This document shows positions 1 through 64,000 of a DNA stretch of 64,000 nt, piece by piece. The position numbers and the translations under genes were made by a program. This DNA is from Psychrobacter sp. M13 (GTDB lineage Bacteria > Pseudomonadota > Gammaproteobacteria > Pseudomonadales > Moraxellaceae): assembly GCF_030718935.1 (NCBI RefSeq), contig NZ_CP132194.1, positions 3,038,001 to 3,102,000 of the forward strand. The letters are read 5' to 3'. Under the pieces are notes generated by a model, which saw only the letters and a list, made by a program, of their open reading frames with translations, did not search any database and was not told where the DNA came from. Positions within the stretch are counted from its first letter, which is position 1. Each line of letters opens with the position of its first letter.

Positions 1-101
1 ATAAAAACGACTTAAATTGAATTTAAGTTGAATAATATTCATGTATGCACTTGACCCATTAAGAGAGCTAGAGCATGAGCAGTCTTTATCGCGAGCAACA
101 A

Positions 102-132
102 AAAAGCTGCCAATCAATAATTAGCAGCTTTT
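102..132 (-). terminator. Rho-independent terminator of the adhesin-tpgA unit
   Basis: A 9-bp inverted repeat (aaaagctgc at 102-110, gcagctttt at 124-132) with a 13-nt loop lies 24 bp past the tpgA stop codon. On the minus strand it is followed by a run of T. It would end the transcript carrying the adhesin and tpgA. Confidence 0.75.
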
Positions 133-155
133 GGTAAAAATAGGTTAGTAGTGTT

Positions 156-1046
156 TTATTGAATAACTGTCACATCAAGCGTGACACGGCGGTTTGGCTG
201 CAAGCAGTCAATCTCTTGTTGGCGAGGTAGTGTGGTTGAACACTGCTGGACAGGCTGAGTCTCACCTGCCCCTGTTGCAATAATGGTATTGGCATTCACG
301 CCTTGATTGATCAGATAGCTACGTACCGTTTGCGCACGTTTTATTGATAAGTTCATGTTATAGGCGTCATCCCCTTTGCGATCGGTATGACCGGTCACAA
401 TGATTCTGCTATCGCCCATGTCTTGATACTGTCTGAGCTTTGAAGCCAACTCGTCAAGCTCTCGGCGACCTTGATCCAGCATATCTTGGGTATCTGACTT
501 ATCAAATCTAAACAGCGCATCAGCGCCTAAGTTAATCCGCTCTTTGATAGGCGCTGGCGGAGCTGGAACTGCAACTGGGGCAGGAGCAGGCATCTGCTGG
601 ATGATGGTTTGTGTCACCACTTGCGGCTCTGCCACTGGCGGCGGACAATCAGCAGGACTCCAATAGAACTCTTGACCCTTAAACTGCTTATCAAAGATTA
701 TTTTGTATTGGCAGATTTTGACTGAGTTATCTGGCATATAGAATTTCATAATATAGTCCCATTCGCGGGCATACTGCCCTTCGCTAAAATGGGGACGACC
801 AAGCAGCTGATAGACATCATCTTTACCAACACCAGGACGCATCTTTGATAAGTTCTCTCTATTAGGAAACTGGCCTTGATCCTGCCAAGCTTTGTCTAGA
901 TCTGGAAAGACGATGTCTTGCATCTGCACTTGTCCTTGATCGGTGATGCCATTGCTTAGATGGGTGGTACCTAGACAGCCGCTCATGCCCAGTAATGCTA
1001 AACTCAGTGCGCTAATGCCCGCAACTTTACTTATGTGATTCTTCAT
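156..1046 (-). CDS. tpgA: TpgA-like lipoprotein (BamE/SmpA domain plus OmpA C-terminal domain)
   Basis: This 296-residue protein is a probable outer-membrane lipoprotein: residues 1-24 form a lipoprotein signal ending in MSGC. Residues about 65-135 resemble the SmpA/OmlA (BamE) fold. A Pro/Ala-rich linker (about 143-168) leads to an OmpA-like peptidoglycan-binding domain (about 170-296) with the signature TGHTDRKGDDAYNMNLSIKR. In Acinetobacter sp. Tol 5, TpgA has this same domain order, is encoded beside the trimeric autotransporter AtaA and links its anchor to peptidoglycan. The gene lies 91 bp downstream of the giant adhesin on the same strand, so the same role and co-transcription are inferred. 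The start has a good ribosome binding site (aaggaag, about 5 nt upstream). Confidence 0.82.
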   Translation of the reverse strand: MKNHISKVAGISALSLALLGMSGCLGTTHLSNGITDQGQVQMQDIVFPDLDKAWQDQGQFPNRENLSKMRPGVGKDDVYQLLGRPHFSEGQYAREWDYIMKFYMPDNSVKICQYKIIFDKQFKGQEFYWSPADCPPPVAEPQVVTQTIIQQMPAPAPVAVPAPPAPIKERINLGADALFRFDKSDTQDMLDQGRRELDELASKLRQYQDMGDSRIIVTGHTDRKGDDAYNMNLSIKRAQTVRSYLINQGVNANTIIATGAGETQPVQQCSTTLPRQQEIDCLQPNRRVTLDVTVIQ

Positions 1047-1137
1047 GTGACTTCCTTTTAAAATTGATCAAATGGTTAGGAGGGACTTGCACCTTGTTTA
1101 ACGCCAAGATGCAAGACACTACAGGTTTTTACTGTTT

Positions 1138-4100
1138 TTAGAAATGGAACCCTGCTCCAATCGCAGCGCCAGCATTACCTTGGGTATCTGCTGTACCATT
1201 CAACTTCATCACCCAACGTCCGTTGTCAGAGACTCTCGATAGACCGACAGCAACTGCGCTCTCGCCGTTGTAGGTTGCAACACCACCACCAATCATGGAG
1301 CGACCTGGTAAGAACGATTGAGGTATTGACGACATTGCCATAGCAGCTGAGATACCAGCGTTAGCGTCATCTCCTACTTCACCTATTTTATAGCCAAGCT
1401 CGTTGATGCTGTTATTGATCACATTACCAAAGTTATTTAACTGACCGCCATTTATAGCATCTGTGCTGCCATCAGCGATAACACCATCAGCCACACCAGT
1501 CACTACTTTACCACCTGCATTGATGCCAGCCGTCGTGATGCTTGGACCGTCTTTGATAGTCACACCATCATTATTAACGACTGTGTTGCCAGTCTTAACA
1601 CTACCTTTATCTCCTAAGTCGAGGTTAGGATTGAGATTAAAGCTGATGTCGTTGCTATCAACAGGCTTAGTGACAGTGATGTTGCCATCAGTATTGTTAA
1701 AGTCAACGGTGCCGCCATTAGCTACATTTGATGATTTGTCCCCTTGAGCGGTGACATTGAAGCCTTTGTTAGCGCCTGCAACGACATTATTTAGCTGACC
1801 GACGTTAACGGCATCGGTGTCATTTTTACCAGCACCGACACCTGTGATGACATTGCCGCCATTATTAAGACCTGCATTGCCTAGAGTCACATCACCTTTG
1901 TCACCACCGGTGATGGTTAGACCGTCATTCTTGACTGTAGTATCACCTACGGTTAGGCCGTCACCATTTAGCACGTTATCACCAGCAGTTACACTGTCGA
2001 CGTTAAGGTCTTTTGATGTTGCAACCTTATAGTCAGTAGAGCCATCTGCATTGGTAGACTTAGTGACAACGATGTTATCACCTTCGGTTACAGTGGATTT
2101 GGCTTGAGCGGCTTTGGTGTTAACAGCTTTGATAGCGTCATCGATGGTGTCTTTACCTGTACCGCCAATGTCAGTAGTGGTTACGATACCGCCTACGTTA
2201 GTTGCATTACCGCCAATGACGTTGGTAATAGAGCCTGCGGTAGCATTGAGCTGACCACCGTTCACCGCGTCTTTGCTGTCAGGAGCGATAGTGCCGTCAG
2301 CAACGTTAATGATTTTGTTGCCACCGTTGTCAAGACCTGTCTGTGAGATTTTGACATCACCAAAGGTTGCACTGTTAAGACCAGTGAGGTCTTTGGCAAG
2401 CTGTACGGTTAATCCATTGTTACCATTAGCAGTGATACCAATATTATTACCAGTAAGCTTAGTAGTATCTGTTACGCCACCTGTGATATTGAGCGTATCG
2501 CCAAGCTTGCTATTGACAGTCGTACCGCTATCACCTGCAAAATTTAGACCTTTATTCATACTATTATTAGTAGCATTTAACTGGCCGACGTTCACCGCAT
2601 CGGTGTCGTCTGTGCCTGCTGCAACGTTAGTGATTTTGTTGCCAGCTACGTCCACTTTACTACTGGTAAAGGTTGGGCCACCAGTGATGGTGAGACCTTC
2701 TGTGTTGAGTACGCTGTTACCAACGGTCACGCTGTCAAGCTCGGTGAGATCCCGTGCCATGACTAGGTTGAGTTTGCCATCTTTACTGTCAACGCGTAGG
2801 TTGGCGCCAGAGGCGGTTGCACTATCAGCAAGCTCGCCTTCGATGCTCAAGGTTTCGTTGAGCTGTTTGGCGATGGTGTCGCCGGTGTTACCAGCAAACT
2901 TGAGGCCATCCGCTAAGGTGGCAACCTCTTTGTCGTCGATGACGATGCGGGTGATGCCATCTTTGCCATCAACGCCTGCGCTGCCATCTTTGACGGTGAT
3001 GGTGCCGTTGGTACCATCTTTGCCAGTGAGGCCGATTGAGCCATCTTTACCATTTAGAACCACACCTGAGATGCCGTCTGCGCCATTAACGCCGATGGTG
3101 CCATCTTTGCCAGGTGCGCCGTTAGCGCCTGGGCCACCAACCGTGAGGTCGCTGTTTAAGGCGAAGTCGATTTGGTTATCGGTGACAGTAGTCGTAATAC
3201 TCTTATCCGTACTCGTGTATTTGACAGTGTCCCCAAGTTTAACGTTATCGTCAGAACCATTATCAGCAGCTATGTTAAAGCCTTTGTTGACTTGGGTGTT
3301 GGTGTCATTTAATTGGCCGACGTTCACCGCATCGGTGTCGTCTGTGCCTGCTGCAACGTTAGTGATTTTGTTGCCAGCTACGTCCACTTTACTACTGGTA
3401 AAGGTTGGGCCACCAGTGATGGTGAGACCTTCTGTGTTGAGTACGCTGTTACCAACGGTCACGCTGTCAAGCTCGGTGAGATCCCGTGCCATGACTAGGT
3501 TGAGTTTGCCATCTTTGCTGTCAACGCGTAGGTTGGCGCCAGAGGCGGTTGCACTATCAGCAAGCTCGCCTTCGATGCTCAAGGTTTCGTTGAGCTGTTT
3601 GGCGATGGTGTCGCCGGTGTTACCAGCAAACTTGAGGCCATCCGCTAAGGTGGCAACTTCTTTGTCGTCGATGACGATGCGGGTGATGCCATCTTTGCCA
3701 TCAACGCCTGCGCTGCCATCTTTGACGGTGATGGTGCCGTTGGTACCATCTTTGCCAGTGAGGCCGATTGAGCCATCTTTACCATTTAGAACCACACCTG
3801 AGATGCCGTCTGCGCCATTAACGCCGATGGTGCCATCTTTGCCAGGTTGTCCATTTGCGCCTGGGCCACCAACCGTGAGGTCGTTGCCAAGAGCGAAGTC
3901 GACGTTGTTGTCGGTGATGGTGGTGATGATGCTGCCATCGGTGCTGTCATAGGTGACGGTTTCGCCAAGTTTGACGTTGTCCGCGGCGCCATTAGCGCCT
4001 GCGATGTTAAAGCCTTTGTTGACTTGGGTGTTGGTGTCATTTAATTGGCCGACGTTCACCGCATCGGTGTCGTCTGTGCCTGCTGCAACGTTAGTGATTT

Positions 4101-7100
4101 TGTTGCCAGCTACGTCTACTTTACTACTGGTAAAGGTTGGGCCACCAGTGATGGTGAGACCTTCTGTGTTGAGTACGCTGTTACCAACGGTCACGCTGTC
4201 AAGCTCGGTGAGATCACGTGCCATGACTAGGTTGAGTTTGCCATCTTTGCTGTCAACGCGTAGGTTGGCGCCAGAGGCGGTTGCACTGTCTGCAAGCTCG
4301 CCTTCAATACTCAAGGTTTCGTTGAGTGTCTTGGCGATGGTGTCGCCGGTGTTACCAGCAAACTTGAGGCCATCCGCTAAGGTGGCAACTTCTTTGTCGT
4401 CGATGACGATGCGGGTGATGCCATCTTTGCCATCAACGCCTGCGCTGCCATCTTTGACGGTGATGGTGCCGTTGGTGCCATCTTTGCCAGTGAGGCCGAT
4501 TGAGCCATCTTTACCATTTAGAACCACACCTGAGATGCCGTCTGCGCCATTAACGCCGATGGTGCCATCTTTGCCAGGTTGTCCATTTGCGCCTGGGCCA
4601 CCAACCGTGAGGTCGTTGCCAAGAGCGAAGTCGACGTTGTTGTCGGTGATGGTGGTGATGATGCTGCCATCGGTGCTGTCATAGGTGACGGTTTCGCCAA
4701 GTTTGACGTTGTCCGCGGCGCCATTAGCGCCTGCGATGTTAAAGCCTTTGTTGACTTGGGTGTTGGTGTCATTTAATTGGCCGACGTTCACCGCATCGGT
4801 GTCGTCTGTGCCTGCTGCAACGTTAGTGATTTTGTTGCCAGCTACGTCTACTTTACTACTGGTAAAGGTTGGGCCACCAGTGATGGTGAGACCTTCTGTG
4901 TTGAGTACGCTGTTACCAACGGTCACGCTGTCAAGCTCGGTGAGATCACGTGCCATGACTAGGTTGAGTTTGCCATCTTTGCTGTCAACGCGTAGGTTGG
5001 CGCCAGAGGCGGTTGCACTGTCTGCAAGCTCGCCTTCAATACTCAAGGTTTCGTTGAGTGTCTTGGCGATGGTGTCGCCGGTGTTACCAGCAAACTTGAG
5101 GCCATCCGCTAAGGTGGCAACTTCTTTGTCGTCGATGACGATGCGGGTGATGCCATCTTTGCCATCAACGCCTGCGCTGCCATCTTTGACGGTGATGGTG
5201 CCGTTGGTGCCATCTTTGCCAGTGAGGCCGATTGAGCCATCTTTACCATTTAGAACCACACCTGAGATGCCGTCTGCGCCATTAACGCCGATGGTGCCAT
5301 CTTTGCCAGGTTGTCCATTTGCGCCTGGGCCACCAACCGTGAGGTCGTTGCCAAGAGCGAAGTCGACGTTGTTGTCGGTGATGGTGGTGATGATGCTGCC
5401 ATCGGTGCTGTCATAGGTGACGGTTTCGCCAAGTTTGACGTTGTCCGCGGCGCCGTTAGCGCCTGCGATGTTAAAGCCTTTGTTGACTTGGGTGTTGGTG
5501 TCATTCAACTGGCCGACGTTCACCGCATCGGTGTCGTCTGTGCCTGCTGCAACGTTAGTGATTTTGTTGCCAGCTACGTCCACTTTACTACTGGTAAAGG
5601 TTGGGCCACCAGTGATGGTGAGACCTTCTGTGTTGAGTACGCTGTTACCAACGGTCACGCTGTCAAGCTCGGTGAGATCCCGTGCCATGACTAGGTTGAG
5701 TTTGCCATCTTTGCTGTCAACGCGTAGGTTGGCGCCAGAGGCGGTTGCACTATCAGCAAGCTCGCCTTCGATGCTCAAGGTTTCGTTGAGCTGTTTGGCG
5801 ATGGTGTCGCCGGTGTTACCAGCAAACTTGAGGCCATCCGCTAAGGTGGCAACTTCTTTGTCGTCGATGACGATGCGGGTGATGCCATCTTTGCCATCAA
5901 CGCCTGCGCTGCCATCTTTGACGGTGATGGTGCCGTTGGTACCATCTTTGCCAGTGAGGCCGATTGAGCCATCTTTACCATTTAGAACCACACCTGAGAT
6001 GCCGTCTGCGCCATTAACGCCGATGGTGCCATCTTTGCCAGGTTGTCCATTTGCGCCTGGGCCACCAACCGTGAGGTCGTTGCCAAGAGCGAAGTCGACG
6101 TTGTTGTCGGTGATGGTGGTGATGATGCTGCCATCGGTGCTGTCATAGGTGACGGTTTCGCCAAGTTTGACGTTGTCCGCGGCGCCATTAGCGCCTGCGA
6201 TGTTAAAGCCTTTGTTGACTTGGGTGTTGGTGTCATTTAATTGGCCGACGTTCACCGCATCGGTGTCGTCTGTGCCTGCTGCAACGTTAGTGATTTTGTT
6301 GCCAGCTACGTCTACTTTACTACTGGTAAAGGTTGGGCCACCAGTGATGGTGAGACCTTCTGTGTTGAGTACGCTGTTACCAACGGTCACGCTGTCAAGC
6401 TCGGTGAGATCACGTGCCATGACTAGGTTGAGTTTGCCATCTTTGCTGTCAACGCGTAGGTTGGCGCCAGAGGCGGTTGCACTGTCTGCAAGCTCGCCTT
6501 CAATACTCAAGGTTTCGTTGAGTGTCTTGGCGATGGTGTCGCCGGTGTTACCAGCAAACTTGAGGCCATCCGCTAAGGTGGCAACTTCTTTGTCGTCGAT
6601 GACGATGCGGGTGATGCCATCTTTGCCATCAACGCCTGCGCTGCCATCTTTGACGGTGATGGTGCCGTTGGTGCCATCTTTGCCAGTGAGGCCGATTGAG
6701 CCATCTTTACCATTTAGAACCACACCTGAGATGCCGTCTGCGCCATTAACGCCGATGGTGCCATCTTTGCCAGGTTGTCCATTTGCGCCTGGGCCACCAA
6801 CCGTGAGGTCGTTGCCAAGAGCGAAGTCGACGTTGTTGTCGGTGATGGTGGTGATGATGCTGCCATCGGTGCTGTCATAGGTGACGGTTTCGCCAAGTTT
6901 GACGTTGTCCGCGGCGCCATTAGCGCCTGCGATGTTAAAGCCTTTGTTGACTTGGGTGTTGGTGTCATTTAATTGGCCGACGTTCACCGCATCGGTGTCG
7001 TCTGTGCCTGCTGCAACGTTAGTGATTTTGTTGCCAGCTACGTCTACTTTACTACTGGTAAAGGTTGGGCCACCAGTGATGGTGAGACCTTCTGTGTTGA

Positions 7101-10100
7101 GTACGCTGTTACCAACGGTCACGCTGTCAAGCTCGGTGAGATCACGTGCCATGACTAGGTTGAGTTTGCCATCTTTGCTGTCAACGCGTAGGTTGGCGCC
7201 AGAGGCGGTTGCACTGTCTGCAAGCTCGCCTTCAATACTCAAGGTTTCGTTGAGTGTCTTGGCGATGGTGTCGCCGGTGTTACCAGCAAACTTGAGGCCA
7301 TCCGCTAAGGTGGCAACTTCTTTGTCGTCGATGACGATGCGGGTGATGCCATCTTTGCCATCAACGCCTGCGCTGCCATCTTTGACGGTGATGGTGCCGT
7401 TGGTGCCATCTTTGCCAGTGAGGCCGATTGAGCCATCTTTACCATTTAGAACCACACCTGAGATGCCGTCTGCGCCATTAACGCCAATGGTGCCATCTTT
7501 GCCAGGAAGTCCGTTAGCGCCTGGGCCACCAACGGTGAGGTCGCTGCCTAAGGCGAAGTCGACGTTGTTGTCGGTGATGGTGGTGATGATGCTGCCATCG
7601 GTGCTGTCATAGGTGACGGTTTCGCCAAGTTTGACGTTGTCGTCAGCGCCATTGGCGCCTGCGATGTTAAAGCCTTTGTTGACTTGGGTGTTGGTGTCAT
7701 TTAATTGGCCGACGTTCACCGCATCGGTGTCGTCTGTGCCTGCTGCAACGTTAGTGATTTTGTTGCCAGCTACGTCCACTTGACTACTGGTAAAGGTTGG
7801 GCCACCAGTGATGGTGAGACCTTCTGTGTTGAGTACGCTGTTACCAACGGTCACGCTGTCAAGCTCGGTGAGATCCCGTGCCATGACTAGGTTGAGTTTG
7901 CCATCTTTGCTGTCAACGCGTAGGTTGGCGCCAGAGGCGGTTGCACTGTCTGCAAGCTCGCCTTCGATGCTCAAGGTTTCGTTGAGCTGTTTGGCGATGG
8001 TGTCGCCGGTGTTGCCGGCAAACTTGAGGCCGTCCTCTAAGGTGGCAACCTCTTTGTCGTCGATGACGATGCGGGTGATGCCGTCAACGCCGTCAACCCC
8101 TGGGGTGCCATCTTTGACGGTGATGGTGCCGTTGGTGCCATCTTTGCCAGTGAGGCCGATTGAGCCATCTTTACCATTTAGAACCACACCTGAGATGCCA
8201 TCTGCGCCATTAACGCCAATGGTGCCATCTTTGCCAGGAAGTCCGTTAGCGCCTGGGCCACCAACGGTGAGGTCGCTGCCTAAGGCGAAGTCGACGTTGT
8301 TGTCGGTGATGGTGGTGATGATGCTGCCATCGGTGCTGTCATAGGTGACGGTTTCGCCAAGTTTGACGTTGTCGTCAGCGCCGTTAGCGCCTGCGATGTT
8401 AAAGCCTTTGTTGACTTGGGTGTTGGTGTCATTTAATTGGCCGACGTTCACCGCATCGGTGTCGTCTGTGCCTGCTGCAACGTTAGTGATTTTGTTGCCA
8501 GCTACGTCCACTTGACTACTGGTAAAGGTTGGGCCACCAGTGATGGTGAGACCTTCTGTGTTGAGTACGCTGTTACCAACGGTCACGCTGTCAAGCTCGG
8601 TGAGATCCCGTGCCATGACTAGGTTGAGTTTGCCATCTTTGCTGTCAACGCGTAGGTTGGCGCCAGAGGCGGTTGCACTGTCTGCAAGCTCGCCTTCGAT
8701 GCTCAAGGTTTCGTTGAGTTTCTTGGCGATGGTGTCGCCGGTGTTGCCGGCAAACTTGAGGCCGTCCTCTAAGGTGGCAACCTCTTTGTCGTCGATGACG
8801 ATGCGGGTGATGCCGTCAACGCCGTCAACCCCTGGGGTGCCATCTTTGACGGTGATGGTGCCGTTGGTGCCGTCAGCGCCCGTGAGGCCGATTGAGCCAT
8901 CTTTACCATTTAGAACCACACCTGAGATGCCATCTGCGCCATTAACGCCAATGGTGCCATCTTTGCCAGGAAGTCCGTTAGCGCCTGGGCCACCAACGGT
9001 GAGGTCGCTGCCTAAGGCGAAGTCGACGTTGTTGTCGGTGATGGTGGTGATGATGCTGCCATCGGTGCTGTCATAGGTGACGGTTTCGCCAAGTTTGACG
9101 TTGTCGTCAGCGCCATTGGCGCCTGCGATGTTAAAGCCTTTGTTGACTTGGGTGTTGGTGTCATTTAATTGGCCGACGTTCACCGCATCGGTGTCGTCTG
9201 TGCCTGCTGCAACGTTAGTGATTTTGTTGCCAGCTACGTCCACTTGACTACTGGTAAAGGTTGGGCCACCAGTGATGGTGAGACCTTCTGTGTTGAGTAC
9301 GCTGTTACCAACGGTCACGCTGTCAAGCTCGGTGAGATCCCGTGCCATGACTAGGTTGAGTTTGCCATCTTTGCTGTCAACGCGTAGGTTGGCGCCAGAG
9401 GCGGTTGCACTGTCTGCAAGCTCGCCTTCGATGCTCAAGGTTTCGTTGAGCTGTTTGGCGATGGTGTCGCCGGTGTTGCCGGCAAACTTGAGGCCGTCCT
9501 CTAAGGTGGCAACCTCTGTGTCGTCGATGACGATGCGGGTGATGCCGTCAACGCCGTCAACCCCTGGGGTGCCATCTTTGACGGTGATGGTGCCGTTGGT
9601 GCCGTCAGCGCCCGTGAGGCCGATTGAGCCATCTTTACCATTTAGAACCACACCTGAGATGCCATCTGCGCCATTAACGCCAATGGTGCCATCTTTGCCA
9701 GGTTGTCCATTTGCGCCTGGGCCACCAACCGTGAGGTCGTTGCCAAGAGCGAAGTCGACGTTGTTGTCGGTGATGGTGGTGATGATGCTGCCATCGGTGC
9801 TGTCATAGGTGACGGTTTCGCCAAGTTTGACGTTGTCGTCAGCGCCATTGGCGCCTGCGATGTTAAAGCCTTTGTTGATAGTTTCATTAGAAGCTGTTAG
9901 CTGATCAACGTTGACTGCATCAGTTCCTGCAACCCCTGTAGCGACATTGGTGATAACTTTGCTACCGGCATCAATACCGCTGGTGGTGATGCTTGGGTTG
10001 CCTGCACCTAAGGTGAGACCTGTGTTAGTTAAGATGCTGTCACCAGCAGTAAAGCTGTTTGCGGTGACGGTGTCAACGGTGAGGTCTTTATTCAGTGCAA

Positions 10101-13100
10101 AGTCAACGACGTTGCCCGTTTTGCTGACGGTGATGTTAGTTTCACCATTAGCAGTGCCGATGTCTACGGTGTCGCCCGCTTTGATTGCACCTGTATCAGT
10201 GCCATTACTCTCAAGGTTGAAGCCACCTTGTAAGGTTGTGATGTCACCTGCATTTTTGGTGATGTTTTTGGTGTTGTTGGTGACGTTGGTGTTGGTAGTA
10301 TTGAGCTGGCTACCGTTAATAGCGTCTTTAGAATCTTTGCTGATGTCGCCATCTGCTACATTGGTAATTTTGTTGCCAGCAACGTCCACTTGACTGGTGG
10401 TAAAGGTCGGACCACCGGTGATGGTGAGGCCATCGTTGTTTAATACGCTATTGCCTGTGGTGACGCTAGCTAAGCTGATATTCTGCTTAACTGAGATCTT
10501 AACGCCACCTGCCTCCTCGGTTAGGTCTATGTTGTCGCCGGTGACGAAGTTAGCAGTGTTGTCATTTTTAGTTAAGGTCTTGACGTTTTGACCATCAATT
10601 TGGGTAACGACTGACTGTAGTGAGCTATCGGCTTTATCTAAGCTGTCTTTGGTGTCTTTGCCTAAGGCTACTTGATAGTCGGTAACGTTGTTAGCATCTT
10701 TGGTGCCTTTGGTGACGGTAAGGGCGTCATTATCCGCTGAGCTGACACTTGTGCCATCTGCATTGACGGTGTAAGTGGTCTTGTTGCCATCAACTTTTGT
10801 AGCAACGCTCGCATTGGTGCCGCCCTCTACTACTGCGCTGCCTACTCCTGAGGCAAGGTCATTTAACTGACCGACGTTAACAGCATCATTGATATCAATA
10901 CCTGCAGCGACGTTAGTAATAACTTTGTTGCCAGCGTTGATGCCATCTTTGGTTATACTAGGACCATTAGCAATGCTTAGACCGTTAGTGTTGATTAAGG
11001 TATTGCCAACGTTTACTTGGTTGGCATCTACGCTATTGACGGTGATGTCATCAGCTAGGTTGTAGTTGATTTTGTTGTCACTAACGCTTGCAACTAAATT
11101 GCCATCAGTGTTGGAAAAGTCAACGGTCTCGCCAAGCTTGACGTTGTCTGCATTAATTTGGCTACCATTGGCAGTGATGTTAAAGCCTTTGTTAACTTGC
11201 GTGTTAGTGTCATTCAACTGGCCGACGTTCACCGCATCGGTGTCGTCTGTGCCTGCTGCTACATTGGTAATTTTGTTGCCAGCAACGTCCACTTTACTGG
11301 TGGTAAAGGTCGGACCACCGGTGATGGTGAGGCCATCGTTGTTTAGTACGCTGTTGCCTGTGGTGACGCTAGCTAAGCTGATATTCTGCTTAACTGAGAT
11401 CTTAACGCCACCTGCTTCATCGATTAGGTCTATGTTGTCGCCGGTGACGAAGTTAGCAGTGTTGTCATCTTTAGTTAGGGTCTTGACGTTTTGACCATCG
11501 ATCTGGGTGACGACTGACTGTAGTGAGCTATCGGCTTTATCTAAGCTGTCTTTGGTGTCTTTGCCTAAGGCTACTTGGTAGTCGGTAACGTTGTTAGCAT
11601 CTTTGGTGCCTTTGGTGACGGTAAGCGCACCATTATCCGCTGAGCTGACACTTGTGCCATCGGCATTGACGGTGTAAGTGGTCTTGTTGCCATCAACTTT
11701 TGTAGCAACGCTCGCATTGGTGCCGCCCTCTACTACTGTGTTGCCTATGCCTGCGGTAATGCCTTTTAGCTGATCAACGTTGACCGCGTCAGTTCCTGCG
11801 ACCCCTGTGGCTACATTTGAAATAACTTTGCTACCGGCATCAATACCGCTGGTGGTGATGCTTGGGTTGCCTGCACCTAAGGTGAGGCCTGTGTTAGTTA
11901 AGATGCTGTTACCAGCAGTAAAGCTGTTAGCGGTGACGGTTTTAACGGTGATGTCATCAGCTAAGTCATAGTTAATAGTGTTGTCAGCGGTTTTAGTAAC
12001 CACTAAATTATTATCGTCATTAGTAAAATCGACAGTCTCACCAAGCTTGACGTTGTCTTTGTTCTGACCTTCAGCTGTGATATTGAAGCCTTTGTTAACG
12101 GCTTGGTTTGTGTCGAATAACTGGCTGCCATTGATGGCATCAGTGCTATCTGCGCTGATTTCACCATCTGCTACTCGGATAATTTTATTATTACCGTTAT
12201 CCAGACCAGTATTAGTTAAGCCAACCGATTGGTTTGGACCGAAAGGCGCTGCAATGACCAAACCATTTTTGTCTAAAACAGTATTACCGATAGTCAAATT
12301 ACCTGACTCAGTAAGATCAACATTTTTTGCTAACTGCACAGTTAAAGTGTTGTTTGCATCATTAGCAATAACACCAACATTACCAGTAGTTAGAGTACTT
12401 AGATCAACAGCATCACCTTTTATAGTGATTTTCTCACCAGATTTGCGATTGATAATTACGTTAGTATTATCACCGGCAAAATCTATTCCTTTGTTCAGGT
12501 TATTATTAAGTGCACCTAACTGCTCTTGAGTAGCCGCTTGTCCACCTGTGTAATTCTTTGTAGGATCAAAATCAGTATTAGTTAAACCAGAGATAGTACC
12601 TGTCGTACCATCAACCTTAACAGGATTCCCATTTGGTGATGCCTGACCTACAGTGATAATGTTGCCTAAGCCTAGTTGCACGCCGTCTTTAGTCGTCGTT
12701 GAGGTGATGTTGTCGTCACCTTTAACATTGATGGTGTCACCTAGCTCATATTTATTGGCTGTGCTGCCATCACCAAACTTAATACCTTTAGCAATATCAG
12801 TAGTATTAGTACCTACTTGCGTTAGGGTGTCTTTAGTCTTTTGACCTAAAGCGACTTGGTAGTCGGTATCGTTGTTAGCATCTTTAGTGCCTTTGGTGAC
12901 AGTAAGGGCGTCATTATCCGCTGAGCTTACTGTGGTGCCATCTGCATTGACGGTGTAAGTGGTTTCATTACCATCAACTTCTGTGACAACGCTTGCATTG
13001 GTGCCGCCTTCAACGACTGTTTTACCTATGCCTGCGGTGATGCCTTTTAGCTGATCAACGTTGACTGCATCAGTTCCTGCAACCCCTGTGGCGACATTGG

Positions 13101-16100
13101 TGATAACTTTGCTACCGGCATCAATACCACTTGTGGTGATGCTTGGGTTGCCTGCGCCTAAGGTTAGGCCTGTGTTAGTTAAGATGCTGTTGCCAGCAGT
13201 AAAGCTGTTTGCGGTGACGGTGTCAACGGTGAGGTCTTTATTCAGTGCAAAGTCAACGACGTTGCCTGTTTTGCTGACGGTGATGTTAGTTTCACCATTA
13301 GCAGTGCCGATGTCTACGGTGTCGCCCGCTTTGATTGCACCTGTATCAGCACCATTACTCTCAAGGTTGAAGCCACCTTGTAAGGTTGTGATGTCACCTG
13401 CGTTTTTGGTGATGTTTTTGGTGTTGTTGGTGACGTTGGTGTTGGTAGTATTGAGCTGGCTACCATTAATAGCGTCTTTAGAATCTTTGCTGATGTCGCC
13501 ATCTGCTACATTAGTTAAGGTAACGGTATCAGTGGCACCTGTGCCACCTAGGGTTACGCTGGTTTTGTCAGCATTGTCATACTGTACTGAGTTGTCTGCT
13601 TTATCTAAGCTGTCTTTGGTCTTTTGACCTAAAGCGACTTGGTAGTCGGTATCATTGTTAGCATCTTTGGTGCCTTTGGTGACGGTAAGGGCGTCATTAT
13701 CCGCTGAGCTTACTGTGGTGCCATCTGCATTGACGGTGTAAGTGGTTTCATTACCATCAACTTCTGTGACAACGCTTGCATTGGTGCCGCCTTCAACGAC
13801 TGTTTTACCTATGCCTGCGGTGATGCCTTTTAGCTGATCAACGTTGACTGCATCAGTTCCTGCAACCCCTGTGGCGACATTGGTGATAACTTTGCTACCG
13901 GCATCAATACCACTTGTGGTGATGCTTGGGTTGCCTGCGCCTAAGGTTAGGCCTGTGTTAGTTAAGATGCTGTTGCCAGCAGTAAAGCTGTTTGCGGTGA
14001 CGCTACCTACAGTAATGTCATTTGCAAGATCGTAGTTAATAGTGTTATCAGCGGTTTTAGTAACTACTAAATTATTATCGTCATTAGTAAAGTCAACAGT
14101 CTCGCCAAGCTTGACGTTGTCTTTGTTCTGACCTTCAGCACTGATGTTGAAACCTTTAGCAATATCAGTAGTGTTAGTACCTACTTGCGTTAGGGTGTCT
14201 TTAGTCTTTTGACCTAAAGCGACTTGGTAGTCGGTATCATTGTTAGCATCTTTGGTGCCTTTGGTGACAGTAAGGGCGTCATTATCCGCTGAGCTTACTG
14301 TGGTGCCATCTGCATTGACGGTGTAAGTGGTTTCATTACCATCAACTTCTGTGACAACGCTTGCATTGGTGCCGCCTTCAACGACTGTTTTACCTATGCC
14401 TGCGGTGATGCCTTTTAGCTGATCAACGTTGACTGCATCAGTTCCTGCAACCCCTGTGGCGACATTGGTGATAACTTTGCTACCGGCATCAATACCGCTG
14501 GTGGTGATGCTTGGGTTGCCTGCGCCTAAGGTGAGGCCTGTGTTAGTTAAGATGCTGTCACCAGCAGTAAAGCTGTTTGCGGTGACGGTGTCAACGGTGA
14601 GGTCTTTATTAAGTGCAAAGTCAACGACGTTGCCTGTTTTGCTGACGGTGATGTTGGTTTCACCATTAGCAGTGCCGATGTCTACGGTGTCGCCCGCTTT
14701 GATTGCGCCTGTATCAGTGCCATTACTCTCAAGGTTGAAGCCACCTTGTAAGGTTGTGATGTCACCTGCGTTTTTGGTGATGTTTTTGGTGTTGTTGGTG
14801 ACGTTGGTGTTGGTAGTATTGAGCTGGCTACCATTAATAGCGTCTTTAGAATCTTTGCTGATGTCGCCATCTGCTACATTGGTAATTTTGTTGCCAGCAA
14901 CGTCCACTTTACTGGTGGTAAAGGTCGGACCACCGGTGATGGTGAGGCCATCGTTATTTAATGCGCTATTGCCTGTGGTGACGCTAGCTAAGCTGATATT
15001 CTGCTTAACTGAGATCTTAACGCCACCTGCCTCCTCAGTTAGGTCTATGTTGTCGCCGGTGACGAAGTTAGCAGTGTTGTCATCTTTAGTTAAGGTCTTG
15101 ACGTTTTGACCATCAATTTGGGTAACGACTGACTGTAGTGAGCTATCGGCTTTATCTAAGCTGTCTTTGGTGTCTTGACCTAAGGCTACTTGATAGTCGG
15201 TAACGTTGTTAGCATCTTTGGTGCCTTTGGTGACGGTAAGGGCGTCATTATCCGCTGAGCTTACTGTGGTGCCATCGGCATTGACGGTGTAAGTGGTCTT
15301 GTTGCCATCAACTTTTGTAGCAACGCTCGCATTGGTGCCGCCCTCTACTACAGTTTTACCTAGACCTGCGGTAAAGGATTTAATATCGCCAATATTCGCA
15401 GCATTGGTGTCTACATTGCCACCGCTTGCGACGTTAGTGATCTTGTCACCACCAACACTTAAGCCATTAGCCGTGCTGGTTAAGACCGTGTTGTTGGTCG
15501 CATTGCCTATGGTCACTTGATTGACACTGATGTCTTTAGCTAGATCATAGTTGATGGTGTTGTTAGCGGTTTTAGTGACCACTAAGTTGTTGTCATCATT
15601 AGTAAAGTCGACGGTCTCACCAAGCTTGACGTTGTCTTTGTTCTGACCTTCAGCTGTGATGTTGAAACCTTTGTTGACGGTTTCAGAAACATTGGTAATT
15701 GATTGATTAGTGGCGTTGAGTTGACTGCCATTAATGGCATCAGTGCTATCTGCGCTAATCTTACCGCTAGCCACATTTTTGATTTGACGCTCAGAACCCT
15801 TGGAGCCTACAGAAACTTGAGCGCCAGTATCACCGTCTTCGACACTGCCCGCAAAATTGTATTTAACGCCATTAATAGTAACTGACTTCTCAGAGGTCGC
15901 ATCGCCATCGGTGGTTGAACCTGCACCTAATGCAACTGAGCCCTTTTTGGTCGCTTTAGAAGCTACACCAAATGCAGATGAGGCGTCGCCACTTGCTTCA
16001 GCACGAGTACCAAAAGCCGTAGACAAAGCACCTGACGCTGCAGACTGTACACCAATAGTAATTGCGCCAGCACCTGAAGCTTTAGCTGGTGTATAAAGAT

Positions 16101-18354
16101 TACTGGTATCAACTAAGTCTTTGCCACCAGAGTATTCTTTAAATAGAGCGTTTACAGTGCCGCCATTCAGGGCGCTTGCCGCGGTGCTACCATTTGTATT
16201 TGTTCTTGAAGCATCGTTTAGATCGTCGCCACCTATTGCTATAGATGAATTACCTGCTGAGACAGTGTTGGCACCAATAGCAATGGACTGGTTACCACTA
16301 GAGGTTGTTGGTGCTGAGTCACTTAGATTATCCTGAACACCACCGATAGCGATAGACTGTTGGCCTGAGGCTACAGAGTTATTACCAATAGCTACGCTGT
16401 TGACACCTTGACCTGTGGCACCGCCACCGATAGCAACGGTGTTTGTTCCAGCAGCAGTGGTATCTTTACCTATAGCAATGGCATTCGTACCCGTTGCGCC
16501 TTTGTTATCTGCGTTGCCACCACCTGTAGAGTTTACACTGAAGTATTTAACTGATCCGCCGCCCGATATAATAGCAGCATTAAGCTGGCTTAAGTTGACC
16601 GCATCTTTATCATTAGTACCGTTGGCGACATTGGTAATCTTGTCGCCACCGACACTCAAACCATTAGCCGTACTGGTTAAGACCGTGTTGTTGGTCGCAT
16701 TACCTATGGTGACTTGATTGACACTGATGTCTTTAGCAAGATCATAGTTGATGGTGTTATTAGCAGTTTTAGTGACAACTAGATTATTGTCGTCATTAGT
16801 GAAGTCAACGGTCTCGCCAAGCTTGACGTTGTCTGAGTTTTTGCCCTCAGCGCTGATGTTGAAGCCTTTAGCGATAGTGTTGGTGTTATTGCTAATGTTA
16901 GTTGTGTTGTTCTTGATGTTGGTAGTGTTAGTACCCACTTGCGTTAAGGTGTCTTTGGTCTTTTGACCTAAGTCAACTTTATAGTCGGTGACGTTGTTAG
17001 CATCTTTAGTGCCAGCGGTAACGGTAATCGCATCATTATTTGCTGAGCTAACTTTAGTACCATCAGCATTGACGGTATAAGTGGTCTCATTACCGTCAAC
17101 TTTTGTGGCGACGCTTGCATTGGTGCCACCTTTTACAACTGTTTTGCCAAGACCTGTAGTGAAAGACTTAATATCGCCGATATTTGCGGCATTAGTGTCT
17201 ACATTACCACCACTCTTCACATTGGTGATTTGGTTGCCACCGTTATTTAGACCATTATTAGTCAAGTTAACGTTTTGATTAGGGCCACCTGCAATATTAA
17301 TACCCGCATTGTTAACGACGGTGTTGCCAATCTTAAGATGACCGTCTTTGGTAAGGTCAATCTTTTTAGAGAGCTTAATGGTTAGGGTGTCATGACCGTC
17401 AGCGACCACTCCGATATTATTATCGGTTAGATTAGTAGCACCACCTTCAATCTTTAAGGTCTGACCTAATTTGCGATCAACATTATTGCCAGTATCACCA
17501 GCAAAAGTAATTGGCTTTTTAGTGGCTGAAGATAGTTCATGAGCGACTGAATATAGTTGGCTACCATTGATAGCATCAGTGCTGTGCGCATTGATATTAC
17601 CTGCGGCGACGTTTTTGAGTTGACGTTCATTACCTGCACTACCAAAGGATACCTGATCGCCCGCATGAATATCTTTTGAACCAGCAAAATCGCCAAAAGT
17701 CACATCACCGACTTTGGCACTACTAACACTATTAGCATCTTTATCCGTAACAGAGCCTGCTCCAATAGCAACTGAACCGTGTTTGGTCGCTTTTGCCGCC
17801 TTACCAAGAGCAGTAGCATAGTTTGCTGATGCCTCAGAGTATGAACCAATAGAAGTAGAGCCATATTCTTTCGCTTTTGCCTTATAACCAGAAGCGGTAG
17901 CATATTTTTCTAACGCCTCAGATTGTGCTCCAATTGCGGTAGAAGCGTATGCTTTTGCTTTTGCTATCTTACCGAAGGCTGAAGCATACTGGTCTGTCGC
18001 TTCAGAGTAGGCGCCAACTGCGGTAGCACCATGGCCCCTCGCTTTGGCGTCTTTGCCTATTGCAACACCGTAATCACCAGAGCTGGCGCCATAACCACAA
18101 GTCACCGCAGTAGTTCCTATACAATAGGAATTATTATAGGTTGCGCTAGCTTGCATACCGAACCCTGAGGCTGCCAGTCCTGCACATATCGCACTCAGAC
18201 GTAATGCGTTACTATTTGAGTTGATGACATCCAAAGCGTTAGCACCTGAACTGACCGCTCCGCTTGATGACTTACCTTGGCTCTTGGCATACTCTGCAAC
18301 AGCAGTGAAGCAGCCTAATGAGCGATTCCAAACAACTTTATAATTACGATTCAT
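1138..18354 (-). CDS. Giant trimeric autotransporter adhesin (YadA/Hia/Ata-like), 5,738 aa
   Basis: A type Vc secreted adhesin expected to form a trimeric surface fibre. Residues 1-30 are an extended signal peptide region (MNRNYKVVWNRSLG), followed by a hydrophobic core and a cleavage site near ASA at residue 71. A YadA-like head with many SxAIG repeats spans about 85-205, and a second head spans about 600-825. The long stalk alternates TDAVNVxQL neck motifs with GNxxLxxxGLxI modules. Residues about 2,819-5,258 are ten tandem 244-residue units, each holding collagen-like GxDG segments. The last 90 or so residues form the YadA-type beta-barrel anchor and end in Phe. Two cysteines near the mature N-terminus (residues 78 and 86) are unusual for such fibres. 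A ribosome binding site (agggag) precedes the ATG. The downstream tpgA-like gene supports the assignment. Exact length depends on correct assembly of the repeats. Confidence 0.93.
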   Translation of the reverse strand: MNRNYKVVWNRSLGCFTAVAEYAKSQGKSSSGAVSSGANALDVINSNSNALRLSAICAGLAASGFGMQASATYNNSYCIGTTAVTCGYGASSGDYGVAIGKDAKARGHGATAVGAYSEATDQYASAFGKIAKAKAYASTAIGAQSEALEKYATASGYKAKAKEYGSTSIGSYSEASANYATALGKAAKATKHGSVAIGAGSVTDKDANSVSSAKVGDVTFGDFAGSKDIHAGDQVSFGSAGNERQLKNVAAGNINAHSTDAINGSQLYSVAHELSSATKKPITFAGDTGNNVDRKLGQTLKIEGGATNLTDNNIGVVADGHDTLTIKLSKKIDLTKDGHLKIGNTVVNNAGINIAGGPNQNVNLTNNGLNNGGNQITNVKSGGNVDTNAANIGDIKSFTTGLGKTVVKGGTNASVATKVDGNETTYTVNADGTKVSSANNDAITVTAGTKDANNVTDYKVDLGQKTKDTLTQVGTNTTNIKNNTTNISNNTNTIAKGFNISAEGKNSDNVKLGETVDFTNDDNNLVVTKTANNTINYDLAKDISVNQVTIGNATNNTVLTSTANGLSVGGDKITNVANGTNDKDAVNLSQLNAAIISGGGSVKYFSVNSTGGGNADNKGATGTNAIAIGKDTTAAGTNTVAIGGGATGQGVNSVAIGNNSVASGQQSIAIGGVQDNLSDSAPTTSSGNQSIAIGANTVSAGNSSIAIGGDDLNDASRTNTNGSTAASALNGGTVNALFKEYSGGKDLVDTSNLYTPAKASGAGAITIGVQSAASGALSTAFGTRAEASGDASSAFGVASKATKKGSVALGAGSTTDGDATSEKSVTINGVKYNFAGSVEDGDTGAQVSVGSKGSERQIKNVASGKISADSTDAINGSQLNATNQSITNVSETVNKGFNITAEGQNKDNVKLGETVDFTNDDNNLVVTKTANNTINYDLAKDISVNQVTIGNATNNTVLTSTANGLSVGGDKITNVASGGNVDTNAANIGDIKSFTAGLGKTVVEGGTNASVATKVDGNKTTYTVNADGTTVSSADNDALTVTKGTKDANNVTDYQVALGQDTKDSLDKADSSLQSVVTQIDGQNVKTLTKDDNTANFVTGDNIDLTEEAGGVKISVKQNISLASVTTGNSALNNDGLTITGGPTFTTSKVDVAGNKITNVADGDISKDSKDAINGSQLNTTNTNVTNNTKNITKNAGDITTLQGGFNLESNGTDTGAIKAGDTVDIGTANGETNITVSKTGNVVDFALNKDLTVDTVTANSFTAGDSILTNTGLTLGAGNPSITTSGIDAGSKVITNVATGVAGTDAVNVDQLKGITAGIGKTVVEGGTNASVVTEVDGNETTYTVNADGTTVSSADNDALTVTKGTKDANNDTDYQVALGQKTKDTLTQVGTNTTDIAKGFNISAEGQNKDNVKLGETVDFTNDDNNLVVTKTADNTINYDLANDITVGSVTANSFTAGNSILTNTGLTLGAGNPSITTSGIDAGSKVITNVATGVAGTDAVNVDQLKGITAGIGKTVVEGGTNASVVTEVDGNETTYTVNADGTTVSSADNDALTVTKGTKDANNDTDYQVALGQKTKDSLDKADNSVQYDNADKTSVTLGGTGATDTVTLTNVADGDISKDSKDAINGSQLNTTNTNVTNNTKNITKNAGDITTLQGGFNLESNGADTGAIKAGDTVDIGTANGETNITVSKTGNVVDFALNKDLTVDTVTANSFTAGNSILTNTGLTLGAGNPSITTSGIDAGSKVITNVATGVAGTDAVNVDQLKGITAGIGKTVVEGGTNASVVTEVDGNETTYTVNADGTTVSSADNDALTVTKGTKDANNDTDYQVALGQKTKDTLTQVGTNTTDIAKGIKFGDGSTANKYELGDTINVKGDDNITSTTTKDGVQLGLGNIITVGQASPNGNPVKVDGTTGTISGLTNTDFDPTKNYTGGQAATQEQLGALNNNLNKGIDFAGDNTNVIINRKSGEKITIKGDAVDLSTLTTGNVGVIANDANNTLTVQLAKNVDLTESGNLTIGNTVLDKNGLVIAAPFGPNQSVGLTNTGLDNGNNKIIRVADGEISADSTDAINGSQLFDTNQAVNKGFNITAEGQNKDNVKLGETVDFTNDDNNLVVTKTADNTINYDLADDITVKTVTANSFTAGNSILTNTGLTLGAGNPSITTSGIDAGSKVISNVATGVAGTDAVNVDQLKGITAGIGNTVVEGGTNASVATKVDGNKTTYTVNADGTSVSSADNGALTVTKGTKDANNVTDYQVALGKDTKDSLDKADSSLQSVVTQIDGQNVKTLTKDDNTANFVTGDNIDLIDEAGGVKISVKQNISLASVTTGNSVLNNDGLTITGGPTFTTSKVDVAGNKITNVAAGTDDTDAVNVGQLNDTNTQVNKGFNITANGSQINADNVKLGETVDFSNTDGNLVASVSDNKINYNLADDITVNSVDANQVNVGNTLINTNGLSIANGPSITKDGINAGNKVITNVAAGIDINDAVNVGQLNDLASGVGSAVVEGGTNASVATKVDGNKTTYTVNADGTSVSSADNDALTVTKGTKDANNVTDYQVALGKDTKDSLDKADSSLQSVVTQIDGQNVKTLTKNDNTANFVTGDNIDLTEEAGGVKISVKQNISLASVTTGNSVLNNDGLTITGGPTFTTSQVDVAGNKITNVADGDISKDSKDAINGSQLNTTNTNVTNNTKNITKNAGDITTLQGGFNLESNGTDTGAIKAGDTVDIGTANGETNITVSKTGNVVDFALNKDLTVDTVTANSFTAGDSILTNTGLTLGAGNPSITTSGIDAGSKVITNVATGVAGTDAVNVDQLTASNETINKGFNIAGANGADDNVKLGETVTYDSTDGSIITTITDNNVDFALGNDLTVGGPGANGQPGKDGTIGVNGADGISGVVLNGKDGSIGLTGADGTNGTITVKDGTPGVDGVDGITRIVIDDTEVATLEDGLKFAGNTGDTIAKQLNETLSIEGELADSATASGANLRVDSKDGKLNLVMARDLTELDSVTVGNSVLNTEGLTITGGPTFTSSQVDVAGNKITNVAAGTDDTDAVNVGQLNDTNTQVNKGFNIAGANGADDNVKLGETVTYDSTDGSIITTITDNNVDFALGSDLTVGGPGANGLPGKDGTIGVNGADGISGVVLNGKDGSIGLTGADGTNGTITVKDGTPGVDGVDGITRIVIDDKEVATLEDGLKFAGNTGDTIAKKLNETLSIEGELADSATASGANLRVDSKDGKLNLVMARDLTELDSVTVGNSVLNTEGLTITGGPTFTSSQVDVAGNKITNVAAGTDDTDAVNVGQLNDTNTQVNKGFNIAGANGADDNVKLGETVTYDSTDGSIITTITDNNVDFALGSDLTVGGPGANGLPGKDGTIGVNGADGISGVVLNGKDGSIGLTGKDGTNGTITVKDGTPGVDGVDGITRIVIDDKEVATLEDGLKFAGNTGDTIAKQLNETLSIEGELADSATASGANLRVDSKDGKLNLVMARDLTELDSVTVGNSVLNTEGLTITGGPTFTSSQVDVAGNKITNVAAGTDDTDAVNVGQLNDTNTQVNKGFNIAGANGADDNVKLGETVTYDSTDGSIITTITDNNVDFALGSDLTVGGPGANGLPGKDGTIGVNGADGISGVVLNGKDGSIGLTGKDGTNGTITVKDGSAGVDGKDGITRIVIDDKEVATLADGLKFAGNTGDTIAKTLNETLSIEGELADSATASGANLRVDSKDGKLNLVMARDLTELDSVTVGNSVLNTEGLTITGGPTFTSSKVDVAGNKITNVAAGTDDTDAVNVGQLNDTNTQVNKGFNIAGANGAADNVKLGETVTYDSTDGSIITTITDNNVDFALGNDLTVGGPGANGQPGKDGTIGVNGADGISGVVLNGKDGSIGLTGKDGTNGTITVKDGSAGVDGKDGITRIVIDDKEVATLADGLKFAGNTGDTIAKTLNETLSIEGELADSATASGANLRVDSKDGKLNLVMARDLTELDSVTVGNSVLNTEGLTITGGPTFTSSKVDVAGNKITNVAAGTDDTDAVNVGQLNDTNTQVNKGFNIAGANGAADNVKLGETVTYDSTDGSIITTITDNNVDFALGNDLTVGGPGANGQPGKDGTIGVNGADGISGVVLNGKDGSIGLTGKDGTNGTITVKDGSAGVDGKDGITRIVIDDKEVATLADGLKFAGNTGDTIAKQLNETLSIEGELADSATASGANLRVDSKDGKLNLVMARDLTELDSVTVGNSVLNTEGLTITGGPTFTSSKVDVAGNKITNVAAGTDDTDAVNVGQLNDTNTQVNKGFNIAGANGAADNVKLGETVTYDSTDGSIITTITDNNVDFALGNDLTVGGPGANGQPGKDGTIGVNGADGISGVVLNGKDGSIGLTGKDGTNGTITVKDGSAGVDGKDGITRIVIDDKEVATLADGLKFAGNTGDTIAKTLNETLSIEGELADSATASGANLRVDSKDGKLNLVMARDLTELDSVTVGNSVLNTEGLTITGGPTFTSSKVDVAGNKITNVAAGTDDTDAVNVGQLNDTNTQVNKGFNIAGANGAADNVKLGETVTYDSTDGSIITTITDNNVDFALGNDLTVGGPGANGQPGKDGTIGVNGADGISGVVLNGKDGSIGLTGKDGTNGTITVKDGSAGVDGKDGITRIVIDDKEVATLADGLKFAGNTGDTIAKTLNETLSIEGELADSATASGANLRVDSKDGKLNLVMARDLTELDSVTVGNSVLNTEGLTITGGPTFTSSKVDVAGNKITNVAAGTDDTDAVNVGQLNDTNTQVNKGFNIAGANGAADNVKLGETVTYDSTDGSIITTITDNNVDFALGNDLTVGGPGANGQPGKDGTIGVNGADGISGVVLNGKDGSIGLTGKDGTNGTITVKDGSAGVDGKDGITRIVIDDKEVATLADGLKFAGNTGDTIAKQLNETLSIEGELADSATASGANLRVDSKDGKLNLVMARDLTELDSVTVGNSVLNTEGLTITGGPTFTSSKVDVAGNKITNVAAGTDDTDAVNVGQLNDTNTQVNKGFNIAADNGSDDNVKLGDTVKYTSTDKSITTTVTDNQIDFALNSDLTVGGPGANGAPGKDGTIGVNGADGISGVVLNGKDGSIGLTGKDGTNGTITVKDGSAGVDGKDGITRIVIDDKEVATLADGLKFAGNTGDTIAKQLNETLSIEGELADSATASGANLRVDSKDGKLNLVMARDLTELDSVTVGNSVLNTEGLTITGGPTFTSSKVDVAGNKITNVAAGTDDTDAVNVGQLNATNNSMNKGLNFAGDSGTTVNSKLGDTLNITGGVTDTTKLTGNNIGITANGNNGLTVQLAKDLTGLNSATFGDVKISQTGLDNGGNKIINVADGTIAPDSKDAVNGGQLNATAGSITNVIGGNATNVGGIVTTTDIGGTGKDTIDDAIKAVNTKAAQAKSTVTEGDNIVVTKSTNADGSTDYKVATSKDLNVDSVTAGDNVLNGDGLTVGDTTVKNDGLTITGGDKGDVTLGNAGLNNGGNVITGVGAGKNDTDAVNVGQLNNVVAGANKGFNVTAQGDKSSNVANGGTVDFNNTDGNITVTKPVDSNDISFNLNPNLDLGDKGSVKTGNTVVNNDGVTIKDGPSITTAGINAGGKVVTGVADGVIADGSTDAINGGQLNNFGNVINNSINELGYKIGEVGDDANAGISAAMAMSSIPQSFLPGRSMIGGGVATYNGESAVAVGLSRVSDNGRWVMKLNGTADTQGNAGAAIGAGFHF
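2581..9900 (-). repeat. Ten tandem 732-bp coding repeats in the adhesin stalk
   Basis: The block beginning with ctggccgacgttcaccgc recurs at 2581, 3313, 4045, 4777, 5509, 6241, 6973, 7705, 8437 and 9169, an exact 732-bp spacing (244 codons). Each unit encodes a neck (DDTDAVNVGQL), a collagen-like stretch and a TELDSVTVGNSVLNTEG module. Copies differ at few positions. Variants such as KTLNE against KQLNE show a higher-order arrangement: 3313-5508 and 5509-7704 look like near-identical 2,196-bp triplets. The three copies nearest the N-terminus (7705-9900) form a slightly diverged subgroup with SSQVDV and, mostly, GTPGVDGVDG. Confidence 0.93.
9901..15400 (-). repeat. Interspersed older stalk repeats of the adhesin
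   Basis: A second repeat family encodes GTDAVNVDQLKGITAGIGKT followed by VDGNETTYTVNADGT and TKGTKDANN modules. Copies of its start (ctgatcaacgttgactgcat or close variants) lie near 9,901, 11,770, 13,050, 13,833 and 14,418. Larger blocks, such as 9.91-10.6 kb and 14.43-15.15 kb, are also near-duplicates. Spacing is irregular, unlike the exact 732-bp array. Confidence 0.75.
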
Positions 18355-19156
18355 GAGAGTGCTCCCTGTGTATTCAAACGTTTGTATTAGTTAATGAGCA
18401 AATGCGTTTAGCGAATGAGTGAGCTCTAAAAAATGAGCTAAATTGGTAACGAATGGTTCAATAATTAGTTGAATATGTGATTTCTTGTAAGTTATATATA
18501 ATGTTAGTTAGAAAGACCAACCATATCAATGTCACCCATATGAGATTTAATACCGCTTGTCTAATTAAAATATGAATAGATAGTCGCAAGCTTAAAATTT
18601 TACTCATTTTGACTATTACTGACTTAATTTATAAACAATTGTCTTTTAAATTATAAAAACATCCTATTGTGGGTGGGCTTATTTTTATGCTGCCTGATGA
18701 TCGAATCACTGTAGAGTAAAAGATCTATTTATTAGAAACATTTAACTGTTTTTATAATTTTTTTGTAGCATCATGCTTGTAAGACTGTTAAAAAAAATAG
18801 TAAACATTATTACAAACATGCATTTAGCTAAAATATCAATACTTTACGATTCAATTTAATAGAAATAACATTCCTTTTCTGAGTCACTGACTACTGTTCA
18901 ATATGCTGGTATAAAGTTGGTAGGTAATTGAATTGTTAGATAAAAATATCAAATGGACGTATTTCAAATAAAATCCTGCTATTGTTCAATGGCGATAACA
19001 CGGTTTTGAGATGAAATTGAGCAAAAATACCCCGTATTTATGTGTGAAATCTATACAGCTCTTACAATAGAAACCTACAGATAGCTGAGACTTATATTGT
19101 TAAATTGAGGACTGAGTTTTTAACCTGTTATCTATCACTGATAACCGCTAACTATT
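18355..19156. other. Divergent intergenic region between adhesin and amidohydrolase
   Basis: About 800 bp of AT-rich DNA separates two divergently transcribed genes and should hold both promoters. I see no consensus promoter pair, no convincing small gene and no RNA gene. Its length is unusual for this otherwise compact window and would allow for regulator binding to the adhesin promoter. Confidence 0.5.
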
Positions 19157-19171
19157 ATGGATAGAACAACA

Positions 19172-20413
19172 ATGACCGATTTAATTATAAAAAATGCCCA
19201 ACTAGCAGGACGAGAGCACTTAGTCGATATCCACGTAAAAGAGGCAGTGATCACTGACATTGCAGACTCCAGAGATAGAGCTGATGATAGCGAAACAACT
19301 GCTTCTAAAATTTATGATGCTAAAGGTCACTTTGTCTGCACAGGATTTTATGAAAGCCATATTCATCTGGACAAAGCCTGTATTCTAGATCGCTGTAGCG
19401 TCACTGAAGGTACTTTAAAAGAAGCAGTTGATGAAACGGGTAATGCAAAAGAAGATTTCACAGAAGATGACGTCTTTGAACGGGCCTCAAAAGTGGTAGA
19501 GATGGCTATCAAGAAGGGCACCGTCGGGCTGCGTAGCTTCGTTGAGACTGACGAAAAAACAGAGATGCGTAGTTTTGTAGCACTAAAGAGAGTGCAAAAA
19601 AAGTATGCCTTTGCTATTGATATAGAGCTTTGTGCCTTTGCGCAATCAGGACTAACCACTAAGCCTCTAACTCAAAAACTACTCAAACAAGCCCTAGCAG
19701 AAGGTGCTGATCTGATCGGTGGCTGTCCTTATAAAGATGATAATCCTGATGAGCACATCGAGATGATATTTGATATCGCTGAACAATTCGATGTTGATGT
19801 GGATTTTCATTTAGACTTTGACTTAGATCCTGAGGGTTCAACTATTCCAAAAGTAGCTGAGGAGACGATCAAGCGTAATTATCAAGGTCGCGTCTCTATC
19901 GGTCATGTGACTAAGCTTGCGGCAATGGATAATATGAAACGTGGCGAGATGGCAGGACTATTGAAGCAGGCAGACATCACCTTGATCGTCTTGCCAGCCA
20001 CTGATATTTATATTAATGGTAGTGACTATGAGAAGCTCATTCCTAGAGGCACAGTCAACGCCAATCAATTTGCCGATCTGGGTATCAATACGACCATCTC
20101 TAGTAATAATATTTTAAATGCTTTTACGCCTTTCGGTGATGCTTCATTAATTCGTATGGCTAATATGTATGTCAATATCGCTCAGCTATCGACTGACGAT
20201 GAAATGAAAGACGCTTTTGCAATGATTACTAAAAATGCAGCTAAGCTATTATCTTTTGAGACTGAAATAAAGGTAGGAGTGCCAGCAACTTTAGTCGTTA
20301 TAGAAGCAAAAGATGCTATTGAGGCTATTAGAACCAACTCGCAAGCTTTAGCAGGATTTAAGAATGGCAAGCAGACCTTTTGTAATGAGGCTGCCTATAT
20401 TTGCTTTGAGTAA
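19172..20413 (+). CDS. Amidohydrolase-superfamily protein, cytosine-deaminase-like with altered active site
   Basis: A 413-residue cytoplasmic protein of the metal-dependent amidohydrolase superfamily (COG0402/CodA-like). Numbering from the ATG at 19172, the metal motif HIH is at residues 63-65. A Gln in CAFAQSG (158) matches a CodA substrate residue, and metal-ligand histidines are likely at 213 and 245. By recalled alignment with E. coli CodA, the catalytic Glu after HxD is Phe (216) and the metal-binding Asp is Asn (SSNN, 312-313). It is therefore probably not a standard cytosine deaminase, and the substrate is unknown. The start MTDLIIKNA fits family N-termini better than an in-frame ATG at 19157; neither has a strong ribosome binding site. 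It stands alone and ends at a terminator. Confidence 0.8.
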   Translation: MTDLIIKNAQLAGREHLVDIHVKEAVITDIADSRDRADDSETTASKIYDAKGHFVCTGFYESHIHLDKACILDRCSVTEGTLKEAVDETGNAKEDFTEDDVFERASKVVEMAIKKGTVGLRSFVETDEKTEMRSFVALKRVQKKYAFAIDIELCAFAQSGLTTKPLTQKLLKQALAEGADLIGGCPYKDDNPDEHIEMIFDIAEQFDVDVDFHLDFDLDPEGSTIPKVAEETIKRNYQGRVSIGHVTKLAAMDNMKRGEMAGLLKQADITLIVLPATDIYINGSDYEKLIPRGTVNANQFADLGINTTISSNNILNAFTPFGDASLIRMANMYVNIAQLSTDDEMKDAFAMITKNAAKLLSFETEIKVGVPATLVVIEAKDAIEAIRTNSQALAGFKNGKQTFCNEAAYICFE

Positions 20414-20439
20414 AGTTATTTTAAAACCACTGAATGCAA

Positions 20440-20470
20440 AAAGCGCAGTCCTATTTTGACTGCGCTTTTT
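20440..20470. terminator. Terminator between convergent genes
   Basis: The stem aagcgcagtc (20441-20450) pairs with gactgcgctt (20458-20467). A T run follows on the plus strand and an A run precedes it, so it can serve the amidohydrolase gene and also the convergent gene at 20507. Confidence 0.85.
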
Positions 20471-20506
20471 TGTGGGACTATGTTTTTACCATAACACTCT
20501 ATCGTA

Positions 20507-21196
20507 TCAGTCCTTACATAGCTCTAACTCTAGACAAGTATTATGAAGTTGCTTGAGCACCACTTCATAGCAAATTCCGACCACATTGATTCTATACTTA
20601 CCACTTTTTGCGCCACGAGTCCGTATGACGATCTCTCGTGATACGCAGTTATTGCCGCCCTCTATACAAGGTCCTACATCGCCAAAGCATATAGGTCCTA
20701 CAGGTATGACTTGTACCGAAGGCGTACCATCAGGCATCAGGGGTACAGGCGAGCCGTCAGCCATAGTGACGTAAAGGTATGAGATACGCACATTGCTAAA
20801 AGTAATGTTTGAGTAGCAATTACAGATTGAGATCATCGCAACTTCAACATCGTCCGTCTCAAAACAGGCGCAGTCGCTATCGCCCCATGCTATAGATACG
20901 CAAGGCTCGAAATTAGGTAATCGAACTTGTTTGCATTTGCCTCCATCAGGTCCAATGCAAGAACAAGATTGATCTTTTCCATTACAGTGCTCTAGGGTAT
21001 TTAACTTTTGCTCTTTGAGGTAATTTAAATAGTTATTTATAGAGTTGCCGATAAGACCACAAAAATCAAACCGCATATCTTTCATTTCACTTAGCTTTTT
21101 ATCTTCATAGATTTCTTGGATACTCGTAATTTGTTTTTGTTCCTGTTCAGCAGCGATGGCCTTTTTATCCTCATTTTTAATCTTGGCATCTCTCAT
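20507..21196 (-). CDS. Cysteine-rich protein of unknown function
   Basis: I do not recognise this 229-residue protein. The first 45 residues are charged and probably helical, rich in Lys, Glu and Gln. The rest holds 16 cysteines, many in CxC or closely spaced groups (CSC, CAC, CNC), and looks beta-rich with Gly/Pro turns (DGSPVPLMPDGTPSVQV). There is no signal peptide or membrane segment, so the cysteines suggest metal binding or a structural role, not periplasmic disulfides. The start is well supported by aggaga 6 nt upstream. The gene is isolated, converging on the amidohydrolase gene. Its density of cysteines is unlike anything else in the window. Confidence 0.75.
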   Translation of the reverse strand: MRDAKIKNEDKKAIAAEQEQKQITSIQEIYEDKKLSEMKDMRFDFCGLIGNSINNYLNYLKEQKLNTLEHCNGKDQSCSCIGPDGGKCKQVRLPNFEPCVSIAWGDSDCACFETDDVEVAMISICNCYSNITFSNVRISYLYVTMADGSPVPLMPDGTPSVQVIPVGPICFGDVGPCIEGGNNCVSREIVIRTRGAKSGKYRINVVGICYEVVLKQLHNTCLELELCKD

Positions 21197-21377
21197 AATA
21201 TTCTCCTAGTTAATAAATTTTTTCTACAACTTCCCTGTCCTAGTGAACTCATTAGGCCACGCTTTTAGGTGATCAATCGATAAATAATTTATTAAAAATA
21301 ACTACTTACTGTTTAAGCTACAGCTTTATATTCAAAAAATCGAATATAATGTACATGCTTTACTAATTATCTATCAA

Positions 21378-21417
21378 TAAAAAGACCTTTATCACTTATA
21401 TGAAATGATAAAGGTCA
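21378..21417 (-). terminator. Terminator after the DMT transporter gene
   Basis: The repeat gacctttatca (21384-21394) pairs with tgataaaggtc (21406-21416). On the minus strand it is followed by TTTTTATTG, about 60 bp past the transporter stop. Confidence 0.75.
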
Positions 21418-21479
21418 TCTATTTTGAGGTAAATATTATTTGTATCAATAAAAGTACTTTTCAGAAACAGTGAAGTATT

Positions 21480-22412
21480 TTAAAGTTTATCACTAATAGG
21501 TTTTGCCATTCTAACCCCACCCCAAGTCACTAAAGCCACACCCAGCGCAATCAAAGAAGCTCCTAATATCAGCCCTTCTGGTGGTGCCTCTCCTTGCAAA
21601 AATACCGCAACAGGGACGCCAACGACGGCACCAATTGCACCAAGTAAGCTAAGCAATACTGGTCCGCCTGTCTTTTGTAATAAGAATAGTAATAAGAACT
21701 GCGCGGCAAATATACAAGCCTGTACTGTGATTAGTATTACGGGTTGAGCTTGGTTAAATGGAATAGTCAGTGAGAAACTTGGTAGCAAAGTGACTGCTGC
21801 TAACATTAAAGCGGCGGCAATCAGCATTCCAGGGGCTAAGGCGATAGCAGAAGCGTCAGCAGGCCAGCGCAGTGAGCGATATATATTACCTATAGCGAGC
21901 AGTACAGGCCCACAAAGTGCTAGCACTATCCAAAACAGACTAGCATCAGGCGCTGCAAATTTACGAGCGGCTAACACCCCAGCGCCCGCTAAGGCTGCGG
22001 CTACCCCAAGAGCGCGCCATTTATCAAAGCGCTCAATACTGAGTAATAAAGCGCCCAAATAGGTTAATAAAGGAGGTAGCGCAATAATCAGCGCGACAAA
22101 ACCCGCCCCGACATGAGGAATCGCTGAGAAAAAAATCAGATTAGAGCCTGCAACACTAACTAATGCAGCGATGACATAATATTCTAGATTTCGGCTATTT
22201 AAGGGTAGAGTATCTCGTTGTATCAAAGCAACAATCTGCAAAATTAGCGCCGCCCCTGCTATTGACCAAAATAAATAACCCAATGGCGTCAAACCAATTT
22301 CAATAGCGAATTTGGCAAGATTAGTAGATATTCCTAAAAACACACCACCGACTAATAGACAAGCGAACGGAATCAGCCAAGTATTTTTACGATTAGATAT
22401 CTTATGTTGCAT
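21480..22412 (-). CDS. EamA/DMT-family inner-membrane transporter
   Basis: A 310-residue integral membrane protein with about ten hydrophobic helices arranged as two EamA halves (roughly residues 15-145 and 160-300). This is typical of drug/metabolite exporters of the RhaT/YdcZ-like superfamily. Substrate cannot be told from sequence. The chosen ATG (MQHKISNRK) has an aggtg sequence about 10 nt upstream; an in-frame GTG four codons earlier is the alternative. It has its own terminator downstream, and the YceI terminator upstream separates it from that gene, so it is probably monocistronic. Confidence 0.85.
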   Translation of the reverse strand: MQHKISNRKNTWLIPFACLLVGGVFLGISTNLAKFAIEIGLTPLGYLFWSIAGAALILQIVALIQRDTLPLNSRNLEYYVIAALVSVAGSNLIFFSAIPHVGAGFVALIIALPPLLTYLGALLLSIERFDKWRALGVAAALAGAGVLAARKFAAPDASLFWIVLALCGPVLLAIGNIYRSLRWPADASAIALAPGMLIAAALMLAAVTLLPSFSLTIPFNQAQPVILITVQACIFAAQFLLLFLLQKTGGPVLLSLLGAIGAVVGVPVAVFLQGEAPPEGLILGASLIALGVALVTWGGVRMAKPISDKL

Positions 22413-22440
22413 AGCTGCGCTCACCTGTCTTAATGATTAA

Positions 22441-22473
22441 AAAGGCCAAAACTTAGGTTAAGTTTTGGCCTTT
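22441..22473 (-). terminator. Terminator after the YceI gene
   Basis: A 15-bp near-perfect stem (22441-22455 with 22459-22473, core ggccaaaactta) with a 3-nt loop. On the minus strand it ends in TTTTT. It separates the YceI gene from the DMT gene. Confidence 0.85.
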
Positions 22474-22504
22474 TCCATAGGGTAAATAGTTATACGGTAA
22501 ACAC

Positions 22505-23128
22505 TTACTGTTTTGCCGCTTCGATTTGAATTTTTAATTTGACCATTTCGGTAATACCAAGCAAAGTATATTTGCTGATATCCCATTTTCGGCGGTCAAT
22601 AGTGGTGGTAAAATCACCACCACAGACTTGGCTTTTGGCAATAAAGCTAAAGTAACAGTTAAACTTAGTAGCACTTAGAGTGACAGGATGAGTGCTACCG
22701 TGCATGGTCAAATTACCATCGACTTTTACCACATCGCCAACTCCCACACCATTAGCATTAGTATCTACAAAGTGCCAGTTAGTGGATTCAAAAGAAATCA
22801 GCGGATATTTGTCAGCATCAAAAAAGTCAGGACTAATAAGCACATTATCAAAAGCTTTATTGCCCGTGTTTAAGCTATTTACTGGAATGACAACTGAGAT
22901 ATTACCTATTTTAGCATCAGGGTCATATTGCAGTTGACCTGTTATATTGTAAAAACCACCCGTATTGGTTGAAGTATTGAAATGATCAATTTCAAAGCGC
23001 GCATTGCTATTATCAGGCACAATTAGATAAGTGGTAGCGTGTGTACTACCGATCAATCCTGCTAATAGTGCTATGCTGAGCAATGGCTTCTTATAATGCG
23101 CGGCGACGTTCGATAAAAAATGACTCAT
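22505..23128 (-). CDS. YceI-family periplasmic protein
   Basis: A 207-residue secreted protein. Residues 1-31 form a Sec signal peptide ending THA. The remainder is a YceI lipocalin-like barrel with the usual landmarks: an N-terminal YxIDxxHS-like stretch here read as FEIDHFNTST, and FFDADKYPLISFES in mid-protein. YceI proteins bind isoprenoid-type ligands in the periplasm; the precise role is usually unknown. A strong ribosome binding site (aaaggag) precedes the ATG. The RND pump gene ends 36 bp upstream on the same strand, so read-through from the efflux genes is possible. Confidence 0.9.
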   Translation of the reverse strand: MSHFLSNVAAHYKKPLLSIALLAGLIGSTHATTYLIVPDNSNARFEIDHFNTSTNTGGFYNITGQLQYDPDAKIGNISVVIPVNSLNTGNKAFDNVLISPDFFDADKYPLISFESTNWHFVDTNANGVGVGDVVKVDGNLTMHGSTHPVTLSATKFNCYFSFIAKSQVCGGDFTTTIDRRKWDISKYTLLGITEMVKLKIQIEAAKQ

Positions 23129-23163
23129 GACAACACTCCTTTGTAGTATTAATTTCTGTAGCG

Positions 23164-26100
23164 TTAATTAGTGTTATCAACAGATGGACTATCAGTCGCT
23201 TGCTTTTTACTTTTATCCTGCGGCATTAGCAACTTAGTAAAAAATCCTGACACATCATCCATCAAGGTATAAACCACAGGAATAACCACTAGACTAAGCA
23301 ACGTTGACGTTACTAAACCACCTAATACCGCTGCCGCCATCGGACGACGGAAAGTCGGATCAGCGTCACCCCAACCGAACACTAGTGGCAACATACCAGC
23401 GCCCATAGCAATTGTGGTCATAATAATCGGCCGCGCACGCTTGCGACAAGCATCAATAATAGCGTCGAGACGTGCAAGCCCACGATTTTGCGCGATGATA
23501 GCGTAGTCAACGAGCAGAATTGAGTTTTTGGTCGCGATACCCATTAGCATAATAAAGCCAATCATCGATGGCATCGATAGGCTGCTGCCCGTGATAACTA
23601 GACCTGCAAGCGCACCACCAATCGATAGTGGTAGCGCCATCAAAATAGTAAAAGGCTGCAATAATTTGCCAAAAAGTAAAATAAGCACCCCTAAAATACA
23701 AACAATACCAACCGACATCGCGATAATGAAGCCACTAAATAGATCAGCCATGTTCTCAGCTTGACCTTGTTCAACGATACTGATTGTTGATGGTAAATTC
23801 TGCATCGTAGGAGTCTGTTTGACCGCTTCTACTAACTCACCAAGCTCACCATCCGCAGGTTGCACCGTGACACTAATAGCTCGTTCACGATCTAGGCGTT
23901 TGATCTGCGCAGGCCCTGTACCAAAATCTAAATCAGCGACTTCACCGAGACGCACGCCTTCGCTTGTCGGACGACTATTGAGCACGTATAAGCCTTCTAG
24001 CTGCGTAACGTTTTGTTTGGCGACATCAGGTAGACGCACCACGATAGGTATCTGACGCGTATCGAGATTGAGCTTGGAGAGACGCTGCTCATAATCGCCA
24101 ACTGTCGCTATGCGTAGCGTTGAGGCGATATCTTGCGTCGTCACGCCTTTGTCAGCCATGGCTAATCGATCGGGAATGACCGTCAGCTCCGGTCTAGGTA
24201 AGCTTCGATCGCTAGTGACCGCTCCTGCGGCTGGTAGCGCACGCACCTCGGTCATAATTTTCTGAGCGGTTTGCTCCAAAATCTCTGGACTACTACTGGT
24301 TAAAGAGAAGTTATAGCCACTACCGCCGCCACTGCCTATACCAACGGTAAAGCGCGCACCAGGCACCTCTTCCATCAAAGCACTGATTTCACGTTCTATC
24401 GATTTTTTGAAAGCGCGTTCATCTCTCGCTACGAGCACGATATCTAGATTGGCAATGTTTTTGGCTTTGCTACCGCCGCTAGAGCCTGCCTCCATAGTGG
24501 CTTGTGCCTCTCCAACAGAGGTAAAAATGTTGCTAACCTCAGGCATTGCCAAGATACGGCTACTAGCCATTTCAGCGACGCGCTCAGTATCAGCCAGCTC
24601 AGCATCAGGCGTCAGCTCTATCGATACGCGCGTCTGATTGCCATTGTCATCTGGAATAAACGCCGTCGGCAATAGTCCTGCTAAGCTTAGTGAACCGACA
24701 AATAACAGCAGCGTTGTGCCCATGGTTATCCAGCGATGACTCAGTGTCCACGAAACCACTTTAAGATAGCCTGTCATGACTCTACTTTGCTTTTCGACTC
24801 GATGCTTTTCAGGCCGCAATATATAAGCCGCCATCATCGGCGTTATCAGACGTGCGACTAGCAAAGACATCACGATTGAGATAGCAGCCGTCCAACCAAA
24901 TTGACGGAAGAACTGACCGACAACACCGCCCATAAAGGCCGTTGGTAAAAATACTGCGACCAGCGTAAAGGTCGTAGCCACTACTGCTAAGCCAATCTCA
25001 TCAGCCGCTTCCATCGCCGCTTCATAAGGTGTTTTGCCCATTCGTAAATGGCGAATAATGTTTTCAACCTCAACGATAGCGTCATCAACTAATACGCCAA
25101 CGACTAACGATAAAGCTAGTAGAGTAATAATATTAAGGCTAAAGTCGAATAAGTACATCCCTAAAAAGGTAGGAATAATGGACAGTGGTAACGCAACGGC
25201 AGTGACGATGGTTGCACGAATATTACGCAGGAATAAAAAGACCACGATGACGGCTAAGATACCTCCTTCGATCAGCATAGTGAGCGACGCTTTATAATCC
25301 TCTGCTACTGGTACGGCGCGGTCATAGACCTTTTCTATAGTAATACTACTCATCTCACTACTGAGTTTGGCAAGCTCGGCATCGACCCGTTCTGCTACTT
25401 CAACTTCACCATTACCACGCGAGCGTACAATGTTGAAGGCCACTACGGTTTGCTCATTTAACTTAGCCACTGAACTACGATCAGCCGGAGCATCGGTGAT
25501 GGTTGCCATACGTCCTAGCGCTTGTGTCCCGCCTATCGGTACGGCAATCTGTAAATTGTTCAACTCGTTAGCGCGCTCAACTGCACCCAATACTCTGATA
25601 GTTTGCGTCGCATTACCGACTTCAGCCTCCCCGCCCGCACCATCTTGCTGAATACCTGCTATCTGCTGCGATAGCTGCACGATAGAGAGCTGTAATCCAC
25701 TGAGCACGATAGGGTCTGCTGCAATTCTAATCTCACGCTGCAACCCACCGATACGATTAACCGAACCAACGCCAGGTATATCCGATAGACGCTTGGTAAT
25801 CGTATCATCGACGAACCACGACAAATCCTCAACGCTCATATTGTCCGCAGCAACTGAATAGGTCACTACTGGAAACCCTGAGGTCGAGACTTTAGTAATA
25901 ATCGGATCATTGGCAGCAGCTGGTAGATCGCCACGAATCTCATCGACTGCGGAGCGGATATCATCGAGCGCTTCTTGAATATCTTTTTCTAACACGAATT
26001 CAGAAACAATCGTTACCGCGCCTGTTTGTACGGTGGTACGAATATGATCGATACCATTGATACTGGTTAACTTGTTTTCAATCTTTTTGGCGACGTCGTT

Positions 26101-26286
26101 TTCTAGTTGTACGGGATCAGCACCAGGTAAGGTTACGGTCACTACTACAGACGGGAAATCAATATCAGGAAATTCCTGCACTTTCATCTTCCCAAAACCG
26201 TATATTCCACCCATGGTTAAGAGCACGAATAAAAGAATAGCGACTAGCGGATTTCGAATCGAATAAGCCGACGCATTCATACTCAT
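23164..26286 (-). CDS. RND-family efflux permease
   Basis: A 1,040-residue inner-membrane proton-driven pump of the resistance-nodulation-division superfamily. It shows the family layout: an N-terminal helix (residues about 10-30), a large periplasmic loop, a central helix bundle with the characteristic GVLVDDAIVEVENI motif, a second periplasmic loop and a C-terminal bundle with IATKNSILLVDYA. Length matches AcrB/MexB relatives. Its start overlaps the adaptor stop by 4 bp (ATGA), so the two are translationally coupled. No outer-membrane factor gene is nearby, so a TolC-like protein encoded elsewhere is presumably used. Substrate is not deducible. Confidence 0.93.
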   Translation of the reverse strand: MSMNASAYSIRNPLVAILLFVLLTMGGIYGFGKMKVQEFPDIDFPSVVVTVTLPGADPVQLENDVAKKIENKLTSINGIDHIRTTVQTGAVTIVSEFVLEKDIQEALDDIRSAVDEIRGDLPAAANDPIITKVSTSGFPVVTYSVAADNMSVEDLSWFVDDTITKRLSDIPGVGSVNRIGGLQREIRIAADPIVLSGLQLSIVQLSQQIAGIQQDGAGGEAEVGNATQTIRVLGAVERANELNNLQIAVPIGGTQALGRMATITDAPADRSSVAKLNEQTVVAFNIVRSRGNGEVEVAERVDAELAKLSSEMSSITIEKVYDRAVPVAEDYKASLTMLIEGGILAVIVVFLFLRNIRATIVTAVALPLSIIPTFLGMYLFDFSLNIITLLALSLVVGVLVDDAIVEVENIIRHLRMGKTPYEAAMEAADEIGLAVVATTFTLVAVFLPTAFMGGVVGQFFRQFGWTAAISIVMSLLVARLITPMMAAYILRPEKHRVEKQSRVMTGYLKVVSWTLSHRWITMGTTLLLFVGSLSLAGLLPTAFIPDDNGNQTRVSIELTPDAELADTERVAEMASSRILAMPEVSNIFTSVGEAQATMEAGSSGGSKAKNIANLDIVLVARDERAFKKSIEREISALMEEVPGARFTVGIGSGGGSGYNFSLTSSSPEILEQTAQKIMTEVRALPAAGAVTSDRSLPRPELTVIPDRLAMADKGVTTQDIASTLRIATVGDYEQRLSKLNLDTRQIPIVVRLPDVAKQNVTQLEGLYVLNSRPTSEGVRLGEVADLDFGTGPAQIKRLDRERAISVTVQPADGELGELVEAVKQTPTMQNLPSTISIVEQGQAENMADLFSGFIIAMSVGIVCILGVLILLFGKLLQPFTILMALPLSIGGALAGLVITGSSLSMPSMIGFIMLMGIATKNSILLVDYAIIAQNRGLARLDAIIDACRKRARPIIMTTIAMGAGMLPLVFGWGDADPTFRRPMAAAVLGGLVTSTLLSLVVIPVVYTLMDDVSGFFTKLLMPQDKSKKQATDSPSVDNTN

Positions 26287-27683
26287 GAGGATGCCTGCGC
26301 TGATTTCTGTACTGATTTTCGTACTGAGGCCGTTGAGTTTGTTGCTTGAGCTACGGCGCTAGCATTAGTGTTGGTTTCGCTATTAGTACTACTCTCGACC
26401 ACACGTACAAGATCGCCTTCATTTAAGAAGCTACCACCTTGCTTTACTAAGCGACTATCTGCTGGTAACGGCTCTGCAATCGCAACATTTTCACCGAAGC
26501 GCGCGCCTAGCTGCACACGCTCACGTTTGACGCGCCCGACGGTTTTGTCATTAGTGGTTTTGATATCAGTCACTAGCATCACATAGTCGTAACCATCATT
26601 ACTGATAATCGCACTATTAGGCACCATTTGCATACTGACGCTACCTAATAAGAACTCGCCCGTTTGATACATGCCAGCTCGAGCATTACTACTACTAGCG
26701 AGACTGGCATAAATAGTAATTTGACGATTGTCACTGGCGGTTGGTGCGATACGGCGCACCTCTCCCATTACTGACTGTCCTTGCGATAGGCTCACTTTGA
26801 CGGGCGTACCTACTTTTACCTCACCAATGAGCTTGGGATCGATGTCCGCTTGCCATTCTAAGGTGCCATTTTTGATAATAGTAAATAATGGCTCACCGCC
26901 TGCTACTTGCCCAACTTCGATTAGCTTTTCACTGATAATACCGCTGACAGGCGCAGTCACTGTGGCATTAGATAAGCTTAAACGCTGGCTACTGAGCCGT
27001 GCTCTAGCCGATTGCAAGGCCGCTCGCGCTCGTAGCTCTGAGGTACGATAACGATCTGCTTCTTGACGGCTGATCGCATCAATGTCTATAAGAGGTAGCA
27101 CTCTTGCAGCATCTGCTTTGGCATTAGCAAGGGTGGCTTGTGCTTCTGCTTCGTCGGCCTCTGCTTGCAGAATTTGCTGCTGTACCGCATCAGTATCAAA
27201 GATGGCGAGCACTTGACCTGCCTTAACCCGCTGACCCTCTTCAACTAAGACTTGCTCAATCGCCACACCACTCACTTTGGCACTGATATTGGCAGTGTCT
27301 TTCGCGCTAATCGTCCCGTCAGCGCTCAAAGTATTGCCGATATTATCTTGGCTTGGCATCACAGTTTCGACTGATAGTACTGTTTGCTCTGTATCAATAA
27401 CCTCACCATTTTTATCATTAGTCTGTACATTAGTAGCGACTTCTTGCGCATCAGTATCAGCACTATTAGCGCCCCAGTATTTGCCTAGAAGCACTCCGCC
27501 AATAAGCACAGCGATTAGTACTGGAATTAACCAGACTGGTAGCTTAGTCGCAGGCGAGCTTGAGTCTGCTTGACGATATGGCGGCAGCTGAGTCTCAGAT
27601 ACTGGCACTGACTTAAGCATCGGCTCGGACTCGACTAGGGGTTGCGGCGTAGGCTTATCACTAGAATCTGGAAGGTCACTCAT
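26283..27683 (-). CDS. RND efflux periplasmic adaptor (membrane fusion protein)
   Basis: A 466-residue HlyD/AcrA-type adaptor linking the RND permease to an outer-membrane channel. After a Pro/Ser-rich cytoplasmic tail, one membrane anchor (LPVWLIPVLIAVLIGGVLLG) lies near residues 47-66. Then come a split biotinyl-lipoyl domain, an alpha-helical hairpin rich in Ala/Gln/Glu, and a beta-barrel. The C-terminus is a Ser/Thr/Asn-rich low-complexity tail. The ATG at 27683 is preferred over a TTG two codons upstream. It forms an operon with the permease. Confidence 0.9.
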   Translation of the reverse strand: MSDLPDSSDKPTPQPLVESEPMLKSVPVSETQLPPYRQADSSSPATKLPVWLIPVLIAVLIGGVLLGKYWGANSADTDAQEVATNVQTNDKNGEVIDTEQTVLSVETVMPSQDNIGNTLSADGTISAKDTANISAKVSGVAIEQVLVEEGQRVKAGQVLAIFDTDAVQQQILQAEADEAEAQATLANAKADAARVLPLIDIDAISRQEADRYRTSELRARAALQSARARLSSQRLSLSNATVTAPVSGIISEKLIEVGQVAGGEPLFTIIKNGTLEWQADIDPKLIGEVKVGTPVKVSLSQGQSVMGEVRRIAPTASDNRQITIYASLASSSNARAGMYQTGEFLLGSVSMQMVPNSAIISNDGYDYVMLVTDIKTTNDKTVGRVKRERVQLGARFGENVAIAEPLPADSRLVKQGGSFLNEGDLVRVVESSTNSETNTNASAVAQATNSTASVRKSVQKSAQASS

Positions 27684-27896
27684 AATCAATCTCTATATCT
27701 GTCTGATAACTAAAGGTAGGCATTCGAACAAGGCTAATCACTGAATCAAAGGCAATAAAAAACTGATAGATAACAACAACTAGCAATTATACTTTATTTA
27801 ATGGGCTATTGTGAAAGTTGCTGAGACTTGCAGAGTCACTAGGATAATACGGTATAGTAGTACGGTCTGTTAGACATCTACAAATAAGGATCATTA

Positions 27897-28967
27897 ATGC
27901 ATTTTTCTAAACTATTAATTATCAGCACATTGGCTATTAGCGGCTATGTACAGGCCAGTAGTTCTGAAATCGAATACTGCGTGCATCCAGAATTTCAATC
28001 GGGCCCTTATACCTATTTGGGTTGTCTGCAAGATGATATGGCTATTGTTGGATACGTTCCTTATTACGGTGCCGTTGATACGGATGGGATGGAGATTATT
28101 CCGCCAAAGTACGACCTGATTTACCCTTTTTCAGAAGGAGTTGCAGTCGTTATGGATTTTGCTAGCAAGAAGAACGCTTATATTAATAAGCAAGGAGACT
28201 TTGTTACCGACTTTATATTTGATAATGCGCGTGAATTCTCTGAAGGGTTAGGGGCGGTCAATCAAAACCCACCAAACGGTATCTTTAATCCTGATGCAGG
28301 CGGTTGGGGATTTATTGATGCTAAAGGTGAGGTGCAGATTCCGCTGCAATATCAGAATGTAGCCTATGAGGGCTTTAAGCAGGGCTATGCAGCCGTTGAG
28401 CAAAAAGGCAAATGGGGCATGATCGATAAGAGCAATAACATTCATGTGCCTTTTATTTACGACTCTTTGAGCAATTACAATAGCGATAGAGCCTCTGCTG
28501 AACTCAATGGTAAGGATGGTTATATTGATCTACAAGGCAAGCCTGTCATTCCATTCATTTATGATAATGCTGCTAGATTTCAAGATGGCGTAGCCTTTGT
28601 TCGAAAGGCGTATAAGTATGCGCTAATTGATACCTCAGGTAAGCTGCTCACGCCTTTTATCTATGACAACGCTGATCCGTTTTTTGAAGGCGTAGCGGCG
28701 GTGATGATTGTCGACAAATATGGCTATATACTACCCTCAGGGCAGCGGCTAACCGAGATAGAATATGACAAGGTTTATCCTTCTAAAGAAGGATTAATGG
28801 CAGTCAAAAAAAACGATAAATGGGGCTACGTAGACCATAGTGGTGCGCTGGTGATTCCTTATCAATTCGATGACTCTCGATATTTTTATAGTGGGGTGGC
28901 GGAGGTCAGCGTCGATGGCGAAAAATTCTATATTGATCAAATGGGTCAAAGGCTTACTCTTCCATAA
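27897..28967 (+). CDS. Secreted WG-repeat (KWG) protein
   Basis: A 356-residue exported protein. Residues 1-20 are a signal peptide ending VQA. The mature part is at least six tandem units of about 45-50 residues matching the WG/KWG leptospira-type repeat, for example KWGMIDKSNN, KDGYIDLQGK and KWGYVDHSGA, each followed by a VIPFIYD-like segment. Such repeats fold as beta-structured binding modules with no general function known. The start has aagga about 8 nt upstream. It is divergent from the efflux adaptor, with a 213-bp shared upstream region, and converges on the oxidoreductase gene. Confidence 0.88.
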   Translation: MHFSKLLIISTLAISGYVQASSSEIEYCVHPEFQSGPYTYLGCLQDDMAIVGYVPYYGAVDTDGMEIIPPKYDLIYPFSEGVAVVMDFASKKNAYINKQGDFVTDFIFDNAREFSEGLGAVNQNPPNGIFNPDAGGWGFIDAKGEVQIPLQYQNVAYEGFKQGYAAVEQKGKWGMIDKSNNIHVPFIYDSLSNYNSDRASAELNGKDGYIDLQGKPVIPFIYDNAARFQDGVAFVRKAYKYALIDTSGKLLTPFIYDNADPFFEGVAAVMIVDKYGYILPSGQRLTEIEYDKVYPSKEGLMAVKKNDKWGYVDHSGALVIPYQFDDSRYFYSGVAEVSVDGEKFYIDQMGQRLTLP

Positions 28968-29023
28968 CATAAGGCTTATTTACGATATAAAAATAGCAAG
29001 CTGGCAAGTTTATACCAGTCGCG

Positions 29024-30391
29024 CTAATAAAGACCACGCTCTTCAAACTTATCAACCAGCTTTAAGGATTGGCTGATCGCTTTGGCGCTACACCAGCTAA
29101 TGATATCACCTGGCAGGCGAATAGCTTTGCGATTGACGATCCAAAAGTCAGTTAGATCACTACTTTGCTCACTGAGCAATTGCGCAATGAGCTTGCCATT
29201 AAGATGCGTGAGCGACACACCATGACCGATGCAGCCACAAGTGTAAATTATTTTTTTAGAATTCAAAAACCCAATTTCTGGGGTCATATCAATGTTAACA
29301 GAGGTCGGTCCGCCCCACCTGTAGGCGATTTTTACCTCACTGAGTTGCGGATAAAGCCATTTCAGATGGTTTTCGCAGTGCTGCCATGCTTTTGGATTAA
29401 TATCTTTATCCATATTGCTGCCATAAGCCACATCGACCATGCCCCCACCCATGGTAATACGTCCATCGACGGTCGGTCGAAAATAATGTACCAACTGTCT
29501 GTTGTCCTCGAATGCTTGTTTGTTTTGCCAGCCGATAGACTGCCATTGCTCCACCGTTAGCGGCTCTGTGACTATTTGATAAGTCCAGACTGGCAGCTGA
29601 TGCTTTTTAAGGTTGACGCTTTTGAGATTAACACTAGGTAAGTTACGCGTATAACCGTTGGTACAGATCACCAGCTTTTCGCTAGTGATACTACCTTTTG
29701 GCGTGGTTACTTTAATAGTTTTGGATTCTTGAATGTCTATTGCAGGAGTAGATTCATAAATGACAACCCCTAGCTGCAAACAGATTCTTTTAAGCTCTCG
29801 AACTTGTTTACAAGGATTTAACAGTCCCGTTTCGGACTCATAAGTTGCGCCAAGGAATTTAGCCGTTTTAAACTCTGCCGCTAGGCTATCTTTAGAGCAC
29901 CAAGACATATCGCTGTCGATGCCAAGCTTTTGAAATAGTGCATAAGTGTTATCCAGCCTCTTTAGTTGCCTATCACTGTAGGCAACACGAAACATGCCCG
30001 TGTGCCTGTAATCTGCTTGAAAATTATGCTCCTCGTTAAGCTTGCGTACATGAGCGACCGCTTTGCTCATATAATGATGCGCCTCAACCGTTTTTTGCTC
30101 ACCCCAGCGCCATACCGTTACCTCAGGCTCTAATCCAAACAGCTTCATACTAAAACCGCCATTACGCCCACTAGCCCCATAGCCAATAATAGCCGCTTCA
30201 ATGACGACAACGGTGGCGTTCGGATTAACTTTTTTGAATTCGTAAGCGGTGCTAAGGCCACTAAAGCCACCACCGATGATACAAACATCAGCTGTAATAT
30301 GGCTATCAAGGGCTTTATTAGGATGATAAAAACCATAATCTCGTAACCAAAAAGACTTCTCCTCATACATCGCTTGACTATCCGTTAGCAT
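29024..30391 (-). CDS. FAD-dependent oxidoreductase (DAO/PuuB-like)
   Basis: A 455-residue flavoprotein of the D-amino-acid-oxidase family. The dinucleotide-binding motif IGGGFSGLS with a downstream acidic end (VVVIEA) lies near residues 36-68. GASGRNGG and a C-terminal GHGVSLTHLNGK stretch are typical of gamma-glutamylputrescine oxidase and related amine oxidases. It probably oxidises an amine or amino acid, releasing hydrogen peroxide. The start at 30391 has a textbook aaaggag 7 nt upstream; an ATG ten codons earlier lacks one. No other polyamine catabolic gene is adjacent, so the substrate remains open. Confidence 0.87.
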   Translation of the reverse strand: MLTDSQAMYEEKSFWLRDYGFYHPNKALDSHITADVCIIGGGFSGLSTAYEFKKVNPNATVVVIEAAIIGYGASGRNGGFSMKLFGLEPEVTVWRWGEQKTVEAHHYMSKAVAHVRKLNEEHNFQADYRHTGMFRVAYSDRQLKRLDNTYALFQKLGIDSDMSWCSKDSLAAEFKTAKFLGATYESETGLLNPCKQVRELKRICLQLGVVIYESTPAIDIQESKTIKVTTPKGSITSEKLVICTNGYTRNLPSVNLKSVNLKKHQLPVWTYQIVTEPLTVEQWQSIGWQNKQAFEDNRQLVHYFRPTVDGRITMGGGMVDVAYGSNMDKDINPKAWQHCENHLKWLYPQLSEVKIAYRWGGPTSVNIDMTPEIGFLNSKKIIYTCGCIGHGVSLTHLNGKLIAQLLSEQSSDLTDFWIVNRKAIRLPGDIISWCSAKAISQSLKLVDKFEERGLY

Positions 30392-30698
30392 GACTCTTCT
30401 CCTTTTCTTAAATATAGACATGTATAGTCATAATAACAATAAAAAGTGTGAGGACTGCTGTTAGATGATTTAAATTAACTAAAATCTATCTGAAGAAATA
30501 TTTACATATTGGCTTCAGTTTACCCTTGAGTTATCTTGGCAATATGCTACTATCTATATATGCCTTATTAAAACCATTATTTAATCATGGCTTTATTATC
30601 ACTGAATAAAACCCTTTGATCTTACGCTACTTTGAATTTTCGATTTTTTTGAATGAAGATATATCCTAATATTTAAATCATAAAACAAGGAATCAATC

Positions 30699-30863
30699 AT
30701 GGCTAATAAAGAGAAAGTAAAAGCAGTAAAAAAGGACATTAAAGAAACCAAGCAAGAAATCAAGACTCAGCAGCAACGTCTTAAAGATCTTAAAAAGGAT
30801 CTGAAGAAAGCAAAGAAAGAGAAACCTGAGAAAAAATCTAAGAGTAAGAAAAAAGAGAAGTAA
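30699..30863 (+). CDS. Small lysine-rich coiled-coil protein, 54 aa
   Basis: A very basic 54-residue protein made almost wholly of Lys, Glu, Gln and Asp (MANKEKVKAVKKDIKETKQE at the start, KKSKSKKKEK at the end). A heptad-like helix spans about residues 5-40. It resembles small histone-H1-like or ribosome/nucleic-acid-associated proteins only by composition. A good ribosome binding site (aagga, 8 nt upstream), its own terminator 48 bp downstream and a long upstream region support a genuine monocistronic gene. Confidence 0.72.
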   Translation: MANKEKVKAVKKDIKETKQEIKTQQQRLKDLKKDLKKAKKEKPEKKSKSKKKEK

Positions 30864-30910
30864 AGTATTACTTTAAACGCTTTCTAGAAAGTTGATTTTT
30901 GGGTAGGGGG

Positions 30911-30938
30911 AAGGATAGCGTTGGCTATCCTTTTTTTA
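30911..30938 (+). terminator. Terminator of the lysine-rich small gene
   Basis: The stem aaggatagc (30911-30919) pairs with gctatcctt (30924-30932) and is followed by a T run to 30938. Confidence 0.85.
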
Positions 30939-30949
30939 TTTAAAGTATA

Positions 30950-31257
30950 GGGCGTGTTGAACATTCGATCGTGGCACTGACAGTGACTATTTTTTAGGCG
31001 CTTCGCAGATAAAAATGGTAAGACGAGTTTTCTAAGCGTCTATTTTTAGCAATGAAGCGGCAAAAAAGAGTTCTGTCCTTGCAGGTTGATGCTAAAATCG
31101 CTCTATTCGTTGTAACCGTCTAACTAAAAACAGCTAACCAAGGCATCTGCATTACCTGCGACTTTCACTTTCACTTTCACTTTCACTTAGACTAGAACAC
31201 GGCTTTGATAAACTAGTAGCTATCAGCAGTGCTCATTTATGAATGTTCAACACGCCC
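30950..31257. mobile_element. 308-bp MITE-like element with 17-bp terminal inverted repeats
   Basis: Perfect 17-bp inverted ends, gggcgtgttgaacattc at 30950-30966 and its complement at 31241-31257, bound a 308-bp segment with no coding capacity. Both sides carry TA (30948-30949 and 31258-31259), consistent with a 2-bp target duplication. The interior holds a hexamer repeat tract. It is probably a non-autonomous element moved by a transposase encoded elsewhere. A related single end lies at 33761. Confidence 0.85.
31161..31188. repeat. Hexamer tandem repeat (actttc) inside the MITE
   Basis: Four full copies of actttc plus a partial actt. This is a short slippage-prone tract, not in any coding sequence. 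Confidence 0.9.
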
Positions 31258-31304
31258 TAGATAATAGTTAAGAATTATACGTAAGCTAATCGCTAAACTT
31301 TTCT

Positions 31305-33659
31305 TTAAGCATTAGTATAGCGACTGGCCTCAGGCATCCAGCGGTGGATCAATTGACTGACGTCAGCTTTGCGAGTGCTGTCTGCAATCAAGTGCTTGGC
31401 GAGACGCTGCGCAATAGCGAATAGCTGCTCATCACGGATTAGATCCGCTAGATAATAGCCAATATTACCGGTTTGTCGTTTACCTAATAACTCTCCAGGT
31501 CCGCGCAGCTCTAAGTCTTTTTGGGCGATTACAAAACCGTCGGTACTATCGCGTAGCACATTCAAGCGCTCAGTACCTGTCTCAGAGAGTGGCTTTTGAT
31601 ACAGCAGCACGCAATAGCTCTTAGCCCGCCCACGTCCTACGCGCCCGCGCAATTGATGCAGTTGCGAAAGTCCTAAACGCTCAGCATTTTCAATGACCAT
31701 CAAGGAAGCATTGGGCACATCGACTCCGACCTCGATGACCGTCGTGGCAATCAATAAATCCAGCTCACCAGCTTTGAACTGCTGCATAATCGCTTGCTTA
31801 TCGACCGACTTCATCTTGCCGTGCACCAGACCAATGCGAATGTCTAAGCGCTCATTAAGATCCTCGAAAGTTGCCTCAGCCGCTTGCGCGTCCAACACGC
31901 TAGACTCCTCAACTAACGAGCATACCCAATAAGCTTGTCTGCCCTCTTCGCAGTTAATAGCAATACGCTCAATCACATCGTTACGGCGGTTACGATCGAT
32001 AGTGACGGTAGTAATAGGCGTCCGTCCTGGTGGTAGCTCATCAATGATAGAAGTATCCATATCGCCATAGACGCTCATCGCCAGCGTCCGTGGTATTGGG
32101 GTTGCGGTCATGATCAGCTGATGTGGCGTACTGCCAGCGACGCCTTTATTAGTCAACGCCATCCGCTGCTCAACCCCAAAGCGATGCTGCTCATCGATAA
32201 TCACTAAACCCAACTTGGCAAATTGCACCGTATCTTGAAAGAGCGCGTGAGTACCAACGACGATTTGCACCGTATTATCTACGACCGCTGCAAGTGATTC
32301 ACGGCGCTGCTTAGCCGTTTGTTTACCTGCCAGCCAACCCACGCCAATACCCAATGGCTCGAACCACTGCTTAAAGTTCAATAAATGCTGCTCGGCTAAT
32401 ATCTCAGTCGGTGCCATGACTGCCACTTGCCAGCCACTATCAAGCGCGTAGCCTGCTGCTCCTGCTGCTACCAAAGTCTTACCTGAACCAACATCGCCTT
32501 GTATTAGCCTGAGCATCGGAATAGAGGTTGCCATATCAGCGGTAATATCTTTTATGACTCTTTGCTGAGCGCCTGTCAGCTCAAACGGCAAGGCTGCAAA
32601 CAACTGATCTGACAATGGGCTCTTATTAGCACATTTCGGCGCTTTAAACTTATGCAGTTGCTGACGCCGATACAATAGGCTGAGCTGATGCGCGGTTAGC
32701 TCTTCAATGATTAAGCGCTGGCAAGCGGCATGGCTGCGGGCCGTAAGCTGGGTTAACAGCTTATATTGCTGGTTGGCGTCAGTATAAGTTGGCGGAGTAT
32801 GGAGGAGTACTAACGCTTCAAATATAGTCAGATTATAGACATTATTATTGATAGCGCTATTGATAGCATTAGGCGCTAGACTACTGGTATTACTATGGTT
32901 ATATATAGTAGGGCTAGCTTTGCTAACACTGTTATTGGCACTGTCGTTGAAGCTATTGTCAGGAACTCGACGCGCCAAGGTCGAAAAGATATCTTCTGCA
33001 TCCTCCTCAACTACGACAGGTTTTGTAGGCTCAAAAGGCGCTAATGGCAAGTCAGCGACTACCGCAAAATCCTCTCGTGTAAACAAGGTCATCGGCAGAC
33101 CTTGAGAGCGCACGGTTTGTAGCGCCAATTTAATTAACGTCCGTAGTTTATTCTGATGTAAGCCCTTTACAGTCGGATAAATCGGCTGTAATCCAATATC
33201 AGTGAAGGCCGTATTGCCTGTGATGATTTGATATTCAGGATGATGTATCTGTTTACCATAACGGCTGACTTTGACTTCTCCGAATAGCTGCAACTCAGTG
33301 CCCAGACTCATAGTTTGCTCAAGGCCGCGATAGACTTTAAAGAATCGCAATCCCACTGTACCCGTACCGTCATCTATTATCACGGTCATGCCACTGCGCT
33401 TATTATCGACATGTACGACGCGTCCTTGAATGAGAGCCGTCTGCCCATGCGCAACATCATTTATAGAGACCAGCCGACTACGATCCTCGTAGCCACGCGG
33501 CAGATGCAACAGCAGATCAAATATACGGACGATACCTAACTGCGTCAGCTGATCGGCGACCTTTGGCCCAACCCCAGGCAGCGCTGAGACTGACATGTCT
33601 AGCGCTGAAGATTCACTATCCACGGGAGTGTTTATCGTCTGTATAGCAGGTGTTGGCAT
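31305..33659 (-). CDS. recG: ATP-dependent DNA helicase RecG
   Basis: A 784-residue superfamily-2 helicase that remodels stalled replication forks and Holliday junctions. A wedge/OB region spans about residues 20-200. Walker A (QGDVGSGKT), the DEQH box (IIDEQHRFGVEQR) and the motif TATPIPRTLAM are present, followed by a normal RecG C-terminus. RecG is usually near 690 residues; the excess lies in a Ser/Asn/acidic low-complexity insertion at about 207-274, between the wedge domain and the first helicase domain. The start has aggac upstream. The MITE sits just beyond its 3' end. Confidence 0.96.
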   Translation of the reverse strand: MPTPAIQTINTPVDSESSALDMSVSALPGVGPKVADQLTQLGIVRIFDLLLHLPRGYEDRSRLVSINDVAHGQTALIQGRVVHVDNKRSGMTVIIDDGTGTVGLRFFKVYRGLEQTMSLGTELQLFGEVKVSRYGKQIHHPEYQIITGNTAFTDIGLQPIYPTVKGLHQNKLRTLIKLALQTVRSQGLPMTLFTREDFAVVADLPLAPFEPTKPVVVEEDAEDIFSTLARRVPDNSFNDSANNSVSKASPTIYNHSNTSSLAPNAINSAINNNVYNLTIFEALVLLHTPPTYTDANQQYKLLTQLTARSHAACQRLIIEELTAHQLSLLYRRQQLHKFKAPKCANKSPLSDQLFAALPFELTGAQQRVIKDITADMATSIPMLRLIQGDVGSGKTLVAAGAAGYALDSGWQVAVMAPTEILAEQHLLNFKQWFEPLGIGVGWLAGKQTAKQRRESLAAVVDNTVQIVVGTHALFQDTVQFAKLGLVIIDEQHRFGVEQRMALTNKGVAGSTPHQLIMTATPIPRTLAMSVYGDMDTSIIDELPPGRTPITTVTIDRNRRNDVIERIAINCEEGRQAYWVCSLVEESSVLDAQAAEATFEDLNERLDIRIGLVHGKMKSVDKQAIMQQFKAGELDLLIATTVIEVGVDVPNASLMVIENAERLGLSQLHQLRGRVGRGRAKSYCVLLYQKPLSETGTERLNVLRDSTDGFVIAQKDLELRGPGELLGKRQTGNIGYYLADLIRDEQLFAIAQRLAKHLIADSTRKADVSQLIHRWMPEASRYTNA

Positions 33660-33760
33660 CGAAAGTCCTAGTCATATAACTTTTAGAATTAGATTAGCAT
33701 ATCGACAGAGTTTTGCAGAATGAATAAATGACCTTTTATATAAATAATGGGTTTTAACTA

Positions 33761-33780
33761 GGGCGTGTTGAAATTCAAAC
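33761..33780 (+). repeat. Solo MITE-type end
   Basis: gggcgtgttgaa preceded by TA matches the first 12 bases of the terminal repeat of the 308-bp element. No matching inverted end is visible before the patatin gene, so this looks like a degraded or partial copy. It lies in the 251-bp gap between recG and the patatin gene. Confidence 0.6.
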
Positions 33781-33910
33781 AGATATCACTAATGTCGTGT
33801 AGGCTGGCACTTTAGCCCAGCAAACCATTATGCAAAATCACAATAGCGGATAATTTAATAGATTATGCTAAGCTACTACTGGGAATAAAAATTTAATACT
33901 AAGGCTTTTT

Positions 33911-34873
33911 ATGGCGAGTGTCTCTTTGATTAGATCTATTGTCTATACCAGCTTATTTGGTGCATCAGCTCTGCTAATGAGTGCCTGTAGCACTACGACT
34001 CCAGCTATTATACCTATAACGCCAGTGGTAGAAGCGCCGCGCGTGGCTTTAGTGCTAGGCGGTGGCGGGGCTAAGGGTTTTGCGCATGTTGGTGTGATTA
34101 AGGCTTTGGAAGAAAGCGGCATCACCCCAGACATAGTAGTAGGTACCAGCGTTGGCAGCTTAGTGGGTAGTCTCTATGCCAGCGGGATCACTGCTAATCG
34201 ACTTGAGCAATTAGCCTTAACAACCGCTGATAATGAGCTGATTGATTTTACTTGGTCCAATCAAGGTTTTATTGAAGGCATTAAGCTTAAGAATTTTATT
34301 AATACCAATGTCATGGGACAGTCTATAGAAGATTTTCCGATTAGCTTTGCCGCGATTGCAGCAGACAGAGACACTTTAACCAAAGCCGTTTTTAGCACAG
34401 GTAATGCTGGACTTGCTGTACAAGCTTCTTGTAGCGTGCCCAATATATTTATCTCGCCACGCATTCCCGAAAAAATCGGTAAAAAATACATCGATGGCGG
34501 CGTGGTCAGCTTAGTACCCGTCGATAGCGCCTTTGACTTGGGCGCAGATATCGTCATCGCTGTCGATGTAACCGCTACTGATAGCAGGGCGCCAAAGACA
34601 TCTAGTCAGATGTTGAATATTAAATCATTAGGCAGCTTTTGGGGTTTGTTAGAGCAAAACTTAACCACGAACACCACCAACGGCAAGCGTGCTAATACAG
34701 AGCTGAACCGTGCCGATATCATTATTACGCCAAAAGTTAGTCATATCAGCTCATTAGATACCAGCCAGCGCCGCGCTTTAATCGCCGCGGGCAATCAAGC
34801 AACCACCCTACAAATTGCTAATATTAAGCAGTTGATTACGGATAAATCCAAAAGCAAATATGCGAGGCTATAA
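33911..34873 (+). CDS. Patatin-like phospholipase lipoprotein
   Basis: A 320-residue protein with a lipoprotein signal (lipobox LMSAC, Cys near residue 26) and a patatin domain. The oxyanion motif GGGGAKG, the serine elbow GTSVG and the DGG motif carrying the catalytic Asp (YIDGGVVSLVP) are all intact, so the Ser-Asp dyad is complete. It resembles RssA-type bacterial patatins and probably hydrolyses acyl esters of lipids at the envelope. It ends at its own terminator and converges on the gene at 34985. Confidence 0.9.
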   Translation: MASVSLIRSIVYTSLFGASALLMSACSTTTPAIIPITPVVEAPRVALVLGGGGAKGFAHVGVIKALEESGITPDIVVGTSVGSLVGSLYASGITANRLEQLALTTADNELIDFTWSNQGFIEGIKLKNFINTNVMGQSIEDFPISFAAIAADRDTLTKAVFSTGNAGLAVQASCSVPNIFISPRIPEKIGKKYIDGGVVSLVPVDSAFDLGADIVIAVDVTATDSRAPKTSSQMLNIKSLGSFWGLLEQNLTTNTTNGKRANTELNRADIIITPKVSHISSLDTSQRRALIAAGNQATTLQIANIKQLITDKSKSKYARL

Positions 34874-34875
34874 AA

Positions 34876-34905
34876 AAGCACTACCCTAAAAAAGGATAGT
34901 GCTGC
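34876..34905 (+). terminator. Hairpin after the patatin gene
   Basis: agcactaccc and ggatagtgct form an imperfect stem with an A-rich loop immediately after the patatin stop. The T run on the plus strand is weak, so this call is moderate. Confidence 0.5.
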
Positions 34906-34922
34906 ATGTTAAAAGTTGGGAA

Positions 34923-34970
34923 CTATTATTAATTTAAAGCACTGTTAATTTAAAACGTCGTTAATTAAAA
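34923..34970. repeat. Degenerate 16-bp tandem repeat
   Basis: Three 16-bp units (ctattattaatttaaa, gcactgttaatttaaa, acgtcgttaattaaaa) stand head to tail between the patatin gene and the convergent gene at 34985. They share the core TTAAtttAAA. The same periodicity recurs upstream of argA and of rnr. Confidence 0.6.
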
Positions 34971-34984
34971 GACAGTTAAACTAT

Positions 34985-35578
34985 CTATTTAACGCGCGCA
35001 CGATACTTAACCATCACCGTGTCATTGAGACCCACGCCTTCTAGATTCCAGCGCACTGACTTGTAAAACTGTAAAGGGATCTCTTGATTTTGACCATTCA
35101 TCTGGCCACGTAATGGCATCCGCGCAAAGGTGCTGTTATCAACACTTGCAAAAGCGAAGTCTGGTGCTACGCCGCCCAATAACTCAACTTGCTGAGGAAT
35201 ACTCATCGTAACCGTCATTTTACGTACACGATCAGCGTTATTATTAGTGAAATATCCATGATACTCCAACACATTACCTGACTGCAGACGAGTACTATTA
35301 GTGACTGGCGATAACGACTCCAGACCATTAGCATCAACAGTGATCAAGGATGCCGTAATTTTACTGCTTACTGCTTGCGCATTTGAAGCACTGTTATTTG
35401 AAGCGCTACTAGCGGCTATTTGCATAGCTATAGGATCAGCTGCTCCCTCTGGCGTTGGCAACATAGCTGAGGCTTGAGTGACAACCATAGCGCCAACTAG
35501 CGTACCAGCAACGACATGAAATAAGCGATGACCACTCCAAGCGGCGAAAGGATTAGCAAAAGAATTGGTTTTTTTCAT
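34985..35578 (-). CDS. Exported protein of unknown function (DUF11-like)
   Basis: A 197-residue protein with a long Sec signal (residues 1-38, ending QASA), a Ser/Ala/Asn-rich linker and a beta-rich domain. The pattern LQSGNVLEYHGYFTNNNADR, with later IPQQVELLGG, resembles DUF11 or conserved-repeat modules that usually sit in larger surface proteins; here a single copy makes up the protein. No function can be assigned. The ribosome binding site is weak. Confidence 0.7.
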   Translation of the reverse strand: MKKTNSFANPFAAWSGHRLFHVVAGTLVGAMVVTQASAMLPTPEGAADPIAMQIAASSASNNSASNAQAVSSKITASLITVDANGLESLSPVTNSTRLQSGNVLEYHGYFTNNNADRVRKMTVTMSIPQQVELLGGVAPDFAFASVDNSTFARMPLRGQMNGQNQEIPLQFYKSVRWNLEGVGLNDTVMVKYRARVK

Positions 35579-36027
35579 GATATTTGAGATTCCTAATTAA
35601 GATATCGATAAAACAATAAGGATAAATACGGCGTCTTACAAACTAAAAATACAAATTAAGAAATAGTGGCGATTGTTTTAAATTATTTATATTCGAGAAT
35701 ATTCAGATTTAAAGTCAAGTATATAGCATAAAGATTAGGGTACAGCGCTTAGCATAACAAAAACTTTTTCTTAACACATTAACCCCGTGTTGAGGTTGTG
35801 TATAAAACAACTATCTACCTATTAGGGCTCACTATAATAACCGACTTGCTAAAATAAAAAGATAGCTCATAACTATAATTTTTGCTATGGTAATTCTATA
35901 ATTGACAAGAATCTAGTCATTAAAAATCTGACTGTTAAAATACAGTTATTAAAATCGTCGTTGTTAAACTTGTTGTTGTTAAACTACAGCTATCCCCTTT
36001 TTCTCTCTACTACTTACTGTCCCTACT
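35579..36027. other. Intergenic region upstream of argA
   Basis: About 450 bp, AT-rich, shared by the divergent exported-protein gene and argA. It contains four to five degenerate 16-bp repeats at 35928-35991 with the core gTTAAAa just before argA. I see no consensus promoter and no ARG-box that I can defend. Confidence 0.5.
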
Positions 36028-37350
36028 ATGATGACTTGCGCCATGCCTAAGATCAACCCAGAATACGTTCATTGGTTCCGTAACTCGGCACCTTATATCA
36101 ATACCCATCGCGGCAAGACTTTCGTGATCATGTTCGGTGGTGAGGCGGTCAAGCACCCTAACTTTAGTACCCTTATTCACGACTTTGCGCTACTGCATAG
36201 TTTAGGTATCAAGCTAGTACTCGTACATGGCGCGCGCCCGCAAATCGAGCACAACCTCCAAGAGGCCGGTATTGACTCGCCTCTACATAGAGATATTCGA
36301 GTCACACCGCGTATTGCTATGTCACCGATTCTGCAAGCGGTTGGCGCTATTCGTTTGCAAATAGAGGCGCAGTTATCCATGGGCTTGGCCAACTCTCCTA
36401 TGTACGGCTCACGTATCGATGCGGTGTCGGGTAACTTTGTTACTGCACGCCCCTATGGCATCCGTGATGGCGTTGATTACCAGATGACGGGCGAAGTACG
36501 CTCCATCGATATCGATGCCATAAAAAACAACTTAGCTCATAATCATATCGTGATACTAGGATCAATGGGCTTTTCAGCGACGGGCGAAGTGTTCAATTTA
36601 TTAGCTGAAGACGTCGCGCTTAGCGCAGCGGTAGCCTTGGAGGCGGACAAGCTTATTTTCTTAGGAGAGGAAGCTGATATTAATGATAATGGTCGCCCGC
36701 TGCATGAGATGATCCCTAATGAAGTCGATCGCTTTTTACGTGAGCGTGATGTCAATAATGAGATAAATTATTTCTTGCACTGTGCAAGTAGTGCCTGTCG
36801 TCAAGGCGTTCATCGCACGCACATTATCTCTTATGCCAAAAATGGTGCGCTATTAGAAGAGCTGTTCACCCGCGATGGTTCAGGGACTTTGATCAGTCAC
36901 GATCCTTACGAAGAGATTCGCCATGCTGATATCGATGATGTGGTGGGATTGACTGAATTGCTTGCACCGCTAGAGGATCAAGGTATTTTAGTAGCACGTT
37001 CTCGCGAGCGCTTAGAGCAAGAGATTGATCGTTATAGTGTCATTGAGCGTGACGGCATGATTTTAGGCTGCGCTGCGCTGTATCCATTAGATGATAGCTC
37101 AGCAGAAATCGCTTGTGTCGCCGTACATCCTGATTACCGTAATGGTAGTCGCGGTACTGATTTGCTGGCGTTTTTAGAGCAGCAAGCGCGTAGCCACGGA
37201 CTACACAAACTATTTGTATTGACCACGCGTACCGCGCATTGGTTTGTGGAGCAGGGTTTTGCAGAGGTTGATGCTGACAGCTTACCTGAGGCGCGCCAGC
37301 AGCAGTACTATAATGGTCGCAACTCAAAAGTGTTTCAGAAAAAGCTATAG
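36028..37350 (+). CDS. argA: N-acetylglutamate synthase
   Basis: A 440-residue enzyme making N-acetylglutamate from glutamate and acetyl-CoA, the first step of arginine synthesis. Residues about 15-285 are an amino-acid-kinase-like domain (FVIMFGGEAVKH, LVLVHGARPQIE) and residues about 295-440 a GNAT acetyltransferase domain (CVAVHPDYRNGSRGTDLL). This is the classic two-domain ArgA of gammaproteobacteria, with the expected length. ATG codons occur at codons 1, 2 and 6; none has a clear ribosome binding site. It ends at a strong bidirectional terminator. Confidence 0.95.
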   Translation: MMTCAMPKINPEYVHWFRNSAPYINTHRGKTFVIMFGGEAVKHPNFSTLIHDFALLHSLGIKLVLVHGARPQIEHNLQEAGIDSPLHRDIRVTPRIAMSPILQAVGAIRLQIEAQLSMGLANSPMYGSRIDAVSGNFVTARPYGIRDGVDYQMTGEVRSIDIDAIKNNLAHNHIVILGSMGFSATGEVFNLLAEDVALSAAVALEADKLIFLGEEADINDNGRPLHEMIPNEVDRFLRERDVNNEINYFLHCASSACRQGVHRTHIISYAKNGALLEELFTRDGSGTLISHDPYEEIRHADIDDVVGLTELLAPLEDQGILVARSRERLEQEIDRYSVIERDGMILGCAALYPLDDSSAEIACVAVHPDYRNGSRGTDLLAFLEQQARSHGLHKLFVLTTRTAHWFVEQGFAEVDADSLPEARQQQYYNGRNSKVFQKKL

Positions 37351-37390
37351 CTTGCACTTTTAAGCAGTTATTCACTAAAAAATAGCCACT

Positions 37391-37427
37391 AAAAAGCCCT
37401 CATAGCAAAAACTATGAGGGCTTTTTT
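37391..37427. terminator. Strong bidirectional terminator
   Basis: A 14-bp stem (aaaagccctcatag and its complement) with a short A-rich loop and T runs on both strands. It lies between convergent argA and the FKBP gene. Confidence 0.92.
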
Positions 37428-37447
37428 TAACCTAAAATCTAAGTCGG

Positions 37448-38173
37448 TTATTTTACTTTTAATAATTCCACGACAAATACTAAAGTGCTGTTAGGCTCGA
37501 TACCTTGATTTCCTGCTTCGCCATAAGCGATGTCTGATGGGATATAGAACTCATACTTTGCACCTTCTTTCATAAGCTGTACGCCCTCAGTCCAGCCCGC
37601 GATAACTTGATTCAATGGGAATTCAACAGGCTCGCCGCGCTCATATGAGCTGTCGAACACTGTACCATCGATCAGTTTACCTTCGTAATTGACTTCGACT
37701 ACGTCAGTTGCTTTTGGTGATTTACCTGTACCTTCGGTCAATATCTTATATTGCAAACCTGAAGCCGTTTCCATCACACCTTCTTTTTTAGCGTTCGCCA
37801 CTAAGAATGCCGCGCCCGCTGTTTTGTTCTCTACGACTTTAGCTTCCATATCTTCTACAAACTTCTCTTCTTGAGCTTTTTGGTAATCCGTCAATACTTT
37901 TTCCATTTGCTCTTGCGTCAAGGCTGATTTAGTACCTTCATAGCCATCACGAAAGCCTTTTTCAAAAGTATCAAGATCTAAGTCCGCTATAGATTCCTTA
38001 TTACCATCAGCCATCATGTAGCCCAAGCTATAGCCTACTTTTTGCTCAGCGGTACTTTGTTCTGTTATTGATACACTGGCAGCAGCCGTTTCTTTATTGT
38101 TAGTGCTACAGCCAGTCGTTAATAAAATAGCAGCGCTCAAAGCACTGATTGTTAAAGTAGTGATTTTTTTCAT
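37448..38173 (-). CDS. FKBP-type peptidyl-prolyl isomerase lipoprotein (FkpA/Mip-like)
   Basis: A 241-residue envelope foldase. The lipobox LTTGC near residues 17-21 follows MKKITTLTIS. An FKBP N-terminal dimerisation domain (YSLGYMMADG, about 40-110) leads by a long helix to the FKBP domain (about 135-241). That domain has VEVNYEGKLIDGTVFDSSY and a C-terminal GIEPNSTLVFVVELLKV. The open frame extends 26 codons further upstream, but only the start at 38173 gives a signal peptide. It probably helps outer-membrane or periplasmic protein folding. Confidence 0.92.
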   Translation of the reverse strand: MKKITTLTISALSAAILLTTGCSTNNKETAAASVSITEQSTAEQKVGYSLGYMMADGNKESIADLDLDTFEKGFRDGYEGTKSALTQEQMEKVLTDYQKAQEEKFVEDMEAKVVENKTAGAAFLVANAKKEGVMETASGLQYKILTEGTGKSPKATDVVEVNYEGKLIDGTVFDSSYERGEPVEFPLNQVIAGWTEGVQLMKEGAKYEFYIPSDIAYGEAGNQGIEPNSTLVFVVELLKVK

Positions 38174-38784
38174 AAAATATTCTCGAGTTATCAAAAAGGT
38201 ATGGATAATTATTTGAGGGCTATCATAACAAATCTTGGTTTTATGAACCATTAATAAGATAAAAATATTAAATCATTGTATATACTTTGTAACTAACAGC
38301 TATCTGTATAACAACTTATCACACAAATATGATGCTAAGTTAAGATTTCTATCTTTATTCAGTACATGATATCAGCTAAGCTGTATCTGCCTTATATTTG
38401 AATAGCTTAATATAATCATTTTATGATAGACAGCTTAGGGTTATACGATAATAATTTTGATTATTAATAACTTACATCATTACGGCACGACGTATTAGTT
38501 AATATCGATAATGAGAGTTAAAGTGCTTAAGAGTTACTTTACGCAACTGTTTACCCTAAAATGAATTGTTTTTTATCAAAATTTGAATAGTGGCAAACCT
38601 TACTATGATCTTAATTATACTGTTATGATACTTAGGTCGAAGCTTGATAGTTTAGGATAACTGTTAAGTATTCTTGCGATAATAGAATAATTTCAATTAG
38701 AACCCTACTCATATGCTAATTAATTCAAGAGTAATACTCCTCGCTACTAGCATATGATAATTTGAGGAAAAAAGGACGAATCCA
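38174..38784. other. Long AT-rich intergenic region
   Basis: About 610 bp between divergent genes (FKBP and the channel-like protein). I see no gene, RNA or hairpin I can support; the promoters of both genes should lie here. Confidence 0.5.
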
Positions 38785-40470
38785 ATGCTTACATCATTCA
38801 ACGGTTATCTTGGCGGGCCCATAGGCTCTATCATTGGTGCCATTTTAATTTTCATTATTGGCTGGCTAGTCGCCTTAGGTATTGCTGCTGTAGTACGCAA
38901 TGTTTTAGCTAAAGTGAATGTTAATCAGCGTATGAACTCATCAACAGGTAAATCTTATGACATAGAGGGAATCATCTCTAAGGTTGTCTTTTGGTTTATC
39001 TTTATTATTGCCATTTCAGCGGCGCTTAATCAGCTGAATTTAAACTCTATCTCAGCACCATTTGCTAATATGGTTGGTCAAGTATTGAGCTTTATCCCAA
39101 ATCTAGTAGCTGCTATAGCTATTGGTGTGATTGGTTGGGTTGTTGCAACGGTAGTGCGTACAGCAGTTACCGCTGGACTATCTAAGACATCAATGGATGA
39201 ACGCTTAAGTGCCCAAGCTGGCGTTAAGCCTATGAGTAGTACTATTGCTGATATCATCTACTGGTTTATCCTATTGATCGTATTGACGATGGTATTAGGT
39301 CAACTAGAGCTCGACGGTTTATTCGCGCCTTTAAGCTTGATGGTTAGCCAGATATTTGACGCTATTCCTAATATCCTCAAAGCAGGTATCGTACTATTCA
39401 TCGGTTATATCATTGCCAAAGTTGTCCGTGGTATTGTTACTAACCTTGTTTCTACCGTTAATGTACAAGAGCTTGCTTCAAAAGCAGGTTTGAGTGAGCA
39501 AAACAGTTTACCTAATATTGCAGGTTCATTAGCGTTTTTGTTAGTTATCATCCCAACGATTATAGCGGCACTTGAAGCCTTAAAAATAGAAGTTATCGCG
39601 CGTCCTGCGACCAATATGCTCAACAAAATCGTTGAAGCCTTGCCTAATATTTTTATGGCAATCGCTATCTTAGTCGTTACCTACTTCATCATGCGTATGG
39701 TTGCAGGTATTGTTAAGGGTCTCATCGAAAACACTCAGATCAACCAGTTACCCGCCAAAGTCGGCTTGCAAGAAACTATGGGCGACAAAAAGATCTCTGA
39801 TCTAGTCGGTTACGCTATTATTTTCTTTGCCATGCTGTTTGCTTCTATCGCTGCAGCTGACCTGTTAGGCTTTGAAGCAATCTCAGCTATTATCACTATG
39901 TTTATCGCTTTTGGCGCAAACATTATCCTAGGCGCGATAATCTTATTTATCGGCTTTTGGTTGGCTAATATCATTGCAGGTGTGGTTGAGCGCTCTGAAA
40001 AAGGCTCACAATTCTTAGCCAATATCGTTCGTGTATTGATCATGGGCTTAGTGCTGGCTATGGGCTTAAAAGCCATGGGTATCGCTGATTCTATCGTTAA
40101 TCTAGCCTTCGGTCTGACGCTAGGCGCCGTTGCCGTTGCTTTCGCACTATCTTTCGGTCTAGGTGGTCGCGATGCTGCTGCTCGTCTATTGAGCAAAATG
40201 CAAGACAAAATGGATGAAGAAAGCAAGAAAGCAAAAGCTAAATCAGCGCTACAACCAAGCAAATCTACTGAAGAAAAAGTTAAAGAATCTGTGAGCGATA
40301 ACACGCCTGCAGCGCCTAGTACTTCGATGACTCCAAGTGCATCAGCTACTGATCTGCGTACGGACACGGTAGATACTAGTGATCTTAATACCAATACAGT
40401 AGACATCAATAATGACGCTAACAATGGCTCATTACCTAGTAGCGGTCTGATTGACGACACTAGTAAGTAA
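38785..40470 (+). CDS. Mechanosensitive-channel-like protein with conserved TM-helix repeats
   Basis: A 561-residue inner-membrane protein with about ten or more hydrophobic helices in repeated pairs. The recurring pattern is FxPNLVAAIAIGVIGWVVA, then FDAIPNILKAGIVLFIGYII and LPNIFMAIAILVVTYFIMR, matching the conserved TM-helix (PF05552) family related to MscS. The last helix, FALSFGLGGRDAAARLL, resembles the MscS pore-lining exit. The final 110 residues are a Ser/Asp/Asn-rich cytoplasmic tail with no fold that I recognise. The ribosome binding site aagga lies about 9 nt upstream. It ends at a clear terminator. Confidence 0.85.
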   Translation: MLTSFNGYLGGPIGSIIGAILIFIIGWLVALGIAAVVRNVLAKVNVNQRMNSSTGKSYDIEGIISKVVFWFIFIIAISAALNQLNLNSISAPFANMVGQVLSFIPNLVAAIAIGVIGWVVATVVRTAVTAGLSKTSMDERLSAQAGVKPMSSTIADIIYWFILLIVLTMVLGQLELDGLFAPLSLMVSQIFDAIPNILKAGIVLFIGYIIAKVVRGIVTNLVSTVNVQELASKAGLSEQNSLPNIAGSLAFLLVIIPTIIAALEALKIEVIARPATNMLNKIVEALPNIFMAIAILVVTYFIMRMVAGIVKGLIENTQINQLPAKVGLQETMGDKKISDLVGYAIIFFAMLFASIAAADLLGFEAISAIITMFIAFGANIILGAIILFIGFWLANIIAGVVERSEKGSQFLANIVRVLIMGLVLAMGLKAMGIADSIVNLAFGLTLGAVAVAFALSFGLGGRDAAARLLSKMQDKMDEESKKAKAKSALQPSKSTEEKVKESVSDNTPAAPSTSMTPSASATDLRTDTVDTSDLNTNTVDINNDANNGSLPSSGLIDDTSK

Positions 40471-40494
40471 ATTATAAATCTTTTCGTAAATATA

Positions 40495-40520
40495 AAAAAG
40501 ACAGCCTAGGCTGTCTTTTT
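40495..40520 (+). terminator. Terminator after the channel-like gene
   Basis: A 12-bp perfect stem (aaaaagacagcc / ggctgtcttttt) with a 2-base centre, so at least two closing pairs probably open, followed by more T. It could also work for the convergent gene at 40595. Confidence 0.88.
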
Positions 40521-40594
40521 TTGCGTGTTATTTTCACTATAATAATGCTGTCGTAATACGATTGACTAAGACAACCAGTAACCCTCTTTGAATG

Positions 40595-42034
40595 TTAATC
40601 ATTAGGAATATTTGCTGGAACAGTAAGGCTAAGGTTCAAGCTTGGCAGCTTAAGATTAGGTGTCGACTTAGAACTAACTTGGCTCTTTTTCTCTCTCGTC
40701 TGCTTAGGTTTTTGTTGCTGACTTAACCGCTGCAATTGCTTAGTCAGCTGACGCTCTTTGGCAGTCATCGCAACAATAGGTTGAATCCATAGATCTATAT
40801 CGATAAAAGTACCTTCTTCATCTCCTATAAAGTCTATACCCATCACAATAACGTGATGTAACTCCTCTAGTGGCAGGCGTGTGGCTACTTCTTGGGCGAC
40901 GGTGGCTAAGTTAGGTTGAATCTTTTGCCGACTTTGCTGCGCATTGGCTCCTTGACCATAGAATATTAACACATAGTGTCGTCCTAGACTCTCATAAGAG
41001 TGCTGATGCACTACATATCCCTGCTCTATCATCACAGCCGATTGCTTAGGGTGTTTATATATCGTACGCACCAGCTCATGCCGTGAAAACAGTGACTCAT
41101 CTAGTAGCTGCTGCTGCCACTGCTTAGCCGACATAGCGGCGACTTTATCACTGTTATTAGCCTCAAGGCTAGTAGCTTTGACGTTGTTAGAACCTTCAAG
41201 CTTCTCATAAGTAAGCTCAATCATCTGTGTGCTCAGCTGCGACCACAGCATAGCGGCCTGTTGCATATGCTGCTGATACATCTGCGCGGTCGCACTGCCT
41301 TGCTTTTGCGCCAAACTCATAGTGATGAGCGCAGCATTAGGCTTGTCTTGAATAGCATAACTAATGACTGCATTATCTACGCTGATAGCTTGGGCAAACA
41401 ATTTAGTACTATTTTTAAACTGCTGTAATAGCTTTTTTTCAGAGTCAAATGTTGCGATGCCTCTAATGATTGAATCTTGCAGCTGCTCGATATGATAGCT
41501 CAAAAATCGCCATAGATCACAAGGGGTCTTTAGAGTCGCTAGTGCCGCCTGCCAGTCTTGCCAGCTAAAGACTTGTAATGCACCGCTGGTTTCACTAATA
41601 TCTAATACGAGCTCTTCCATAAAGTAGCTTGCACCAAAGCTATGGCTTAACTGCTGCGAGCTTTTTTTGTTCGTCTTGAACGTATTAGCTAGCGCATCAT
41701 CGAGCCTGATATCGATGATGAGCACGCAATAGGACTGCTCATCTTGTTCATCCTTTTGCACACAGCGCTTTTGCCAAGCTAGTGCGGACTTGATGACGGC
41801 TTGGCGTGCGCCTTCGATAGCGCCCTTACTAGCCGCGGCAGGCAAATGCAAGGTACCGTTTAATAAACGTAACGTTCCTGATGGCAATAAATAGCTGGAC
41901 TGTTGCAGCTGGCAGTTATCCTCTAAATTGCTCATTGCCAAAACAGCAATAGGCTCAGCGTCGATCTGCTCATAGCAAGCTAACTCATTTATTTTTTTGC
42001 TAATGTCGGAGTCGGTTGGTAACAGTTCAGGCAC
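40595..42034 (-). CDS. Uncharacterised cytoplasmic protein, 479 aa
   Basis: I do not recognise a family. The protein has no signal peptide or membrane helix. It is rich in Gln, Leu and Ala, with probable helical stretches in the middle (residues about 180-300). The C-terminus is a Lys/Gln-rich coil (QLTKQLQRLSQQQKPKQTRE) followed by a Ser/Pro/Leu tail. It starts at GTG with gaggt 8 nt upstream, a convincing initiation signal. It is monocistronic, between the channel terminator and the divergent SDR gene. Confidence 0.75.
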   Translation of the reverse strand: MPELLPTDSDISKKINELACYEQIDAEPIAVLAMSNLEDNCQLQQSSYLLPSGTLRLLNGTLHLPAAASKGAIEGARQAVIKSALAWQKRCVQKDEQDEQSYCVLIIDIRLDDALANTFKTNKKSSQQLSHSFGASYFMEELVLDISETSGALQVFSWQDWQAALATLKTPCDLWRFLSYHIEQLQDSIIRGIATFDSEKKLLQQFKNSTKLFAQAISVDNAVISYAIQDKPNAALITMSLAQKQGSATAQMYQQHMQQAAMLWSQLSTQMIELTYEKLEGSNNVKATSLEANNSDKVAAMSAKQWQQQLLDESLFSRHELVRTIYKHPKQSAVMIEQGYVVHQHSYESLGRHYVLIFYGQGANAQQSRQKIQPNLATVAQEVATRLPLEELHHVIVMGIDFIGDEEGTFIDIDLWIQPIVAMTAKERQLTKQLQRLSQQQKPKQTREKKSQVSSKSTPNLKLPSLNLSLTVPANIPND

Positions 42035-42315
42035 AGCGCTTACCTCATGTTATAAATTGAAAATAAATAAAAAAATATTAAGACCTCTATTTATAAACGG
42101 TAGTGTTACTTGGGCTTATATCGCTTTCACAGCTATGACTTGGTATGATGAAATGAGTTTACAAATAGGATTAAACATGAACCCTATTTAAAACAACCAT
42201 TTGCTAAATTTTATTTGTATAACCAGCTTATTTCAGCCGTTATATTGATATATCATGTGGTACTTATAACCCTAATGCTATAACGAAATTTTTATGATAA
42301 CAGGGATTAAAAATT

Positions 42316-42984
42316 ATGAAACGTTTTAACGATAAAGTGGTCATTATTACTGGCGCAGATTCTGATATTGGACGCTCAACAGCGCTCAAATTTGCCAAAG
42401 AAGAAGCCAATTGTGTATTAGTTGGTATCAATCATGATTTATTAGAATACATCTATAAAGATCTCCCACAGGATCATACTTGGATCAATACAGGCAATCA
42501 CCTTACTGTAACTTGCAAGGTCAATGAATCTTCACAGATCGAAGAGATGATAAAGCATGTGCTCGAAAAGTATGGCCACATCGATGTACTGGTCAATATA
42601 GATACTGAAATTGGCATTCATCAGTCTGTCATTCCAGAACTCATAAAGACCAAAGGTAATATCGTTAATGTTACCACACTTACAGATATACCAAGTGATT
42701 GGAACCTTGATGCTTATAATGCCGAAAAAGATAACTTTGACAAAACCACAAAAGACTTAGCTTTAAAAAATGCCGCAAGTGGCGTACGTATCAATGCTGT
42801 CGCGGCAGGTCTAGTCACAACAGATACTAGCTCTAACCCTTTCCTCAGCCATTGTCCGTTAGGAAGAACGGCCACGCCTAACGATGTTACCAATGCCATT
42901 GTATTTTTGGCGAGTAATGATGCTGCGATGATAACGGGAGTTAATTTGCCTATCGACGGTGGTATCAGTGCCTTAAACACATAA
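42316..42984 (+). CDS. Short-chain dehydrogenase/reductase-like protein with altered motifs
   Basis: A 222-residue Rossmann-fold protein of the classical SDR family. The cofactor motif reads TGADSDIG (residues 11-18) in place of TGxxxGIG. The NNAG motif is degraded to VNID. The catalytic Ser position appears to be Thr (NVTTLTD), while YxxxK is kept (YNAEK). The C-terminal DVTNAIVFLASNDAAMITG and IDGG are typical. Length is slightly below the usual 245-250, with a shortened mid-region. It may be a reductase with reduced or changed activity. The start has aggga about 9 nt upstream. Confidence 0.85.
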   Translation: MKRFNDKVVIITGADSDIGRSTALKFAKEEANCVLVGINHDLLEYIYKDLPQDHTWINTGNHLTVTCKVNESSQIEEMIKHVLEKYGHIDVLVNIDTEIGIHQSVIPELIKTKGNIVNVTTLTDIPSDWNLDAYNAEKDNFDKTTKDLALKNAASGVRINAVAAGLVTTDTSSNPFLSHCPLGRTATPNDVTNAIVFLASNDAAMITGVNLPIDGGISALNT

Positions 42985-43073
42985 TCACCAATAAAAAATC
43001 TTCTACTAATCAAAACTTATTCGGCATGGTATTAGCAGCCTAGCACAAGAATAATCAGAGAGAAGAGCCTCAT

Positions 43074-43754
43074 CTAATCGGTACTATTGTTGATATCCTG
43101 TAGCGGCTTTGACAGACGCTCAGGATGACGAGGTATCACACCACGATACTGTTCATATATCTTTGGCAAGTCGATATCGATATCACCTGTAGGATATACC
43201 AACGCCAAAAAACGCACCTCTTTAGTATTATAATCAAGCGCTACTGGCAAGATAGGTACATTAGCCCCTACGGCTAAGTAATAAAAGCCCGTTTTCCAGC
43301 TTTGGGTGTAGTCACGCGTGCCTTCAGGCGACAAACCTAAAAATAGCGGCTCGCCGCTTTTGAATTTATCAATACTGGCTTGCAATACTGAACCTTTGAC
43401 ACTGCGGTTAATAGGAATAATCCCTGTCCAAGTCAATAGTTGCTTAAGTACAGGTACTTTGAATAGCGTATGCTTACCCATAATACTGATCTTTATATCC
43501 AGCGCAAATAGGCTAGGCAACGCATAAACACCGTCAACATTAGAAGTATGCGGCAGGGCTAAGACAACGGCTTGCGAGATATTAGGTATCTCACCAACCG
43601 TACGCCACCCTGCTACCTTCATTAGCCATGATGATATTGGCGGTACAATAGTGCCATTACGCTTAGGCACAAGGTTACCTAAGTCCTTTCTACGTAACTT
43701 AGGTAATATTTTGGAGCGAGTCGCTTGAGAACGGGCGGTAGGTTTAGAGAACAT
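43074..43754 (-). CDS. PlsC-type lysophospholipid acyltransferase
   Basis: A 226-residue protein with the 1-acyl-glycerol-3-phosphate acyltransferase signature. The catalytic HX4D is HTSNVD (residues about 70-75) and the substrate-binding EGTR lies near residue 145. The N-terminus is basic (KPTARSQATRSKILPKLRRK), likely contacting the membrane surface. It transfers acyl chains to a lysophospholipid or related acceptor; whether it is the main PlsC or a side enzyme is not evident. It lies between the SDR gene (convergent) and parE (same strand, 151 bp upstream). Confidence 0.87.
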   Translation of the reverse strand: MFSKPTARSQATRSKILPKLRRKDLGNLVPKRNGTIVPPISSWLMKVAGWRTVGEIPNISQAVVLALPHTSNVDGVYALPSLFALDIKISIMGKHTLFKVPVLKQLLTWTGIIPINRSVKGSVLQASIDKFKSGEPLFLGLSPEGTRDYTQSWKTGFYYLAVGANVPILPVALDYNTKEVRFLALVYPTGDIDIDLPKIYEQYRGVIPRHPERLSKPLQDINNSTD

Positions 43755-43905
43755 AGCAGCACTATAAAAAAAGAATTAATTCATCATAACATTTACACCT
43801 GTTCACTGAATTAATATTTGCCATAATTAGCAAAATATTTAACAGTATTTAAGGATGAAATTTGATCAGCGCTGCTATAGTAGATTGAGTTTTAAAACGC
43901 ATAGC

Positions 43906-45795
43906 TTATAAAGCGATATCTGCCAAGTTACCTTTATGCTCAAGCCATGTCTTGCGATCGGCAGAGCGTTTTTTGGCTAAGAGCATATCCATTACGCTAT
44001 TGGTCAATACCATATCATCCATATCGAGCTGTACCAATCGACGCGTATCGCGATTCATTGTGGTCTCACGCAATTGTTCAGCGCTCATCTCACCCAAGCC
44101 TTTAAAGCGAGTAATCTGCGCTTTTTTATTGCCGGGCACATTGGCTAATATATGCTCAAGCTCGCTTTCATCCAACGCGTAATGCACCTCACGACCAACA
44201 TCAACTCGATACAGTGGCGGCATCGCGACAAACAAATGCCCTGCATCAACTAACGCAGGAAAATGCTTCACAAACAATGCGCAAATCAGCGTGGCAATGT
44301 GTAAACCATCAGAGTCGGCATCGGCAAGAATACAAACCTTGTCATAACGTAACTCAGACAAATCATCCGAGGCAGGATCAACCCCGATTGCGATAGCAAT
44401 ATCATGAATCTCTTGGCTCGATAGCACCGTATCTGAGGACACCTCCCACGTATTGAGGATCTTACCGCGCAAGGGTAATATCGCCTGATAATGACGATCG
44501 CGGGCTTGCTTAGCACTACCACCAGCGGAGTCACCCTCTACCAAGAACAGCTCTGCCCCATCACGCAAGTCACCACGACAATCCGCCAGCTTACCGGGTA
44601 ATGCTGGGCCTTGGGTGATCTTCTTGCGAGCGACCTTTTTGGCAGACTTTAGGCGGCGACCTGCTTTGTTAATTGCCAACTCTGCAATTTGCGCACCTAT
44701 ATCCGCATGTTTATTCAGCCATAAGCTAAAGGCATCTTTAGCTAAAGTTTGCACCGCGCCAGCCGCTTCTCGACTCGATAAACGCTCTTTGGTCTGACCC
44801 GAAAATTGCGGCTCAGAGAACTTGAGCGATAAGATGTAATTGACCCCATCCCATACATCTTCTGCAGTCAGCTTAACACTGCGTGGCAATAAGTTATGAA
44901 TATCACAAAACTCGCGTAACGCCTCTAAAATACCGGTACGCAAGCCATTGACATGCGTACCGCCTTGAGCCGTAGGAATGAGGTTAACGTAGCTCTCTTG
45001 CACAGGTGTACCGCCTTCAGGCAACCAAGATAGCGCAAAAGTAATCCCAGCGCGCTCGCCATCTTGAGCTTCATGATCATAATAAAAAGGCACATCAGGT
45101 AGCGTCTCTAAACCATCTAGTTGCTCTGCTAAATATTCAACTACACCATCAGTAAACTGCCAAACAATCTTTTCATTATTGATATCATCAACGAATTCAA
45201 TCGTCAGACCAGCGGCTAATACGGCTTTGGCCTTGAGATTATGTTTGAGCTGTTTGATGTTAAATTTAGGTGTATCGAAGAAGCTACCATCCGCCCAAAA
45301 GTGCACTTTAGTACCACGCTTGCGTTTATTAGGACTGACTGATTCTACTAAACCAGTAACTGGTGCACCATTCTCTAGCGCCATATCATACTGGATAGCA
45401 TCACGCCATACGGTGACTTCTAAGCGTGTCGACAAAGCATTGACCACTGAGATACCCACGCCATGCAAGCCACCTGATACTTGATAATTAGAAGTCGAGA
45501 ACTTACCACCCGCATGTAAACGGGTTAATATAATTTCAATCCCTGTTTGCTTAAATTCAGGATGGATATCGGTTGGCATGCCGCGACCATCGTCTTCTAC
45601 CGATAGCGAGCCGTCCTCATAGAGCTGTACTTTGATCGTTTTAGCATAGCCTGCTAAGGCTTCATCGACTGAGTTATCGATCACTTCTTGCGCCAAATGG
45701 TTCGGGCGCGTAGTGTCGGTATACATACCAGGGCGACGACGAACAGGCTCTAGTCCTTCTAAAACTTCTAATGATTGCGCAGTATATTGACTCAC
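43906..45795 (-). CDS. parE: DNA topoisomerase IV subunit B
   Basis: A 629-residue type IIA topoisomerase ATPase subunit that decatenates daughter chromosomes together with ParC. The GHKL ATPase (IDNSVDEALAG, DGRGMPTD, GGLHGVGISVVNALS) spans about residues 1-220, the transducer domain about 221-400, and the Toprim domain (LVEGDSAGGSAKQARDR, DADSDGLHI) about 410-530. Length matches ParE and excludes GyrB, which is longer. It starts at GTG with aaggat upstream. The esterase gene yqiA lies 127 bp upstream on the same strand, the yqiA-parE order known from E. coli. Confidence 0.97.
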   Translation of the reverse strand: MSQYTAQSLEVLEGLEPVRRRPGMYTDTTRPNHLAQEVIDNSVDEALAGYAKTIKVQLYEDGSLSVEDDGRGMPTDIHPEFKQTGIEIILTRLHAGGKFSTSNYQVSGGLHGVGISVVNALSTRLEVTVWRDAIQYDMALENGAPVTGLVESVSPNKRKRGTKVHFWADGSFFDTPKFNIKQLKHNLKAKAVLAAGLTIEFVDDINNEKIVWQFTDGVVEYLAEQLDGLETLPDVPFYYDHEAQDGERAGITFALSWLPEGGTPVQESYVNLIPTAQGGTHVNGLRTGILEALREFCDIHNLLPRSVKLTAEDVWDGVNYILSLKFSEPQFSGQTKERLSSREAAGAVQTLAKDAFSLWLNKHADIGAQIAELAINKAGRRLKSAKKVARKKITQGPALPGKLADCRGDLRDGAELFLVEGDSAGGSAKQARDRHYQAILPLRGKILNTWEVSSDTVLSSQEIHDIAIAIGVDPASDDLSELRYDKVCILADADSDGLHIATLICALFVKHFPALVDAGHLFVAMPPLYRVDVGREVHYALDESELEHILANVPGNKKAQITRFKGLGEMSAEQLRETTMNRDTRRLVQLDMDDMVLTNSVMDMLLAKKRSADRKTWLEHKGNLADIAL

Positions 45796-45922
45796 AAATG
45801 CTATCCTTAATTTTTATAAACTACTAATTCTATTACTCTATTATAGCTAAAAATGGGGCTGTCAGCACTGATAGTCAATAGCTTGCGTCATATAATGTCG
45901 TCTGTTAAATGAACAGCGCTCA

Positions 45923-46546
45923 CTATAACTGTTTTAAAATTTCTAGCAGTTGTGGCAAATGCGCCTCAAAGTCACTAAAACGATGATCGCCACCTGCTTG
46001 TAGGGTCACGGTAGCGCCTTGCTGACGATAAAACGCAGCTGATAAATTCGCATCGAGTAATTCATCGCCTTTCTTGATCATGACTTCAACATCGCTTGGG
46101 TTTTCGACGGTTGATAATGTGTGACGCGTAAACCATTGTAAGTCAGCTTTAGTCAATGCCCAGCCACCATCAGTAGTATGTAGCACTCTATCTTGATAGC
46201 TGTCTGTCTTTAGAGCATTTGCTTCGCCTTTATCAGCATCAAAGCGCTGTAGGGTGATATGTGGTTGGGTGCTAGGGTTAATCAGTAGCGCAGGACAGCC
46301 TGTTTGATTACTGACTAAAGTGGCAAAGTAACCGCCTAATGAGCTGCCGACTAACACGACTTTAGAGCCTTTGCCCAATTCTTCTACTAGATGTACTAGC
46401 TTATCGAATACTACTTGTGGCGGTTGGTTTAGATCAGGACGATGTACGCTGATATCAGGATGATGCTGTTGGCAATACTCGTCTAATAATAGACCTTTAG
46501 TAGAATTAGCATCGCTATCTAAGCCATGAATATATATGAGGTTCAT
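45923..46546 (-). CDS. yqiA: YqiA-like esterase (alpha/beta hydrolase)
   Basis: A 207-residue alpha/beta hydrolase of the YqiA/UPF0227 family. It opens with NLIYIHGLDSDANSTKG (oxyanion region). The nucleophile elbow is GSSLGG, and a late Asp and the His in AGGDHRFSDF complete the likely triad. E. coli YqiA is an esterase of unclear physiological substrate. The ATG at 46546 is chosen over a GTG four codons upstream. It probably forms an operon with parE. Confidence 0.9.
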   Translation of the reverse strand: MNLIYIHGLDSDANSTKGLLLDEYCQQHHPDISVHRPDLNQPPQVVFDKLVHLVEELGKGSKVVLVGSSLGGYFATLVSNQTGCPALLINPSTQPHITLQRFDADKGEANALKTDSYQDRVLHTTDGGWALTKADLQWFTRHTLSTVENPSDVEVMIKKGDELLDANLSAAFYRQQGATVTLQAGGDHRFSDFEAHLPQLLEILKQL

Positions 46547-46766
46547 GCATGATCTCACTTATTAGGGTTGTTATATTTTTATAAAAACAAAGTCGATGCT
46601 AAAGAGAATAGCACGTAGGTATTGAGCTTAATAATAACAATATGGCACACTGATAGTCTTGAGTGGCACAATGGCGCTGCTAATTTGGCTATTTTTGCAT
46701 AAGTGAACTTTTTATAAAACTAAAGTATTATGTAGCTAGAGACAGCAGAATGAGCGTGGTATCGCC

Positions 46767-47027
46767 ATGACCCAACAAATCGAACTATTTGATATTGCAA
46801 ATCCTTGTGTTAGCGTCTGCACGAGCAATAAAAAGGGCTATTGCTTTGGCTGCTTGCGTAGTCGTACCGAGCGTCAGCTATGGCTAAGCATGACTAATGA
46901 GCAGCGTCGTGAGGTGCTAAGACTAATAGCAGGCCGCAAACAGCGTATTGAGCAAATGCGACAGCTTAAAGGGCAGCAGTTGGGATTTGATTTTGAGGAA
47001 GTGGTTGAAGTTAGGGAGTTGTTTTAG
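46767..47027 (+). CDS. DUF1289-family small protein
   Basis: An 86-residue protein with the DUF1289 cysteine pattern: C-x3-C, then CFGC (in NPCVSVCTSNKKGYCFGCLR), followed by a basic helical tail. The four cysteines suggest a metal or Fe-S site, although function is unknown. It is alone and divergent from yqiA. Confidence 0.85.
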   Translation: MTQQIELFDIANPCVSVCTSNKKGYCFGCLRSRTERQLWLSMTNEQRREVLRLIAGRKQRIEQMRQLKGQQLGFDFEEVVEVRELF

Positions 47028-47086
47028 AAAATAAAACCAAACGATAATATTTTTATCACAGTATCAATTTTTTTATTGAAGCTTTG

Positions 47087-47797
47087 TCATACAATTAAAC
47101 CATAGTAGTTATTTAGAGCTGTAGCAAGCAAACTTCCAGCTACGCCTAACTCAATCTGCCAACTCGTATTAATTGCCTTAGATAACATTGACTCCATCCA
47201 AGATTTGACTGAAGGACCAAATTTATCCTTTTCAACTATAGAAAAACTTTGATCACTATCAATAGCATCTTTAAGTAAGTCGACGTCACTTCTATCAACT
47301 CCATTTTCCTGTAGAATTTTAGATAAAGTCTCAAAATCATTTTTTAAAATGCTATTCGTTACTTTTTGAGTATTTTCTGAGCCTAACAATATTGTTACAT
47401 TGTCTCCAAATATAGCATTGTTAAAAAGGTTTGAAGCGTCAAATTTTCCAACTGCTTCCTTTAATTCTTTGTCGGATTCTATATCAGAAAACTCAGAATT
47501 TAACTCAAGAACAAAATCTAATAGACGTGATCTTACCTGCATTAGAATATTTGCAACACTAGCTACTGGTATTTCAGACCATGCTCTTTGAATTATAAAT
47601 GAATTAGCCAAACCTTCACCAAGCAACCCATTGAATTCCATTGGTAATGATCTATAAAGCATGACATCATCACTGTCGGTCACCATTTTCTCAATTATAG
47701 CTAATGAATAAGCTATTTTAGCTTCTTCTAACGAATGCCTGAATTCATCATCTAAATGCTTCATAGGAATAGGATGTGAATTTACCTTGACCCCTGC
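47087..47797 (-). pseudogene. 3' part of an AbiTii-family gene interrupted by an IS3 element
   Basis: This fragment encodes the C-terminal 236 or so residues of an AbiTii-domain protein: NSHPIPMKHLDDEF, GLLGEGLANSFIIQRAW and VRSRLLDFVLEL are the landmarks. A helical region and a C-terminal hydrophobic segment (LGVAGSLLATALNNYYG) follow. The AbiTii domain takes its name from the lactococcal abortive infection system AbiT. The 5' part is at 49055-49287. Removing the IS and one copy of the GC duplication joins ...SYA to GVKVNSHP without a frame break, giving 313 codons. No initiation signal of its own is seen, so it is probably not expressed as a useful protein. Confidence 0.85.
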
Positions 47798-47833
47798 TGT
47801 CAAATCCGTACAACTAAACTTGGGAGATTTTAG

Positions 47834-48703
47834 TTACGCAGCCTGACGATAAAAGTCAAACCATACTTGCCTTGGCGTTTTATAGCCCAAGCCCTTTTGA
47901 ATCCTCGTTTGGTTGTAGTACAGCTCAATATAGCCAATGATATCGCTGATCGCTACAAACCTTGTTTTATAGTCTTGGTGATATACCAGCTCATTCTTCA
48001 ATGTGCCCCAGAAGCTTTCTATTGGCGCATTGTCATAGCAGTTGCCCTTACCACTCATCGAGCCTGTAAACTGATGCTGCTTGATGATCTTGTGGTAGGC
48101 ATGACTACAATACTGGCTGCCTCTGTCAGAGTGAACTATTAGCTCTGATCTTGGGTGTTTGTTCTTGATTGCCATATTGAGTGCACGGCAAACTAAATCA
48201 GCGGTCATACGCTTATTGATAGCGTAGCCGACCAGCTCTTTGGTGTATAAATCTTTCACTCCGGCTAAGTACAGCCAGCCCTCATTTGTCCAGATATAAG
48301 TAATATCACTGACCCAAGACTCATTGGGACGCTTAGCATCAAACTTCTGATCCAGCACATTTGGATAGACCAGCTTATCGTGATTGGAGTCAGTAGTGAC
48401 TTTAAAGCGTTTATGACGACGGCACTTGATGTCATGTTCTTCTTTGATACTTCTAACCATGTACAGGCTAATATCATGCCCTTGCTCCGTCAGCTTTGCA
48501 TGCAGTCGCTCAACACCGTAGCGCTCACAAGTTTCGCTGTGAGCGGCTCTAACCAATAGCTCAGACTGGTTACGATGTATCCGCTGGTCGCTGATATCAC
48601 GACTCAGCCAGTCGTAGTAGCTCGATAGCCTAACACTTAGCACGCGGCACATAATGGTAATGCTAAAGAGTGGCTGGTTGTCTTTAATAAAGACGTACTT
48701 CAC
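47834..48703 (-). CDS. IS3 transposase orfB (catalytic, DDE)
   Basis: A 289-residue integrase-core transposase. The triad Asp (WVSDITY), Asp (VHSDRGSQY) and Glu (APIESFWGTLKNE) is complete. An N-terminal HTH_21-like region precedes it. It starts at GTG overlapping the orfA TAG stop by one base. The functional protein is probably the OrfAB fusion made by frameshifting. Confidence 0.95.
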   Translation of the reverse strand: MKYVFIKDNQPLFSITIMCRVLSVRLSSYYDWLSRDISDQRIHRNQSELLVRAAHSETCERYGVERLHAKLTEQGHDISLYMVRSIKEEHDIKCRRHKRFKVTTDSNHDKLVYPNVLDQKFDAKRPNESWVSDITYIWTNEGWLYLAGVKDLYTKELVGYAINKRMTADLVCRALNMAIKNKHPRSELIVHSDRGSQYCSHAYHKIIKQHQFTGSMSGKGNCYDNAPIESFWGTLKNELVYHQDYKTRFVAISDIIGYIELYYNQTRIQKGLGYKTPRQVWFDFYRQAA

Positions 48704-48999
48704 TAACTGTGCTTTGCGAAGTACGCGGTGGCCTTTTTTAGGATCTCTCGTTCCTCCTCGGCAACTTTAAGCTGTCGTTTGAGGCGCTTGTTCTCTTCCA
48801 TCACGGCCATAAGCTGTGGATCGTACTGCTCAGTCCCTTTAAGCTTGCCTTGATTGGCTTTGTTATGCCAATTAGATAAGGTTTGCATCGCTATGCCAAG
48901 CTGCTTTGCGGTCGCTGAAATATTACCGTTGTTGTCCGCTATCTTCTTGACGGCTTCGGCTTTAAATTCGTCGCTGTAGGTTCTTACTTTCTTGGTCAT
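48703..48999 (-). CDS. IS3 transposase orfA (DNA-binding)
   Basis: A 98-residue protein with a helix-turn-helix (YSDEFKAEAVKKI, then GISATAKQLGI-like spacing) and a leucine-zipper-like helix (EENKRLKRQLKVAEEEREIL) used for multimerisation. It is typical of IS3 OrfA and acts as the DNA-binding half or as a regulator of transposition. Confidence 0.94.
   Translation of the reverse strand: MTKKVRTYSDEFKAEAVKKIADNNGNISATAKQLGIAMQTLSNWHNKANQGKLKGTEQYDPQLMAVMEENKRLKRQLKVAEEEREILKKATAYFAKHS
48733..48739 (-). promoter_or_regulatory. Programmed -1 frameshift site (A6G)
   Basis: On the minus strand the heptamer AAAAAAG lies near the end of orfA. A -1 shift there leaves the orfA frame and continues openly (GHRVLRKAQLVKYVF) into orfB. 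This is the usual way IS3 elements make OrfAB. Confidence 0.8.
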
Positions 49000-49054
49000 G
49001 GTAAACTCCTTGTCGAGTCGCTAGTTTACCAAGTTTATCTCTACGGTTTCTTCA

Positions 49055-49287
49055 GCATAGCTCACCTGATAAGCTCCATTTGCTGCCGAAACACGCACTT
49101 GGGCTGGAATAATACGGTAATCAGGTAATTCATCATCTTGGCTATACCCATTCAGTTCTTTATTTACCCATATTACTAATTCTTTGTGCCCCATCTTATG
49201 AAGAAGAACCTTTGTTTTGATCAGAGCATTACTTAGAATACCATCATCAGAACTTAATATTTCAATGATTTCATCTACTAGTTTCAT
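49055..49287 (-). pseudogene. 5' part of the interrupted AbiTii-family gene
   Basis: It encodes the first 77 or so residues (MKLVDEIIEILSSDDG, LHKMGHKELVIWVNKELNGY, LPDYRIIPAQV), an AbiTii N-terminus by family resemblance. The reading frame runs into the IS and stops after about 11 foreign residues, giving an 88-residue product. It starts 55 bp after the HEPN gene on the same strand, so the two were probably co-transcribed. See the 3' part at 47087-47797. Confidence 0.85.
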
Positions 49288-49342
49288 TAATGATTCTCTA
49301 TTATTTATTTAAGACTTGTCTGTGTTTTCTGCTTTAGTTTAG

Positions 49343-50149
49343 TTAATCAATATAGTCTTCGGTAATAAAGTAATACCTTAAAAGATGCTGATCTAGTTTC
49401 AATGCAATTGAACGTAATTGTTTACTCATTATAGTTACTTGACTGATGGAAAATCCTACACTCTCTCCATGTGCTACTTTGTTTCTAGCGTCTCTAACAT
49501 TATGAAACTCTAAAACCTCTGCATCACTTAAGTTTAAATGAAAACCGTCTACTAGAACAGCAGGAATATCATTAGCGCTCATATTAGCTAACTTACTTAA
49601 TAACATTTTAGTACCATACCCAGTAAAAAGATCAGTAGGGAATCGATAACCTGTACTGTCTAGCTTCTTCGATGCTTCTTTATATCGCTGATGATAGGCA
49701 GGTTTATTACCTAACCGAACCTTTTTTTTAGTAAATTCTATTTCATCATCATCTCGCAAAATTTGCTTACGTGCTCTGCTATTAGCTTTTTCAACAAAAG
49801 CGTTTTTTCCTCCATGAAATTCAATTAACTCCTCAATTACATTGGAAACATATGACTCGAAAAAGCTAAAATTACTAATAAGTATGTATCTGGATAGCTT
49901 CGTTTTATAACCTATAGATTTCTCTCTTAACTGTTTTTTCACTCTTTCTTGTTGTTTATCATCAGGAGATTCCAATGCACCATAATAATCAGGTTTTACA
50001 AGTGATGTTACTACCCCTTTATCGTGTAAGGTTAAAGTTCGCTTTAAAGTAGGAACAGCATTACAGACAAGCACAGAAAACTCGAAAGTATCTTGTGTTT
50101 GCTCTTTCCATTTTAAAAATGATTTCGTATAAGCGTTAAGTCTTTTCAA
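49343..50149 (-). CDS. HEPN-motif protein, possible defence RNase
   Basis: A 268-residue mostly helical protein. The motif RNKVAH (residues 222-227, in VRDARNKVAHGES) fits the RX4-6H active site of HEPN-domain RNases. This signature, with a FFESYVSNVIEEL helix near 96-108, resembles MAE_28990/MAE_18760-type HEPN proteins found in defence and toxin-antitoxin loci. It starts at TTG with gagg 8 nt upstream. The AbiTii gene follows at once, so it may be the partner effector or regulator. RNase activity and role are inferred, not shown. Confidence 0.72.
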   Translation of the reverse strand: MKRLNAYTKSFLKWKEQTQDTFEFSVLVCNAVPTLKRTLTLHDKGVVTSLVKPDYYGALESPDDKQQERVKKQLREKSIGYKTKLSRYILISNFSFFESYVSNVIEELIEFHGGKNAFVEKANSRARKQILRDDDEIEFTKKKVRLGNKPAYHQRYKEASKKLDSTGYRFPTDLFTGYGTKMLLSKLANMSANDIPAVLVDGFHLNLSDAEVLEFHNVRDARNKVAHGESVGFSISQVTIMSKQLRSIALKLDQHLLRYYFITEDYID

Positions 50150-50306
50150 GCTTATTCCTCAATAACTTATTAACAATTTTTTTAATTATATTAGTCACTT
50201 AAGTTGCAATTCATCAATATAGCAATAAAGGCTTCATCATCCAATCTTTCAAACTATACATATTGTACTATATAAAAGCATTAAACTAAATTCAGCACAA
50301 AGAAAA

Positions 50307-50332
50307 GCCCCCTTCGCGTTAGCGAAGGGGGC
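50307..50332 (-). terminator. rRNA operon terminator
   Basis: A perfect 11-bp GC-rich stem (gcccccttcgc / gcgaagggggc) with a GTTA loop. On the minus strand it follows the 5S gene and is followed by TTTTCTTT. Confidence 0.95.
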
Positions 50333-50349
50333 AAGTCTAAGAATAGAGA

Positions 50350-50463
50350 GCTGACGATGACCTACTCTCACATGGCCGGAGCCACACTACCATTGGCGCT
50401 AAGACGTTTCACTTCTGAGTTCGAGAAGGGATCAGGTGGTTCCGTCTTGCTATTGTCGTCAGC
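50350..50463 (-). rRNA. rrf: 5S ribosomal RNA
   Basis: About 114 nt with conserved blocks such as CGAACTCAGAAGTGAAACG and GGTAGTGTGG. The ends (GCTGACGA... and ...TCGTCAGC) form the terminal helix. It is the last gene of the rrn operon. Confidence 0.95.
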
Positions 50464-50585
50464 AAAGGGGGTTAGATATGAGTCTGTTTGTTTTACTTAT
50501 TTGACTAAGTATCACTATCCTAACTGAATCAAGGATAAGGTGATATCGATATAATGCTTTATATACAAAACCACTTGGGTGTTGT

Positions 50586-53532
<2,947 letters not shown>

Positions 53533-53857
53533 ATACAACCCCAAAGGGTCTTTGTCAGCAATTATAACGATATCACCTAATTTATACGCTTGATTCAGTT
53601 CTCTTTACTTTTTTAATAACCCACCCCTGGGATAACAACTGATGTCGTTAAGAGGTGAGTTATTAAGGTTAGAAAGAAACGCGTGAACACGCTCTTTCTA
53701 ACCCAGACTCATATCTATGTTTTTAAATAGTTCCTACGCTCTCGTCGAGTCGTAAGCTCTGTATAAAACAGAAAGAAATAATCAATCTTACCCTCAGGTA
53801 AGGTGAATCATTTGTTTCTATTTATACTCATTGTCTATATTAGCATTTATTAATGTA
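53533..53857 (-). other. tRNA-Ala to 23S spacer
   Basis: Transcribed rrn spacer of about 325 bp. Besides the 23S precursor stem arm at its left end I see no further gene. Confidence 0.7.
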
Positions 53858-53933
53858 TGGTGGAGCCAAACGGAGTCGAACCGTTGACCTCCTGCGTGCA
53901 AGGCAGGCGCTCTACCAACTGAGCTATGGCCCC
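53858..53933 (-). tRNA. tRNA-Ala (UGC)
   Basis: 76 nt, reading GGGGCCATAGCTCAGTTGG at the 5' end with anticodon TGC, T-loop GGTTCGACTCC and encoded CCA. It lies in the 16S-23S spacer, as in many gammaproteobacteria. Confidence 0.97.
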
Positions 53934-53942
53934 GTAATAAAA

Positions 53943-54019
53943 TGGTAGGCCTGGGCAGACTTGAACTGCCGACCCCCGCGTTATCAACACGGTGCTCTAA
54001 CCAGCTGAGCTACAGGCCT
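53943..54019 (-). tRNA. tRNA-Ile (GAU)
   Basis: 77 nt, starting AGGCCTGTAGCTCAGCTGG with anticodon GAT, T-loop AGTTCAAGTCT and encoded CCA. It is paired with tRNA-Ala, 9 bp away. Confidence 0.97.
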
Positions 54020-54049
54020 GTAAGAGGCATATACCTCATGCTAATATTT

Positions 54050-54082
54050 AAGCTAACTAAAGAACAACTTGTTGTGAATTCT
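54050..54082 (-). promoter_or_regulatory. 3' arm of the 16S precursor processing stem
   Basis: aagctaactaaagaacaact and the following bases on the plus strand are complementary to the leader segment at 55835-55863. In the transcript the two arms would form a long helix enclosing 16S, the expected RNase III site. The minus-strand TGTTCTTTAG here also resembles a boxA antitermination element. Confidence 0.7.
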
Positions 54083-54101
54083 TGCCAAGTGGATGCGTCT
54101 A

Positions 54102-55640
<1,539 letters not shown>

Positions 55641-55834
55641 AATCTTGCTATGTAACCCTTTAAAGAGGTCACTAAACTTGGCTCATCTATTCTGGCAAAA
55701 TCGCTAAAAATTATGTTCGTAATGAATTAACTTTGAGTTTTTCTGCTGTCTTAGATGATAAATTTTTATAGTTAGAATCAACTCCGAAAAGAAGTCTCAA
55801 CCAACTTTATTTATGCATCCTGACTCAGCAAAAA

Positions 55835-55863
55835 TCCACACAAGTTGTTCTTTAGTTAAGCTT
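55835..55863 (-). promoter_or_regulatory. 5' arm of the 16S precursor processing stem
   Basis: Leader segment complementary to the spacer arm at 54050-54082 (common core ctaaagaacaactt when compared on opposite strands). It is the expected RNase III substrate. Confidence 0.7.
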
Positions 55864-55968
55864 TTAAATAGTAACCACTTCTGTCGTCCAGTAAGTAGTT
55901 TGTATCAGTATTCTTGTCTGGCTATTCGGCTCTAAACCATGTGGCTTATGCTGTTTAGCGAGCTGACT

Positions 55969-55996
55969 ATCATAACACAATCGATAAGTCTGTCAA
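55969..55996 (-). promoter_or_regulatory. rrn promoter P3 (nearest 16S)
   Basis: On the minus strand, -35 TTGACA (55991-55996) and -10 TATGAT (55969-55974) are 16 bp apart. It is the third of three tandem promoters with the same spacing. Confidence 0.75.
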
Positions 55997-56097
55997 GCTT
56001 TTATTTTATTTCTTTATAATTTGTTTCATCCGATTTGCTGTCATTATCACTAATATCTCTTAGTGTTTAACTTCTAGCTCGTCTTGATGAGGTGCGT

Positions 56098-56125
56098 ATT
56101 ATAGACGCTTTAATTATGTTGTCAA
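56098..56125 (-). promoter_or_regulatory. rrn promoter P2
   Basis: Perfect consensus -35 TTGACA (56120-56125) and -10 TATAAT (56098-56103) with a 16-bp spacer. Confidence 0.88.
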
Positions 56126-56277
56126 GAGTTTATTTTATTTAGTTTGAATGTTTTTATCATGCTACCTAGATAGTTGGTTTTAACATTCAATCTATCGGCT
56201 GATTGGTTAATAGCTTCGCTATTAATAGTAAGTGGTAAACCACTTTCCCAATCCGCCTTCCCTCTCGACTGGGTGGC

Positions 56278-56305
56278 ATTATACGCAGTTCTGAATGAGC
56301 GTCAA
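56278..56305 (-). promoter_or_regulatory. rrn promoter P1 (most upstream)
   Basis: -35 TTGACG (56300-56305) and -10 TATAAT (56278-56283) with a 16-bp spacer. A GC-rich discriminator (GCCACC) follows, as is common at stringently controlled rRNA promoters. Confidence 0.82.
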
Positions 56306-56860
56306 GCGGTTTTGGTGAGATTGCTTAAGTTATTTTCAGTTAATGAGATACTTCTACTCTTATCAAGGGCTTAGCTTTAAGTTTTATTTCCTACTACGCG
56401 TGCTTTTAGCTGTGGCTGCTTTGTCACTGCTTTATTGATCACTTCCTTTACTCTAGTTATCAGCCAATTTGCCTCTATATATAGTAAAGTTGATTTTTTG
56501 ATCAATGTACTGTTTATACACTATAGCTAATCTTGCTTTCATTCTTATAGGATAACGTTCTATATAGAAGAGCTCTTATAATAGAAGAACTTTATCAACA
56601 AATAGCGATGAAGTAGATATAACTTTACCACTGGCTTCGATAGATTCGATGTCCTAGTACTATCTATAAGCTATATATAAGATAGCAGGCTACAGAGAAA
56701 ACTAGTTATAAGTAAATAGCAAGAATAGCTACTAAAAATCGTTTATAATAACGCCAACTCTATAATACTGATACTTTGGCTGGCATTTGTGTCGGTTTTT
56801 CTGTTTTAATAAATAGTTGTCTACATTAGATAACGTATAAATAATATTGGATTGAAGACT
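56306..56860. other. Intergenic region between rrn promoters and thrS
   Basis: About 555 bp, AT-rich, divergent between the rrn operon and thrS. It should contain the thrS promoter and leader. I cannot identify a defensible operator stem. Confidence 0.5.
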
Positions 56861-58795
56861 ATGGTAGCGATCACTTTACCCGATGGTAGCGTAAAACAGT
56901 TTGACGGTCACACTACAGTGATGCAAGTGGCCGAAAGTATTGGGCCAGGACTCGCGAAGGCTACGATAGCTGGCCGCGTTGATGGACATCTAGTAGATGC
57001 CAGCGATCCTATAGTAGCCGATGCCAAAGTCGAAATCGTTACCGCAAAAGATGATGATGGTGTCGACATTATCCGTCACTCTTGCGCTCACTTATTAGGT
57101 CATGCGGTCAAGCAGCTATATCCTGAGGTAAAAATGGTTATCGGCCCCGTCATTGACGATGGTTTCTATTATGATATTTTTAGCGAGACGCCCTTCACGC
57201 CTGAGCATATGGAAGCAATCGAAAAGCGTATGATGGCGCTTATCAAGCAAGACTACGATGTCATCAAGAAGATAACCCCACGTGATGAAGTCATTAAAAT
57301 ATTTGAAGAGCGTGGCGAAGATTATAAGCTTAAGCTGATTAATGATATGCCAGGCGAAGATGCCTTTGGTCTCTATCATCATCAAGAATATGTCGATATG
57401 TGCCGTGGCCCACACGTGCCTAATACTAGATTCTTAAAAGTATTTAAGCTCACTAAGATGTCAGGCGCTTATTGGCGCGGCGATGCGAAGAACGAACAAT
57501 TACAACGTATCTATGGCACAGCTTGGGCAGACAAAAAGCAGCTAAAAGCTTATATTCAACGTATTGAAGAAGCAGAGAAGCGTGATCATCGTAAAATTGG
57601 TAAAGCCTTAAACTTGTTTCATATGCAAGAGCAAGCGCCAGGTATGGTGTTTTGGCATCCAAATGGCTGGACAATTTATCAAGTACTTGAGCAATATATG
57701 CGTAAAGTACAAAATGATAATGGCTATGAAGAGATCAAAACGCCGCAAATCGTTGATCGTAGTCTGTGGGAGCGCTCAGGTCACTGGGGCAACTATGCGA
57801 CCAATATGTTCACTACCTCTAGTGAAAGCCGTGATTACGCGGTAAAGCCGATGAACTGCCCTTGTCACGTGCAAGTATTCAATCAAGGTCTAAAGTCTTA
57901 TCGCGACTTGCCGCTACGTATGGCGGAGTTTGGCTCTTGTCATCGCAATGAACCATCAGGCTCACTACATGGTTTGATGCGGGTACGTGGTTTTACTCAA
58001 GATGACGCGCATATCTTCTGTACGCAAGCGCAGATTCAGGCGGAGGTGGCAGACTTTATTAAGCTGACTTTAGCTGTTTATGAAGACTTTGGCTTTAAAG
58101 ACATCATTATGAAACTCTCTACTCGCCCTGAAAAGCGCGTAGGTAGTGATGAATCTTGGGACTTTGCAGAAAAAGCGCTAGCTGATGCGCTCGATAGCTC
58201 AGGTCTCAATTGGGATTATTTGCCAGGCGAAGGCGCTTTTTATGGTCCTAAGATTGAATTTAGTCTCAAAGACTCTTTAGGACGTGTTTGGCAGTGCGGT
58301 ACTATTCAGGTCGATCCTAATATGACTGAACGTCTTGACGCTGAATTCGTTAATGAGCAAAACGAACGTGAAGTGCCTATTATGCTACACCGTGCTATCT
58401 TAGGTTCATTCGAGCGTTTCATTGGTATACTCATCGAAAACTATGCTGGTTGGATGCCTGTTTGGCTTGCTCCGCAACAAGTAGTTGTCATGAATATTAC
58501 TGATAAACAGGCCGAAGCTTGCGAAAACGTGGTAAAAGAGCTGAAAAATGCAGGTCTGCGTGCTAATAGTGACTTGCGTAACGAAAAAATTGGATTTAAG
58601 ATACGAGAGAAAACATTAGAACGTATTCCCTATATGTTAGTATTAGGGGATAAAGAAGTAGAATCAGGTACCGTCAACGTCCGAACTCGCGAAGGTGAGA
58701 ATTTAGGCGTGATGAGTGTCTCAGAGTTTATTACCTTAGTAAATGTAGCTGTCAGCGAAAAAGGCCGACAGACCCCAAAAATAGATCAGGAGTAA
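56861..58795 (+). CDS. thrS: Threonyl-tRNA synthetase
   Basis: A 644-residue class II aminoacyl-tRNA synthetase charging tRNA-Thr. It has the TGS domain ([13 protein letters not shown], residues 1-62), the editing domain with [14 protein letters not shown] (near 73) and CRGPHVPNT, and the catalytic core with zinc ligands (PMNCPCHV) and the motifs [15 protein letters not shown] and [15 protein letters not shown]-terminal anticodon-binding domain ends the protein. The ATG at 56861 matches the E. coli start; an upstream in-frame TTG is less likely. The infC Shine-Dalgarno overlaps its 3' end, so the two are coupled. Confidence 0.97.
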
Positions 58796-58803
58796 TACCT
58801 ATT
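58788..58803 (+). promoter_or_regulatory. infC initiation site with AUU start
   Basis: The Shine-Dalgarno aggag (58788-58792) abuts the thrS stop TAA (58793-58795) and is followed after 8 nt by ATT (58801). AUU is the classic infC start in enterobacteria, which lets IF-3 repress its own translation. Confidence 0.88.
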
Positions 58804-59322
58804 AAACAGTCGAATCGTTTAAACATTAATGAAGATATCAGCGTCAAAGAAGTCCGTTTAGTAAAAGAAGACGGCGAGCAAATGGGCGTAGTCGATATCG
58901 AAACCGCGATGAAAGCGGCACGCGAAGACAATTTAGATTTGGTCGAGCTGGTGCCCGATGCCAAGCCGCCTGTATGCAAGATCATGGATTATAAACATTA
59001 TCTGTATGATCAAAAGCAAAAGGCGAAAGAGGCTAAAAAGAACCAAAAGCAAACTCAGCTCAAAGAGATGAAATTGCGTCCTAGTACTGAAGAGGCCGAT
59101 TATCAGGTAAAACTGAAAAAAATCGTTAGCTTCTTGGAAGATCAGGATAAGGTTAAAATTAGTATTCGCTTTCGTGGTCGTGAGATGGCGCATCAAGAGA
59201 TCGGTCGTAAGCAGCTTGATCGTATTATCGAAGACACCGCTGAAATCTCAAATGTTGAGCAATACCCTAAGATGGAAGGTCGTCAGATGGGTATGCTATT
59301 AGGGCCTACTAAGAAAAGATAA
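58801..59322 (+). CDS. infC: Translation initiation factor IF-3
   Basis: A 173-residue factor that prevents subunit association and proofreads start codons. The N-domain begins [20 protein letters not shown] and the C-domain includes [17 protein letters not shown]; the protein ends LLGPTKKR. The full N-domain is obtained only from the ATT start at 58801. The first ATG (58882) would remove 27 conserved residues. The gene is followed by a terminator, and the usual downstream ribosomal protein genes rpmI and rplT are not present here. Confidence 0.95.
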
Positions 59323-59366
59323 ATGCTTGCCCTAACCTTAGGGTTAGTATTTAGTATTATTTTTTG

Positions 59367-59402
59367 ACCATCAATATGCGTACGTGTATTGATGGTTTTT
59401 TA
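59367..59402 (+). terminator. Terminator after infC
   Basis: A 10-bp stem (accatcaata / tattgatggt) followed by a T run. It ends the thrS-infC transcript. A smaller hairpin (cctaa...ttagg) lies just before. Confidence 0.85.
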
Positions 59403-59587
59403 CTATTGCGCCGAGCAAAACATGTTGCAGCACGCATAAACGAGTTTACAAAATCAGCCTTCTAACCTTGCTAATTACAAGGTAATCTAAAGCAGAATAT
59501 ATCATCTAATTGTAAACAAACCCCAATATAATAATAAAGCTTATAGTAGACCTTTTGAAATTAATCCCCTCTATTAAAGGAATATCC

Positions 59588-60832
59588 ATGCAAGAATTGA
59601 CCCCACCTGAAAATGCAGCCGCGCCTAGTATTTCGTTAACCCCGCCTGCTGCTGTTAAAGAAGTACAAAAGAGCGAAGCGGATCAGATGGTCAAGCTGGA
59701 TGAAAGCCAAATCCCAGAGCTCGATGCTAAAGTCGATGCCTTTGTCGATCATGTTCTAAATAATTCAGTACATAGTCCTGAATTTCAGCAAAATGTTCAA
59801 TCTATCCACAACTTAGGCTCAAAAGAGATTCGAGAGTCCGCGCAAGTCTCTAACCGTATGCTTGAGCTACCCGCTAAAAGCCTGAACGACAGCTTGTTTG
59901 ATAACTCCCCTATTGCTAAGTCATTGACAGATTTGCGCGGTATTGTAGAGGATTTAGATCCTAGCAAAAAGCAGTTAACTAGCTCGCGTAAGCTATTCGG
60001 CATCATTCCTTTTGGTAATAAAGTACAAGATTACTTTCGTCAATATGAATCCGCACAGTCGCATATCAATGCGGTGGTGACCAGTCTATATAATGGTAAG
60101 GATGAGCTGCTCAAAGACAATGCTATGATCGAGCAAGAAAAAGTCAATATGTGGGAGCTCATGCAGTCGATTCGCCAGTACGTCTATGTCGGAAAGAAAA
60201 TCGATGAGCAACTCGAGCAAAAGGTCTATGCTATTGAAGCGAGCGACCCTGAAAAGGCTCGTATTATAAAAGAAGAGATGCTGTTCTATGTGCGTCAAAA
60301 AAATACCGACTTTTTGACTCAGTTGGCCGTCAACGTTCAAGGCTATTTAGCCTTAGATACTATTCGCCGTAATAATATGGAGCTGATAAAGGGGGTCGAT
60401 CGCGCCACAACAACGACCGTTTCAGCGCTACGTACGGCGGTTATTGTTGCGCAAGCGATGACCAATCAAAAGCTAGTATTAGATCAGATTACTGCTTTGA
60501 ACAAAACCACTAGCAGCTTAATTGAATCAACCTCAGCGATGCTCAAACGTCAGTCTGGCGAGATTCATGAGCAGGCGACCAGTAGTACTATTGAGCTCGA
60601 TAAACTGCAAAACGCTTTTAATAATGTCTATGACACAATGGATATGATCAGTAATTATAAGATTGAGGCGCTTGAGAACATGAAGCAGACGGTCAATACT
60701 TTGACAACTGAAGTCGACAAAGCTCAAAAGTATTTGGATAAATCGAATCAAACAACAGTGCTTGAGGTTACAAAAGAGCTGGATAGTAAAAAGATAACGA
60801 ATAAATCAGACGGTCTTGATATCGATATCTAA
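59588..60832 (+). CDS. TelA-family toxic anion resistance protein
   Basis: A 414-residue cytoplasmic protein of the TelA/KlaA family (PF05816), historically tied to tellurite resistance but with broader envelope-stress links. Long helices dominate. Family-like stretches are PFGNKVQDYFRQYESAQSHI and the later QAMTNQKLVLDQITALNKTT. The ATG at 59588 has aaagga 6 nt upstream and is preferred to an in-frame TTG 11 codons earlier. The often linked 5-bromo-4-chloroindolyl phosphate hydrolysis partner gene is not adjacent. Confidence 0.9.
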   Translation: MQELTPPENAAAPSISLTPPAAVKEVQKSEADQMVKLDESQIPELDAKVDAFVDHVLNNSVHSPEFQQNVQSIHNLGSKEIRESAQVSNRMLELPAKSLNDSLFDNSPIAKSLTDLRGIVEDLDPSKKQLTSSRKLFGIIPFGNKVQDYFRQYESAQSHINAVVTSLYNGKDELLKDNAMIEQEKVNMWELMQSIRQYVYVGKKIDEQLEQKVYAIEASDPEKARIIKEEMLFYVRQKNTDFLTQLAVNVQGYLALDTIRRNNMELIKGVDRATTTTVSALRTAVIVAQAMTNQKLVLDQITALNKTTSSLIESTSAMLKRQSGEIHEQATSSTIELDKLQNAFNNVYDTMDMISNYKIEALENMKQTVNTLTTEVDKAQKYLDKSNQTTVLEVTKELDSKKITNKSDGLDIDI

Positions 60833-60931
60833 AGACCGCATTTACTTAGTAATAATAGGCTATCGATGACATGTGGACAATTGACATAAGCTATTAAGCG
60901 AATGTTCGTGTTAAGATAGCCATACTAACAT

Positions 60932-61006
60932 TTTTAGAGCTAGCAAGTTTAGAGCTAACAATTTCAGAGCTAATAAGCTTAAAACCAATAATCCTAAAAA
61001 CAGATA
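60932..61006. repeat. Degenerate 15-bp tandem repeat upstream of rnr
   Basis: Five head-to-tail units of 15 bp (ttttagagctagcaa, gtttagagctaacaa, tttcagagctaataa, gcttaaaaccaataa, tcctaaaaacagata), decaying toward the rnr start, end 9 bp before its ATG. Confidence 0.7.
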
Positions 61007-61015
61007 CGGTACTTT

Positions 61016-63271
61016 ATGAGTTGGAATGATCCAAACGCCTCAAGTGAGGCACAAAGATATGTTAACCCCATCCCTAGTCGCGAGCTAATCATTGGCACGA
61101 TCAATGAGCTGGGTGAAACCACGCACCAAAAATTGGCAAAAGCCTTTAATATTGATGATGAAGATCAAATTGAAGCCTTAGCCAATCGACTAAAAGCTAT
61201 GGTGCGCGATGGACAAATTACCCGTGAAGGACGCCCTTCGCGCTTTCGTACGGTAACCAAACACGATGTTGTCACAGGAACCGTCTCAGCTCATGCTAAA
61301 GGCTTCGGTTTTGTACTGCTAAGTGATATGCCTGATTTGTTTTTGCACGAAAAGCAAATGCGCTGGGTATTCAATGGCGATACCGTTGAAGCGGTAGGCA
61401 CTTCTACAGATAATCGTGGTCGCACAGAAGGTCGTATCGTTGATGTCGTTGAGCGCCAACAAAACCAATTCATTGGTACCTTGGCTAAAGATGAAGACGG
61501 CTATTGCGTTGAGCTGGGTAGCCCAAACAACCATCAGCCGATTACCGTTACTGATGACAACGTAAAAGCCATGGATGTAAAGCTTGGTTATCCTGTCAAA
61601 GTAGATGTGATTGATTGGCCAAACCAGCACGAATTTGCGACGGGTAAGATTACTGAAGTGCTCAGCGATGATAATGATCGTGAGTTAATTATTGAGACCA
61701 CTTTACTGAACTACGATATTCCTTTTGAGTTTAGCGCAGCGACGCTTAAACAAGCCAATGACTATAAAGAGCCGACCGAAAAAGATATAAAAGGTCGTAC
61801 TGATCTGCGTAATATGCCCCTGGTCACTATCGATGGGGAAGATGCCCGTGATTTTGATGATGCGGTGTTTGCAGAGAAGCGCTCTGGTGGTAACTATCGA
61901 GTGCTCGTGGCTATTGCTGATGTCAGCAATTATGTCACACCGAACTCGCCACTAGACAAAGAGGCTTATGAGCGAGGTACTTCGGTATATTTCCCACATC
62001 GCGTTATACCGATGTTGCCAGAGGTGTTATCGAACGGTCTATGCTCACTAAATCCTGATGTTGATCGCATGTGTATGGTCGCTGATATTAAAGTGTCGCG
62101 CGCGGGTAAAGTGACAGGCTATGAGTTTTATCCTGCGGTGATGAACTCACAAGCGCGCTTAACTTATAACCAAGTCAATGACTATTTTAATGATCCAAAA
62201 GACGCTAGTATTCCTAAGTCTTTAACGGGCAATGCAGAGGTCAAAAAGTCTGTTGATACGCTGCATCAGCTTTATGACTTGCTGGTGAAAAAACGTGAAG
62301 AGCGCCATGCGATGGAGTTTGAAACGGTTGAAACTTATATTAAATTTAACGAGACTGGTGGTATCGCAGCTATCGTGCCGCGTACACGAGGGGATGCGCA
62401 TAAGCTGATCGAAGAGTGTATGCTGCTGGCTAATACTTGTGCGGCGAATTTTGCGCTAAAACATGAGTTGCCTGTGTTATATCGTAACCATGATAAGCCC
62501 GATGGCGAAAAGTCCATGCGTATTCATGAGTACGCCAAGAACTTTGGCCTGTCCTTCCCAGAGGAGAGCCCAACACAAGCAGACTATCAGCGCATTATTG
62601 AAGCCACTAAAGAGCGTCCTGATGCTATCAGTATCCATAGTATGCTATTGCGCTCGATGATGCAGGCCAACTATGCCCCTGATAATATCGGTCATTTTGG
62701 CTTAGCTTACGATGAATACAGTCACTTTACTTCACCGATTCGCCGTTATCCTGATCTGATGCTCCATCGGGCAATAAAAGCCAAAGTGACGAATAGTCAA
62801 CAGCCTGTTATGGACTTTTCACTCGATGGTGCTGGCACGCAAACGTCAGATACTGAGCGCCGTGCTGAAAAAGCATCACGCTATGTTGAGTCATGGCTCA
62901 AATGCCATTACATGAAAGATCATGTCGGTGAAGACTTTGAAGGTGTGGTCACTAGTGTTACAAGCTTTGGCTTATTTGTGACTTTGACCGATCTGTATAT
63001 CGATGGCTTAGTGCATATCTCTAATGTAGGCGATGATTACTTTGTCTATGATGAAAAGCAGCAGCAGCTTATCGGTAAAGATAAAGGCAACTTATTCGGC
63101 TTAGGTGACTTGGTCAAAGTAAAAGTAGCTGGCGTCAATATGGATCTCTTGCAGATAGATTTTGATCTAAAAGAAAAACTCAAATCGAGTGAGATGAATC
63201 AAAGCAAAAAAGGCCCTGCTAAGAAAGCACCCGCTAAAAAGAATACTCGTAGTAAAAGTAAAAAAAGCTAG
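61016..63271 (+). CDS. rnr: Ribonuclease R
   Basis: A 751-residue processive 3'-5' exoribonuclease that degrades structured RNA. An N-terminal winged-helix segment (residues about 20-75) is followed by OB/cold-shock domains (about 80-230). The RNB catalytic domain has the acidic cluster DGEDARDFDDAV (near 275-286) and the SPIRRYPDLMLHRAI signature, followed by an S1 domain (EDFEGVVTSVTSFGLFVTL). A Lys-rich tail ends the protein. All catalytic Asp residues are in place. The ribosome binding site is poor, with a 15-bp repeat just upstream. It ends at a terminator. Confidence 0.97.
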   Translation: MSWNDPNASSEAQRYVNPIPSRELIIGTINELGETTHQKLAKAFNIDDEDQIEALANRLKAMVRDGQITREGRPSRFRTVTKHDVVTGTVSAHAKGFGFVLLSDMPDLFLHEKQMRWVFNGDTVEAVGTSTDNRGRTEGRIVDVVERQQNQFIGTLAKDEDGYCVELGSPNNHQPITVTDDNVKAMDVKLGYPVKVDVIDWPNQHEFATGKITEVLSDDNDRELIIETTLLNYDIPFEFSAATLKQANDYKEPTEKDIKGRTDLRNMPLVTIDGEDARDFDDAVFAEKRSGGNYRVLVAIADVSNYVTPNSPLDKEAYERGTSVYFPHRVIPMLPEVLSNGLCSLNPDVDRMCMVADIKVSRAGKVTGYEFYPAVMNSQARLTYNQVNDYFNDPKDASIPKSLTGNAEVKKSVDTLHQLYDLLVKKREERHAMEFETVETYIKFNETGGIAAIVPRTRGDAHKLIEECMLLANTCAANFALKHELPVLYRNHDKPDGEKSMRIHEYAKNFGLSFPEESPTQADYQRIIEATKERPDAISIHSMLLRSMMQANYAPDNIGHFGLAYDEYSHFTSPIRRYPDLMLHRAIKAKVTNSQQPVMDFSLDGAGTQTSDTERRAEKASRYVESWLKCHYMKDHVGEDFEGVVTSVTSFGLFVTLTDLYIDGLVHISNVGDDYFVYDEKQQQLIGKDKGNLFGLGDLVKVKVAGVNMDLLQIDFDLKEKLKSSEMNQSKKGPAKKAPAKKNTRSKSKKS

Positions 63272-63309
63272 TTTACTAGATTTTCAAACAGCTCTCAAAA
63301 CAATAAACA

Positions 63310-63340
63310 AAAAGGCTAACGTTATCGTTAGCCTTTTTTT
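63310..63340 (+). terminator. Terminator after rnr
   Basis: The stem ggctaacg / cgttagcc (63314-63333) with a TTAT loop, A run before and T run after, so it may act in both directions. Confidence 0.9.
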
Positions 63341-63379
63341 TGCACAATTTTATCGTTTGTTAATTACAATAAAACCTCA

Positions 63380-63679
63380 CTATTGAGCATTATCCATCTG
63401 CTCAAGACGCTGCTGTTCAACGTTTTGAGCTTGTTCAATTTGACTAATAGTATTATCAATAATCGCTTTAGGTTGCTTGCCTAATGGTTGTGCTGCAATA
63501 TCCACTGATCCATCAGTGGTGTCATTTGCAATAGATGAGCTTATCTCAGTAACTGCTGCTACATCTTTATCCAACAGCGCAGCTCTATCCTTTTCGTGAA
63601 AGTAGTTATTAATCATGTTAAAGCCAAGCAACATAAAAATAGTGGCTAGAGTAAAAGCAATCAAGTGTTTTCTTTGCAT
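63380..63679 (-). CDS. Small single-pass membrane protein of unknown function
   Basis: A 99-residue protein with one N-terminal hydrophobic segment (LIAFTLATIFMLLGFNMI, residues about 6-23), probably an uncleaved anchor. A Gln/Asp/Glu-rich soluble tail with a likely helix at the C-terminus follows. No family is recognised. It sits 34 bp downstream of the next gene on the same strand, so they are probably co-transcribed. Confidence 0.65.
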   Translation of the reverse strand: MQRKHLIAFTLATIFMLLGFNMINNYFHEKDRAALLDKDVAAVTEISSSIANDTTDGSVDIAAQPLGKQPKAIIDNTISQIEQAQNVEQQRLEQMDNAQ

Positions 63680-63713
63680 AATTGCAACCTTAAGTTTGAT
63701 GATTCATCTTGTA

Positions 63714-64000
63714 CTATTCTTGTGGACTGTTTTTATTTAAAAGATCCGTCTCGCCTGTATTATCCGCAATCTCTTGTTCTACCTTTTCCTTTAGCTTCTG
63801 ATCAGGACTAGCATCTAGTACTTCATCAGCCTCAGCCCCTTGCAAGATTTGCTTAGCACGGGCTTTTGCTTGTTGTTTTTCCAGATCGTCAGAATTTTTA
63901 TTGTTAATGATATTAGCACCTGTCTGGTCAGGCATTATGGATTTAACCGTCAATTCGGGTAAAGCATTCTCGCCACTATTACTTTGTAGGTGCTCAAGTG
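63714..64000 (-). CDS. Acidic protein of unknown function, 5' end outside the window
   Basis: The reading frame stays open to the right edge, so the true start lies beyond the window. An internal TTG near 63953 is an unlikely start. The visible 95 or so residues are hydrophilic and acidic, with a probable helix (DLEKQQAKARAKQILQGAEA) and no cysteines or membrane segment. It precedes the small membrane-protein gene in an apparent operon. Confidence 0.6.
   Translation of the reverse strand, partial: LEHLQSNSGENALPELTVKSIMPDQTGANIINNKNSDDLEKQQAKARAKQILQGAEADEVLDASPDQKLKEKVEQEIADNTGETDLLNKNSPQE

What the first reader, a model, noticed from the sequence alone, without database searches (positions are those of the whole stretch)
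47087..50149. HEPN-motif gene plus AbiTii-family gene: a candidate two-gene defence module
A 268-residue protein with an RNKVAH (RX4H) motif typical of HEPN RNases is followed after 55 bp, on the same strand, by an AbiTii-domain gene. AbiTii is known from phage abortive infection loci and HEPN proteins are frequent toxins in such systems. The pair sits between a DUF1289 gene and the rrn operon, a plausible insertion spot. I know of no described system made of this exact pair, but that is from memory only.
Basis: partly seen in the sequence, partly recalled or inferred. Interest (0 to 1): 0.78.

Follow-up and report, generated by a model that had tools for sequence, protein, structure and literature searches.

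The report
HEPN gene in a ribosomal-operon defence slot
A likely anti-phage RNA-cutting gene sits beside a broken AbiTii gene in a slot just after a ribosomal RNA operon where related bacteria carry different short sets of genes, several of them anti-phage, so the two genes look like interchangeable cargo rather than a fixed pair.

Summary
The genes are real. 49343-50149(-) is a HEPN_RiboL-PSP protein with RNKVAH. The AbiTii gene is real but broken: a 1277-bp IS3-type element (47788-49064) splits it. A fixed two-gene module is not supported. HEPN's only close relative found (G013, 54% identity; 2 of 105 genus genomes have this subfamily) sits at the same locus without AbiTii; AbiTii's closest relative (G122) lies behind a different HEPN gene with a gene between; three other AbiTii genes precede a NERD-like gene. 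What the data show is a genus-wide cargo slot: of 60 complete DUF1289-to-5S intervals (80 sites read), 10 are empty (<300 bp) and 50 hold 0.55-5.6 kb of short, diverse cargo (72 clusters, 58 seen once), 93 of 104 ORFs co-directional with rrn; scanned cargo includes Shedu, CAP12/Pycsar TIR, AbiJ-NTD, putative AbiC, DndB, Mrr and HEPN families. A second rrn operon (osmC side) behaves alike and shares cargo with the first, AbiTii included. Best reading: HEPN is a probable stand-alone RNase defence effector and AbiTii an independent cargo, both swapped in by homologous recombination with rrn as one arm (inferred). Defence activity and swapping are untested. The rrn-anchored slot is the interesting part.

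The parts
46767..47027 (+). DUF1289 gene, conserved core flank of the slot
   Evidence: PF06945 62.1 bits; matched in 96 of 100 genus genomes
47087..47787 (-). C-terminal part of the interrupted AbiTii gene (listed ORF runs to 47803)
   Evidence: PF18864 profile 69-178; 205 of 230 residues identical to the G122 AbiTii
47785..47787 (.). 3-bp direct repeat (target duplication), left
   Evidence: read by eye with the ends
47788..49064 (-). IS3-type insertion sequence, 1277 bp, 36-bp imperfect terminal inverted repeats
   Evidence: inverted repeats; two full-length copies at 84% and 82% in the same genome
47834..48703 (-). transposase OrfB (rve integrase core)
   Evidence: PF00665 102.6 bits
48703..48999 (-). 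transposase OrfA (HTH_Tnp_1)
   Evidence: PF01527 54.2 bits
49065..49067 (.). 3-bp direct repeat (target duplication), right
   Evidence: read by eye with the ends
49065..49287 (-). N-terminal part of the interrupted AbiTii gene (listed ORF 49021-49287 reads on into the IS)
   Evidence: PF18864 profile 1-73, 74.3 bits; 63 of 73 residues identical to the G122 AbiTii
49288..49342 (-). 55-bp spacer between HEPN and AbiTii
49343..50149 (-). HEPN_RiboL-PSP protein, 268 aa, TTG start
   Evidence: PF18735 28.6 bits, cut-off 28.4; 54% identical protein at the same site in G013
49469..49486 (-). RNKVAH (Rx4H) motif, residues 222-227
   Evidence: translation; RNKIAH in G013
50307..50332 (-). intrinsic-terminator-like hairpin after the rrn operon
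   Evidence: 11-pair stem, 9 GC, T tail (2 such sites found in the region, 2.3 expected)
50349..50463 (-). 5S rRNA, the other flank of the slot
   Evidence: Rfam RF00001
50586..55640 (-). rest of the rrn operon: 23S, tRNA-Ala, tRNA-Ile, 16S

Best explanation
The HEPN gene and the AbiTii gene are two separate pieces of cargo in an exchangeable slot between a DUF1289 gene and the 3' end of an rRNA operon. SHOWN: the slot holds different short cargo in most species examined, mostly read in the rrn direction, with several anti-phage families among it and no integrase family in the part that was scanned; some cargo is shared between two rrn operons. INFERRED: cargo is swapped by homologous recombination between imported DNA and the chromosome, with the near-identical rrn operon as one arm and a core gene as the other. 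INFERRED from family knowledge: the HEPN protein is a stand-alone, metal-independent RNase (His227 activates the RNA 2'-OH, Arg222 helps) that is kept quiet until infection and then cuts RNA to stop phage growth or the cell. The AbiTii gene was under protein-level constraint until recently and is now inactivated by an IS3-type element, so any present function rests on HEPN alone.
Confidence: 0.65

Rival explanations
1. A true two-gene HEPN-AbiTii defence module: AbiTii senses or restrains, HEPN cuts RNA.
For: Same strand, 55 bp apart. In G122 a different HEPN gene (DUF4145 26.1 bits over a 23.1 cut-off; PF18735 24.4 bits under its cut-off), a 184-aa gene and AbiTii form a co-directional run after a 5S gene. 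AbiTii-HEPN fusions are described (PMC3710099 passages). A Pfam Abi_C gene lies three genes upstream of AbiTii on an Acinetobacter plasmid.
Against: G013 has the HEPN alone at the same site. Three AbiTii genes are followed by a NERD-like gene instead (the NERD family call was made on one of them, L048). Of 18 AbiTii loci with neighbours listed, one (G122) has a Pfam-supported HEPN within two genes and one (Agrobacterium) by record annotation only, which Pfam did not support. 21 of those 70 neighbours were given to Pfam, many but not all of those with an Rx4-6H string, so a HEPN neighbour may have been missed.
Confidence: 0.15
2. The HEPN gene is a toxin of a toxin-antitoxin or addiction unit, or a housekeeping RNA-processing enzyme, not a defence effector.
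For: HEPN proteins also serve as toxins of TA pairs (HEPN-MNT entries) and as RNA-processing enzymes (recalled). The gene survives alone in G013.
Against: No partner ORF of 80 aa or more in the G013 slot; present in 2 of 105 genomes, which argues against housekeeping; slot-mates in other species include defence families.
Confidence: 0.15
3. The cargo arrives by a site-specific element, not by recombination in the flanks.
For: Sharp boundaries at the DUF1289 stop and near the rrn end. One recombinase-like ORF by eye in L075.
Against: No integrase family among Pfam matches of the 67 scanned cargo proteins, only an IS605/TnpB-type transposase; DUF1289 remnants are found with cargo at other rrn operons, as flank recombination predicts.
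Confidence: 0.1
4. The variation is an assembly effect of the repeated rrn operon.
For: Contigs often end at rrn; this window's own 23S contains a corrupted stretch.
Against: Seven genomes listed as one contig show the same range, from 98 to 1740 bp (G002, G004, G029, G034, G114, G117, G133); in G013 HEPN lies between DUF1289 and the start of a 5S gene on one contig.
Confidence: 0.03

Closest known systems
HEPN_RiboL-PSP family (Pfam PF18735; 'Ribo L-PSP-HEPN' in the table of PMC3710099, there called distantly related to AbiF and AbiD)
   Same: Pfam match, Rx4H motif, helical model with the motif in the described place
   Different: No endoRNase L-PSP or other Pfam domain over its cut-off and no ParB among the neighbours; the first 70 residues lie outside the profile match
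AbiT (AbiTi/AbiTii), two-gene abortive infection system of Lactococcus
   Same: AbiTii domain by Pfam and PADLOC
   Different: Gene interrupted; the upstream gene is HEPN; whether it resembles AbiTi was not tested. PMC3985639 (passages): of the AbiT proteins expressed in E. coli, C. catus AbiTi was toxic and its AbiTii did not counter it; the Lactococcus ones were not toxic
AbiTii-HEPN fusions (c2405, Ymh; PMC3710099 passages)
   Same: AbiTii with a HEPN protein
   Different: Separate genes here, HEPN of another family, and no Rx4-6H inside three intact AbiTii proteins
Defence hotspots of E. coli (PMC10121019, passages) and P. aeruginosa cDHS1/2 (named in PMC12629846, passages)
   Same: Fixed core flanks, variable defence cargo
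   Different: E. coli hotspots are described as filled by mobile elements, 18 of 41 at tRNA loci, median occupancy 8% (the term 'rRNA' was not found in that main text). Here one flank is an rRNA operon, cargo is 1-5 ORFs without a detected integrase, and 50 of 60 complete sites are filled
Minimal mobile elements of Neisseria (concept recalled; only a search listing seen)
   Same: Different gene cassettes between the same core genes, exchanged by recombination of flanks
   Different: One flank is multi-copy (rrn), so cargo can also move between rrn operons of one genome

Membership tests
HEPN_RiboL-PSP (PF18735) | Profile match over the curated cut-off | tested here: met
   28.6 vs 28.4 bits; G013 relative 40.5 bits
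HEPN_RiboL-PSP (PF18735) | Rx4-6H motif with a polar residue after R | tested here: met
   RNKVAH 222-227; RNKIAH in G013
HEPN_RiboL-PSP (PF18735) | HEPN helical fold with the motif at the end of helix 3 | tested here: inconclusive
HEPN_RiboL-PSP (PF18735) | RNase activity | not testable with these tools
   no assay
AbiTii (PF18864) | Profile match over the curated cut-off | tested here: met
   74.3 and 67.7 bits in the two parts, cut-off 27.6
AbiTii (PF18864) | One intact coding gene | tested here: not met
   split by a 1277-bp IS
AbiTii (PF18864) | Highly conserved glutamate (PMC3710099) | tested here: inconclusive
   a glutamate in the W-x3-E-x2-GY segment is kept in the 7 intact rows and the window's N part (by eye; one row has LDLETRGY); whether it is the paper's residue was not checked
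AbiT two-gene system | AbiTi partner gene | not tested
   no AbiTi sequence compared
Conserved HEPN-AbiTii module | The pair recurs with the same two families side by side | tested here: not met
   No other case in 105 (HEPN) and 100 (AbiTii) genus genomes; nearest is G122, another HEPN under the PF18735 cut-off with one gene between
Defence hotspot | Fixed core flanks with variable cargo that includes defence families | tested here: met
   with control; enrichment over other accessory loci was not measured

The most novel reading that the evidence does not exclude
Psychrobacter uses the ends of its rRNA operons as docking arms for a shared pool of short defence cassettes: cargo enters next to one rrn operon by transformation and moves between rrn operons of the same and other species, its prevailing orientation letting it be read by leakage from rrn so that defence dose follows growth rate. 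HEPN and AbiTii are two cassettes of that pool.
Probability: 0.3. Interest if true: 0.75.

Novelty: new variant of a known kind. Interest (0 to 1): 0.52.

Why it matters
The pair itself is a lesson in not reading neighbours as modules: inside an exchange slot, adjacency is expected by chance. The slot matters more. A multi-copy, near-identical rRNA operon as recombination arm would explain how integrase-free defence genes spread between species, and gives a simple place to harvest new systems: about half or more of the scanned cargo has no Pfam family, it is short, and its position is predictable from two core genes.

Tried and rejected
Fixed HEPN-AbiTii module: rejected as above. AbiTii carrying its own HEPN motif: no Rx4-6H in three intact AbiTii proteins. 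HEPN relatives: none on plasmids, in phages or in viral contigs; one 30% partial match in genome contigs (L006) was not followed. AbiTii: no match in phages or viral contigs. AbiTii fold: model pLDDT 70.6, no confident match in PDB or BFVD, so no mechanism was drawn from it. HEPN model: Foldseek's matches all have E above 0.6; the HEPN entry 2hsb is rank 15 with probability 0.54. Sequence search of solved structures: nothing under E 0.4. The 342-aa Rx4H protein beside the second AbiTii copy (L007) was considered as a HEPN; Pfam gives LprI and no HEPN, left open. Promoter scan: 6 sites in the region, 11.9 expected, none listed between the terminator and the HEPN start. Literature: 'AbiTii' is in 2 held papers, 'RiboL-PSP' in none; listings of searches for rrn-linked defence hotspots showed none, which is weak evidence of absence. 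Only passages of PMC3710099, PMC3985639, PMC11087260, PMC10121019 and PMC12629846 were seen. The tallies do not name the protein and list at most 25 families, so no per-protein defence count is given. An alignment of the 70 AbiTii neighbours was made but not scanned, since the tally would be cut. The PADLOC control left out one of 25 ORFs, the 5738-residue one.

Full report
What is there. On the minus strand, directly downstream of an rRNA operon (5S 50349-50463) and its terminator-like hairpin (50307-50332), lies a 268-residue ORF (49343-50149). Pfam calls it HEPN_RiboL-PSP, 28.6 bits against a cut-off of 28.4. After 55 bp comes an AbiTii gene, but its profile is spread over two ORFs (1-73 and 69-178) with the two transposase genes of an IS3-type element between them. 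The element is 47788-49064: 36-bp imperfect inverted repeats, and two other copies in this genome align from its first to its last base at 84% and 82%. A 3-bp direct repeat flanks it (by eye). Codon comparison of the two parts, each on its own, with the intact G122 gene gives dN/dS 0.127 and 0.118, so the protein was under constraint and the break looks recent.

Is it a pair? HEPN of this subfamily is in 2 of 105 genus genomes. In the other one, G013, it stands at the identical site, DUF1289 - HEPN - 5S, with no AbiTii, and G013 has no AbiTii match in its genome. PF18735 in general matches in 29 of 105 genus genomes, 19 over the cut-off; a local AbiTii profile found AbiTii only in the window's own copy among the loci returned (about 1.5 kb of flank each). 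AbiTii is in 6 of 100 genus genomes and 3 of 369 of the class, own genome included. Intact AbiTii genes sit after tkt and before a NERD-like gene (G113, G133, G039), after uvrA (second copy in this genome), in other settings (G053, G371), and in G122 in a run 5S - HEPN (309 aa) - 184 aa - AbiTii - DUF1289 remnant - osmC-like gene. The G122 HEPN matches DUF4145 over its cut-off and PF18735 4 bits under it. Eleven plasmid loci were read; among all 18 loci a HEPN within two genes is Pfam-supported in one, with 21 of the 70 neighbours scanned. So the two families meet more than once, but not as the same pair.

The slot. DUF1289 matched in 96 of 100 genus genomes. I read 80 of those sites. In 60 a 5S gene follows within the stretch; 16 end at a contig end first; 4 (L075, L106, L122, L126) have over 7 kb without one. 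Of the 60 complete intervals 10 are under 300 bp (96-280), the median is 1710 bp and the longest 5603 bp; 93 of 104 ORFs of 80 aa or more point the same way as rrn, and 8 of the 11 others belong to one recurring gene family of about 300 aa next to DUF1289; proteins of 100 aa or more fall into 72 clusters, 58 of them seen once there. The sign test on 93 of 104 gives 2.5e-17, though related species are not independent. The same-species genome G096 has 91% identity up to the DUF1289 stop and 99.6% from the 5S on, with three entirely different genes between.

Its content. Of 151 cargo ORFs I scanned 67, chosen as cluster representatives. Pfam matches include CAP12/Pycsar TIR (2), HEPN_RiboL-PSP (3, window and G013 among them), Shedu SduA, putative AbiC, RelA/SpoT, DndB, Mrr, AbiJ-NTD4, C5 methylase, FRG and a deaminase; at least 33 of 67 have no Pfam family. 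PADLOC gives strong matches (PDC-S35 2e-95, SduA 4e-83, TIR 2e-46, PDC-S21 3e-66). In 24 other genes of the window PADLOC gives only generic matches, best 1e-12. This is a qualitative contrast with core genes, not with other accessory loci.

More than one rrn operon. This genome has three. The second has a DUF1289 remnant and, between it and 5S, an exonuclease-BRCT gene and a 178-aa gene. The third faces an osmC-like gene (name by recall). Of 22 such loci read (20 fetched, plus this genome and G122) 21 have 5S upstream, with 0.9-4.7 kb of cargo in all 21; 46 of 58 ORFs there run with rrn (my count). In 12 of the 21 a non-transposase cargo protein also occurs on the DUF1289 side of some genome, such as a three-gene run (FRG by eye) at 94, 83 and 77% identity, and AbiTii itself (G122 against the window). 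DUF1289 remnants occur at 2 of the 21. Cargo thus occurs at more than one rrn operon, most simply by recombination with rrn as one arm; no integrase family appeared in the scanned part, while one unscanned ORF of L075 looks like a serine recombinase by eye.

Mechanism. Shown: families, positions, variation, direction, sharing between rrn operons, interruption of AbiTii. Inferred: exchange by homologous recombination after DNA uptake; HEPN as an RNase that acts on infection; AbiTii as sensor or regulator. The direction bias may reflect avoidance of head-on transcription or use of rrn read-through; the terminator-like hairpin between 5S and HEPN argues against strong read-through here.

Identity of the host. 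The first 12 kb of the genome's 29.8-kb second contig match mainly Psychrobacter plasmids (24 of 36 records), so the genus is taken to be Psychrobacter.

Verdict. Real genes, one broken, in a real exchange slot; not shown to be a new two-gene system. The HEPN is a new member of a known family; the rrn-anchored slot is a new variant of the defence-hotspot kind as far as the listings show.

Noticed in passing
window 51147-52302: Inside the 23S gene 1156 bp contain no G and 61% C; the other two 23S copies of the genome have 1072 bp there and match on both sides at 99.8%. A sequence artefact of this one copy.
   Followed up: yes
L187 (G052) and L094 (G017): A three-gene run (one protein FRG-like by eye; FRG is in the Pfam tally) is shared between the osmC-side and DUF1289-side slots of two species at 94, 83 and 77% identity: a recurrent, unnamed candidate module.
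   Followed up: partly
L047, L048, L049: AbiTii directly followed by a NERD-like gene behind tkt in three genomes of the genus: a pair that does recur, unlike HEPN-AbiTii.
   Followed up: partly
L163 2118-3582: Second rrn slot of this genome: RNase_T exonuclease with BRCT plus a 178-aa gene; relatives of the latter lie in four DUF1289-side slots, and L182 shows both genes by their first residues.
   Followed up: partly
L007 5094-7365: Second, intact AbiTii copy of this genome after uvrA, convergent with a 342-aa protein bearing RHIFCH and an LprI domain.
   Followed up: partly
L170 3296-5702: On a Caballeronia plasmid the AbiTii gene also appears split, with an IS4-family transposase gene between the parts.
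   Followed up: no
L168 3343-5921: On a Serratia plasmid AbiTii follows a RES-domain gene with a weak HEPN/RES N-terminal match.
   Followed up: no
window 1138-18354 (-): A single 5738-residue open reading frame, perhaps a giant surface protein.
   Followed up: no
L089, L090, L095, L096, L101, L102, L104, L118, L119: A recurrent protein of about 102 aa lies in the DUF1289-side slot of nine genomes and, at 64-72% identity, in three osmC-side slots.
   Followed up: no
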